NCBI GenBank assembly: GCA_021736135.1
Contig: JAIPGO010000019.1
Location: 1 to 48,563 of the forward strand
DNA: 48,563 bases
Direction: 5' to 3'
From: Candidatus Cloacimonadota bacterium
Lineage (GTDB): Bacteria; Cloacimonadota; Cloacimonadia; Cloacimonadales; TCS61
In this document: in pieces, positions 1-48,563 of the stretch
Position numbering within the stretch: position 1 is the stretch's first letter
How the letters are laid out: every line of letters begins with the position of its first letter
Translations under genes and position numbers: made by a program
The notes under the pieces: model-generated
Database searches by the model: none
Seen by the model: only the letters and a program-made list of their open reading frames with translations
What the model was told of the DNA's origin: nothing

Positions 1-3000
1 TGGATGAAGTGCTTATAAGTGAATTTACTACGATGAGTAATCCCGGTGGCGATATTGGTTATCCTCCAGATTACCTGACAGTGTATATTGGAACGATTCC
101 GCAGGGTGATTATGCCAGACCATGGGTACCTGTTATTTATACGAACAGCACCGTTGCTTATTGTGAAGTGATGATAAACGACGAACCTGCTGCGATCGGA
201 GATGAAGTAGGTGCTTTTGTAAATTATGAATGCCGTGGCGTTGGCTCCGTTGTAACAGACGGAATGAATAGTTATGCCACGATGAATATTCAGGGTGAAT
301 CACCTGAACTGGTTAATTTTGCCGTTTACGTTGCTTACATGGATGTCGTTCTGATTAGCGATTTTACTACGATGAGCAATCCCGGTGGCGATATTGGATA
401 TCCTCCGAACTATCTGCCGGTTTATATCGGTACGATCCCGCAGGGTGATTATGCCAGACCGTGGGTTCCTGTTATTTATACGAACAGCACAGTAGCTTAC
501 TGCGAAGTAAAGATCAATGATGAACCGGCAGCAGAAGATGATGAGGTTGGTGCTTTTGTAAATTTTGAATGCCGTGGAGTTGGTTACGTTATTACAGATG
601 GAATGAATAGCTATGCCACGATGAATATTCAGGGTGAATCACCGGAACTGGTAAACTTTGCGGTTTATGATGCTTCTATGGATGAAGTGCTTATAAGTGA
701 ATTCACCACGATGAGTAATCCGGGTGGCGATATAGGTTATCCTCCGAATTATCTGCCGGTTTATATCGGTACGATCCCGCAGGGTGATTATGCCAGACCA
801 TGGGTTCCTGTTATCTACACGAACAGCACGGTTGCTTACTGTGAAGTTATGATCAATGATGAATCTGCTGCCATCGAAGATGAAGTAGGTGCTTTTGTAA
901 ATTTTGAATGCCGTGGAGTTGGTTACGTTATTACAGATGGAATGAATAGCTATGCCACGATGAATATTCAGGGTGAATCACCGGAACTGGTAAACTTTGC
1001 GGTTTACGATGCTTCCATGGATGAAGTGCTGCTCAGCGAATTCACCACGATGAGTAATCCTGGTGGCGATATAGGTTATCCTCCGAATTATCTGCCGGTT
1101 TATATCGGTACGATCCCGCAGGGTGATTATGCCAGACCATGGGTTCCTGTTATCTACACGAACAGCACGGTTGCTTACTGTGAAGTAAAAATTTATGGCG
1201 AGCAGGCAGCAGAAGATGACGAAGTCGGTGCTTTTGTTAATTTTGAATGCCGTGGAACAGGTAATGTAATTATAGAAAGAGCAGGCAGCTATGCGACCTT
1301 AAATATTCAGGGAGAAATGGCTGAACTGGTAAATTTTGCAGTCTGGGATGCTTCAGAAAATGAAGTATTGATCAGCGAATATACTACGCTGAGTAATCCC
1401 GGTGGTGATATAGGTTATCCTCCAAACTTCCTGCCGGTTTATATTGGAGAAGAGATCCCGGTAGATTTCCCAAGACCCTGGGACATTGTGATCTATCCTA
1501 ACAGTACAATAGCATATTGTATAGTAACAGTAGATGGAGTACCAGCGGCGTTAGAAGATGAGGTTGGTGCATTTGCAGGATTAGAATGTCGTGGGATCGG
1601 GAATATTGTCTCGAATTTGACAGCAAGTTATTCAACTATGAACATCCAGGGTGATGAACCTGAATTGATCTATTTTGCGGTCTGGGATGCATCTTCGGAT
1701 GAAGTAATGATCAGCGAATTTACGGCATATAGCAGTCCTGGAGGAGACATTGGGTATCCGCCAGACTTCCTTCCCATAACTGTCGGCGAAGCTTTGCCCT
1801 CTGAGTTCCCGAGACCCTGGGTGATATCAATATACCCAAACAGTACCGTGGCATATTGCCAGATCAAAATCAATGGGCTTCCGGCAACAACTAATGATGA
1901 GCTGGGTTCCTTCGTAGGAACAGAATGCCGCGGCATTGGCAATATTGTAGTAAGTGATACAGGTAGTTACAGCACAATGAATATCCAGGGAGATGTCCCT
2001 GAATTTGTTCAGTTTGCTGTCTGGGATTCTTCATCAGACCTGGTTTATGTAAGTGATTATACTACGTTTACAAATCCGGGATATGATATTGGTTATCCTC
2101 CTGACTTCCTGCCGATTTTCGTGGGTGAGGAAGTACCAACAGACTTCCCGCGTCCTTGGAACATAGTTATTTATCCAAACAGCACGGTTGCCTATTGTGA
2201 TGTAACGGTATTTGGCAGACCAGCATCTCTGGAAGATGAGGTGGGGGCTTTTGTAGGAACGGAATGCCGGGGTATTGGTTATATTTCACATGGCAATAAC
2301 ATGGCATCTTCCAGCATTAACATCCAGGGCGAGATGCCGGAACCGGTCAGTTTTGCCGTCTGGATCTCCAGTCTGGATATGGTACTGCTGTCAGAGTATA
2401 CTACAACAACAAATCCCGGTGGTGATATTGGTTATCCGCCGAACCTGTTGCCGATAACGGTTGGTGAAGAATTACCCTCAATATTCCCCAGACCTTGGGA
2501 AATAGTAATATATCCTAACAGCACAGTTGCCTATTGCCAGGTCAAGCTCAATGACGGTAATTGCACTTTGGAAGATGAAGTAGCTGCTTTTGTGGGCGAA
2601 GAATGTCGGGGAACAGGTGAGATCGTCTTTCTTGACGGCGAAACCTTTACTACAATGAATATTCAGGGTGAAGAACCAGAAATAGTACAGTTTGCCCTTT
2701 GGGATAGTGATCTGGAAGAAATGTATCTCTCAGATCATCTGGCAATGACTGCTCCGGGTAGTGATATTGGTTATCCGCCGAATTTTCTGCCTATATATTT
2801 CTCTACTGAAAATGCCGTTATTTATCCTCCTCAGATCAATCTGCCGGAATCTATAACAATGCAGGAAGACGGATCGAGGATCCTTAATCTGGCTAATTAC
2901 ATTACGGGTTATAATTATACTCTGAGTATGGATGCCATAGCAGAACTCGGCGCCAGTCTGGTGGGTAGAACCCTGATCATCAATCCTGCCGATAACTGGA

Positions 3001-6000
3001 ATGGAGAAACGACGTTGACCATCTATGCCCAGGAAAACAATGCTACTTCCTACGATAACATGCAGATTATAGTGAACTCGGTAAATGATGCTCCCATAAT
3101 CATTGAGCCTTTTGTTAATCTAACTCTGGAAGAGGATTTTGCCGGCTTTACCATCGATCTTGACGAGCATTTTTATGATGTGGAAAATGATCAGATCACA
3201 TATTCCATTGGTTTTGATCAATCAGAAATTTATGCCGTACTGAATGGCAGTATTTTATCAATAAATTCACGGCTGAACTGGTTCGGTTCCACAACTATAT
3301 CCATATCTGCGAATGATAATGTAACCCGGGCAATTACGCAGGCTTCCTTCCTGATCCTGGTTACCCCAGTTAATGACCCGCCGGTTATAAATCTGCCTGA
3401 AAGCTACACTTTTGCTGAAGATGGCAGCCGCACGGTTAATCTGGCAGCTTACGTTAGTGACGTGGATGGCAATCCACTTACAATCAGCATGAATGCCGGT
3501 GTTAATATTACTGCTGTAATCAACGGTTTGAACATCACCTTCCACGCAACACCAGACTGGTTTGGAACTGAAATAGTAACTATCAATGTGAGTGATAACC
3601 AGAGTAGAGCTATCGCCAGCGATGAAGTTCCAGTCATAGTTACTCCCGTTAATGATGCTCCCCGTCTTCTTCTGCCAATTGCAGATATTCAGGTGGTTGA
3701 AGATTTCATACCTATCAATATTGATCTATATTCGCACTTTACAGATGTAGATGATCCGGTACTTGATTTTTCTTATACCTGCAATAATCCAAATGTGAAT
3801 ATAACTTTAGAAAATGGTATTTTCACCCTGTCATCAGCATATAACTGGTCTGGTTCAGCTAATATTTCGATTACAGCTGCTGACGATCAATACAGTGTTA
3901 CAGATAATTTCATTTATCAGGTTACGGCAGCAAATGACGGTCCTGTGATAACGGATTACCAGCCGCTTGACAGCAGCCTGGAAGCCTTGGCAGGGGATAT
4001 CATAGATTTCAGTGTTACTGCATATGATCCAGATTCGGTAATAAACTATAGCTGGCTCAAGAATGGAGAATCGATTGCTTCCGGTTATAACGAGGTAAGT
4101 GTTACTTTCTCCACAGTAGGAGACTATGTTATTACGGCAGTTGTTACAGATCAGGAATTTCAAATAACCCAATCCTGGCAGGTAACTGTGTATCTTAATA
4201 GTGACTGGATCCCTGTTGTTTACACTAATAGCACCATAGCTTATGGGCGGGTGATGATCAATGATAACAATGCCAGTGAATCGGATCTTGTAGGTGCCTT
4301 CATCGCTGATGAATGCCGTGGTACTGGTGATATATTCCTGTATGGTGAAGAATCTTACGTGACTATGAATATTCAGGGAGATGATATCGAAGAAGTGGAA
4401 TTCAGAATTTTCGATGCCAGCACTAATATGATATATGACCAGGTTTATAGTACTTTCACTAATCCTGGTGGCGATATTGGATCACCTTCCGACCCATTGC
4501 CGATTTTTGCTTATGTTAATCAGAATCCTGCCATAGCATTACCTCCGGAAGGCTTCCTGTTTAATGAAGATAGTGAACTGGTAGTAGATTTGGCAGCTTA
4601 TCTATCCGATCCTGATGATGATATGCTATTACTCACCGCTAGTGGTCTTTCAGAAGTCAACGTGGCATTAGATACTTATATTGTTACTTTCACTGCTGCT
4701 GTCAACTGGAACGGAACAGAGCATGTAACTTTTACTGTTGATGACGGAAATGGAGGATCTGCCAGCCAGACAGTTCCAGTAACCGTTATTCCGGTGAATG
4801 ATAATCCTCTTCTGATCTTGCCTATTGCTGATATGACCATGGATGAAGATCAGGCAGCGGTAACGATTATGCTGGATGAGCATTTCTATGATGTTGATTC
4901 TGATTCTCTGGTATTCTCGGCAATTTATCAAAATACGGCTCTGAACCTGAGCATTAACGGTAATGAGTTGAGTTTTGCACCCAAACCAAACTGGAATGGC
5001 ATCACCCAGGTCACGATCCAGGCAAGTGACGGATTTATGAGTGTTGCTGAAGATTTTATACTTACCGTTAATCCGATAAATGACCTGCCTCAACTAGTGG
5101 AAGTATTTTCTGATTATATTCTGGCTGAAGATTTCAACACTTTCGGCATAACTTTAAGCACTCATTTCACAGATATTGACGGAGATGAGCTTTTTTATCA
5201 GATAGACTTTGACCCTGCCAGCATAAATGCCATCCTGGCGGGAGATATTGTCTATATTAATTCCGTTGAAAACTGGAATGGCAGCACAGCAATAAATATT
5301 GCAGCATATGATGACATCTCTAATGAGCCTGCCACTGCCATAATAAATATTACCGTAAATCCGGTTAATGATATACCAGAGCTGGAACTGCCGGAATCAT
5401 TCGAATTTGCTGAAGACACGATCTATGAAGTAGATTTTGCTCCATATATCTTCGATGTGGATATGGATGCCCTTGTGCTTTCAGTAATGCCCACCGTTAA
5501 CATTGATGTAACAATTGACAGTCTGCTGGTCACATTCTCGGCACCTGAAAATTACAATGGCATGGAATTTATTACTTTCCAGGTTAATGACAATATGGGA
5601 AGATTACTGGCAACTGCCCAGACTCAGGTTATAGTCACTGCTGAAAATGATCAGCCTTATGTGGTTGATGATCCTTTGAGCAGCGTGGAGTTTGCTGAAG
5701 ACGGGCAAATCCAGTTCCTGCTGACTTCAATATTCAACGATCCTGATCTTGTTTATGGTGATCAGTTATCTTATGAAGTTGCCGGAGCTAACGAGGTAAT
5801 AGTTACTTTCAGCAATAATAACGTTACTTTAACGGCACAGGAAAACTGGTTTGGACAGCAGTTACTTACTTTTACAGCCTTTGATCAGGATAATGCTTCC
5901 ATATTCCATGAGGTAGTAGTTACCGTAATTCCTGTCAATGATCCGCCTTACCTGGTAATGCCGCTACCGGTGCTGCTACTGGCAGAGGATTTTGACGTCT

Positions 6001-8204
6001 TTACTGTAAACATCTCAGATTACTTCGCTGACGTTGAAGATGAAATGCTTAATTATTCCCTGGAGTTTGATGATACAGAATTCAGTGCTGAACTCACAGG
6101 AACCGATCTTGATATAATCCAGATCAACTCAGTTGAGAACTGGTTCGGCACAGCTGCGCTTAGCGTTACTGCTGCTGATATGGAAATGTTAAGTTTCTCT
6201 GGCGAGGTTATCCTTCAGATAGCACCTGTAAATGATGCTCCTGTAATTGATCTGCCGGAATCTATCTCATTTGCTGAAGATTCAAATACTTTCCTGGATC
6301 TCAGTAACTATGTGATCGACGTTGATGCAAACGAATTGATCTATACTTACACTGGAAACGTAAGCGTAAATGTGAACATAGAAGGAGCTATTCTTCAGTT
6401 CAGCGCAGTTCCTGACTGGTATGGCTCAGAGGTTATTACCATTACCGTTGATGACGGACAGGGTCGCCTGACAGATTCTGATGATATTCAGGTGATTGTA
6501 ACCCCGGTTAATGATCCGCCAGTATTACAGCTTCCGACCTCTATTTCCTTCCCGGAAGATGGCTCTACTTTACTCAATGTGGCTCTATATGCTAATGACG
6601 TGGATGGTGACCTGCTGACTCTCTCTCTCGTAAACGCCGATAATATTCAGGTCAGCATTAACCTGATGACAGCAACAATATCTTCATTACCTGACTGGAA
6701 TGGCAGTGAAAATATCACTCTGGCTGTCTCCGACGGTACTGCTCCCCAGGTTACAGATATCATGACAGTTATAGTAACATCCGTAAATGATGCCCCGGTT
6801 CTTAGTTTACCGGCCTCTTTCACCTTCCTGGAAGATAACTCTCTCGCTGTCAATTTCACTCCTTATATAACTGATATTGACAGTGATAATTTCCAGTTAT
6901 CCATATCCAGCGGACCAGAGGTTATTGCTGTTATTAACGGGCTTAGCGCTGTATTATCAGCTTCTTTAAACTGGAATGGCACTGAAGAAATCGAAGTGAC
7001 CGTCAGCGACCTGGAGGGAGGAATTACCAGCGGAAATACCGATATTATTGTGTTACCGGTTAACGATCCGCCTTATATTCTGATCCCGATCCCGGATCCT
7101 TATGTAGCTTTGGAAGATTTTGCTGATGTTGTGCTTGATCTTGATGACTACTTTGCTGACTTTGATGGCGACGAGCTTAGTTATTCAGCTGCTTTTAATC
7201 CGGCACATATCACCATAGAGATTACAGGCTCTCTAGCTACAATTTCATCGGTACCGGACTGGAATGGAGAAACAACAGCAACGCTAACCATCAGTGACGG
7301 CCAGGCAAGAGCGCAGATCATTGATTCATTCACTTTACAGATCACTCCGGTTAATGATGCACCCCAGCTTAATATGCCTGATGAATTCAGCTTTAATGAA
7401 GATGGCTCACTTGCAGTTAACGTTAGTCTTTATGCATCTGATGTGGAAGGAGATGCTCTTACTTTAACTGTTACCGGAAATACTCAGATCAACGTAAATC
7501 CTATTGGAATGACGGTAATTTTAAGTGCTGTTCCCAACTGGTACGGCACAGAGACACTTACCTTCACAATAGATGATGAACAGGGAAGGTTATTGGCATC
7601 AGACGATGTAACTATTAACGTTCTTTCAGTAAATGACACTCCTGTGATCCTAAGTTTTGAGCCCGTAGCAACGGAATTAGACACTCTTCAGCACAGCACT
7701 GTCCACTTTGCTGTTGTTGTAGATGATATTGACAGTACTCCCTCTTACGAATGGCGATTAAATGGCGTTCCAACGGGAGATGTCGATTCTGAACTTGATT
7801 ACTATTTTGCAGAAGCCGGTACTTTCATTGTCCGCGTTGTTATAACAGACGGCGAATATGTATTACGGGTCACCTGGATTGTTTACGCTGAAGAAACTGA
7901 TAATGACGGTTTCGAGATCATTCCTGAAATCACTGCTTTCTGCGGAAATTATCCCAATCCCTTTAATCCACGGACAACTGTGAAATTCTCAGTTGATCAA
8001 TTGCAGAATGTTAAAATAGATGTATATAACGCCAAGGGTCAATTGATCAGGAATCTGGCCAATCAGCAATTTGAAAGTGGTTACCATACAATTGAATGGA
8101 ATGGATACGATAATAGAAGTTCCCTTCAACCGAGTGGAGTTTACTTCTTCCGTATGCAGTCCCTTAAATCTCAGGATATATTGAAGGCAGTGATGCTGAA
8201 ATAA
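1..8204 (+). CDS. Giant repeat surface protein with type IX-like sorting domain, 5' partial
   Basis: The reading frame is open from the first base (codons in phase with base 3), so the true start lies left of the window; the GTG at base 9 is internal to a repeat unit. The visible 2.7 kresidues contain, in order: eight 113-residue units with the core GAFV..ECRG (about residues 1-930); four cadherin-like domains joined by NDAP/NDPP linkers; a PKD-like domain (about nt 3946-4195); a ninth 113-residue-type unit (nt 4204-4515); eleven more cadherin-like domains; a second PKD-like domain (about nt 7640-7890); and a C-terminal sorting domain with the motif NYPNPFNPRTT and a FlgD-Ig-like tail. Known biology: such tails direct export through type IX-like systems to the cell surface. 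I infer an adhesin or surface-layer role. The cadherin-like domains carry the EDGS/DVDGD acidic pattern usual for calcium binding. No catalytic domain is visible. Confidence 0.9.
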   Translation, partial: DEVLISEFTTMSNPGGDIGYPPDYLTVYIGTIPQGDYARPWVPVIYTNSTVAYCEVMINDEPAAIGDEVGAFVNYECRGVGSVVTDGMNSYATMNIQGESPELVNFAVYVAYMDVVLISDFTTMSNPGGDIGYPPNYLPVYIGTIPQGDYARPWVPVIYTNSTVAYCEVKINDEPAAEDDEVGAFVNFECRGVGYVITDGMNSYATMNIQGESPELVNFAVYDASMDEVLISEFTTMSNPGGDIGYPPNYLPVYIGTIPQGDYARPWVPVIYTNSTVAYCEVMINDESAAIEDEVGAFVNFECRGVGYVITDGMNSYATMNIQGESPELVNFAVYDASMDEVLLSEFTTMSNPGGDIGYPPNYLPVYIGTIPQGDYARPWVPVIYTNSTVAYCEVKIYGEQAAEDDEVGAFVNFECRGTGNVIIERAGSYATLNIQGEMAELVNFAVWDASENEVLISEYTTLSNPGGDIGYPPNFLPVYIGEEIPVDFPRPWDIVIYPNSTIAYCIVTVDGVPAALEDEVGAFAGLECRGIGNIVSNLTASYSTMNIQGDEPELIYFAVWDASSDEVMISEFTAYSSPGGDIGYPPDFLPITVGEALPSEFPRPWVISIYPNSTVAYCQIKINGLPATTNDELGSFVGTECRGIGNIVVSDTGSYSTMNIQGDVPEFVQFAVWDSSSDLVYVSDYTTFTNPGYDIGYPPDFLPIFVGEEVPTDFPRPWNIVIYPNSTVAYCDVTVFGRPASLEDEVGAFVGTECRGIGYISHGNNMASSSINIQGEMPEPVSFAVWISSLDMVLLSEYTTTTNPGGDIGYPPNLLPITVGEELPSIFPRPWEIVIYPNSTVAYCQVKLNDGNCTLEDEVAAFVGEECRGTGEIVFLDGETFTTMNIQGEEPEIVQFALWDSDLEEMYLSDHLAMTAPGSDIGYPPNFLPIYFSTENAVIYPPQINLPESITMQEDGSRILNLANYITGYNYTLSMDAIAELGASLVGRTLIINPADNWNGETTLTIYAQENNATSYDNMQIIVNSVNDAPIIIEPFVNLTLEEDFAGFTIDLDEHFYDVENDQITYSIGFDQSEIYAVLNGSILSINSRLNWFGSTTISISANDNVTRAITQASFLILVTPVNDPPVINLPESYTFAEDGSRTVNLAAYVSDVDGNPLTISMNAGVNITAVINGLNITFHATPDWFGTEIVTINVSDNQSRAIASDEVPVIVTPVNDAPRLLLPIADIQVVEDFIPINIDLYSHFTDVDDPVLDFSYTCNNPNVNITLENGIFTLSSAYNWSGSANISITAADDQYSVTDNFIYQVTAANDGPVITDYQPLDSSLEALAGDIIDFSVTAYDPDSVINYSWLKNGESIASGYNEVSVTFSTVGDYVITAVVTDQEFQITQSWQVTVYLNSDWIPVVYTNSTIAYGRVMINDNNASESDLVGAFIADECRGTGDIFLYGEESYVTMNIQGDDIEEVEFRIFDASTNMIYDQVYSTFTNPGGDIGSPSDPLPIFAYVNQNPAIALPPEGFLFNEDSELVVDLAAYLSDPDDDMLLLTASGLSEVNVALDTYIVTFTAAVNWNGTEHVTFTVDDGNGGSASQTVPVTVIPVNDNPLLILPIADMTMDEDQAAVTIMLDEHFYDVDSDSLVFSAIYQNTALNLSINGNELSFAPKPNWNGITQVTIQASDGFMSVAEDFILTVNPINDLPQLVEVFSDYILAEDFNTFGITLSTHFTDIDGDELFYQIDFDPASINAILAGDIVYINSVENWNGSTAINIAAYDDISNEPATAIINITVNPVNDIPELELPESFEFAEDTIYEVDFAPYIFDVDMDALVLSVMPTVNIDVTIDSLLVTFSAPENYNGMEFITFQVNDNMGRLLATAQTQVIVTAENDQPYVVDDPLSSVEFAEDGQIQFLLTSIFNDPDLVYGDQLSYEVAGANEVIVTFSNNNVTLTAQENWFGQQLLTFTAFDQDNASIFHEVVVTVIPVNDPPYLVMPLPVLLLAEDFDVFTVNISDYFADVEDEMLNYSLEFDDTEFSAELTGTDLDIIQINSVENWFGTAALSVTAADMEMLSFSGEVILQIAPVNDAPVIDLPESISFAEDSNTFLDLSNYVIDVDANELIYTYTGNVSVNVNIEGAILQFSAVPDWYGSEVITITVDDGQGRLTDSDDIQVIVTPVNDPPVLQLPTSISFPEDGSTLLNVALYANDVDGDLLTLSLVNADNIQVSINLMTATISSLPDWNGSENITLAVSDGTAPQVTDIMTVIVTSVNDAPVLSLPASFTFLEDNSLAVNFTPYITDIDSDNFQLSISSGPEVIAVINGLSAVLSASLNWNGTEEIEVTVSDLEGGITSGNTDIIVLPVNDPPYILIPIPDPYVALEDFADVVLDLDDYFADFDGDELSYSAAFNPAHITIEITGSLATISSVPDWNGETTATLTISDGQARAQIIDSFTLQITPVNDAPQLNMPDEFSFNEDGSLAVNVSLYASDVEGDALTLTVTGNTQINVNPIGMTVILSAVPNWYGTETLTFTIDDEQGRLLASDDVTINVLSVNDTPVILSFEPVATELDTLQHSTVHFAVVVDDIDSTPSYEWRLNGVPTGDVDSELDYYFAEAGTFIVRVVITDGEYVLRVTWIVYAEETDNDGFEIIPEITAFCGNYPNPFNPRTTVKFSVDQLQNVKIDVYNAKGQLIRNLANQQFESGYHTIEWNGYDNRSSLQPSGVYFFRMQSLKSQDILKAVMLK
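3..2801 (+). repeat. Tandem 339-bp coding repeats, eight units
   Basis: Equivalent codons recur at 3, 342, 681, 1020, 1359, 1698, 2037, 2376 and 2715, an exact 339-bp (113-residue) period without any indel. Units nearest the left edge are almost identical at the DNA level, while units from about 1360 onward diverge steadily. Each unit holds two conserved cysteines, in AYC and ECRG. A ninth, isolated unit lies at 4204-4515. I do not recognise a named domain; similar GAFVG.ECRG units are usual in large exported proteins of this bacterial group. Confidence 0.93.
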
Positions 8205-8218
8205 TCCACTAATACAAA

Positions 8219-8253
8219 ACACCCCCGGAATTTTAATCCGGGGGTGTTTTTTT
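8219..8253 (+). terminator. Rho-independent terminator between converging genes
   Basis: An 11-bp perfect stem (ACACCCCCGGA at 8219-8229 with its complement at 8237-8247) and a 7-nt loop are followed by a run of seven T. It sits 15 bp after the stop of the giant surface protein and 15 bp before the end of the converging kinase gene. The minus-strand side has only a short T-rich tail (TTTTGT), so it should act mainly on the plus strand and perhaps weakly on the other. Confidence 0.9.
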
Positions 8254-8267
8254 ATTTTCTTAATATG

Positions 8268-11200
8268 CTATTTTAAGGGCAGTTCGATAATAAAATCTGC
8301 ACCTTCTGGTGTGTTAATGGCGACAAGTGAGCCATTCAGGTTTTTCTCGATCAGAGTCTTGCTCATATATAAACCAACCCCAGTATTATTTAGACCTTTC
8401 TTGGTGGAAATATAAAGGTCAAACAGCTTATCCTGAATATCCTTGTCAATACCGCCGCCGTTATCGCTTATAACAATACGTACTTTAGATTTCGTTAATG
8501 AGAGAGTAACCTTAACATGCGGATCAGCAATACTTCTTTCCAGCAGGATATCGAAAGCATTAGTGATCACGTTAAGAAATGCCTGCGAAAATTCATTTTG
8601 AGAGCCCTGCACCATGGTGGTGACAGGTATATCTGTCACCAGTTTGATATTACTATTCTCGAACTGGCTTTGCACGAGAAAGAGAGTATTTTCAATTGTT
8701 TCCCGAATATCAAATGTATGGCTGTATTCTTCCTGCTGATAGAAATTGCGAAAATCATCAATTGTTTTAGATAGCGATTGCAGAATATTCATGGTGACTT
8801 TGGTTTTTTCATCCATATATTCCTGAGTAAGTTCATCAAATTCAAAAGCTTCGCGTATGGATTGGAAAGTAACTCCGATAATATTTAGAGGCTGTCGCCA
8901 GTGATGCGCAATTTGAGATATCATATCTCCAATAGCTGCCTGACGAGACTGTGAAATAATGATATGATCTTTTTGACGTAACTCGGCTACTGCCAGTTCC
9001 ACTTTCTTTTCCAGGTCATGATGCAGTTTAATCAGCTCATTATGAGTTACTTTCAGGTTATCTTCCGAGCGCTTCTTTTCTATTGCCAGGGCAATTTCGT
9101 TTGACACAAATGCCAGTATTTCCAAGTCTTTTTCTGAATAAAGCTGCGGATTATCATAACTCTGAACGCTGATCAAGCCAATTATTCTATTAGCGGTCTT
9201 CAGGGGAGCTCCTAACCAGATTTGTGAAGGAGATCCCACGTTTTCTGTTTCTCCAGCTGTTTCCAATTTTTCCATATCGCTTGCTGTAAACAACATCGGT
9301 TTACCTTGTTTTATCACATAAGATGTCAAAGTCTTACCTGCCGGGGAAGTATCATAGCTGTCTTTTTCATCAACCTCAAAGGGAAGGCTTAATTCATCTT
9401 TTTCATCATCATAAAGTGCGACAAAAATATTAGTTGTGTCGATGACAGTATTCAGTATTTCTTTAATCTTGCCATATAGTTCGTTCAGGCTTTCTGAGCT
9501 TCTCACCGTTGTTGAAATATCGTATATTGCTTTCTGGATCAATTGCGTCTGCCGCCGAGAAGTAACATCCCAGAGAAATGCCCTTGTTCCGATAATACTA
9601 AATTCATCATCAAGTAACTGATCAACAGCTATCTCAAGATCAATTATTGTGCCATCTTTTCTTAAACCTCGCAACACATAACGGGCAGGAGCAGATTTAC
9701 CGTTAACTCTCAGATTATGATGGGAAAACATTTCCTGTAAATCATCCGGATGAAAGATATCTTTATATGTCAAACCTGACATCTCTTCTTGAGTATATCC
9801 CAAAAGTTCAGCAAATTTAGTATTGAAATAAGTAATATTACCATTAAGATCGTCTGTCACTATGCCTACATTAGCCTTTTCGACCAGACTCCGGTACATT
9901 TCCCGACTTTCCAGCAGTGCTCTGGCTGCTTTCATACGATCTGTTCTATCTTCTATGCTTCCATCTATATAGAGTATCTCATCTTTCTCATTAACAATTT
10001 CTTTAGCAGTGGTTCGCACAAAAATATTCTTTCCGTCTTGGCGAATCCAGCCTGCTTCAAATTGATGTATCTGATTACGGTCAACCATAATATTATTATA
10101 AAGCTTGCGGGTTATGCGAAGAAAATCCTCTGAAGGTGATTCCTGATGGGTTTCAAATTCCTGCAGATCTTTGTATCCAAGTAGAGCCAGTAAACAGGGA
10201 TTCATCATCATGATCCTGCCTTCTGCCGAGAGACGGAATATTCCCATTATAGAGTTTTCATAAAGACTGCGGAACTGCTCTTCACTCGCTTTCAGTCTTC
10301 TTTCAGATTCTATACGCTGAAATGCAAGACCGATTGTTACTCCAATTTCTTCAAAAAACTGGATGATTTCTTCTGTAAAAGTGTTTTTCTCATAATTATT
10401 AAACTGCAACAACCCTTTGATTTCCGTCCCCGCTTTCAATGGAATGATCGCAAAAGACCCATAACCACTCTTTATACAACTTGTGCGGGAAATTAAATCG
10501 ATTTTATTCAATCGAAGGTTAGTTACAAGCTCTTCAATATCGTTACACCAGAAACTGCCTTCCTTCGTAAAGTAAGGTAAAGTCGGGTCATAATCCTGCC
10601 TGATGACGTGCCCGCAAAGACAAACAAGCTGGTCACATCCGGGGGCAGCAGGTAGCAATTTGTTATCTACGACCTTCAGCAGGCTGTTTTCGGCGGCCAG
10701 AAACTCATCACTGAATCCCTTAGTGCTTTGATAAGGGAAATCATTTTCTGAAACCAGCCGGATACCTACAGCTTTAAAATCAGTCAAATCCCAGATCTCG
10801 TGTACTATTTCATCTAATAACAACTGCCAGTCTTCTTTACGATTCAAAATGCTCAGTATCTTACTATTCAATTGCTGACGGTTTTCACTCTGCTTGCGTT
10901 TGCTGATATCCTCCGTAAGCACAACCACACGTTCCACTTCGTTTTTCTCATTTTTCAGGGCATAGAAATGTTGGGATACCCATTCTGCTCTTCTCGTTTT
11001 ATCCTGCGAAAGCTTGATTTCCGGAACCAGAAATTCAATACCATCATTATAAACCTGTTTAATATTATCCTGGTATTTCCCTAAATAATTATCGCGTCGG
11101 TTAAATTTCAGCTCAGTTCTGACCCGCTTTTGTTCTTCAATCTGCAGGTCGGAATATTCCCAGATTCTCTGCCAGGCTTTGTTAAATAACAATAATCGTC

Positions 11201-11684
11201 CATTGCTGTCACGAACCGATATACCGATAGGAGAACCTTCAATGACTGCCTCGCTCAAAGCCACGCTCTCATCAAGTGCTTTGGTGGTTAATTTATGTTC
11301 TTTCCGAAAGGCTTTCTCCAGTAATTCCCGTTCTACTGCCGGAACTAGACGATGCAGTTTATCTTTCAGGATATAATCCTGGGCTCCAGCTTTTAAAACA
11401 GCTACCGCAATATCTTCACCCATAGTTCCCGAAACCATGATAAAGGGAATATCTATTCCGCTAGCCTTCAATATTTCTAGTCCGTCTATTCCGGTAAATT
11501 GAGGCATGGAGTAATCTGATACAACCAGGTCCCACTTTTCTTTTGCCAGAGCTTCTTTCATTTTTTCCGCAGTAAAAACTCGCGTATAAATGAGATTTGG
11601 CCAGGCTTTCTTTAATTCTCGCTCTACTAACAAAGCATCAGACGGATTATCTTCCAACATTAAAAACTTTAGCGTTTTTTCCAT
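8268..11684 (-). CDS. Hybrid sensor histidine kinase, REC-PAS-GAF-PAS-PAS-GAF-HisKA-HATPase
   Basis: Soluble 1138-residue sensor kinase. In order: a receiver domain (acid pocket E11/D12, phospho-acceptor D57 in VVSDYSMP, switch S85, K107); a PAS domain; a GAF domain carrying a Cys-rich CLCGH stretch; two PAS domains; a second GAF domain; then a transmitter with the H-box IAHHWRQPLN (His at about 927-928), an N-box in NVITNAFD and the ATP-binding DNGGG at about 1074. There are no membrane segments, so it should sense cytoplasmic signals. I chose the ATG at 11684 because AGGAG lies 4 nt upstream; an in-frame extension to 11732 has no ribosome binding site. A receiver at the N-terminus means it may itself be switched by another kinase. 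The transmitter half is clearly paralogous to the kinase upstream at 11866-13416, suggesting duplication followed by insertion of sensor domains. The signal and target are unknown; no partner response regulator is in the window. Confidence 0.9.
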   Translation of the reverse strand: MEKTLKFLMLEDNPSDALLVERELKKAWPNLIYTRVFTAEKMKEALAKEKWDLVVSDYSMPQFTGIDGLEILKASGIDIPFIMVSGTMGEDIAVAVLKAGAQDYILKDKLHRLVPAVERELLEKAFRKEHKLTTKALDESVALSEAVIEGSPIGISVRDSNGRLLLFNKAWQRIWEYSDLQIEEQKRVRTELKFNRRDNYLGKYQDNIKQVYNDGIEFLVPEIKLSQDKTRRAEWVSQHFYALKNEKNEVERVVVLTEDISKRKQSENRQQLNSKILSILNRKEDWQLLLDEIVHEIWDLTDFKAVGIRLVSENDFPYQSTKGFSDEFLAAENSLLKVVDNKLLPAAPGCDQLVCLCGHVIRQDYDPTLPYFTKEGSFWCNDIEELVTNLRLNKIDLISRTSCIKSGYGSFAIIPLKAGTEIKGLLQFNNYEKNTFTEEIIQFFEEIGVTIGLAFQRIESERRLKASEEQFRSLYENSIMGIFRLSAEGRIMMMNPCLLALLGYKDLQEFETHQESPSEDFLRITRKLYNNIMVDRNQIHQFEAGWIRQDGKNIFVRTTAKEIVNEKDEILYIDGSIEDRTDRMKAARALLESREMYRSLVEKANVGIVTDDLNGNITYFNTKFAELLGYTQEEMSGLTYKDIFHPDDLQEMFSHHNLRVNGKSAPARYVLRGLRKDGTIIDLEIAVDQLLDDEFSIIGTRAFLWDVTSRRQTQLIQKAIYDISTTVRSSESLNELYGKIKEILNTVIDTTNIFVALYDDEKDELSLPFEVDEKDSYDTSPAGKTLTSYVIKQGKPMLFTASDMEKLETAGETENVGSPSQIWLGAPLKTANRIIGLISVQSYDNPQLYSEKDLEILAFVSNEIALAIEKKRSEDNLKVTHNELIKLHHDLEKKVELAVAELRQKDHIIISQSRQAAIGDMISQIAHHWRQPLNIIGVTFQSIREAFEFDELTQEYMDEKTKVTMNILQSLSKTIDDFRNFYQQEEYSHTFDIRETIENTLFLVQSQFENSNIKLVTDIPVTTMVQGSQNEFSQAFLNVITNAFDILLERSIADPHVKVTLSLTKSKVRIVISDNGGGIDKDIQDKLFDLYISTKKGLNNTGVGLYMSKTLIEKNLNGSLVAINTPEGADFIIELPLK

Positions 11685-11865
11685 AAAACTCCTGCTAACA
11701 ATACTATCTATACTTTCAAGCAAAACACACAATAATATTTAGAAAGTCAATGTTTTTATTCTGGAGGTAACAAAAACGAACAATCCTGAATTTTATGTTA
11801 TCCTGGCAGATCAGTCTCCATTTTGTCTCACCTAAAATAAGTCTCTTATTTACTGGATATTGTAT

Positions 11866-13416
11866 TTATAATATTATCTTAAATTCTGCACCATCTTTAT
11901 GATCAATAACTTCGATTTTTCCTCCCATGTTTTTCTCTATTATGAGCTGCGACATATATAATCCTGTACCGGTATTATTTAAATTTTTCTTAGTTGAAGT
12001 ATACAATTCAAAGATATAGTCCCGGATAGAAGGTTCAATTCCACCGCCATTATCACTAATGGAAATGATAATTTTGCCGTTTTCTTCTTTGCAGTTCACT
12101 TTTATGCAAGGCTCTTTAACTTCTCTAATAATCAAAATTTCACAGGCATTAGTAATAATATTCTGCAGCGCCTGGTAAAACTCAGCGGCAAATCCTGATA
12201 TGTAACTGTCACTGGGCATATCAAGCTCAATTTTTATTACCTGATGTTCAAAACGTGCTCTAATATCTGAGAGCAATTCTACCATAAGATTGCGGATACT
12301 GAATTCCCGTTTGAGTGAATCCTGTTTATAAAATGTTCGGAACTCTTCTATGGAGCTTGAAAGCTCATTCAGGATACTCATAGATGCATTTATCTTATCA
12401 TACAGATATTCTTCACTAAGCTCTCCGAAGTTGAATGCTTCTCCTAATGCCTGTATAGTTACTCCAATCAGATTAAGAGGCTGCCGCCAGTGATGGGCAA
12501 TTCTCGAGAGCATCTCGCCAATGGCAGCCTGACGCGTTTGCTGCAAGATCATATAATCTTTTTTTCTAATTTCACTCACTGCCCTTTCTACTTCGGTTTG
12601 AAGGTTTTGATGAAGGACTTTCAATTTTTTATGTGCTTCCCGCAATTCCACTTCTGCCTGCTTGTGCTTGGTTACGTCTTTCATTATGTGCACAGCATTG
12701 ATCAGTTTCCCGTTTTCATCCAGTATCGGGTCAAGTGTGAGAATGTACCAGCAATTATTGAATCTAATTTCTTCAATTTCACGACGTAAAGATTTCTCCA
12801 TTCTGTAATACGGACAGCTTTCATATTTATCTTCAGGGAATGTCAGCAATTCAAAACAGGTATGCTTTTTCATTTCTTCCTCTGGCAGTCCGAATATCTC
12901 TAAAGCTTTGAGATTACAATGCTTCACTTTACCTCTGGCATCCAGAAGCATGATACTGTCTGCGATAGCAGTAAATGTCTGTTCCCAGGCAAGCTCTGTC
13001 TCCTGTAAGGCTTTCTCTGCGGTTTTTCTTTTATATCGTGTTTCCCACTCGCTCAATTCCCGTTCAATTGCGGGTATAATTCTATCAAGGTTGTCTTTCA
13101 ATATATAATCCTGAGCACCGGCACGCATTACAGATACAGCTTCTTCTTCTCCCATCTTGCCGGAAATCATGATTAGGGGAATATCTTTTTTACTGGCTTT
13201 GAGTATAGCCAAAGCATCAAGACCGTTAAATTGAGGCATGGAATAATCTGATATGATTATATCCCATTTCGAGTCTAACAGAGCTTTTTCCATATCTGCA
13301 GCTTTAAATATACGCAACACATCCACATCGTGCCAGGCTTTTTTTAAATGCCGCTGGATTAACTGACCATCGGTAGAACTATCTTCAAGTAATAATACTC
13401 TCAAAATATTCTTCAT
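11866..13416 (-). CDS. Sensor histidine kinase with N-terminal receiver domain, REC-PAS-HisKA-HATPase
   Basis: 516-residue soluble kinase. The receiver (E11/D12, D57 in IISDYSMP, K107) aligns position for position with that of the larger kinase next to it. A PAS domain (about 145-250) contains CPYYRME; a short coiled-coil linker follows, then the transmitter with H-box IAHHWRQPLN (His about 308-309), N-box in NIITNACEIL and DNGGG ATP-lid motif. AAGGA stands 5 nt before the ATG, supporting the start. It is transcribed toward the larger kinase with 181 bp between them, so the two may be cotranscribed. There is no transmembrane segment. Function beyond phosphotransfer cannot be assigned. Confidence 0.9.
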   Translation of the reverse strand: MKNILRVLLLEDSSTDGQLIQRHLKKAWHDVDVLRIFKAADMEKALLDSKWDIIISDYSMPQFNGLDALAILKASKKDIPLIMISGKMGEEEAVSVMRAGAQDYILKDNLDRIIPAIERELSEWETRYKRKTAEKALQETELAWEQTFTAIADSIMLLDARGKVKHCNLKALEIFGLPEEEMKKHTCFELLTFPEDKYESCPYYRMEKSLRREIEEIRFNNCWYILTLDPILDENGKLINAVHIMKDVTKHKQAEVELREAHKKLKVLHQNLQTEVERAVSEIRKKDYMILQQTRQAAIGEMLSRIAHHWRQPLNLIGVTIQALGEAFNFGELSEEYLYDKINASMSILNELSSSIEEFRTFYKQDSLKREFSIRNLMVELLSDIRARFEHQVIKIELDMPSDSYISGFAAEFYQALQNIITNACEILIIREVKEPCIKVNCKEENGKIIISISDNGGGIEPSIRDYIFELYTSTKKNLNNTGTGLYMSQLIIEKNMGGKIEVIDHKDGAEFKIIL

Positions 13417-14836
13417 TATAATCCTTGATACCCGACCTGCTGCCAGATCAAATTATCTCAATGTATATTAGCCAATTAATTACTTACACAAAACCTGTCA
13501 GCATCAGAACTGTCAAGCCATTACTCGTCTTCAAACTGGCATTTTCCGAAATAAAAAAACATTTCTGCTGCCAAGTTAATATGCACCGCCTGGTATTTCT
13601 GGAGGGGCGCAGATAACGACCATTATCAAATGAACCAGCACGGTTCAATCTTTTAGTAGAGTGTAGAATTGATTTGCGATCTGGTCGTAGTTCTCATTCT
13701 CTGGTCATTTATCATCAAAGTTCGACTCTATATTTAAAATAACAGATGGATACCAGATTGTCCTATTTAAGGATAATTTTCACACAGTCTCCCGAATGGT
13801 TAATAAAAGCATATAGAAAATAATAATTAATATTTCCGGGAGGTGCGAAATATAGCGATATATAAAAAAAAAATAATCAGTTAATTAAATCGTTAATCGT
13901 GAGTCGATAAATTGATAGAAAATTACTATAACAATAGTTCTAATTGAAGGAGATAAACAACAAAAACAATTTTTTGCTAATTGAGAGGCACAGCATTCCC
14001 ATAGCATCCTCAAATTAAGGTAAAAAAATAGCTATATTACTATGGAAAATGAAGTTAAAGAAATACTACAGAAGTAATACAGGAAAATTCATTAAAATGA
14101 ACAAGAAAAGAGAACGAACGTTATAATAATTATAGTCACATCCGGCAGGAAAATGAAGATTAATAAAAGTGGGGGGGAGCAGAAACCTTTTCACCTATAT
14201 TGGCGGCAGTGCGAAAACAATTAACCGATTTAATTTGATGCAGATAATCCATCAACGGCAAGAGTCTTATCCGGAGTACCGTTCACTCTTGTTCTCGGTG
14301 TGGAATTATTTCTTAATAAACCAGCAGAAAGATTACGCACAGTCTCCCAAATGGGATAAAGTAATAGTTGCTCCAAAGAATAAACAACTTTCTCTTAACC
14401 AGTCGTCTTTAAGGAAAGAATATCAATCATCTCTCTTTTTTTACCTCTGAATCCCCTATAAGTTGGACACCGATGACATTTTATATGTTATCGGAGTCCA
14501 GGTTAAAACATTTCTATTGTTTTTTCGGATTTTTGGGAGTGTATTTCGATTATTAAAGGCTTGGAGCGTATTTCCATAGAGTCATTATTATTGATAATTC
14601 AAATAATCAGGGGGAGGAATCGTTGGTTGACAACAGACATTTCGGCAGAGCTGAGAGATAGAATTGGCGAATGAATTATCTTTCTGCGAGGCTGTTCAGG
14701 GATAAAGAGTTTTTCTCAGGCTCAGTGCAGTAACTTGACATAGAGCATATTTTGTAAAAAAGCACAGGTAAAACGAAATGAATATTGACAATTTATAATG
14801 GTGGATTAAAAGGCTATCTTGAAGGAGAATAAGAGT
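13417..14836. other. AT-rich intergenic stretch with no convincing gene
   Basis: About 1.4 kb between the divergent kinase gene and the polysaccharide operon. A 93-codon frame at 14169-14450 starts at a GTG inside a run of seven G (14171-14177), has no ribosome binding site and resembles nothing I recognise, so I do not call it. The words CACAGTCTCCCGAATGG (13783-13799) and CACAGTCTCCCAAATGG (14338-14354) are a near-identical short repeat. A strong hairpin lies at 14464-14500. The stretch should carry the promoters of both flanking transcripts, but no clear sigma-70 pair with normal spacing is seen. Confidence 0.6.
14464..14500. repeat. Long hairpin, related to the one at 32369-32424
   Basis: The arms TGGAC-CCGATGACAT and ATGTTATCGG-GTCCA pair over about 15 bp with one mismatch and one G-T pair, leaving a 5-nt loop. 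No T-run follows directly, so it is not a standard terminator. It shares ACACCGATGA and ATGTTATC, in the same order and in the same arm positions, with the second hairpin. Confidence 0.6.
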
Positions 14837-16594
14837 ATGTTTGCAGTTAAGATGGATAAAGTGCTGTTAGAATATCGTGAAAAGATTCAGTATGCGTTAG
14901 ATTATCTGTTCAGCGTACTTGGTTATCCTTATCGGGTTGTAGAGGAAGAGGGATATATTGAGGCAGGAGAAATACTTTTTCTTTATACTGCCGATCCGCA
15001 GTTAATTGCAAAACATCTGGACAGTAACCCGCGTGGTTTTGCTATTTGCATATTGCATGATCCGTTACATTACGATTACGGTAAGCTATCCAGTGAAGAT
15101 TTTGATAAATATATACATACCTTAAATATAGGTTATAAATTACCTTATATCTGCAGCCGTGAGATAGTGGAACCAATATCACGTTCAATGGATAAGAAGC
15201 ACTCGCAATTCTACGTAGGAGAATTTCACTTTGATCTGATCGGCAACATATTTTTTCATCTTTCCGGGGCGGAGGAAGAGATTTTTAAGAACCGGGATGG
15301 GCATAACCGATATTTGTGGCAGGAATCACCATTTCGGAAGTATTACCAGCAGCCGTTTTTAACGGGTTTGATCAATATAGTGGAACTGTTTTTAACAGAA
15401 GGAGAAACTTATATCCAGAATGCCTTAATCAAAGTTCCGCTTTGGCCCGGTAACAGGCAATATGCGGCAGCGCTCTCCCATAGTGTTGATAAACTGGAAA
15501 AGTGGACAGTACGCCGTTTTTTTAACGGTCTTTTAGACCTGGTTTCAAATATACACCGGGTAAGTTATCACTGGCGCAATATCTGGAGTTTTATCAGGTT
15601 TCTATTCCGTAACTGGGAACCTTACTGGAATTTTGATCTGGTGAGTCGTATAGAAAAGAAGTTAGGATTTGTGAGCACATTTTTCTTTGGTGCGCGGCGG
15701 GACAACAGATATGACATAGATTATGAACTCACGGAAGCCGACCTGATCAAACAGAAACGGGAGCTGCTGGAAAAAGGGCATGAGCTGGGATTATTGAGTT
15801 ATTATGATTCTCTGGGAACAGATGATTATAAAGAGCGAGTGAAAGAGCTGGAAGCATTTGCCGGAATGCGTATCAATGGAGTAAGACAGAATTATTATCG
15901 TAATCAGCCGAACCGTAATTCTGTTTATTATCTAAATGGTGGATTAAACTGGGACAGCAGTCGTGGCATGACAGATATGCGAGGATTTATAAACGGAATA
16001 GGCTATCCTTATCAGCTGGCAGATGAAAGCTGGCAGAAACGGACAGTACTGGAAATCCCGGTTAATTTCTGTGATAAATCACTGAACATAGGGCAGAGCA
16101 ATCTTTCGGAAAGTCAGACAAAAGAGGAGATGCGCAGTATAATAGAGCAGGCGCGAAAATTTCAGGGAATGGCAGTATTTGATTTCTCACTGATGAACTT
16201 TGAAGAAATACCCTATCTGGCGGGATTTTATGAAGAAACATTGAAGAAGCTTCGCGATGATCCCAGCGTGTGGAAAACCTCTCTGGGCAACATTTTTAAC
16301 TGGATACAACAACGAGGCAGTATCAAAATAATATATCAGGGGAGCAAAGTAATTCTACAATTCGGGGCTTGCTTTGATGAACTGACATTATTTATCAAAG
16401 GCTACTGGCAGGTCGTAGAAATAGAAGGGAGAGTTGTAACTGAAGAAGTGCAGGAGGAACTGGATATTTTTTCTGAAAATACGTGGTGGCGTATTGGCAA
16501 AGCGGAGATCCAGATCATCGGCAGGATGCTGAAGCTCCGTAAGATCCAGGCAGGCAGTAAAATTGAACTAGAAGTTGAAAAGATTGGCAAGTGA
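14837..16594 (+). CDS. Polysaccharide deacetylase-family protein, probably catalytically impaired
   Basis: 585 residues with the architecture of long polysaccharide deacetylase-family proteins found in surface-glycan loci: an N-terminal region ending in GNIFFHLSGAEEE (about 135-150) and a C-terminal NodB-like part. The usual T-H-D-V-D motif reads SHSVD here (214-218), so the catalytic-base aspartate is replaced by serine while the metal-ligand aspartate remains. The usual LHSSY-type histidine motif reads GLLSYYDS (318-325), without histidine, and GVRQH reads GVRQN (348-352). I infer loss of, or much changed, hydrolytic activity. I chose the ATG at 14837, 9 nt after AAGGAG; a TTG 18 bp upstream lies before that site. 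It is the first gene of the polysaccharide operon and is 27 bp from the next gene. Confidence 0.72.
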   Translation: MFAVKMDKVLLEYREKIQYALDYLFSVLGYPYRVVEEEGYIEAGEILFLYTADPQLIAKHLDSNPRGFAICILHDPLHYDYGKLSSEDFDKYIHTLNIGYKLPYICSREIVEPISRSMDKKHSQFYVGEFHFDLIGNIFFHLSGAEEEIFKNRDGHNRYLWQESPFRKYYQQPFLTGLINIVELFLTEGETYIQNALIKVPLWPGNRQYAAALSHSVDKLEKWTVRRFFNGLLDLVSNIHRVSYHWRNIWSFIRFLFRNWEPYWNFDLVSRIEKKLGFVSTFFFGARRDNRYDIDYELTEADLIKQKRELLEKGHELGLLSYYDSLGTDDYKERVKELEAFAGMRINGVRQNYYRNQPNRNSVYYLNGGLNWDSSRGMTDMRGFINGIGYPYQLADESWQKRTVLEIPVNFCDKSLNIGQSNLSESQTKEEMRSIIEQARKFQGMAVFDFSLMNFEEIPYLAGFYEETLKKLRDDPSVWKTSLGNIFNWIQQRGSIKIIYQGSKVILQFGACFDELTLFIKGYWQVVEIEGRVVTEEVQEELDIFSENTWWRIGKAEIQIIGRMLKLRKIQAGSKIELEVEKIGK

Positions 16595-16600
16595 ATACTA

Positions 16601-16628
16601 ATTGATAATGGATAATTGATAATGAATA
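16601..16628 (+). repeat. 14-bp tandem duplication before a glycosyltransferase start
   Basis: ATTGATAATGGATA is followed directly by ATTGATAATGAATA, one mismatch apart, filling the space between the stop of the deacetylase-like gene and the ATG at 16622. There is no purine-rich ribosome binding site in this spacer, so the downstream gene may depend on an A/U-rich leader or on translational coupling. Confidence 0.6.
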
Positions 16629-17899
16629 ATTATAGGGTGCTGGTGATTTCATATTTTTTTCCACCTTTGAGTGGTCCAGGTGTGATGCGGGCTTTTAATT
16701 TTGTGAAGAACCTGGGGCGTTTTGGGTGGGAACCGATTGTATTAACCGTGAAAGATATAGAATATGTGGCTCGTGATGAGAAGCTTTTAGAGGAATTAGC
16801 AGGAATTGCCATATATCGCAGCGGTTCGCTTGATCCGATGCGATTATTGCATCTCTGGCGCAAGAGGATGGGAGGCAGGGATATATACCAGGAAGCAGGA
16901 GCGGTAATGAAGAAGCTGGGGCGTGATATATTCCCTATTGATTCCAAACTGGGCTGGCTGTTTTTTGCGCAGCCTCTGGCAAAAAGGCTGTGCCGCATTC
17001 ATAACATAAAAATAATAATAGCTACTATGAGTCCTTATTCCAGCGGAGTTCTGGCATATTTAACAGCAAAAGCTACGGGATTGCCTTACGTGCTTGATTA
17101 CCGTGATCTATGGCGGGGGAAACCGGATATTACTTATGGCAGCAGGTGGCATAAAAAGCTGTCAGTATTCTGGGAAAAAAAGCTCATAGCCAAAGCGGCA
17201 GCAGTAATTCAGGTTACGCAACGCTCAGCAGAGCTGTTTCTGAATATCTATCCCCAGTGCAGTTCAGAAAAAGTGAAAGTAATTTTTAATGGTTATGATG
17301 CAGAGCAGTTTGCAGCAGTAGCACGAAATAGCGAGCCGGAAATCAAGTTTACTTTTGCCGGTCATTTTTATGGAGGGCAAAGCCCGCAATTATTTCTGAA
17401 AGCAGTGCAGAATCTGTATGATAGCGGAGATTTACCGGCAGGAGTGAAATTCAGTTTTGCGGGTAATTATACAGCGGCAATCGAGCATTATTTCACAGAC
17501 GCACCCTATCTGGAACGTCTGCCATACCTGAAATATCAGGATTATATAAAAAAACTTGTTGACAGTGATGTATTATTATTATTCATTTCAAACAATAACA
17601 GCGACATGATAATCGCGCAGAAATTATTTGATTATCTGGCAGCCCGGCATCCCATATTGGCAATGGTGCCAGAACAGGGTGAGACGGCAGAAATTATCAG
17701 GAAATATAAAGCAGGGATAATCTGCAATCCTGATTCACTGGAAAGTATCAGGAATGGAATAAGTGAAATGCTGGCAATAATAACAAAAGGCGAGGTGGAG
17801 CAAAAGTTTCCTTTGCAAACCAATGATTATGGGGAATTTCAACGAAGCCGTCAGGCAGAACAGCTTTCTGAGTTGCTGCAGGAAATAAGCAGTGGCTAA
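16622..17899 (+). CDS. Glycosyltransferase, GT4-like, GT-B fold
   Basis: 425 residues. The N-terminus VLVISYFFPPLSGPGVMR is the typical donor-family opening of GT4-type enzymes in surface-polysaccharide loci; the middle holds YVLDYRDLWRG, and the C-terminal half holds FAGHFYGGQSP and the nucleotide-sugar-binding stretch KLFDYLAARHPILAMV with G-E-T-A-E-I-I. It should transfer a sugar from a nucleotide donor to a growing lipid-linked or cell-wall glycan at the inner membrane. The specific sugar cannot be read. The ATG at 16622 is used because it opens the conserved NNYRVLVIS start; an upstream in-frame TTG at 16616 is less likely. The stop overlaps the next gene's GTG by 8 bp, indicating translational coupling. 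Confidence 0.88.
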   Translation: MNNYRVLVISYFFPPLSGPGVMRAFNFVKNLGRFGWEPIVLTVKDIEYVARDEKLLEELAGIAIYRSGSLDPMRLLHLWRKRMGGRDIYQEAGAVMKKLGRDIFPIDSKLGWLFFAQPLAKRLCRIHNIKIIIATMSPYSSGVLAYLTAKATGLPYVLDYRDLWRGKPDITYGSRWHKKLSVFWEKKLIAKAAAVIQVTQRSAELFLNIYPQCSSEKVKVIFNGYDAEQFAAVARNSEPEIKFTFAGHFYGGQSPQLFLKAVQNLYDSGDLPAGVKFSFAGNYTAAIEHYFTDAPYLERLPYLKYQDYIKKLVDSDVLLLFISNNNSDMIIAQKLFDYLAARHPILAMVPEQGETAEIIRKYKAGIICNPDSLESIRNGISEMLAIITKGEVEQKFPLQTNDYGEFQRSRQAEQLSELLQEISSG

Positions 17900-19007
17900 G
17901 AAGAAATTATTGCATATTCAATTATTACCCCTTTTATCGGGTGTACAGAACATGATGCTGGAGCTATTGAGTCATCTGGACAGGGAGGAGTATGAGATTT
18001 TTGTTCTCAGCAAACCGGGAGGTCCGCTGGTAGAAGCGGTAAAGACTGCGGGTTATCATTATTTACCAATGCCATCTTTACGAAGGAATATATCGCCTTG
18101 GGATTTTGTAGCCTTCTGGGAGATATATCTGTTAGTGCGGAAATACCGGTTTGACATAGTACATACGCATTCCAGCAAGACCGGTTTTCTGGGCAGGATT
18201 GCGGCTCGTCTGGGTGGTGTTCGCAAGGTAGTGCATACGGTACATGGTTTTGCTATTCATGAGCAACAACCTGGTTTCAACAACCTGGTTTATATTTTTT
18301 TGGAACGATTAGCCTCGCAATTCTGTGACCGGATTATTTTCGTGAATAATTTTGAGAGGAAGTTTGCCCTGAAAAAACATATTGTTACTGCTCAGAAATC
18401 CTGTACAATATATAACACGGTAAATCCGGATAAATTCAATAGTGGTCAACGGAACTACGCGAATCGCAATTATGTTGAACAACCTTTCACAATTGGCAGC
18501 GTTTTACGTTTTACAACTCAGAAGAATATGATCAATACGGTACGAGCTGCGATAAAAGTCTGTAAGCAGCGGGAACAAGTCCGTTTTATATTTATCGGAG
18601 ACGGGGAGCAGTATCTAATGTGCAAACAGCTTGTGGAACATGAGAATCTCAATACACGCATCCTTTTAACCGGCTGGCAGCAGGAAATTGAGCTGCTATT
18701 GCCGAAATTTGATGTGTTCCTTTTATATTCGCGCTGGGAAGGTTTACCTATTTCCATTCTGGAAGCGATGGCCTGTTCCCTTCCGGTGGTTTGCTCAGAT
18801 ATCAAGGGAAATAATGAATTGGTGGATGCCGAAAACGGCATCCTGATACCTATTAATAAAGAAGAGGAACTGGTGAAGGAACTGGTGAAACTACCTGAGC
18901 GGCGTGCTGATCTGCAAAAGTGGTCACTTGGTTCGAGACGGAAAGTGGAAGAGAAATTCGGAAGTGAACGTTTCGTAAATGAATATCGAGAAGTATATGA
19001 GCATTAG
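17892..19007 (+). CDS. Glycosyltransferase family 4
   Basis: 371 residues with both halves of a GT4 enzyme: an N-terminal domain with LLPLLSGVQNMML, DIVHTHSSKTG and a VVHTVHGFA stretch, and a C-terminal domain with FIGDG and the signature EGLPISILEAMACSLPVV (the E-x7-E nucleotide-sugar-binding motif). It retains the configuration of retaining alpha-glycosyltransferases. It starts at a GTG at 17892 overlapping the previous stop by 8 bp; MAKKKLLHIQ then follows as the expected N-terminus. It is the second of four glycosyltransferases in the operon and overlaps the following membrane transferase gene. Confidence 0.9.
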   Translation: MAKKKLLHIQLLPLLSGVQNMMLELLSHLDREEYEIFVLSKPGGPLVEAVKTAGYHYLPMPSLRRNISPWDFVAFWEIYLLVRKYRFDIVHTHSSKTGFLGRIAARLGGVRKVVHTVHGFAIHEQQPGFNNLVYIFLERLASQFCDRIIFVNNFERKFALKKHIVTAQKSCTIYNTVNPDKFNSGQRNYANRNYVEQPFTIGSVLRFTTQKNMINTVRAAIKVCKQREQVRFIFIGDGEQYLMCKQLVEHENLNTRILLTGWQQEIELLLPKFDVFLLYSRWEGLPISILEAMACSLPVVCSDIKGNNELVDAENGILIPINKEEELVKELVKLPERRADLQKWSLGSRRKVEEKFGSERFVNEYREVYEH

Positions 19008-20034
19008 CATTTACATCATCTTTTTTTCAGTGACACTTGCCTTGACACTTGTACTCGTACCGGTTAATATCAGGTATTCCCGGAAAACCGGTCTGCTTGA
19101 CCATCCGGGAAACCGCAGTATTCACAAGAACTCCATAGCATTGGCGGGTGGTTTATCATTTGCCATACCAATAATTCTCTTTGAAATCATAGCAGCGGGT
19201 TTTCTGGTTGAAAACCGGGAGAATTTTCTGGAGCTTGCGGCAGGTGGCATCATGATAACCGTACTGGGATTTCTCGATGACAAGAGGAAGTTTACGGCAC
19301 GCTATAAACTGCTGTTTCAGATAGTTATAGCGAGTTTTATGTATTTTAGCGGTTTCCGCATGAACATGCTGACTAATCCCTTTGGCGGGGATATAGACCT
19401 GAGCATTTTTTCCTTTCCTTTCACTATTTTATGGTATGTAACAGTAATCAATGCTTTCAATCTGGTGGATGGGATCGATGGACTTGCAGCCGGAATTGGT
19501 GCAATTGTAGCAGGAGTGCTGCTCACGGTGGGTATAATCAGCGGTTATCCATTCATCATCATATTGTCAATACTGCTTTTTGCTGGCTGCCTTGGATTCC
19601 TGCGTTATAATTTTTACCCGGCAAAGATATTTATGGGTGATACAGGAGCGCTTTTTCTGGGATTTACGATTGCCTCCATCTGTGTGGCAGGAGTGAGTCA
19701 GTTCAAAGGGATTGCGGCAATGACCCTTTTGATTCCCATAGCCGTGCTGGGTTTACCGCTGGTGGAAACCACCAGTACAGTATTTCGTCGTATGAAGGGC
19801 AACCGTCATCTTTTTCTGGCAGATAAGGAGCATATTCATCATAAGCTTCTGGACCTGGGATTTTCGCAAAAAGTAATAGCACTGGTACTTTATTTCGTCA
19901 CTTTTTTATTCGGAATGATAGCCATAGGCTTTTCATTTTCGAGTAAAAAACTGTTTCTGCTGATCCTGCTGCTGCTGGTGTTTATTCTGTTTATTCTTAT
20001 TATTTTATTGTACAGTAAGGAATTAAAGAAATGA
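18997..20034 (+). CDS. WecA/MraY-family undecaprenyl-phosphate sugar-1-phosphate transferase
   Basis: 345-residue polytopic membrane enzyme of the polyprenyl-phosphate N-acetylhexosamine-1-phosphate transferase family. It should start glycan synthesis by moving a sugar-1-phosphate from a UDP-sugar to undecaprenyl phosphate. Diagnostic motifs are present: DHPGNRSIH near 35-43, FLDDKRKF with DDK at 94-96, NLVDGIDGL at 155-163, MGDTGA at 213-218 and the HIHH motif at 279-282, which favours the WecA type over MraY. About ten or eleven hydrophobic helices can be seen. I prefer the ATG at 18997 because GAGAAG lies just upstream and the overlap with the previous gene is smaller; the alternative at 18979 adds six residues. 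The stop overlaps the next start in an ATGA. Confidence 0.9.
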   Translation: MSISIYIIFFSVTLALTLVLVPVNIRYSRKTGLLDHPGNRSIHKNSIALAGGLSFAIPIILFEIIAAGFLVENRENFLELAAGGIMITVLGFLDDKRKFTARYKLLFQIVIASFMYFSGFRMNMLTNPFGGDIDLSIFSFPFTILWYVTVINAFNLVDGIDGLAAGIGAIVAGVLLTVGIISGYPFIIILSILLFAGCLGFLRYNFYPAKIFMGDTGALFLGFTIASICVAGVSQFKGIAAMTLLIPIAVLGLPLVETTSTVFRRMKGNRHLFLADKEHIHHKLLDLGFSQKVIALVLYFVTFLFGMIAIGFSFSSKKLFLLILLLLVFILFILIILLYSKELKK

Positions 20035-22499
20035 AAAAGAATCTTATACTCTTATTCCTCGCACTGAGTTTTATACTGAGTGCTGAGACGATCCTGCGTG
20101 ACTGGAAATCTTATACAAATACTACTCATATATCGGATGTAAAAGCTGTAGGTGGTGAATTGATCCTTGCTACCTGGGGTGGTTTGCTTTATTATAATAC
20201 ATCAGAGAATAGTTTTCGGGGACCTTTATTGAAATCCGGCGGTCTGGTGGAAGACGAAGTGAGTTCTTTGGCGATACTGGCAGACAATACGCTTCTGGTG
20301 GGAACAAAAGGCGGAGGCATCAGCCGTTTGCAGCAGGGTGAATTTATAATGCCTCTAAATAACAGCAGCGGTTTTGACCTCGATTATGTTTATCAGTTAG
20401 AGGCCTTCAGCAATAATTTTGTGGCTGTAACTAATTACGGGATCAGCATATTTACCCAATTACCGGGCTGGCCTCTGCCGGCAACGGCTCATTATCACAG
20501 CAATAACGGATTAAGTTCCAATAATATAACCTCCGTGGCGATAAAAAACGACAGCATTATTATCTGCGGTTCTGAAGCCGGTATTGATTATGCTGTTCTG
20601 AATGACGTGAACAACCTGGACTGGCAGCATCTGAACAGCAGTAACTCACCTTTATCAGATAATAATATTACGGATATATTCTGCCGAGGTAACACAACAG
20701 CTATTTCCACGCATTCCGGGATAAATGTAACCGGAAGTTTAAGTGATTTTGGAGACTGGGAAATTTACAGTTCCGGAACGTCGTATTATCCTGTTTTTAT
20801 TTCAGAAGACGGTTCTATCTGGAGCAGTGAAGGCTACTGGGATGAAAGTGCACTCACTATTCAGGAAAACAGCGAAACCTGCCTGATCAAGATTACGGAA
20901 GGTGTAGCAGAAACCTGGACTAATTCTGAACTGGGATTGACGAAGGGAATGGTTACCAGTATTACCCAGATCAATTATGAAATTGTCTTTTCATTCTGGG
21001 GGGAAGGCATTATTATTCATGATGGCAGCGGCTGGAGTGAACCGATTACTCAGAATTGTCTTAATGGCAATTCCACCGATGAATTATTCATAGATAGTAA
21101 TTATCAATTATGGACAGTTCATGGGACCAAAGGTCAACCGGAACCACGTCGCGGAAATCGTGGTGTTTCCTGCTGGGATGGTGAGAACTGGAGTGTTTAC
21201 GATTCAAGTTGTTCAGGGCTTTACGGTGACAATGTGAGTAACATTCTGGAAGTGGAAAATAATGTGTTCTGGTTAACAACATATTCCAATGCTGATTCAA
21301 ATAAATCGGGAATAAATATATATGATCTCAGTGGAAATGAACCTGCCTGGAGTTTTGTACATTATGGCGTTATAACAGGTCTTCCATCCTGGCAGGTAAC
21401 AGATATAATGAAAGCCAATGACGGTAATATCTGGATATGTGGATATAATGCTGCTATTTTTGGAGGTAAACCCGGTATTGGGGCGTTTAATCTTGAACTG
21501 GAACTGCAATACGGTTTTTATGCTCCCGACCTTATTTATCTAAATCCCGACGATATATATAAAGCAAATTCCTGGATGGTTTATCAGGGTGATAATTATG
21601 CCATGGTTGGTGGTAAACTGACGGGATTTCAGGTCTGGAACAGTTCTGAAATACCAGAGACGGAAGATTCGGCAAACTGGCTGCGACCAGAGAACAGTGA
21701 TTTTGAAAACGGATATATCAGCGATGCGGTGGAACGGCACGAACTTTTTGAAGACCAGCTATGGATAGCTTCTTCCCAGGCGCTGATGATGTATGACGGG
21801 GATACGTGGTATCGTTTTGGCAAGGAAAGCACCAAACGTCAGTATCTTGATTTTTCATTTGCTCATCCGGAATGGGAACCCAAAAAACTGGATATAGGAG
21901 AAAATGATTCTCCCGACTGGTGGTATTTCGTAGGACAGGAGCATTTGTATGGTGGTGTTCCCACTTATCCCACGGCTTTGCTTCTGGATCCCTTTAACGT
22001 ACTCTGGATCGGAACTGCCAATAATGGGATCTGTCGCTATGATATTGATAATAATATCTTTATGACCTGGAATACGGAAAACAGCCCTCTCTTTTCCAAT
22101 AGGATCAATGATCTGGCATATGACGAACTTACCGGCATCATGTATATTGCCACTCCTAAGGGTATGAATTCGGTAAAAATCGGTATCAGTGAAGAAAAAA
22201 ACCAGGTTAGGGATTTCAATCAGGTAGTAGCATTTCCAAATCCCTTTTATCCCGCCAAAAATGATGTTGTCAGAATAGAAAACATAAATGAGGAGACAAT
22301 GCCTGCTGGCGTGAGTACCTGTTCCATTTATGATCTGGAGGGCTTACTGGTAAAAGAGCTGGCGGTAAATAATTTTCAGCAGTTCGAATGGGATGGCCTA
22401 AATTCTTCTAGTAAAACCTGTTCCTCCGGTATTTATTTTTATCTGGTCACTCTGGAAAACGGGAAATCTGCCACGGGCAAGATTATTCTAATCAGGTAG
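20031..22499 (+). CDS. Exported beta-propeller protein with type IX-like sorting domain
   Basis: 822 residues. A signal peptide (KKNLILLFLALSFILS) is followed by many repeats with the pattern of two-component-regulator propeller blades (ISDVKAVGGELILATWGG, SSNNITSVAI, NRINDLAYDELTGIMYIAT), then a C-terminal FlgD-Ig-like sorting domain beginning VVAFPNPFYPAKND and ending GKIILIR. Known biology: propeller blades of this kind bind ligands or partners outside the cytoplasm, and the tail marks secretion through a type IX-like route. Its place inside the polysaccharide operon, coupled by ATGA to the initiating transferase, suggests the protein is displayed with, or anchored to, the glycan made here; that is inference. 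No kinase or enzyme part is attached. Confidence 0.85.
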   Translation: MKKNLILLFLALSFILSAETILRDWKSYTNTTHISDVKAVGGELILATWGGLLYYNTSENSFRGPLLKSGGLVEDEVSSLAILADNTLLVGTKGGGISRLQQGEFIMPLNNSSGFDLDYVYQLEAFSNNFVAVTNYGISIFTQLPGWPLPATAHYHSNNGLSSNNITSVAIKNDSIIICGSEAGIDYAVLNDVNNLDWQHLNSSNSPLSDNNITDIFCRGNTTAISTHSGINVTGSLSDFGDWEIYSSGTSYYPVFISEDGSIWSSEGYWDESALTIQENSETCLIKITEGVAETWTNSELGLTKGMVTSITQINYEIVFSFWGEGIIIHDGSGWSEPITQNCLNGNSTDELFIDSNYQLWTVHGTKGQPEPRRGNRGVSCWDGENWSVYDSSCSGLYGDNVSNILEVENNVFWLTTYSNADSNKSGINIYDLSGNEPAWSFVHYGVITGLPSWQVTDIMKANDGNIWICGYNAAIFGGKPGIGAFNLELELQYGFYAPDLIYLNPDDIYKANSWMVYQGDNYAMVGGKLTGFQVWNSSEIPETEDSANWLRPENSDFENGYISDAVERHELFEDQLWIASSQALMMYDGDTWYRFGKESTKRQYLDFSFAHPEWEPKKLDIGENDSPDWWYFVGQEHLYGGVPTYPTALLLDPFNVLWIGTANNGICRYDIDNNIFMTWNTENSPLFSNRINDLAYDELTGIMYIATPKGMNSVKIGISEEKNQVRDFNQVVAFPNPFYPAKNDVVRIENINEETMPAGVSTCSIYDLEGLLVKELAVNNFQQFEWDGLNSSSKTCSSGIYFYLVTLENGKSATGKIILIR

Positions 22500-22501
22500 C
22501 A

Positions 22502-23503
22502 ATGAAGAAACTGCTGCTGGTCAGTGCATACACGTCACCTTTTATTCAAACGGATCAGAAAATCCTGAGTCGGCATTATCTGGTGAAACATGTGGGAATC
22601 CAGAAGCATAAAAAGAATCCTTTTTCCTATCTTCTACTGGTTTTCACTTTAGGCTGGGAAGTATTCCATACGGATATTGTATATTGCTGGTTCAGTGATT
22701 TCAGGGCAAGGGCAGCAGTCTTTTATGCAAAACTTTTCGGTAAAAGATCTCTGGTGCTAGTAGGCGGATATGAGCTGCAGAATTACGCATTAGAAGGTGA
22801 CAGCATAGGGAATCTCAAATACGTAAGCCATTTACGTTATTGCCTGCAGAATGCTGATATTGTAGCTGCCTTATCAGATTTTTACCGTCAAAAACTGGAA
22901 AGCCTTAATATCAGGAATAAATGTGAATTACACACTCTATATATAGCAGTTCCCAGTCCTTCTCTGCCGAAAATTCTCAATAAACACAACCTGGTGATCA
23001 CCGTTTGTGCCGGTGATACTGAAAAGCGCATCAGGATCAAGGGTATAGATGTTTTTGTTAAAACAGCAGCCCTGCTTCCCCAGGTGGAATTCGCAATAAT
23101 TGGACCTGGGAGACATCTTGCAGAAGCCATTAAGCGTTTAATAACCAGCGAAAATGTCAAAATCATACCGCCTCTTTCCAGTGCTGAATTAGCAGAATAT
23201 TACCTGTCTGCCAGGATTTATTGCCAGTTTTCACGTTTTGAATCATTTGGTTCTGCTGTTGTTGAAGCAATGATGTGTCAATGCCTGCCTGTAGTTTCTG
23301 ATATTCCAGCATTGCGGGAACGTGTTGACAAATTTGGACTGATTTTAAAAGACTGGGATGAACATCTAGGGGCAGAATTGATAGCGGAAGCGTTGAAGGC
23401 TGAACCTGATAAAACCAGAGAAGCGGCTGAATGGGTGAAAAGCATGTTTAGTATTGAAAGTAAAGAACAGGAACTGTTGAATATCCTGGCGAAATGGGAG
23501 TAG
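22502..23503 (+). CDS. Glycosyltransferase, GT4-like
   Basis: 333 residues, short for the family. The N-terminal half is reduced (KKLLLVSAYTSPFIQTDQKIL, VYCWFSDFRARAAVFYAK); the C-terminal half is well preserved with VCAGDTEKRIRIKGIDVFV, FAIIGPG and the E-x7-E region FESFGSAVVEAMMCQCLPVV. It should act at the cytoplasmic face on the lipid-linked glycan. It begins 2 bp after the previous stop, with AGG a few bases before the ATG, so it is in the same operon. The donor and acceptor are not readable. Confidence 0.85.
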   Translation: MKKLLLVSAYTSPFIQTDQKILSRHYLVKHVGIQKHKKNPFSYLLLVFTLGWEVFHTDIVYCWFSDFRARAAVFYAKLFGKRSLVLVGGYELQNYALEGDSIGNLKYVSHLRYCLQNADIVAALSDFYRQKLESLNIRNKCELHTLYIAVPSPSLPKILNKHNLVITVCAGDTEKRIRIKGIDVFVKTAALLPQVEFAIIGPGRHLAEAIKRLITSENVKIIPPLSSAELAEYYLSARIYCQFSRFESFGSAVVEAMMCQCLPVVSDIPALRERVDKFGLILKDWDEHLGAELIAEALKAEPDKTREAAEWVKSMFSIESKEQELLNILAKWE

Positions 23504-23509
23504 AATATT

Positions 23510-24895
23510 ATGGTAAAAGCAATATTATTAAAGAAATCTGCTGCCTGGCAGAACCTGCTGACGCAGATGGGGATCTGCTATAAAATACTGGAAGAAACCG
23601 GTAGCCCGGCAAATCATAACGACTGCCAGTTATTCATCATAAACGGCAGTCTTGATGTGGAGACCTGCAAGTGCCTGGAAGAATCTCATATTGATAAAAT
23701 TGCCGTTATCACTACTCCCGAAGCCAGCAGAACTGCCGTCAAGGAAAGCATCCGCACCGACATTGTGGTCAATGGCGACAAATATTATTTCGATAGACCC
23801 TTGGTATTTTATCAAAAAAGTGACCGTATTGTTAAGAAATCCAGTTTTTTACCATTCAGTCTGGATGAGGCCTTCAAATGGAAAGGCTCTATCCGTAAAC
23901 AGTTTTATTCCAAACAGAAAGAAATGCCGACGGAGAATGTGCGAAAAACAAACCTTCAGGAAGTATTCCGCTTTACCTGGAATTTTCTTCTGGACGCCCT
24001 GGAAGAAAAGAAATTAATTCCTGTTACCAGTTCTTTATTACCTGATAATCGCCCACTTTTCATTTTTCGCATCGATACGGATTTTGCCACAGAGCGCGAT
24101 ACTGTGGAGCTCTATGAAATTTGCCGAAAGCATAACATTAATGCTTCGTGGTTTGTTGATGTGCATTCTGAAAAACTGCTCTCAGCTTATACTAAATTTA
24201 CAGAACAGGAAATAGCCCTGCATTGTGACCGGCATTATGTTTACCGGAAAATGGAACCTAATGAGAGGAATATCGTGCGGGCTAATCAGGCACTTTTAAA
24301 TGCCGGTCTGGCACCACGTGGTTTTGCTGCTCCCTTCGGAGCCTGGAATCCCGAACTGGAAAAAGTGCTGTTTGCTCACGATTATCTTTATTCCTCAGAA
24401 TTTGCCTATGCTTATGATGCACTGCCCATTATTCGCTGGCAGGAGAATAAGAGAATCCTCCAAATTCCTGTGCATCCCATAAATCCCGGCAGATTACGCC
24501 GCTCTCATTTTCGGGAACAGGAAATCGGAGAATATTTTATAGACTATATCAGGCAATGCAGCAGCAGAGGAGTTCCTGCGATCATCTATCATCATCCGAG
24601 TCTCATTCTGAATGCTCTCATTCCTCGCATATTTGAATATGTGAACAAGCATGAATTCAATAATCTTACCATGGAAAATTATGCTATCTGGTGGCTGAAA
24701 AGAGCAGAAAATCTCTGCCGCATAAAATCTGATGAAGTATTGATGACCACTGAATTGAAAAGAGATATCATAAATTATCCCGCAGATTATGAACGCATTT
24801 ATAAAAAAAGCTGGAGATACTGGCTGCATGAATGGGAAGCACGCAAAGCGCGTCTCTATTTCAAAAGAAACGGCTATCCCCAGTATCTGGATTAG
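23510..24895 (+). CDS. Polysaccharide deacetylase-family protein (NodB-like)
   Basis: 461 residues. An unassigned N-terminal region of about 170 residues is followed by a NodB-like fold: FIFRIDTDFATERDT (the R-x-D-x-D catalytic-base and metal aspartates), IALHCDRHYVY (the two metal-binding histidines), RGFAAPFGAWNPEL (the R-G-F-x-x-P-F motif 3) and IIYHHPS near the end (motif 5). Unlike the deacetylase-like protein that opens the operon, this one keeps the full Asp-His-His metal site, so it is the likely active enzyme that removes acetyl groups from the glycan or its precursor. No signal peptide or membrane segment is seen, so action would be on an intracellular precursor. It lies 6 bp after a glycosyltransferase gene. 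Confidence 0.82.
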   Translation: MVKAILLKKSAAWQNLLTQMGICYKILEETGSPANHNDCQLFIINGSLDVETCKCLEESHIDKIAVITTPEASRTAVKESIRTDIVVNGDKYYFDRPLVFYQKSDRIVKKSSFLPFSLDEAFKWKGSIRKQFYSKQKEMPTENVRKTNLQEVFRFTWNFLLDALEEKKLIPVTSSLLPDNRPLFIFRIDTDFATERDTVELYEICRKHNINASWFVDVHSEKLLSAYTKFTEQEIALHCDRHYVYRKMEPNERNIVRANQALLNAGLAPRGFAAPFGAWNPELEKVLFAHDYLYSSEFAYAYDALPIIRWQENKRILQIPVHPINPGRLRRSHFREQEIGEYFIDYIRQCSSRGVPAIIYHHPSLILNALIPRIFEYVNKHEFNNLTMENYAIWWLKRAENLCRIKSDEVLMTTELKRDIINYPADYERIYKKSWRYWLHEWEARKARLYFKRNGYPQYLD

Positions 24896-24904
24896 GCAGG
24901 GTTA

Positions 24905-25939
24905 ATGCGAATTTTTATCTACAGCTATCCATCTCTGCATATCAATCGCGGTGGACCTACTTATAAAACGGCAATGGTATTTGAGCTGATGCAGAAACTG
25001 GGTGCGGATGTGCATCTTTTTGATATGTGGGATGCCACGCAGAAGTTATCTTCCTCTGACCTTTTTTACGTATTCACTGCCAATATTGGCACTTATCCCT
25101 TAACCGTTAATCTGGAAGCTGCCGGCATTCGCTATGTCGTGAATCCGATTTTTTACAGTAATCACAGTCCTTCTTTAATCAGATTATACCGTAATCTGGA
25201 AAAACCCTTTAAAAGCTTTTTTCCCAGAACCCAGTCTGATTATGATCTAACGGAAAGAGTATGTCAGGGAGCTGAACTGATCTTACCCAATACCTGGGCA
25301 GAGCAGGAGCTTCTGCAAAAGGCTCTGCATTTGAAAAACAAGAAATTTCAAGTGATCCCCAACGGTGTGGAAAAAAGATTTGCTGATGCTTCACCGGAAC
25401 TCTTTCACAAGAAATTCGGGTTAAAAGACTTTGTACTTTACGTTGGTCATCTCGGTCCGGTTCGTAAGAACGGCTTGAATATTATCAAAGCACTACAGCA
25501 GATTGATGTCCCTTGCGTTGTTATTGCCGATATACTTAAAAACCGGGAAGGTGAATTATGTCGTCAGGAAATGGAAAAAAGCAGTAATATCCATTACCTG
25601 GGTTGGGTTGACCATAATGATCCGCTACTTGCTTCTGCTTATGCTGCCTGTCACACTTTTGTTTTGCCTACGCGTTATGAAACTCCCGGTAGAGCTGCCT
25701 TGGAAGCCGGACTGGCAGGAGCGAATATTGTCATTACTCCCAAAGGTGGAACCAGGGAATATTTTTCCGAATATGCCTTATATCCCGAGCCTTTACAGAT
25801 TGATTCCATTGTGAAAACAATCAGAAAGTCACTTGACACTGCTAAGAATCCTTTGCTGCGGGAGCGTATTCTGCAGAAATACACCTGGGAAACGGTGGTT
25901 GCTGATACACTTGATATTTTAAAAACACTATATGAATAG
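24905..25939 (+). CDS. Glycosyltransferase, GT4-like
   Basis: 344 residues. The opening FIYSYPSLHINRGGPTYKT contains the G-G-P stretch typical of GT4 donors; ELILPNTWAEQEL and VIPNGVEKRF mark the domain boundary, and the C-terminal half holds LYVGHLGPVRKNGLNII and the E-containing RYETPGRAALEAGLAGANIV. It is the fourth glycosyltransferase in the operon. The start ATG at 24905 follows the previous stop by 9 bp, with an AGG-containing site. The stop overlaps the next gene by 8 bp. Confidence 0.85.
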   Translation: MRIFIYSYPSLHINRGGPTYKTAMVFELMQKLGADVHLFDMWDATQKLSSSDLFYVFTANIGTYPLTVNLEAAGIRYVVNPIFYSNHSPSLIRLYRNLEKPFKSFFPRTQSDYDLTERVCQGAELILPNTWAEQELLQKALHLKNKKFQVIPNGVEKRFADASPELFHKKFGLKDFVLYVGHLGPVRKNGLNIIKALQQIDVPCVVIADILKNREGELCRQEMEKSSNIHYLGWVDHNDPLLASAYAACHTFVLPTRYETPGRAALEAGLAGANIVITPKGGTREYFSEYALYPEPLQIDSIVKTIRKSLDTAKNPLLRERILQKYTWETVVADTLDILKTLYE

Positions 25940-26792
25940 AATAAAACAAATAATTAAGCGTTGTGGAGATTTAGAAATTTCACGGCGTCAGTTTAAGCAG
26001 AATTTTATCAATTACTATTTGGCAGCAGTTAAGATGGAGTTTTTCCGTAAGATACGACTGAAACTGCAGCGACGTAAATATGGCATAATATCCGTAAATA
26101 TAGAAACCATTTCCACATGTAACCGCACTTGCTCCTTTTGTTTTAATGATCCACGCTTTGAAAAGCGTCCACAGGGTAAAATGGAAACAGAAACTTTTCA
26201 CAGGATAATCGATCAACTGGCAGAAATTAATTTCTCCGGCAGGATTGGTCCTCATTTTTTTAATGAACCTCTGCTGGATGCACGGCTGCCGGAACTTATA
26301 AAATATACCTGCTCGAAACTGCCCTGGGCCTGGATTCAGATAAACAGCAACGGTGATTTTCTCAGGGAAGATAATTTTCTAGAGCTGCTGGCAGCAGGAG
26401 TAAATTACTTTTTCATCACTAATTATGATGAAACTGAAAAACCTGAACTTAATACTCTGCAAAGGAAATATCCCTCTTATATCAAAGTTGTAAATAACAG
26501 TGAAATGTGGCGGACTGACCGCGGTGGCGAGATATTTCAGAAAAATAAGGTTCTTAATGCTCCCTGTCTGCGTCCAAGTGCGCAACTGGTGGTTAACTGG
26601 CAAGGTGAAATGCTGCTATGCTGCATGGATTTTTATGCCCGTTACAGTTTTGGAAACCTTGAAACCGCAAGCTTTCCGGAGATACTCAACAGTCTGAAAT
26701 ACCGGTCTGTGGTCGCGGAAATTGCTCAATCCCGGCAAAACGGCTTCGATATTTGCCATAATTGCGATGACCCCGGCAGTATTCCCTGGTAA
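25932..26792 (+). CDS. Radical SAM/SPASM-domain protein
   Basis: 286 residues. The cluster motif CNRTCSFC (Cys 63, 67, 70) is the canonical C-x3-C-x2-C that binds the SAM-cleaving 4Fe-4S cluster. The C-terminal third carries further cysteines (PCLRP at 212, LLCCMD at 230-231, CHNC at 275-278) with the spacing of a SPASM domain, which holds auxiliary iron-sulfur clusters. Known relatives in glycan loci modify sugars or nucleotide sugars, others modify peptides; the substrate here is not readable. It overlaps the glycosyltransferase before it by 8 bp and ends 1 bp before aroB, so it is cotranscribed with them. No small precursor peptide gene is visible next to it, which speaks for a small-molecule or sugar substrate. 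Confidence 0.85.
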   Translation: MNRIKQIIKRCGDLEISRRQFKQNFINYYLAAVKMEFFRKIRLKLQRRKYGIISVNIETISTCNRTCSFCFNDPRFEKRPQGKMETETFHRIIDQLAEINFSGRIGPHFFNEPLLDARLPELIKYTCSKLPWAWIQINSNGDFLREDNFLELLAAGVNYFFITNYDETEKPELNTLQRKYPSYIKVVNNSEMWRTDRGGEIFQKNKVLNAPCLRPSAQLVVNWQGEMLLCCMDFYARYSFGNLETASFPEILNSLKYRSVVAEIAQSRQNGFDICHNCDDPGSIPW

Positions 26793-26793
26793 A

Positions 26794-27846
26794 ATGAAAT
26801 TTTCACTGGCAGATAAGCAGACTGAGATCAAATTTGTCTCTTTTAGGGAACTGACTGTCTGGTGTCAGAAGGGCTGTTTCTATATCATTGACGCTAATAT
26901 AGATCGGGAGTATCCTGAGATCTGTGGTAACCTTAACCATAAATACCTGTTCGCCGCCCTTGAAGAGAATAAGACCCTGGTTAAGGCAGAAGATATCATC
27001 TCCTGCCTGCTGCTAAATGGCGCTAATAGAGAATCTCATCTAATTGCTATTGGTGGAGGCATCACCTGTGACCTTGCGGGTTGGGTAGCAGCTAATTATA
27101 TGCGGGGCTGTCAGCTTTCGTTCATTCCCACTTCTTTAATAGCAATGATTGATGCCGCACTCGGCGGAAAAACCGCACTTAATTTTCAGGGCAGTAAAAA
27201 TCTGATCGGTTCTTTTTATCCAGCTTCTCAGGTTTTAATAGCCACAGATTTTATAAAAAGTCTTTCTTCCAAAATGCTGCTGGCAGGAAAAGCAGAGCTG
27301 GTGAAAACCGCGCTTTTACAGAAAGGTGAATTGCTGCCGCTTCTTAGACAGGATAACTGGATAGAACCTGAAACTTTGCTGGAAATCATCATGAACGCGG
27401 TTAATTTTAAAATGACGATCTGCACCCTTGATCCTTATGATAAAAAGCAGCGTCGCCTTCTGAATCTGGGACATACTTTTGCCCACGTGATCGAATCTGC
27501 CTTGAATTACCAGGTTGAACACGGCAGAGCCGTTGCCATCGGAATCGCCGCTGCCGCAAATCTAAGCTTCATTAGGAATATGATCGATATAAAAAGGTAC
27601 GACAACATTCTGCAATTATTACAGGATTCTTTCCCACAAAATTATTTTTTTGTTGACAGCCGGGAATTTGCAGTGATAGAAAAAAAGGGACAGGAATTCT
27701 TCCTGCATGATAAGAAAGCCGGAAAAACCAGCAGGGTGGTTCTTTTCAACGGCATAAATGATGTGATAATAACCGAAGCGGTTTCCTGGCAGGAAATACT
27801 TGCTTCTATTAATACTTATGAAAATAAGGGAGGTTTTAATGCCTGA
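26794..27846 (+). CDS. aroB: 3-dehydroquinate synthase family protein
   Basis: 350 residues, normal for the family. It keeps the NAD-binding AIGGGITCDLAGW (GGG at 87-89, D93), IPTSLIAMIDAALGGKTALN, the metal-site residues E168 (in KAELVK), H228 (in LLNLGHTF) and H244 (in VEHGRAVAIG), and KNLIGSFY for phosphate binding. The reaction is conversion of DAHP to 3-dehydroquinate in the shikimate pathway. Placement within a polysaccharide operon leaves open a role in a sugar-derived cyclitol; the motifs alone favour AroB proper. I use the ATG at 26794, directly after the radical SAM stop; a longer frame from 26722 would run through that gene. No strong ribosome binding site is seen, implying coupling. 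Confidence 0.82.
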   Translation: MKFSLADKQTEIKFVSFRELTVWCQKGCFYIIDANIDREYPEICGNLNHKYLFAALEENKTLVKAEDIISCLLLNGANRESHLIAIGGGITCDLAGWVAANYMRGCQLSFIPTSLIAMIDAALGGKTALNFQGSKNLIGSFYPASQVLIATDFIKSLSSKMLLAGKAELVKTALLQKGELLPLLRQDNWIEPETLLEIIMNAVNFKMTICTLDPYDKKQRRLLNLGHTFAHVIESALNYQVEHGRAVAIGIAAAANLSFIRNMIDIKRYDNILQLLQDSFPQNYFFVDSREFAVIEKKGQEFFLHDKKAGKTSRVVLFNGINDVIITEAVSWQEILASINTYENKGGFNA

Positions 27847-29110
27847 TCTAGCTTTATTGAAAGACCTTGATGTTAAAGGAAAGATCGCCCTGGTAAGAGT
27901 TGACCATAATGTGGTGAAAAAAGGTAAAATAATTGATCCTTACCGCATTGATGCCTCTCTGCCTACTCTGCGCTATCTGCTCCAGGAAGGAGCACGTATT
28001 ATTCTTATGAGCCACGTGGGCAGACCTCGTGATAAAAAAACCGGCGAAATCAAAATCTCAGATGACACTTCCATCGAGCCAGTGGTTGCTTACCTGCGGG
28101 AAGCCGGCTTTAATGCTGTCGCTATGACTTTGCCTGATTATGATGCCAATGGTATTTCTAAACTTAAAGGCGGAAAAGAAATAAAGGAACTGAAAGCCGG
28201 GAAATATGATATTGTTTATCTTCCTAACACGCGTTGGTTTACCGGCGAAGAGGGTGATGAAAAGGAAAAGAAAGCCCTGGGAAAACAATTAGCTGCTTTA
28301 GCCGATGTCTTTGTTAATGATGCTTTTGGCTCATGGCAGCCGCATGCTTCCACAATTGAACCAGCCCGTCACCTTCCATCATGTGCCGGGTTTCTGATGG
28401 AAAAGGAAATAAGTCACCTTAACGACGTACTGAAACCTGCTCGCCCCTTTGTAGCAGTAGTTGCCGGTTCCAAGTTTGATACTAAGATCGAGCCGCTTTA
28501 TGCACTACTTGAAAAGGCGGACTTCCTCGTCCTGGGCGGAGTTATTTATAATGCCTATCTTTGTGCACGCTACGGTTTTATGATCAAGGGCGTTTCTGAG
28601 GAAGACCTGGAAGCTGCTGCCGAGTTTGTGGAGTTTAGTAAACGCTATCGCGGTAAAATCGTGGAACTGCAATATATTGTGGAATCAGATTCTCTGGACT
28701 CAAAAAAGAAAGGCAGCTACCGCACCCACGATATCAAAGCTCTGGGAAAAGGTGATTTCCTGAATTATGTCCTCGATATTGATCCGCGTTCTTTTTTAGA
28801 GAAAAAAACCAAAAAAACTTTCGCTAAAGCCAACACTATTTTTGTTAATGCCGTGATGGGACTCACACCCCTGTTTACAGAAGGCACTATCGCTCTTGAT
28901 GAGACCATTCATGCCAATAACAGGGCCAGGAAACTTTTCGGCGGCGGTGATACATTGCAGGAACTCAATACTCTGCTTCCCGAAATTTATCAGCAGGCGC
29001 TTATTAACCAGCGCTACTATTTCTTTACCGGGGGCGGTACTATCCTCAAGGTGATCTCGGAAAAATCACCCTACGGACTGGAACCTGTTAAAGTATTACT
29101 GAAACCGTAA
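27839..29110 (+). CDS. pgk: Divergent phosphoglycerate kinase
   Basis: 423 residues, slightly longer than the usual 390-415. Family motifs are clear: RVDHN (20-24, usually RVDFN), SHVGRP (58-63), GSKFDTK (210-216), FGGGDT (367-372) and TGGGT (397-401). Two conserved places are changed. NDAFGTAHRAHAS reads NDAFGSWQPHAS (160-171), one residue shorter and lacking the substrate arginine, and the NGPMGVFE nucleotide loop reads NAVMGLTP (337-344). Phosphoglycerate kinase normally moves phosphate between 1,3-bisphosphoglycerate and ADP; whether this one still does so is uncertain. The ATG at 27839 has GGGAGG 4 nt upstream and overlaps aroB by 8 bp. Last gene of the operon; no clear terminator follows. 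Confidence 0.78.
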   Translation: MPDLALLKDLDVKGKIALVRVDHNVVKKGKIIDPYRIDASLPTLRYLLQEGARIILMSHVGRPRDKKTGEIKISDDTSIEPVVAYLREAGFNAVAMTLPDYDANGISKLKGGKEIKELKAGKYDIVYLPNTRWFTGEEGDEKEKKALGKQLAALADVFVNDAFGSWQPHASTIEPARHLPSCAGFLMEKEISHLNDVLKPARPFVAVVAGSKFDTKIEPLYALLEKADFLVLGGVIYNAYLCARYGFMIKGVSEEDLEAAAEFVEFSKRYRGKIVELQYIVESDSLDSKKKGSYRTHDIKALGKGDFLNYVLDIDPRSFLEKKTKKTFAKANTIFVNAVMGLTPLFTEGTIALDETIHANNRARKLFGGGDTLQELNTLLPEIYQQALINQRYYFFTGGGTILKVISEKSPYGLEPVKVLLKP

Positions 29111-29187
29111 GGTGTACTGCTTTTATGAGATATCAATTCTATTGTTATCTAATAAGTTCTTATCCATGAAAATTAATCTCGTAAGTT

Positions 29188-29216
29188 TTTGCTTGACTTA
29201 TGATTAATACTATAAT
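29188..29216 (+). promoter_or_regulatory. Possible promoter before the duplicated GldG-like gene
   Basis: A perfect TATAAT (29211-29216) lies 40 bp before the ATG at 29257. The best -35 at 17-bp spacing is TTTGCT (29188-29193), weak; a better-looking TTGACT at 29193 has only 12 bp spacing. The 146-bp gap from the previous operon makes a promoter here likely. Confidence 0.35.
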
Positions 29217-29256
29217 TCATTAATATTATTGTATGATCGTATTCAGGGAGTATTGA

Positions 29257-32100
29257 ATGAACCGTAAAATTTCATTGATTGTAGTATTTCTGGTAATAAT
29301 AGTCATTGTACTTTTTTCAGATACTCTTAGCTTGAAAAAGAAAAAAATATCTCAAGAAAAAGAGAAACCTGGTGCATTTCTTTCCCCCCATACATGTTTA
29401 GTTATAGATAACCTGGAAAATCTTCTGGTTATAAAAGCCTATTTTTCTAAATCACTACCCAGCGAATTTGCTGATACCCAGCGCTTTATGCAGTATCTTT
29501 TTGAAGAATATCAAGCCTATTCCGGAGGCAATCTGTGTTACGAATTTGTGGATCCCATTGATGATGACGCCCTGAAGGAAGAAGCCCAGAAAGCACAGAT
29601 AAAGCCCATGACCATGCCCGTAAATGTGCAGGATCAGCTTGTTTTACGCGAAGTATATATGGGGCTGGCTTTCCTTTATCAGGATAAAATGGAATCAATC
29701 CCCTTTGTGCAGAATACTCAGGGTCTGGAATATGATATTACTAAAACTATCAAGAAGATATCAGCTCAGTCAATGAAGAAACTTGCTTTCTTCAGCACCG
29801 ATAATGAAGAGGGGCCTATTGGCAGAGGACAGACCTCAAGTCCTTATCAAACGGTAAGACAGGTTGTTTCCGAAAGTTATGAATTAAATGATATCGACCT
29901 CACCGAACCTTTAACGATTGACACCGATGCTCTGATGATAACCAGTATTGCAGATACTCTTACCGAAACTCAGCTTTATAACCTTGACCAGTATATTATG
30001 CAGGGCGGTAAGGTTATCCTTTTCCAGGATAGAGTAACGGCAGATATTCAAAATGCAGCAGCAGAAGTTAATAACACAAATCTATTTGATCTGCTGGAAC
30101 ATTACGGTATTGTTGCCAAAAAGAACCTGGTTGCCGATGCCGAATGCGGACAGATCCAGATCATGCGACGACAGGAGGGGGGGGGAATGGTCAATACTCC
30201 CGTTAAATATCCCTATTTACCAATTATTACCGTACGTAACGAAAATAATCCACTTGTGAAAAACCTGGACACGATTCAGATGGTCTTCGTTTCTGAAATT
30301 GATACTTCCTTTGTTAAAAACACCTTTGAACCGCTATTTTATTCTTCGGCAAATTCCCGCCAGACTTACGGTCCCCAGTTTGATATCGACTACAATAATT
30401 ATATGAAGAAAGACCTGCGGCAGGAACTTAATGAAGGCAGAAAAATACTAGGCGGTATCTATTCCGGTACTTTTATGAGTTATTTTGCTAATAATCCATA
30501 TTATCCTGATGCCCTGCTAACAACATCTGAAGCATGCATAATATTTGTACCCAGCAGAAACTTTATCAGAGAAGCCACTGTTACCAGTATGGAAGGAAAT
30601 AAAGATTTTGCAATTAATGCCGTAAATTATCTAGCTGGCGATGAAGATTTAATTAAACTTCGATCAAAAGATGCTGCAGATGAATATAATTTTAGTGTTA
30701 TTAATACGCAATTAGAAAATAATTTTTCTGATACACTTAGCTTGAATAAGAAAAATATCTCTCAAAAAAAAGAGAAATCTGATACTTTTCTCTCCCCATA
30801 TACATGTTTAGTTTTAGATAATCTGGATAATCTCCTGGAAATAAAGGCTTATTTTTCTAATTCACTACCCGGTGAATTATTTGATACCGAGTGCTTTACG
30901 TTGGATATTCTTGAAGAATATCAAGCTTATTCCGAGGGTAATCTACGGTATGAATTTGTGTGCACAATTGATGAAGAAGCCCTGAAGGAAGAAGCCCATA
31001 AAGCACAGATCGACCCCATAACCCTGCGAATAAACAAACAGGATCAGCTTCTCATACGCGATATATATATGGGATTGGCTTTCTTTTATCAGGATAAAGT
31101 GGAATCAATCCCCATTGTGCAGAATACTCGGGGTCTGGAATATGATATTACCAATACTATCAAGAAAATCTCAGCCCAGTCTATGAAGAAACTTGCTTTC
31201 TTCAGTATCTATAATGAAGAGGTGTCTTTAGGCAACGGGCAGACCTCAATTCCTTATCAGACGGTAAGACAGATTGTTTCGGAAAGTTATGAATTAAGGG
31301 ATATTGACCTCACAGAACCTTTGACTATTGACACCGACGCCCTGATGATTACCAGTATAACCGATAATTTGACCGAAACCCAGCTTTATAACCTTGACCA
31401 GTATATAATGCAGGGCGGGAAAGTTATCCTTTTTCAGGATAGAGTTATCGCAGATATTCAGAATGCCGCAGCTGAAGTGAATGAAACAAATCTCTTTGAT
31501 CTGCTGGAACATTATGGCATAGTTGCTAAAAAGAACCTGGTTGCTGATGCCGAATGTGGACAAATTCAGGTCACCCGTCAGCAGGGATTTTACCGGTTTA
31601 ATACTCCCGTTAAATATCCATATTTCCCGGTGATTACAGAACGTAACGAAAAGAATCCTCTGGTGAAAAACCTGGATATGATACAGATGGTTTTCGTATC
31701 TGAAATTGATACTTCCTATGTAAAAAACACCTTTGAACCGCTATTTTATTCTTCGGCACATTCCGGTCAGGCATCCGGTCCCACTTTTAACATAAACTAT
31801 AATGAATATATGGAGAAAGACCTGCAGCAGGAGCTTAAAGAAGGCAAAAAAATACTTTCCGGCATGTATTATGGGATTTTTACCAGTTATTTTGCCAATG
31901 ATCCTGCTTATCCTGATGCCATATCCGAAACTTCCGATGCGTGTATCATATTCGTACCCAGCGGCAGTTTCATTCGAGAAGGTGCCGGTGCCGGAATTGC
32001 TGGTAATATGGATTTTGCAGTTAATGCCGTAGATTATCTTGTCGGTAATATAGATTTTATATATCTCCGGTCAAAAAATGCTGCGGATTATAATTTCTAA
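29257..32100 (+). CDS. Tandemly duplicated GldG-like protein
   Basis: 947 residues made of two copies of a GldG-type module with a 470-residue (1410-bp) period. An N-terminal membrane helix (ISLIVVFLVIIVIVLF) leads into copy 1; copy 2 begins at SDTLSLNKKNISQ, repeating the SDTLSLKKKKISQ just after the helix. Both copies hold the module landmarks: KAYFSKSLP/KAYFSNSLP, QNTQGLEYDIT/QNTRGLEYDIT, ITSI..LTETQLYNLDQYI, GGKVILFQDRV and VFVSEIDTS. Copies are strongly similar to gldG at 34295. Unlike gldG, the C-terminal membrane helix is missing from both copies, so this would be a periplasmic protein held by one N-terminal anchor. GldG-type proteins are membrane partners of an ABC system (GldA/GldF) known from gliding bacteria. 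GGGAG is 7 nt before the start. A run of nine G lies in copy 1 (30177-30185). Confidence 0.85.
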   Translation: MNRKISLIVVFLVIIVIVLFSDTLSLKKKKISQEKEKPGAFLSPHTCLVIDNLENLLVIKAYFSKSLPSEFADTQRFMQYLFEEYQAYSGGNLCYEFVDPIDDDALKEEAQKAQIKPMTMPVNVQDQLVLREVYMGLAFLYQDKMESIPFVQNTQGLEYDITKTIKKISAQSMKKLAFFSTDNEEGPIGRGQTSSPYQTVRQVVSESYELNDIDLTEPLTIDTDALMITSIADTLTETQLYNLDQYIMQGGKVILFQDRVTADIQNAAAEVNNTNLFDLLEHYGIVAKKNLVADAECGQIQIMRRQEGGGMVNTPVKYPYLPIITVRNENNPLVKNLDTIQMVFVSEIDTSFVKNTFEPLFYSSANSRQTYGPQFDIDYNNYMKKDLRQELNEGRKILGGIYSGTFMSYFANNPYYPDALLTTSEACIIFVPSRNFIREATVTSMEGNKDFAINAVNYLAGDEDLIKLRSKDAADEYNFSVINTQLENNFSDTLSLNKKNISQKKEKSDTFLSPYTCLVLDNLDNLLEIKAYFSNSLPGELFDTECFTLDILEEYQAYSEGNLRYEFVCTIDEEALKEEAHKAQIDPITLRINKQDQLLIRDIYMGLAFFYQDKVESIPIVQNTRGLEYDITNTIKKISAQSMKKLAFFSIYNEEVSLGNGQTSIPYQTVRQIVSESYELRDIDLTEPLTIDTDALMITSITDNLTETQLYNLDQYIMQGGKVILFQDRVIADIQNAAAEVNETNLFDLLEHYGIVAKKNLVADAECGQIQVTRQQGFYRFNTPVKYPYFPVITERNEKNPLVKNLDMIQMVFVSEIDTSYVKNTFEPLFYSSAHSGQASGPTFNINYNEYMEKDLQQELKEGKKILSGMYYGIFTSYFANDPAYPDAISETSDACIIFVPSGSFIREGAGAGIAGNMDFAVNAVDYLVGNIDFIYLRSKNAADYNF
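29317..32097 (+). repeat. Two tandem 1.4-kb coding copies of a gldG-like unit
   Basis: Unit 1 spans about 29317-30726 and unit 2 about 30727-32097; matching words such as GATACTCTTAG/GATACACTTAG at 29320 and 30730 fix a 1410-bp period. A third copy is gldG itself (about 34440-35700). Long stretches are identical at DNA level between unit 1 and gldG in the first half, and between unit 2 and gldG in the second half. Confidence 0.85.
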
Positions 32101-32636
32101 AATAATGACTTATAACCAGGTGAAGTAACAAAAATACTCCAGATGAGACCGTTGCTAAAAGCTGAGCAAAGAACCTTTTACCGGTGGCAGAACTATCCCC
32201 AAAGCGAGCCTGGAAAATCAACCTGCAAATTTGGACTTGTACAGATGCTGCTGAAGAAATAATCTTTTTATCTCTTGTTTTTTGTCAGGCTAAGTACTAT
32301 TACCCAATAATGTAAATATCTAATACTTAAAAACTGATATGCTTTTCGTATGCCTTTATTATTGTATTCCAGCAACATGAACACCGATGATTTTATAAAA
32401 TGTTATCAATGTTTACGTTGCTGGGGTATATTCGGGGAATTTTATTGGATAGGAGTATTAAAAAAGTGTAACCAATCTTAATAGTATCGTTTTATCTGTG
32501 AATATAGTGAAAAAAGAGAATCGGGGGGAATGTAAATGAGAGCGGAAGTTTTCCTGCTTGACAAGCAAGAGTCGTTAAAAAAACAGTTTAACAATTGTAA
32601 TATAAATTTGCATATATTGAATAAGGAGTTGAATTC
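32101..32636. other. Intergenic stretch between the duplicated gene and gldA
   Basis: 536 bp with no convincing gene. A 39-codon frame at 32143-32262 (ending FGLVQMLLKK) has no ribosome binding site and no recognised relative; it could be a fragment. A hairpin lies at 32369-32424. A TTGACA at 32558-32563 has no -10 at normal spacing. The gldA ribosome binding site AAGGAG stands 8 nt before its ATG. Confidence 0.55.
32369..32424. repeat. Long imperfect hairpin, related to the one at 14464-14500
   Basis: Outer arms CCAGCAAC (32369-32376) and GTTGCTGG (32417-32424) pair perfectly; inside, TGAACACCGATGA pairs with TTATCAATGTTTA with two mismatches and several G-T pairs. About 22 base pairs in all. 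It shares ACACCGATGA (32381-32390) and ATGTTATC (32400-32407) with the hairpin at 14464. No T-run follows, so it is not a plain terminator. Confidence 0.6.
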
Positions 32637-33572
32637 ATGATCAGATTGGAAAATCTTGTAAAGGATTATGGAACAGTTAGAGCAGTTGACCATATTGATT
32701 TCAACATCAATGACGGGGAAATTCTTGGTTTTCTGGGTCCCAATGGTGCGGGAAAATCCACTACCCTGAAAATGATCACCTGCTATCTGTCACCTACAGA
32801 AGGGAACATTCATGTTGGCGAAGCTAACGTGATAGATGATTCTCTGGAAATCAGGAAAAAGATCGGGTATCTTCCCGAACAAAATCCGCTTTATGCTGAG
32901 ATGATTGTTTATGATTATCTGAAGTTTGTGGCGGAAGTTCGCCGTATACCGGATTTTAAAAATCGTCTAAAAGAGATCATTGATCTCTGCGGACTGCATG
33001 GGGTGGTGAATAAGACGGTTCAGACGTTATCAAAGGGTTATAAGCAGAGAGTTGGGCTTGCTCAGGCAATTCTGCATGACCCGGAAATTCTGATTCTGGA
33101 TGAGCCGACCAGCGGTCTTGATCCAAACCAGATCGTAGAGATCAGAGAACTGATTAAAAAACTGGGCAAGGAAAAGACCTTGATCATTTCGAGCCATATT
33201 CTCCAGGAAGTGCAGGCAGTCTGTGATCGTATTGTGATCATCAATAAAGGCAAGATCGTTGCTGACGGTTCTGCTGACCAGTTGAAATCAGGTTTTAATA
33301 AGAAGATGAGCGTCACTATCCAGGCAGATGCAGATGAAGAAGCTCTAAAACTTATGGTAACAAATCTGGGTAATATGAACCTGACCAAAGTGAAAATGAT
33401 CTCAGCAACTCTGACTGAAGCTGTGGTGGAATTTGACCGTCAACTCGACCGGCGTCCTGAAATCTTCAATTATATCAAGAATAACGGTTTTACACTTTAT
33501 GAGCTGCACCGGGAAGACATCAGTCTGGAAGACGTCTTCCGCAATCTGACCATTGAAGGAGGAAAAAAATGA
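32637..33572 (+). CDS. gldA: ABC transporter ATP-binding protein, GldA-type
   Basis: 311 residues. Walker A GPNGAGKST (34-42), Q-loop near EQNP (81-84), signature LSKGYKQR (131-138), Walker B ILILDEPTSGLDP (D155/E156) and the H-loop in SSHILQEV are all intact. About 85 C-terminal residues beyond the ATPase core fit the extra domain of this export subfamily. It should energise the permease encoded next (4-bp ATGA overlap) together with the GldG-type protein. Family members are required for gliding in Flavobacterium; here the cargo is unknown. AAGGAG lies 8 nt before the start. Confidence 0.88.
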   Translation: MIRLENLVKDYGTVRAVDHIDFNINDGEILGFLGPNGAGKSTTLKMITCYLSPTEGNIHVGEANVIDDSLEIRKKIGYLPEQNPLYAEMIVYDYLKFVAEVRRIPDFKNRLKEIIDLCGLHGVVNKTVQTLSKGYKQRVGLAQAILHDPEILILDEPTSGLDPNQIVEIRELIKKLGKEKTLIISSHILQEVQAVCDRIVIINKGKIVADGSADQLKSGFNKKMSVTIQADADEEALKLMVTNLGNMNLTKVKMISATLTEAVVEFDRQLDRRPEIFNYIKNNGFTLYELHREDISLEDVFRNLTIEGGKK

Positions 33573-34282
33573 ACTTTGCCCAGTTAATCTCCAAAAAGGA
33601 AACTAATGCCTATTTCGATTCTCCTTCGGCATATATTTTTCTGGTGGTTTTCCTGCTTTTCAGCGGCTGGTTCTTTGCCAGTCCCCTATTTCTTGCCAAT
33701 AGTGCCGATATGCGCACTCTTTTCAACATGATACCCATTCTTTTCCTTTTCTTTGTGCCCGTGATCACTATGGGGCTTCTAGCTCGGGAAAGAAGTTCCG
33801 GTACAATCGAGCTTCTGGCAACTTTTCCATTAACAGAAGTGCAGATCATCATGGGTAAATTCTGGGCAGCCTTAAAGCTGATATCGATTGGATTGCTCTT
33901 CACGCTGCTGCATTTGCTGACGATCATCATTCTGGGAACCAATATTGATTATGGAGCCATATTCTGTGGTTACATTGGATTGTTGATGGTTGGCGCGGTA
34001 TATGCCTCCATCGGAATATTTGCTTCCAGTCTTTCTAATAATCAGATCGTAGCCTTCATCATCAGCTTTGCTATCATATTCGTGCTCTATATGCTGCAAT
34101 ATTCCTTATTTTTCATTCCGGCAGCATTCGCCGGTTTCTTCCAGTATATCTCAATAGGTTATCACTATTCCAATATGGCTCGTGGTGTGATCGATACCCG
34201 TAATCTCATATATTTCCTAAGTCTCATCACAATCTTTCTCCGGCTGGCAATTGCCGTGCTGGAAATCAGAAAATGGAAATAG
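33569..34282 (+). CDS. gldF: ABC-2-type permease, GldF-type
   Basis: 237 residues with six hydrophobic helices. The N-terminus FAQLISKKETNAYFDSPSAYI and GLLARERSSGTIELLATFPL are the hallmark segments of the GldF/NosY-like ABC-2 permease family (coupling region with the conserved E-R-x-x-G-T-x-E). Its ATG overlaps the gldA stop, and the gldG start follows 12 bp later, so the three are one transport unit in the inner membrane. Confidence 0.88.
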   Translation: MNFAQLISKKETNAYFDSPSAYIFLVVFLLFSGWFFASPLFLANSADMRTLFNMIPILFLFFVPVITMGLLARERSSGTIELLATFPLTEVQIIMGKFWAALKLISIGLLFTLLHLLTIIILGTNIDYGAIFCGYIGLLMVGAVYASIGIFASSLSNNQIVAFIISFAIIFVLYMLQYSLFFIPAAFAGFFQYISIGYHYSNMARGVIDTRNLIYFLSLITIFLRLAIAVLEIRKWK

Positions 34283-34294
34283 GAGAATAATATT

Positions 34295-35866
34295 ATGAAT
34301 ACAAAAAATATATGGACCAGTTTTATTATCCTGTTGGGGATCATTATTTTAGTAACTCTTCTTTCGCAGAGTTTCTTCTCGAGACTTGATTTCTCGCGGG
34401 GAAAAGTGTATTCGCTATCCAAAGCATCAAAGCAGTCTGTGAAGAATCTGGATGACAGATTGATCGTGAAAGCATATTTCTCCAAATCACTACCCGGTGA
34501 ATATGCAGATGTTCGTCGTTTTACACAGGATATGCTGGACGAATATCAAGCCTATTCAGGCGGTAATCTGCGTTTTGAATTTGTGGATCCCGTTGACGAA
34601 GAAGCCCTGAAGGAAGAGGCCCAGAAAGCACAGATCCAGCCCATGACCATGCGCGTAAATGAACAGGATCAGCTCGTGCTGCGCGAAGTATATATGGGAT
34701 TGGCTTTCCTTTATCAGGATAAAGTGGAATCGATTCCCTTTGTGCAGAATACTCAGGGTCTGGAATATGATATTACTAAAACGATCAAGAAAATCTCAGC
34801 CCAGTCAATGAAGAAACTCGCTTTCTTCAGCACCGATAATGAAGAAGTGCCTATTGGCAGAGGGCAGACCTCAAGTCCTTATCAGACGGTAAGACAGATC
34901 GTATCGGAAAGTTATGAGTTAAGTGATATTGACCTTAGCGAACCTCTAACTATTGACACTGATGTCCTGATGATAACAAGCATTGCTGATACTCTTACCG
35001 AAACTCAGCTTTATAATCTTGACCAGTATATAATGCAGGGCGGGAAAGTAGTTCTTTTTCAGGATAGAGTGACGGCAGATATACAAAATGCTGCTGCCGA
35101 AGTAAATGGAACCAATCTTTTTGATCTGCTGGAACATTACGGTATTGTAGCCAAAAAGAACCTGGTAGCAGATGCCGAATGCGGGCAGATCCAGATCACA
35201 CGTCAGCAGGGTTTTTTCAGGGTTAATACTCCGGTTAAATATCCTTATTTCCCGGTGATTACAGAACGTAACGAAAAGAATCCTCTGGTGAAGAATCTGG
35301 ATATGATACAGATGGTTTTCGTATCTGAGATCGATACTTCCTTTGTTAAGAACACCTTTGAACCGCTATTCTATTCCTCGGCAAATTCCGGTCAGACATC
35401 CGGTCCCCGTTTTGATATCAGCTATAATAAATACATGCAGAAAGACCTGCGGCAGGAACTTAAAGAAGGTAGAAAAATACTTGCCGGTATCTATTCCGGT
35501 ACTTTCACGAGTTATTTTACCGATAATCCGGCTTATCCTGATTTGATACCGGAAACTTCCGAAGCGCGTGTTATATTCGTACCCAGTGGTAATTTCATCA
35601 GAGAAGGCGCTGGTGCCGGCGTGGAAGGAAATATGGATTTTGCACTTAATTCCGTTGATTACCTGGCAGGCGAGGCTTCGTTGATCCTGATCCGTTCACG
35701 TGAAACTGAATATCGTCCTCTCAAGGCTGTTGAATCTAATTCCATGCGTCAGCTCATAAAATGGGCAAATATCCTGCTGCCTTCACTTCTGCTCATTATC
35801 TACGGTATCCTGCGCTGGAGAAAAGAAAGTAAAAGGAAAAGCCATTTAGGAGATCTCTATGAATAA
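34295..35866 (+). CDS. gldG: GldG-type ABC transport auxiliary protein
   Basis: 523 residues. An N-terminal helix (SFIILLGIIILVTLLSQSFF), a long periplasmic GldG domain with YSLSKASKQSVKNLDD, KAYFSKSLPGEY and GLEYDITKTIKKI, and a C-terminal helix (ILLPSLLLIIYGIL) followed by a basic tail give the normal topology for the family. The GldG domain is the parent-type of the duplicated protein at 29257. It has AGGAG 9 nt before the ATG. The stop overlaps the DUF4340 gene by 8 bp. Confidence 0.87.
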   Translation: MNTKNIWTSFIILLGIIILVTLLSQSFFSRLDFSRGKVYSLSKASKQSVKNLDDRLIVKAYFSKSLPGEYADVRRFTQDMLDEYQAYSGGNLRFEFVDPVDEEALKEEAQKAQIQPMTMRVNEQDQLVLREVYMGLAFLYQDKVESIPFVQNTQGLEYDITKTIKKISAQSMKKLAFFSTDNEEVPIGRGQTSSPYQTVRQIVSESYELSDIDLSEPLTIDTDVLMITSIADTLTETQLYNLDQYIMQGGKVVLFQDRVTADIQNAAAEVNGTNLFDLLEHYGIVAKKNLVADAECGQIQITRQQGFFRVNTPVKYPYFPVITERNEKNPLVKNLDMIQMVFVSEIDTSFVKNTFEPLFYSSANSGQTSGPRFDISYNKYMQKDLRQELKEGRKILAGIYSGTFTSYFTDNPAYPDLIPETSEARVIFVPSGNFIREGAGAGVEGNMDFALNSVDYLAGEASLILIRSRETEYRPLKAVESNSMRQLIKWANILLPSLLLIIYGILRWRKESKRKSHLGDLYE

Positions 35867-36776
35867 GAAAAACCGCATATACCTCATTATATTGATCGTA
35901 TTGGCAGTTATCTTCGTTCTCACGAAGCTGGACACGAAGAAAGAAAAAAGATTCAATTTCTTTGCTGCTGATTCCAACAGCGTTGCCCGTATTGAGATTA
36001 CTCTGGAAGCCGATACCCTGTATCTGGCAAAAGAAGGCAGCGACTGGAAAATCGTTTATCCCGTAAAATGGGATATGCAGGTGGGTAAAATGGATAAGAT
36101 ATTCGATACCGTTTTAACTGCCGAAACTTCCACTCTTCCGATTTCTGAAAATGAAGCATCACTGGTGAAATATTCACTTACGGATAGTCTGGCTACTCAC
36201 CTGAAAACCTTTGATGCTAAAGGTAACGTACTCGATGATGTGCTTCTGGGTAAAAGCAGCAGTTACAGCAATACTCCCGTACGCAAGATTGGCTCGAATC
36301 AGGTTTACCGCCTGGAATCCAATATTGCTTATATTCTGAAACCTGTCCTTGGTTCCTGGAGAAAACGTGAGATCATAGAAATAGATCCGGAGCAGATAAC
36401 TAAAATCATGGTTGTTTCTGACGATAATAACTATGCTCTCGAAATGGCTGACTCATTATGGGTATATTCCGATGAAAAGGAGAGCTTCAACGTTGATAAT
36501 GACAATTCCACCCTTACCGGAATAATCAACTCATTCAAGCGGTTTGCAGCTTCCGATTTCGTGGATGGCAAGTATGAAGAATATAAATCAGCCCTGGAAA
36601 TGCCGGTGGTGGAAGTCGGTATTGAAATGTGGTCTGGCGATAACTTCTATTTCCGCTATATCCCTTATGAAGAAAAGAAATATCTTCTACAGTTTAATAA
36701 TGACACCAACACTCTCTACGTGCAGTATGAATCAAACATGAACAAGTTCCAGAAACAAGCTGTAGATTTTCAGTAA
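35859..36776 (+). CDS. DUF4340-family membrane-anchored protein
   Basis: 305 residues. One N-terminal helix (IYLIILIVLAVIFVLTKL) anchors a periplasmic domain with the DUF4340 pattern: ARIEITLEADTLYLAKEGSDWKI, the VDKIF-like segment MDKIFDTVL, LLGKSSSYSNTPVRK and WRKREIIEI. Members of this family usually follow gldG-type genes and are thought to be part of the same transport assembly; no activity is known. AGGAG lies 6 nt before the ATG, inside the end of gldG. The transcript ends 30 bp downstream at a strong terminator. Confidence 0.82.
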   Translation: MNKKNRIYLIILIVLAVIFVLTKLDTKKEKRFNFFAADSNSVARIEITLEADTLYLAKEGSDWKIVYPVKWDMQVGKMDKIFDTVLTAETSTLPISENEASLVKYSLTDSLATHLKTFDAKGNVLDDVLLGKSSSYSNTPVRKIGSNQVYRLESNIAYILKPVLGSWRKREIIEIDPEQITKIMVVSDDNNYALEMADSLWVYSDEKESFNVDNDNSTLTGIINSFKRFAASDFVDGKYEEYKSALEMPVVEVGIEMWSGDNFYFRYIPYEEKKYLLQFNNDTNTLYVQYESNMNKFQKQAVDFQ

Positions 36777-36805
36777 TATAGAAGTTCCCTCCCTCTAAAG
36801 AAACA

Positions 36806-36838
36806 GGAGAACAGCCCCTCAGGCTGTTCTCCCTTTTT
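36806..36838 (+). terminator. Rho-independent terminator of the Gld-type operon
   Basis: An 11-bp perfect stem, GGAGAACAGCC with its complement GGCTGTTCTCC, a 5-nt loop and a C-T5 tail. It starts 29 bp after the DUF4340 stop. Confidence 0.92.
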
Positions 36839-36893
36839 GGAGTACATTAACAGAAGTTAATGCACCGAGACGCAGTCGAGTGCTAGTATTTAA

Positions 36894-36956
36894 GACGTGA
36901 GTCGTGAGACGTGAGACGTGAGACGTGAGTCGTGAGACGTGAGTCGTGAGTCGAGA
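36894..36956. repeat. Heptamer array (G[A/T]CGTGA)x8 plus GTCGAGA
   Basis: Eight head-to-tail copies of GACGTGA or GTCGTGA run from 36894 to 36949 and a variant GTCGAGA closes the array, directly followed by TCCGGGAAG of the 74-bp repeat. Looser heptamers of the same type border the other copies of that repeat at 48150-48260 and 46985-47018. It lies between a terminator and the convergent flippase gene. Confidence 0.88.
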
Positions 36957-37030
36957 TCCGGGAAGAGTGGATGTTCACCAGAGCGAACGCAGTGAGTTTG
37001 GGGAATGAACACGGGAAATCGTGAGTTGTT
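36957..37030. repeat. Dispersed 74-bp intergenic repeat, copy A
   Basis: It matches 48172-48245 at 69 of 74 positions by my reading, without gaps. Core words are TTCACCAGAGCGAACGCAG and TGAGTTTGGGGAATGAACAC. GTTCACC and GGGGAATGAAC at its sides can pair imperfectly. No coding frame is shared between copies. Confidence 0.85.
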
Positions 37031-37084
37031 GTCGATTTTTTCTCATCTTCTCTACCTCAATCCCACATGCACTCCATCCGTCAT

Positions 37085-38548
37085 TCAATCCTTCCGAATC
37101 ATAGCCTTAAATTTTTCCAGTTCTCCCCGCTTCAGCAGCAGAAGGTAAAGTCCCACGCAAAACAGCAAAGCAAAAAAAACTTTAAAAGAAATAGATATCA
37201 AAGTGAAAGGCACAAATCTGATCAGTGCCATGGCAATTCCGAAAAGCGGCAAAGTGATCAGCAGATATCCGATCTTATAATTGGGCTTAAATTCTTTTTG
37301 CGCATAAATATAATTTAAGATCACAATAAACAGATAGGCAAAAATGGATGCTGCGCCAGCGCCATATAGTCCGAAGGCAGGAATCAGCAGGAAATTTAAT
37401 CCAATATTGATCAAAGCCCCCAGAATTACTGCCACGGCAATATTACCGGCACGTTTCTGAGCATAAAAGATCACGTTGATCAGATTGAAAATACCCTGCA
37501 GATAGGTTGAGATCACCCCAATGAAAGTTAAACGCGCTGCCACTGCATACTGAGCATCTATCAGCAGTGCGAATATTTCCGGTGAAAAAAGGATAATGAA
37601 AAAGCCAAGAATTCCACCGCCCCAAAGGTAATAACTGAACATCGTGCGGTAAATTTCCGGTGCTTTCTCTTTATCGGCAATGCGCATGGCATATGGTAGA
37701 AAAACCGTGCTGATGAGCGTTATCAGAAAGAGCATGATGGAACCGATCTTATAACTTATGGAATAGATACCCACATTATAAAGTGACCGGTAAATGGTGC
37801 TTGCCGACAGGTGCGTCAACATCAGACGGTCAGCAGCACGCAGGATTATCATTGCTATTGTGCCTGGTATCATTATTAATCCGAAACGCAGGATCGGCAG
37901 CATGATTTTTGCGGAAAATATGCCAAACCGCGCGTCCGGCAGCTTTCTATGGATACTGCCGATGATGAATATTCCCAGCAGACTGCCGATTACCGTGGAA
38001 ATGAACAGAGCTTTAAAGATGTATATTATGGAGAACATCCCGTTCATACCCCCGAATATGAGCAGTATAAAGAAAATTATATTCTGCGTAAATCCCACAA
38101 TCACGTAACTGCCGGAACGCTCCATAACGTTCAGCAGACTCAGACAGATAGAAGTTATGCTATTAAAAAAAAGCGTGATCCCGACCCAAAAAAATAGTCT
38201 GCTGTATTGAATATCCCGCACTATCCACAGCGAAAGTTTTTCTGAGAAAAAAGCAATCAGGGTCGTGAATATAATCCCTGAGATCAGGATAGTGATAAAC
38301 ACCGAAGAAATCAGTTTTGCCTGATAAGCAGCAGTTTTCTGCTCATTGAAATAGGAATACATCGCCTGCTGGATGCCTAGAATATAGATCAACGCTGCAA
38401 AAGTGAAGAACAGCATGATATTGGTATAAACCGCATATTCATCCGGAGGCAGGAATCTGGAGAACATCGGCAGCAGCAGCAGCAGCAGTAGTTTATTGGC
38501 AATATTACCAGCGGTGTAATGGATAACTTTTTTTAAATAACTGTGCAT
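37085..38548 (-). CDS. Polysaccharide flippase, Wzx/MATE-like (oligosaccharide exporter family)
   Basis: 487 residues with about fourteen hydrophobic helices across its length. The opening KVIHYTAGNIANKLLLLLLLPMFSRFLPPDEYAVYTNI is the Polysacc_synt signature start (broken here by no odd residue), and the family's central LRFGLIMIPGTIAMIILRAADR and late GLYGAGAASIFAYL are present. It should flip undecaprenyl-linked glycan units to the periplasm, the step missing from the operon at 14837-29110, though it lies 8 kb away on the other strand. A run of CAG/CTG codons makes the L7 stretch. The start lies 9 bp after the AsmA-like gene with AAAGG before it, so both genes are cotranscribed. Confidence 0.88.
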   Translation of the reverse strand: MHSYLKKVIHYTAGNIANKLLLLLLLPMFSRFLPPDEYAVYTNIMLFFTFAALIYILGIQQAMYSYFNEQKTAAYQAKLISSVFITILISGIIFTTLIAFFSEKLSLWIVRDIQYSRLFFWVGITLFFNSITSICLSLLNVMERSGSYVIVGFTQNIIFFILLIFGGMNGMFSIIYIFKALFISTVIGSLLGIFIIGSIHRKLPDARFGIFSAKIMLPILRFGLIMIPGTIAMIILRAADRLMLTHLSASTIYRSLYNVGIYSISYKIGSIMLFLITLISTVFLPYAMRIADKEKAPEIYRTMFSYYLWGGGILGFFIILFSPEIFALLIDAQYAVAARLTFIGVISTYLQGIFNLINVIFYAQKRAGNIAVAVILGALINIGLNFLLIPAFGLYGAGAASIFAYLFIVILNYIYAQKEFKPNYKIGYLLITLPLFGIAMALIRFVPFTLISISFKVFFALLFCVGLYLLLLKRGELEKFKAMIRKD

Positions 38549-38557
38549 TATCAGCCT

Positions 38558-41086
38558 TTATTTTTTAAATAAACCTTTCAGAAGATCAGTAGCTTCATCT
38601 TTGAGTTTATCTTTTCCGGCAGACATTAACTGTTCCTGCAGGGATTTGATCACATTTTCAAAACCAGACTGCCAGTCCATTCCTACTTTGGGTTGCGTAA
38701 CCGAACCGGTGAGCATAACCGGTACATTTAAAAATTCCGGTGCAGTAACCTTCATACCGGTTTTATTGATCTGGCTGACCAGATCAGTTATCTGTTTGCG
38801 TGCTTCATCACCCAGATCGCTGATGGCAAGGCGTGTCTGCAGCTTGATATTCAATTCCTGCTGAGCGCTGACGGTGCCGGAAATTATAGCGGATGATGAG
38901 GAGAAATTAGTCGTGAAAGGTGATATTTTCAGGTTTCCATCCGTCATAGTGTAAGAAATATCCGTTGCCGATAGTATAACTTTTTTAAGTTTAGGATTTT
39001 TCAGATTTTCGGCAATATCATTTAGAACCGGTGAGTTTTCAATAATTATTTCACTGGTATTCAGATTACCATTGCTATTCACTGTTTCCAGCACTGGCTG
39101 CATCTGATCATCGAGTTGGGCATCCAGGCTCATTTTACCGGAAATGTTTCCGCTGCTGTAATCCAGGATTGGCAAGGTTTTCTGTAAAACGGAGAGCGAT
39201 TTGAAGGCTTCCCGCACGTCGAGTTTCCAGAGGTTCAAACTGCCGTTGATCCCGGCATTGGCAGCCGATTGGCCGTGGTAGGTCCCCGTGATGCGCACTC
39301 CCCCTTTTAAGGTATCAAAACGCAGATTATTCAGTGCCGCCACTGCTTCTTTCAGTTCAAAATCACCCGTTAAGGCTGTAATTTCCATCTGGTCGAAAAG
39401 TATCTTTTTCAGGCTGCACTTCAATATCAGATTCAGATTTTCCGGGATCACAATAGCTTTTACTTCTTTGGGACTGGCAGATTCAGAATGCTGCGTTACT
39501 GTGCTCAGCGTCATTAACTGATTGGCATCAATCAGATTGGAATTCACTTCCAGATTACCCTGCAATTCTTTACCTTCCAGAACGAAAGGAAGGAAATTTT
39601 CTACTTTCCCCTGCAGGTTCAGGTCAGTAGCAGCAATATTTAAGGTAAACTGTTTCAGTTCCACAAACCAGGGAGTAAATTTCAGGTCCGCATTTTTTAT
39701 TTTGATCTCCTGCGTTATATCCGGGCTTTTATAAACGAAATCAGTAAGAGTAACTCCGCCCTGCAAGCCTACTTTCTCATACTGTTCTTTCTCGATAGTG
39801 GAAAGTTTAGTATTCAGGCTGATTCTGCCTTTCAGGACTCCCGCAATTTTCAGTTGTTCCAGAGGCAGCACATTTTTGAGTGTATTCAGATCGAGGTCAA
39901 TATTCATATTAGCTAAAATATCAGGATTACTCACCAGAGTGCTGATCAGCAGTGATGCTTGCAGGGGATTATCCTGCATCATAAGCTCAAAGCGGTTCAC
40001 GTTGATAGTCGTGAGATCTGCAGTTCCCCCGGGATTAGCAATTTTTACGTCAATATTGATATCATGTATTGCCGCCGGGAGCTCAGGATATTGCACCAGG
40101 GCATCTTCCACTTCCAGTTCCAGACCGAAAGCAGGCAGTATGTCATCTTCCAGGAGTCCTTTGGCAAAGCCGTTAAACTGCAGTTTACCTTCCGTACGGA
40201 TATCTGCAAAGTCTTTCATATATGCAGCCGGGACGAAGGAAAGCAGGTCTTTAAAATCAGTTTTTCCGGCATTAAATGTAATATCGGTAAGCATACTGCC
40301 ATCTGCCGGCAATTCCACGCTGCCGTTAAACCCAAGTTCCAGTTCATTTAGCTGTAATCTGTTTTCTGCAAAAGTGAACTTTCTCTTCTCCAGGTCTATG
40401 CCTATTCCGGCAGTAAAATTCAAGTGCAGGTCTTTAACCAGTTTCACACCGCTCTGCTCAAAATTTATTTTTTTAATTTCGGTTGCTAGCTGCAAACGTG
40501 CATCCTTCTCGGTAAAATCACCTTTAAGGTTCAAGTCCAGATTGCTGATCAGGGTGGAAGTTCCCTGTTTCTCATCCCTGAAACTGATCACTGCATTGCG
40601 GATCTGCAAATCTTGCATGATCAGATTGAAGGCAGCTGGGCTTCCCGCTTCCTTGGTTTCTGCCGCTGCCTGTTCTTTGGCTATATCCCAGTTCGCTGTG
40701 CCGTCTGCTGCTAATATGGCAATGATCTCAGGACTTTCTATGATGATGGAATTGATCCTTATCTCTTTTTTAAGGGCACTCTTCAGATTTATATCCAGAG
40801 ATAATGAACCTATCTTTGCCAGAGAAATGCCGGCATTTTTACCCTTGCCAGTAATTTCAAGTCCTTTAATCCCGAATTGCAGATCAGGAAAGCTTTTAAA
40901 TAGTGAAAGGCTTACCTTGTCAATGCTGATTTCGGCATTTATATTCTCATTAGCAGTTGCGAGCGCTTTCGCTTTTATCTGATTTTTCAGCAGTAGCGGA
41001 ACCATAATTAACGCCACCAGTAATATAATTATGATCAGTCCAATTACAGGTAACACTTTACTTTTTTTATTTTTATCCATTTTCAT
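38558..41086 (-). CDS. AsmA-family protein
   Basis: 842 residues. A single N-terminal helix (VIGLIIIILLVALIMVPLLL) anchors a long beta-rich periplasmic region. The opening AENINAEISIDKVSLSLF-like part (NENINAEISIDKVSLSLFK), FPDLQFGIKGLEITG and SLDINLKSALKKEIRINSI are the AsmA N-terminal pattern; the C-terminal part contains NLDGSL-like repeats (GSLNLWKLDVREAFKSL) and ends in LKDEATDLLKGLF. AsmA-like proteins are thought to shuttle lipids between membranes and affect outer-membrane composition. I chose the ATG at 41086, with AAAGGA 6 nt upstream; GTG at 41089 is also in frame. First gene of a two-gene unit with the flippase. Confidence 0.85.
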   Translation of the reverse strand: MKMDKNKKSKVLPVIGLIIIILLVALIMVPLLLKNQIKAKALATANENINAEISIDKVSLSLFKSFPDLQFGIKGLEITGKGKNAGISLAKIGSLSLDINLKSALKKEIRINSIIIESPEIIAILAADGTANWDIAKEQAAAETKEAGSPAAFNLIMQDLQIRNAVISFRDEKQGTSTLISNLDLNLKGDFTEKDARLQLATEIKKINFEQSGVKLVKDLHLNFTAGIGIDLEKRKFTFAENRLQLNELELGFNGSVELPADGSMLTDITFNAGKTDFKDLLSFVPAAYMKDFADIRTEGKLQFNGFAKGLLEDDILPAFGLELEVEDALVQYPELPAAIHDINIDVKIANPGGTADLTTINVNRFELMMQDNPLQASLLISTLVSNPDILANMNIDLDLNTLKNVLPLEQLKIAGVLKGRISLNTKLSTIEKEQYEKVGLQGGVTLTDFVYKSPDITQEIKIKNADLKFTPWFVELKQFTLNIAATDLNLQGKVENFLPFVLEGKELQGNLEVNSNLIDANQLMTLSTVTQHSESASPKEVKAIVIPENLNLILKCSLKKILFDQMEITALTGDFELKEAVAALNNLRFDTLKGGVRITGTYHGQSAANAGINGSLNLWKLDVREAFKSLSVLQKTLPILDYSSGNISGKMSLDAQLDDQMQPVLETVNSNGNLNTSEIIIENSPVLNDIAENLKNPKLKKVILSATDISYTMTDGNLKISPFTTNFSSSSAIISGTVSAQQELNIKLQTRLAISDLGDEARKQITDLVSQINKTGMKVTAPEFLNVPVMLTGSVTQPKVGMDWQSGFENVIKSLQEQLMSAGKDKLKDEATDLLKGLFKK

Positions 41087-41156
41087 CACTATCCTTTAGA
41101 ATTTGATGTTATAAATTTCTACACCCCTCTATAAAAAACAAGCTTTTTCTTTTTTC

Positions 41157-41190
41157 TTGACAGATAGCGCCCTGAAAAATTTCTTATATT
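41157..41190 (+). promoter_or_regulatory. Possible tRNA promoter
   Basis: TTGACA (41157-41162) and TATATT (41185-41190) lie upstream of the tRNA, the latter ending 17 bp before it, but 22 bp separate the two hexamers, longer than the usual 16-18. Confidence 0.35.
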
Positions 41191-41206
41191 TCACTTTGTA
41201 AATATT

Positions 41207-41282
41207 GGCGAGATAGCTCAGTTGGTAGAGCAGAGGCCTGAAAAGCCTTGTGTCCCCAGTTCAAGTCTGGGTCTTGCCACCA
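41207..41282 (+). tRNA. tRNA-Phe (anticodon GAA), CCA encoded
   Basis: 76 nt. The acceptor arms GGCGAGA and TCTTGCC pair (one G-T), the D arm is AGCTCAGTTGGTAGAGC, the anticodon stem GAGGC/GCCTT encloses the loop CTGAAAA with GAA, the variable loop is GTGTC, and the T arm is CCCAG-TTCAAGT-CTGGG. Discriminator A and CCA are in the DNA. It stands alone, divergent from the AsmA-like gene. Confidence 0.97.
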
Positions 41283-41287
41283 TTATA

Positions 41288-41313
41288 AAAAGCCACCGTA
41301 AGGTGGCTTTTTT
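41288..41313 (+). terminator. Rho-independent terminator of the tRNA gene
   Basis: AAAAGCCACC and GGTGGCTTTT form a 10-bp stem with a 4-nt GTAA loop followed by more T, starting 5 bp after the tRNA. Confidence 0.9.
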
Positions 41314-41568
41314 ATTAGAATAGACCGCTGATGACGCAGATTAAACAGATTAACGCAGATTATACATAATTCCACCTGTATTCCGTGTCAATCCGAGGTC
41401 AAAAATCATTCTCTATGCCATTTCGATTCTTCTCACCATCCAGTTTAATATTCAATGGAAATTCAACTGGCAATTGTTTACATCCGGATACACAGGAAGA
41501 GGATTATCATCATAAAAAATCCATTTCCTCTTTAATCCTGTTAATATCTTAAATCCTGAAAATCCAGA
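41314..41568. other. Intergenic stretch with short direct repeats
   Basis: No gene seen. ACGCAGATTA occurs at 41334-41343 and again at 41353-41362, within a CAGATT-rich segment; further on, AATCCTG recurs in TAATCCTGTTAATATC and AAATCCTGAAAATCC (41532-41565). Short intergenic word repeats of this kind are common in related genomes. Confidence 0.5.
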
Positions 41569-41750
41569 TCATTCTTCAACTGAGAAATGATCTATCAGTC
41601 CCACAACCAATCTCTGAAACAGCGAAGCATCGTAAGCTTCGATAAATACATTACCATCTACATTTGCGCGCATTTGACGCCATTCTTCCAAGGTATTATT
41701 CAGCACTATCTTAATTTACCGGTATCATGCTTCTTTTTCCAGCTACGGCT
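41569..41750 (-). pseudogene. Fragment of a dockerin-ending gene, paralogous to the GH57-like gene
   Basis: Read on the minus strand, 41569-41712 encodes KIVLNNT directly joined to LEEWRQMR, then a dockerin-like module with NVDGNVFIEAYDASL and a VEE-stop end. It matches the C-terminus of the GH57-like protein at 43382-46903 (24 of the last 31 residues), but 74 residues between KIVLNNT and EEWR are gone. Upstream, in-frame TAA (41716-41718) and TGA codons and a base loss interrupt the frame although DNA similarity continues to about 41750. There is no start codon or ribosome binding site. Two converging plus-strand genes now lie between fragment and paralog. Confidence 0.85.
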
Positions 41751-42172
41751 TAGTGTAACGTCCCCATAAGTGTGACATACCAGGTTGATCGATGGCTTAA
41801 CTTTAGGCAGAATTATTATAATTGACAATACGTTTTATAGAAAAGGTAAATTAGGGAAATTTTTAATCCGTAGAACTTATCTATTCAACAATTAAATATC
41901 CCTACAGGGAAAAAGAAATCAGTGAAAAGAAAAAGCATAATAATTACTTATAAATTAATTGCCTTAAACTCTAATGTCAAAAAAACACTAAAAGTGCAGT
42001 GTTAATGATATAATTCAATATAAGTTTTTGCAAAAGGGGTTCTTGAATGTGAACAGTCTCAAGTATATTTCAAGTAGAGTAATATTATTTGCTTGACAAT
42101 ATAAAGAATATACAAAACTAAAAGAAAGTATATTAAAGGATAGAAAAAGGGGGGTATGGTATTTTATCTAAA
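41751..42172. other. AT-rich intergenic stretch
   Basis: No gene seen. Its left end may hold a few more degraded bases of the pseudogene. TTGACA at 42093-42098 has no -10 at normal spacing. A G6 run (42149-42154) lies about 18 bp before the next frame. Confidence 0.5.
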
Positions 42173-42508
42173 TTGAGAACGTTTATAATTATAAATGGAC
42201 CTGTATGGATAATCTTAGCATTAGCTCTGGTTCTTTCAGTATGTGTATATCCTCACATATCCTCTAATCCAATGCTGGTTAATATAATAATTAGCATATT
42301 AATATGGCAGTGTCTATGCGCTGCGGTTATGCTGCTTATAGATTATAAGAGGAAGTATAGAGTGTATACTAGATTGCTGAAAATATCGGATAAGAGAAAT
42401 AAGAAAGGTGCTGATTATCCACTTTGTACCCATACAATATGTGGATATTTTATTAATAGAGCTGTTATCACATCAATAAATACAACAAAAAAAAGTGGAA
42501 TTTTCTAA
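42173..42508 (+). CDS. Small two-helix membrane protein, hypothetical
   Basis: 111 residues, not recognised. Two hydrophobic helices (VWIILALALVLSVCVY and VNIIISILIWQCLCAAVMLLI) are followed by a basic tail with YKRKYRVYTR. The start is uncertain: a TTG at 42173 with no close ribosome binding site, the nearest purine run being 18 bp upstream. It ends 19 bp before the five-repeat membrane protein gene and could be cotranscribed with it. The AT-rich codon use and lack of relatives leave real doubt. Confidence 0.45.
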   Translation: MRTFIIINGPVWIILALALVLSVCVYPHISSNPMLVNIIISILIWQCLCAAVMLLIDYKRKYRVYTRLLKISDKRNKKGADYPLCTHTICGYFINRAVITSINTTKKSGIF

Positions 42509-42527
42509 AAAAACAAGGGGGATTTTT

Positions 42528-43304
42528 ATGAGAGGAAAGTTTCAGTTTCATGGAAATGGTGGTGAGTTATTTTCTATACTCATCCTTCAGTTTTTATTGT
42601 CTATCTTAACTTTTGGGATTTACATTCCCTGGGCAATTGTAAAATTTACTAAGTATATGAGTGAGTGCACAACTCTTGATGGTGAGAGTTTTAGTTTCAC
42701 AGGTAAAGGAGGTGAAGTATTTTGTCTTTATTTTGTTCAATATCTTTTAACTGCAATTACAGCGGGATTATACGCCCCTGTTGCCAGTTTAAAAATCTGC
42801 GAATACTACGTCAGTAAAACAGCTTACAAAGGACAAAACTTCGAATTTGATTCTACAAATGCCTGCGATTTCTGGATTCTCTGTTTTGTACAAGCAATTT
42901 TGACGGGTATCACATTTGGCCTATATTCTCCCTGGGCATACATAAAAATCAGAAAGAATCTGCTGGAAAGAACGAGCTATGACGGAAAGAAGTTTGATTT
43001 AACTGCTTCAGGTGGAGAATATTTCAGTCTATGTTTAGGGCAGATGATTCTTACCTGCATTACGTTAGGTATCTATTTCCCCTGGGCAATAGCAAAGATC
43101 ACCAATTATATCGTCAACAATGTTACTTATGGGGAATCTGCTAAATTCTCACTGGATTTAAACGGAGGAGATTTATTCAGTCTTATCTTAATACACGGAA
43201 TCATACTTACAGCTATCACTTTAGGGATTTACTATTGCTGGTACATAGTAAAAATGACAGAATATCAAATGAGTAAAATGGAAATTATTGATAACTCTGT
43301 TTAA
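42528..43304 (+). CDS. DUF898/YjgN-like membrane protein with five tandem repeats
   Basis: 258 residues made of five units of about 50 residues. Each begins F-x-F/L-x-G-x-G-G-E-x-F and runs into a hydrophobic helix ending L-T-x-G-I-Y-x-P-W-A and a short amphipathic tail: GNGGELF...TFGIYIPWA, GKGGEVF...TAGLYAPVA, TNACDFW...TFGLYSPWA, SGGEYF...TLGIYFPWA and NGGDLF...TLGIYYCWY. The unit matches the DUF898 (YjgN) family of inner-membrane proteins of unknown function. GGGGGA lies 5 nt before the chosen ATG at 42528; an in-frame extension to 42495 has no ribosome binding site. A shared terminator follows. Confidence 0.8.
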   Translation: MRGKFQFHGNGGELFSILILQFLLSILTFGIYIPWAIVKFTKYMSECTTLDGESFSFTGKGGEVFCLYFVQYLLTAITAGLYAPVASLKICEYYVSKTAYKGQNFEFDSTNACDFWILCFVQAILTGITFGLYSPWAYIKIRKNLLERTSYDGKKFDLTASGGEYFSLCLGQMILTCITLGIYFPWAIAKITNYIVNNVTYGESAKFSLDLNGGDLFSLILIHGIILTAITLGIYYCWYIVKMTEYQMSKMEIIDNSV

Positions 43305-43323
43305 CTCACAAAAATGAAATATT

Positions 43324-43357
43324 ACAAAAAGAGCATCGTTACCGATGCTCTTTTTGT
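43324..43357. terminator. Bidirectional terminator
   Basis: A 15-bp perfect stem, ACAAAAAGAGCATCG with its complement, around a TTAC loop. The A5 and T5 runs within the stem give both strands a T-run after the GC part, so it can serve the plus-strand membrane gene and the minus-strand GH57-like gene that converge here. Confidence 0.9.
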
Positions 43358-43381
43358 ATTCATTTTATTTGTTAATATTTG

Positions 43382-46300
43382 TTATTCTTCTACCGGGAAA
43401 TGATCTATCATTCCCACCACAAATCTTTGAATCAGCGAGGCATCATAGGCTTCTGCGAATCCGTTTCCATCAACGTCCGCCCTTTGCAGTCTCCATTCTT
43501 CCCAGGGCAGTGGTGCTGCTATGGGATCAATGCCCACAAAATACTGCAGGATAATGGCTGCATCATAAGATTCCACGAAACCGTTATTATCTATATCGCC
43601 ATAAGCAATACCCGTATTATCCGCCTGCCAGCTAACCTGGTTATCCACGAAATCATAGGTGAAAATGATGGAAGCAGCTTCTTCCAGATTGATGAACAAA
43701 TTATCTCCGGTAGTATTTTGTTCCCAGGTATTATTCAGCACTATCTTAAATTCCCAGTATCCGGCTTCCATTTCCAGCAGACGGCTGAAAACACCGTCTC
43801 CGGCGATAATATCACCTTCAGTGCCGGTATCGTTCATAACCGTTAAAGTACTGGTCTGATCCCAGTCTATACCGCCCATTTCCGACATGAAATCTCCGCA
43901 TATTATAGGGGCATTAGTACTGTGACAAACGTAGCCGTCCCAATCATTACTGCCGGGGAAAAGTCCGCAATTTACCCAGATCGTCACCGTCTCCGCAGCA
44001 GCCAATTCAATTATCTGGTTATTGCCGGGCCAGTCATTACCGTTCCAGCTATTAGATTCGATTACTTTATATTCATGGGTTCCTGCTGCCAGTGCCAGAT
44101 CCACAGACCAGAGCATATTATCTTGGCAGGTGAGGTCATAAGTGTGATTTCCCGGCACCCAGCTATTAATTGTACCCACGAGATGCGGATTGATATAAGC
44201 TGTCAGTTCCGCCAGGTTTTCATCTTCAGAAAGCAGGTTACCGCTGAAATCTACCAGATTACTGAGCAGGATAGCGCCAGACACTTCTTCCGGCAGTGTA
44301 TCGGCAAATTGCAAAACAACTTTGCGGTTACCATGGGTCAGGTGAATTACGCTGATATCATAGCCGGCAATTTCACCGTTCAAACTGTAATTAGCAATAT
44401 CTGTAGCAGTAGAGGGCGTCACGGCTTCGCTGAGTACGATCTGAACCAGGTGTTCATTCAGTTGATAGGCAGCACCCAGCATTACTCCCGGAGCAATATC
44501 GTCAGCGAGTTGCGCTGCCAGTTCGTCCAGTTCCGTAACTTTATTAAAATTGGCATCATAAGGCTCACTACTCCAGCCGGCATAAAGATAAAAATGGAAA
44601 CTGCCACCTGCATGGATCTCGTCACCCTGTACCAAAGTGCCTTCGAATTCAGCATTATGTTCTCCGCCGGCAGAACCCAGGATTGCTGCCACGGTTGCAC
44701 CGGAAGCAGAATTACGCCTGCCGCAGTAACCGCCAAAATCTCCCCACATCCGCTGCAGATGCTCTTTTCCGTTCCAGATGATGTCCATCAGGTCTGCCGT
44801 GAAACCATGCTTGATATAAATGTCGCCTTCGATGTCATATTCCATATCAATATAGGCATTTCCTGTGATCAGGGTGGCGGTTTTGCTCAATTCGTTATGA
44901 CTGAATTCCACAATGACTTCATCGTTAGTAGTGGTTAGTATATTGATATCGTAAATATTATGCTGATAATTAGGTGAAACGTCACTGAAAGCAGCCACGT
45001 GATTATTAGAGCTTTCATTATAATCACCGTCCGTTTCCGGGTAATAGGCAACATCTGAACCAACCACAGCCCAGGCATTCCCGAAACCGTCATTGGCAAA
45101 AATCCATGCTGCCCGTCCGCCGATGCTTTCAAAGACGAAGAATGTGCGGTCATTATGCATAATGAGTTCATCTGTTCCGTCACGGTCAATATCATTGAAA
45201 TAGGCATTAGTAGTCTGCAGATATTGGCCTGCTGCCCATCTGGATGCTTCCGCATAGACGTTGGCATTTTTGATGTGGCTCGAATAGCGGTGTTCCCAGC
45301 CGGAAACTTCATCACCGTCATGCCACCCGGTTTCATGCAGATTGATCATCATCGTGTACCAGCCCAGTTGAGCCAGGTTATTATCAGGACAGTTCATCAG
45401 GTTCTCATAAGTATTATTCCAGATAAAACCGTAGTTCCAGGCAGGCGAATGATAATCGGAATGCGAGGCAGTTGCCGCCCAGCTGGTGTACCAGCTGTTA
45501 TTTCCACCGCCATAACCGTCACCACCGCCCAAAAGACCATAAGTTCCCGGCGTTATATTGGCTGAAACGCCATTGAAATCGGGATTCTGAATGGCATTTT
45601 CCAGTTTCCAGACGTTTACACCTGGATAATTGTCATGACAATACCAGAGCACATTCTGATAATTATCCAGGAAAAAGGTCTCATTCGTTCCGTTCCAGGC
45701 ATGTTCATTCATTTCTGCTGCCACTTCCCAGTCCGTTCCATAAACGCAGATATCATATTGCCCCATTGAGGCAATGTGGTTCATCGCACTGCCGGCATCA
45801 TAGTGCATATTGCCCACAAACGTGTTATCAATGGGAATAACCCGCAGGTCAATGCCCACACCGTTACTCATCCAGTGTATTTTATGATTATTATAACCGT
45901 TCAAATGCGGTCCGTCATCCAGAACCACGCCCCAGACACCATGCTGCGTCCAGTTATTGCCCAGCCAGTTATCAATAACTCCGGCATCGGGATATTGACC
46001 CTGAGCCAGCCAGACGCGTTCCGGCACCCACGCCACGTGTGGTTCATAATTATAACGGTAATTAACCATATCGCTTTCCACGGAAACCGACCAGTCGTTC
46101 ATATTATTCTGCACAAACGGCATTATCTGCTGCCCTAAGGCGGAAGTCATCATCGCTGCCGTACCGTCGTCACTCATGCTGTCCAGCCAGGCATTGAATT
46201 CGGGATTATGCCACTCTGCAGCCGGCATCAATGTGCCGGACATGTGAAAATTACCGGGAACGTCCGTTGCCTCATGGGCCTGCAGAACTTCGTCAAATCC

Positions 46301-46903
46301 GCTGCCGTCCAGACCCTGCGGATGCGATGGACTGCCATAAAATACCTCTGTATAAGTAAGCCCCTGGTTGCCATGATGAATGAAAGCGCAATTACCCGTA
46401 TCACGTTCCTGACGACCGGATGTCGTGTAATTATCCATAACCTGGCCACTCTGCAATATGGTGAAATTCAGCTCCAGATCATCTCTATTATGACGCATAT
46501 CCGTAATCTTCATTTCCAGCAGATTACTTGACGGAGTGCGCAGCCAGCTTAGTTTTTTTATATTGCCGGAAAGCAGATCCAATGGCATGATTTCCTGAAG
46601 CAGCACACCCCGGGGTGAACTAATGATCACTGCCAGCAGCAGGTCGCTTTTGGCAAAATTGTCATTTACCACTTCGTTATCGCTCCGTGTAACCATATCA
46701 GCAAAAGAAAGCCGCAGAAAAAGCTCATCACCCGCTTGATATAAATAACCGGAAGTAATATCCCCGGTGCCGCTATTATCTCCCACCATATCAAAACCGA
46801 TAAAATCCTCAGTCTGCCAGCTCTTAATATCACCGCTCAGCCTACCGCCATACAGTCCCGCCATCAGCACAAAAATGCTAAATATCATTATCATTTTCTT
46901 CAT
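43382..46903 (-). CDS. Secreted GH57-like glycoside hydrolase with dockerin-like C-terminus
   Basis: 1173 residues. Signal peptide (KKMIMIFSIFVLMAGLYGG), an N-terminal domain of about 150 residues, then a GH57-type region: WVPERVW with the candidate nucleophile E295, and VYGTDWEV with the candidate acid D391, plus a late LHETGWHDG. Two X25/CBM-like beta modules follow (GTINSWVPGNHTYDL...; SEMGGIDWDQTSTL...YWEFKIVLNNTWEQ), and finally two calcium-loop modules, DIDNNGFVESYD and DVDGNGFAEAYD, of the dockerin type I pattern. GH57 enzymes cut or rearrange alpha-glucans; this one should work outside the cytoplasm. No NPFNP-type sorting domain is present, so its anchoring differs from that of the other exported proteins here. 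GGAGGG lies 6 nt before the start. Confidence 0.78.
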   Translation of the reverse strand: MKKMIMIFSIFVLMAGLYGGRLSGDIKSWQTEDFIGFDMVGDNSGTGDITSGYLYQAGDELFLRLSFADMVTRSDNEVVNDNFAKSDLLLAVIISSPRGVLLQEIMPLDLLSGNIKKLSWLRTPSSNLLEMKITDMRHNRDDLELNFTILQSGQVMDNYTTSGRQERDTGNCAFIHHGNQGLTYTEVFYGSPSHPQGLDGSGFDEVLQAHEATDVPGNFHMSGTLMPAAEWHNPEFNAWLDSMSDDGTAAMMTSALGQQIMPFVQNNMNDWSVSVESDMVNYRYNYEPHVAWVPERVWLAQGQYPDAGVIDNWLGNNWTQHGVWGVVLDDGPHLNGYNNHKIHWMSNGVGIDLRVIPIDNTFVGNMHYDAGSAMNHIASMGQYDICVYGTDWEVAAEMNEHAWNGTNETFFLDNYQNVLWYCHDNYPGVNVWKLENAIQNPDFNGVSANITPGTYGLLGGGDGYGGGNNSWYTSWAATASHSDYHSPAWNYGFIWNNTYENLMNCPDNNLAQLGWYTMMINLHETGWHDGDEVSGWEHRYSSHIKNANVYAEASRWAAGQYLQTTNAYFNDIDRDGTDELIMHNDRTFFVFESIGGRAAWIFANDGFGNAWAVVGSDVAYYPETDGDYNESSNNHVAAFSDVSPNYQHNIYDINILTTTNDEVIVEFSHNELSKTATLITGNAYIDMEYDIEGDIYIKHGFTADLMDIIWNGKEHLQRMWGDFGGYCGRRNSASGATVAAILGSAGGEHNAEFEGTLVQGDEIHAGGSFHFYLYAGWSSEPYDANFNKVTELDELAAQLADDIAPGVMLGAAYQLNEHLVQIVLSEAVTPSTATDIANYSLNGEIAGYDISVIHLTHGNRKVVLQFADTLPEEVSGAILLSNLVDFSGNLLSEDENLAELTAYINPHLVGTINSWVPGNHTYDLTCQDNMLWSVDLALAAGTHEYKVIESNSWNGNDWPGNNQIIELAAAETVTIWVNCGLFPGSNDWDGYVCHSTNAPIICGDFMSEMGGIDWDQTSTLTVMNDTGTEGDIIAGDGVFSRLLEMEAGYWEFKIVLNNTWEQNTTGDNLFINLEEAASIIFTYDFVDNQVSWQADNTGIAYGDIDNNGFVESYDAAIILQYFVGIDPIAAPLPWEEWRLQRADVDGNGFAEAYDASLIQRFVVGMIDHFPVEE

Positions 46904-47286
46904 ATATACCCTCCAGATATAAAAGACATTAAAGAATCAATAGCAACAATGGAAATCCCCCTCCCAAAGTAAAGAAATTTCTCATCTTCGTAAATCGTGA
47001 TTCGAAATTCGAGATCCGAAAGCCTGATGAGGGGAATTTCAATAGAGCGAACATAGCAGGTTTGGGGCTTCACTACGTTCAGCAGTGAAGGGCTTTCCGT
47101 CTTTCAGTCAATCCGTCCATCCATCCTGAATTCGTTTCCTCTTCTCAGGTCTCGGATCTTGTGTTTCGTCTCACGGCTCCCATCACTGTTCATCGTACAC
47201 TATTCACTATTCACTAATTAAGAGAATCCTTGACCATATTTCCCACCTGACACAATCTTTGTCTTGATCAAATACAAGGAGTCATG
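46904..47286. other. Intergenic stretch with a degenerate copy of the dispersed repeat
   Basis: No gene seen. 46985-47018 has loose heptamers ending TTCGAGATCCG, and 47043-47066 reads TAGAGCGAACATAGCAGG-like, matching the core AGAGCGAACGCAG of the 74-bp repeat. CTTCACT...AGTGAAG (47077-47100) can form a small hairpin. AAGGAG at 47276-47281 is the ribosome binding site of the next gene. Confidence 0.6.
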
Positions 47287-48090
47287 ATGATATTTCGCGT
47301 TTTGGGAATCATTTTAATATTGAGCTTAATTATGCGGAAGCAGAAGAAAGAGAAGAAACCCCGCCAGATCATCGGAATTCTGGTTGTTGTTCTTTTGCTG
47401 AGTAATATTGGTTACCTCCATTTCGGGAGATTTCACGGATTTTATGGTGTTTTCAGCGGTGTTATCAATGGATTCATCTATATAGTGCTCATTTTATGGA
47501 TATTGAAGTTGTTCAATAACCACAACAGAGAAAAAGCCGAAGAAAATGAAAAAGACCGGGAAGAGACGAGGGAGGAAAGAAATCCTCAAATATATCAGCT
47601 TCAAAATCAGCCACGCAAAATACCACAGCGAGCAGCTCCGCATACTACAAAGGAAAGTGTAATCACCGCTGATCTTGAACTGGCACTCCAGGTCGTGAAA
47701 GATCATCTTAACCGCCGCGGCTATAAAACCACCGAATCCTCTGATCCAAGATTTGAAATAATTGCCCTGGATTCCCAGAAAAAGGAATTCTTCGTAAAGA
47801 TCATCGCTTTCACAAAAGATAATAAAGATAACAGGCTTATCCTCAGCGCAGAAACTTACCGCGAAGCCCAGAAACTGGGCAGAAACTTTCTGCTTTTCGT
47901 GGTTACTGAACTAAAAGACGATGCTGATGCCTCCTATCTGGGAAATTACATAAAAGCTTACAAACTCGATTCCACCATAGACGATGCTGGCTTCAAACAG
48001 GAAGACGGCAATTATGTTGTCACCCTCGGAAAATTCAGTAAAAACGCCTCCGACTGGGAAACAAGGATTAGAAGAACGATTGATAATTAA
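47287..48090 (+). CDS. Membrane-anchored protein with a soluble alpha/beta C-terminal domain
   Basis: 267 residues, not firmly recognised. Three hydrophobic segments (FRVLGIILILSLI, QIIGILVVVLLLSNIGYL, GVINGFIYIVLILWIL) are followed by a charged, glutamine-rich linker (about 82-125) and a C-terminal domain with DLELALQVVKDHLNRRGY, DPRFEIIALDSQKKEFFVKI, ETYREAQKLGRNFLLFVVTE and LGNYIKAYKL. That order of a D-x-x-x-I core, a K-E-F-F-V-K-I strand and a R-N-F-L-L-F strand recalls the restriction-endonuclease-like DUF3883 fold, where similar strands carry D and E-x-K; here F-V-K-I lacks the clear E-x-K, so activity is doubtful. AAGGAG is 5 nt before the ATG at 47287 and only 2 nt before the one at 47284, favouring the former. 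It stands alone. Confidence 0.6.
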   Translation: MIFRVLGIILILSLIMRKQKKEKKPRQIIGILVVVLLLSNIGYLHFGRFHGFYGVFSGVINGFIYIVLILWILKLFNNHNREKAEENEKDREETREERNPQIYQLQNQPRKIPQRAAPHTTKESVITADLELALQVVKDHLNRRGYKTTESSDPRFEIIALDSQKKEFFVKIIAFTKDNKDNRLILSAETYREAQKLGRNFLLFVVTELKDDADASYLGNYIKAYKLDSTIDDAGFKQEDGNYVVTLGKFSKNASDWETRIRRTIDN

Positions 48091-48171
48091 CGTAATCCGT
48101 GATTAGAAATTGAATTATGTATATCCCTCTATCAGTAATGCCGTCTTTCAGTCGTTAGTCGATTTCTGAGT

Positions 48172-48245
48172 TCCGGGAAGAGTGAACGTTCACCAGAGCG
48201 AACGCAGTGAGTTTGGGGAATGAACACGCGAAATCGTAAGTCGTT
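48172..48245. repeat. Dispersed 74-bp intergenic repeat, copy B
   Basis: It matches 36957-37030 with five substitutions and no gap. Heptamer-like words GTCGTTA, GTCGATT (48151-48164) precede it and GTCGTTA, ATCGTTA, GTCGAGA (48240-48260) follow. Confidence 0.85.
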
Positions 48246-48421
48246 AATCGTTAGTCGAGATCCAGGACTCAAAATGCGAAAACACCCAGATCGTAAGAAG
48301 GGAAAAACGAACATGAGAACCAGTGATCGGTAATCGGTGCTCAGGGATGGGATTTATAGTCATTCAGGCTCTCCTTTTCAATAACTTATACTGAATAATA
48401 TCTGGGAAAAATGAAAAAATA

Positions 48422-48451
48422 TTGACAAATTAATCCCTAAATCATTATATT
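48422..48451 (+). promoter_or_regulatory. Possible sigma-70-type promoter
   Basis: TTGACA (48422-48427) and TATATT (48446-48451) are 18 bp apart; TTATAT one base earlier gives 17 bp. It reads toward the right end, where no gene begins inside the window. Confidence 0.5.
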
Positions 48452-48507
48452 AATTACACTAATCAGCGTTCAATCTTATTTTAGCAGCCCAGACACAGCT
48501 CTCACAC

Positions 48508-48563
48508 CACCTCCACAGGGCACGGCATAACAAAAAAATGTTATGCCGTGCCCTGTGGAGGTG
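48508..48563. repeat. Perfect 25-bp inverted repeat at the window end
   Basis: CACCTCCACAGGGCACGGCA-TAACA (48508-48532) and its exact complement (48539-48563) flank an A6 loop. The right arm ends on the last base of the window, so the palindrome could extend further. Confidence 0.9.

Follow-up and report, generated by a model that had tools for sequence, protein, structure and literature searches.

The locus upstream of the gldAFG cluster in this genome raises the question of what purpose a protein with two GldG modules might serve when GldG, the accessory subunit of the gliding-associated GldAFG complex (TIGR03521), is encoded downstream. We know of no identified binding partner for the periplasmic part of GldG, nor of an account of how GldAFG aids gliding and type IX secretion. 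A first-pass annotation of the window, that is, the whole stretch of 48,563 nucleotides analysed here, had proposed that the double periplasmic module acts as a competitor or linker for the ABC complex. The source organism is a Cloacimonadota MAG, available as a draft assembly in 148 contigs, and a search of the literature found nothing specific to Cloacimonadota on either GldG or type IX secretion. In Flavobacterium johnsoniae gliding requires each of GldA, GldF and GldG, membrane localisation of GldA needs both GldF and GldG, and type IX components depend on GldA and GldF for their stability (PMC9127263).

Organisation of the locus

The double-GldG gene is an intact ORF within which direct repeats are spaced by 1407/1410 nt (470 codons) at approximately 82–85% DNA identity, and the repeat recurs in gldG (Table 1). 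Pfam domains confirm the two tandem modules that had been described with a period of 470 residues in a 947-residue protein; the local gldG yielded one DUF7088 and one ABC_transp_aux. A genome scan returned exactly three ABC_transp_aux domains, two in the double-GldG ORF and one in gldG, so that the claim of three modules in one locus holds. Hydropathy likewise bore out a single N-terminal helix (residues 1–28) and the absence of the C-terminal helix of gldG, the local GldG having helices at residues 2–31 and 487–506. The double protein scored 309.1 bits against TIGR03521, under the NCBIfam equivalog cut-off of 389.85, and its match to Pfam IFT52_GIFT was weak, slightly under the cut-off of that model.

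Conserved membrane-proximal residues are altered in the modules at 4–5 of 7 positions on the N-terminal side and at all four on the C-terminal side. Both modules have lost or scrambled the N-terminal membrane-proximal motif (RLDFSRGKVYSLSKASK in GldG), and neither the C-terminal helix nor the tail is present. Contact with the permease would most likely be made by these elements.

Table 1. Coordinates of the double-GldG gene, its parts and its neighbours within the window.
Feature	Position	Strand	Evidence
pgk (phosphoglycerate kinase), upstream flank	27800..29110	+	Syntenic
Putative ribosome-binding site AGGGAG	29245..29250	+	6 nt before ATG; direct reading of sequence, consensus match only
Double-GldG gene	29257..32100	+	Intact ORF, ATG start, 947 aa, 2 DUF7088 and 2 ABC_transp_aux, omega <1 on both modules
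Sole predicted membrane helix of double protein (residues 1–28)	29257..29340	+	Hydropathy
Module A (residues 1–489)	29257..30723	+	75.1% aa identity to GldG, 74.8% to module B
Module A DUF7088 / thioredoxin-like domain	29380..29673	+	Pfam residues 42–139; omega 0.32, not distinguishable from 1
Module A ABC_transp_aux / GIFT domain	29776..30621	+	Domain searches; omega 0.17, omega=1 rejected
Module B (residues 490–947)	30724..32097	+	75.5% aa identity to GldG; AlphaFold2 model, element order as in GldG
Module B DUF7088 / thioredoxin-like domain	30790..31083	+	Second DUF7088 stretch, placed by register with module A; omega 0.44, not distinguishable from 1
Module B ABC_transp_aux / GIFT domain	31225..32025	+	Domain search; omega 0.15, omega=1 rejected
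Probable decayed copy of pgk 3' end (29024–29103)	32177..32255	+	Local alignment score 57 vs best 48 in 1000 dinucleotide shuffles; Gumbel P ~4e-6 (mononucleotide shuffles)
gldA-like ABC ATPase	32637..33572	+	TIGR03522, 362 bits, below cut-off 402.6
gldF-like ABC permease	33569..34282	+	TIGR03518, 194.6 bits, below cut-off 288.5
gldG, parent gene, two membrane helices	34295..35866	+	TIGR03521, 243.5 bits, below cut-off 389.85; hydropathy
DUF4340 gene, customary last cluster gene in relatives	35859..36776	+	Pfam and synteny

The cluster downstream is complete, as had been reported, and its order, gldA-gldF-gldG-DUF4340, matches that of relatives. The double gene lies outside the gldAFG reading order, between pgk and gldA; in the sister (nearest) genus there is a single gldG and gldA directly follows pgk, and both flanks of the double gene are syntenic with that genus. 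Because the genome has one close GldF, the double protein appears to be without an evident permease of its own. No remnants of an extra gldA or gldF were found around the double gene. The intergenic region 32098–32640 was rejected as a mobile element, being single copy in the genome, and an RNA element in the locus was also rejected, the sole Rfam match in the window being a tRNA at 41207.

Beyond the cluster, a terminator-like hairpin (36806–36832) follows the DUF4340 gene and precedes approximately eight tandem copies of AGACGTG (36893–36950). Further downstream is a flippase gene on the minus strand (37085–38548), the sister-genus homologue of which (35% identity) sits in a plus-strand cluster before an aroB-like gene. 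At the opposite end of the window a 2731-aa ORF (9–8204) opens with a 339-base unit repeated in tandem approximately four times, the copies being 85% alike (1–1444).

Age, origin and distribution

Modules A and B and GldG share approximately 75% protein identity and 78–80% DNA identity pairwise. Core dS was 0.60 between A and B, 0.69 between A and GldG and 0.64 between B and GldG, while dS to the nearest genus was saturated; the triplication is therefore young and local. At GldG sites 229, 273 and 431, conserved in 48 relatives, the local gldG and both modules carry the identical change. The extra modules therefore derive from the local gldG lineage, and a horizontal origin was rejected because changes of the local gldG itself at conserved sites are common to both. 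Modules A and B also have an altered linker (FSDTLSL...) in common, and the best-fitting tree placed them as sisters, narrowly on the core alone and by a wide margin with the linker included. Recent gene conversion was rejected, as no converted tracts were present in the site patterns.

Relatives of the double protein are mainly Candidatus Cloacimonadota MAGs, among which no further genome of the same genus was found. A search of related genomes for similar double-GldG proteins, as the first-pass annotation had advised, recovered two GldG domains in one frame in one of 107 genomes of the order, namely this one, the others mostly having a single gldG of approximately 500–600 codons. Among the matches listed (to approximately E 4e-6) for 296 genomes of the phylum to which a Roseivirga locus belongs, no ORF with two GldG matches was present; that sample commonly had single GldG domains as well as some ORFs of approximately 800 aa. 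The latter resemble the double protein in having a GldG domain within an enlarged protein, but carry one such domain in each listed ORF and are likely to be GldF-GldG fusions. At one position in the sample (G109:C1:2875106-2878994) two nearby ORFs of 759 and 776 aa each have a GldG domain, and are perhaps duplicated GldF-GldG fusions. The layout, described earlier as unfamiliar, has so far remained so, none like it having been found in relatives or in the literature searched. These comparisons demonstrate a lineage-specific origin for the double gene and describe it as a young paralogue of the adjacent gldG.

The location of the double gene between pgk and gldA, followed by a probable decayed copy, in the same orientation, of the last 80 bases of pgk, suggests as the simplest history a tandem duplication of a segment, truncating one gldG, and then an internal duplication. 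The first event would have extended from inside pgk to inside gldG (a pgk(3')-gldA-gldF-gldG segment), with a break point that cut off the C-terminal helix of one gldG. The extra gldA and gldF would then have been lost and the extra pgk end would have decayed, after which the truncated gldG would have undergone an internal in-frame duplication, so that a single N-terminal anchor came to carry two modules.

Selection on the double gene

After the A/B split, codon models gave an omega of 0.17 for module A and 0.24 for module B against a background of 0.034, and omega=1 was rejected for each (2dlnL of 40.1 and 29.4, respectively). The A and B branches together had an omega of 0.21 versus 0.04 for gldG, a constraint approximately fivefold weaker than that on gldG. 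The 947 codons contain no stops, against a neutral expectation of approximately 10 per module at the fitted length, and none of 500 neutral simulations of a module ended with fewer than 3 stops. The rejection of omega=1 and the absence of stops therefore indicate that the double gene has been under selection, weaker than that on gldG. As regards a pseudogene, neither stops nor frameshifts were found and omega=1 was rejected for whole modules.

The distribution of this constraint along the modules differs from that in ordinary gldG. Between the gldG genes of two relatives, nonsynonymous to synonymous counts were 8:41 in the thioredoxin-like half and 92:132 in the GIFT part; between A and B they were 36:18 and 79:80, a reversed pattern. 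The difference in log odds ratio between these counts was approximately 2.0 with a standard error of approximately 0.53 (z ~3.8, by hand arithmetic). Codon models returned an omega of 0.15–0.17 for the GIFT domains of the modules, with omega=1 rejected, and 0.32–0.44 for the thioredoxin-like domain (background 0.03), which was not distinguishable from 1 in a comparison of only 83 codons with little power. By these substitution patterns constraint has shifted within the modules: the thioredoxin-like half, which in normal GldG is conserved most strongly, is close to neutral here, and the GIFT domains are still constrained.

Fold and comparison with known systems

No solved structure related to GldG was detectable by sequence. 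GldG modelled with AlphaFold2 (mean pLDDT 83) gave its best matches to IFT52 GIFT domains, followed by ThuA-like proteins and, weakly, thioredoxins. A model built on module B alone (mean pLDDT 79) has its elements in the order seen in GldG. With IFT52 structures as the top matches of the GldG model and GldG 75% identical to the modules, a GIFT fold is indicated. IFT52 and Wbp1 share the fold of the second half of each module, but are eukaryotic, have other partners and are without a thioredoxin-like half.

The double protein resembles GldG of TIGR03521 in the DUF7088 and ABC_transp_aux domains of both modules and in its 75% identity to the local gldG product. It differs in having two modules per chain, one anchor and a scrambled N-terminal linker, in being without the C-terminal helix or tail, and in its gene lying outside the gldAFG reading order. 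Proteins of archaeal arCOG01314 / DUF4350, a GldG-like family, also present an extracellular GldG-like domain that is singly anchored and outside GldF coupling, and are predicted to belong to a complex for secretion or remodelling; they differ in having a single domain, a C-terminal anchor and other gene neighbours (PMC5898192).

With at least 150 type IX sorting tails and a homologue of SprA in the genome, a type IX link of the double protein is plausible. A GldM model gave no match in the present genome, nor in any control. The upstream glycosyltransferase cluster, whose end is syntenic in the sister genus, includes at 20031–22499 a gene for an 822-aa protein bearing a type IX sorting domain of the CHU_C type.

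Possible functions of the double protein

The reading we favour, with a probability of approximately one half, is that the double gene, a young gldG paralogue, encodes a periplasmic accessory with tandem GIFT domains and a single anchor that no longer couples to the transporter. The product is probably a binding protein of accessory function, home-grown in this lineage, in which the outer binding domains were kept and the ties to the membrane machine lost. Two GIFT domains on one tether would bind whatever the GIFT domain of GldG binds, an envelope protein or glycan; sugar binding has been proposed for GIFT domains (proposal cited in PMC7226087). It would serve the GldAFG / type IX secretion envelope system as an accessory subunit for capture or scaffolding, and the coupling to ATPase and permease that GldG has would no longer be present. 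That GldG and the double protein have a partner in common is a guess. Points against the favoured reading are a constraint weaker than that on gldG, the almost free thioredoxin-like half, the lack of any remnant of an extra gldA or gldF and the occurrence in one genome. A related and more tentative proposal is that the protein serves the type IX secretion envelope as a bivalent receptor or scaffold in the periplasm, independently of the ABC permease, selection having moved from the coupling half to the GIFT half.

A slowly decaying duplicate, a still-open leftover that is weakly selected and has no important function of its own, is a somewhat doubtful alternative that nevertheless carries some weight; with the decoy considered next, it is the chief rival. 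It would account for an omega approximately five times that of gldG, the near-neutral thioredoxin-like half, the loss of conserved residues, a G+C content below that of gldG and the occurrence of the gene in one genome only. It does not sit well with the rejection of omega=1 for both modules, the absence of the stops expected of neutral modules or the continued constraint on the GIFT domains, and the adjacent pgk fragment did decay.

The competitor of the first-pass annotation, extended to a decoy, would bind GldF or the ligand of GldG and so restrain GldAFG activity. The high identity of the GIFT part to GldG, the common locus and the single anchor without a C-terminal helix agree with this proposal, which we regard as unlikely. 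Competition for GldF is disfavoured, since the membrane-nearest segments, the likeliest GldF contacts, are those that were lost; a decoy for a shared ligand and a helper are not separable from sequence. Action on the ABC complex, whether as linker or as competitor, would be conjecture: the likely permease-contact parts are lost or scrambled, and the thioredoxin-like domain is nearly unconstrained with the GIFT domains under selection. The loss of the likely permease-contacting parts together with GIFT selection favours an accessory sharing the periplasmic partner of GldG over a GldF competitor.

ABC-2 complexes usually comprise two permease and two ATPase subunits, and tandem modules could on that basis form a single-chain stand-in for a GldG dimer, taking up both GldG positions on the GldAF complex. 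This is distinctly improbable, as a complete gldG, the more constrained copy, is retained beside gldF and both modules are without the membrane-proximal parts. An assembly or binning artefact, which the draft genome in 148 contigs might have produced and which would see the duplication collapse to one copy, is very unlikely indeed and was rejected, the copies differing at approximately 20% of nucleotides, at scattered and in many cases synonymous sites, between distinct flanks that are both syntenic.

If the double protein is an accessory that was uncoupled from the transporter, a natural variant whose GIFT domains have stayed under selection while the membrane-coupling parts were shed may offer a ready-made bait for the partner of GldG. 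It also suggests that the GIFT domain may have a separable job, apart from the transporter.
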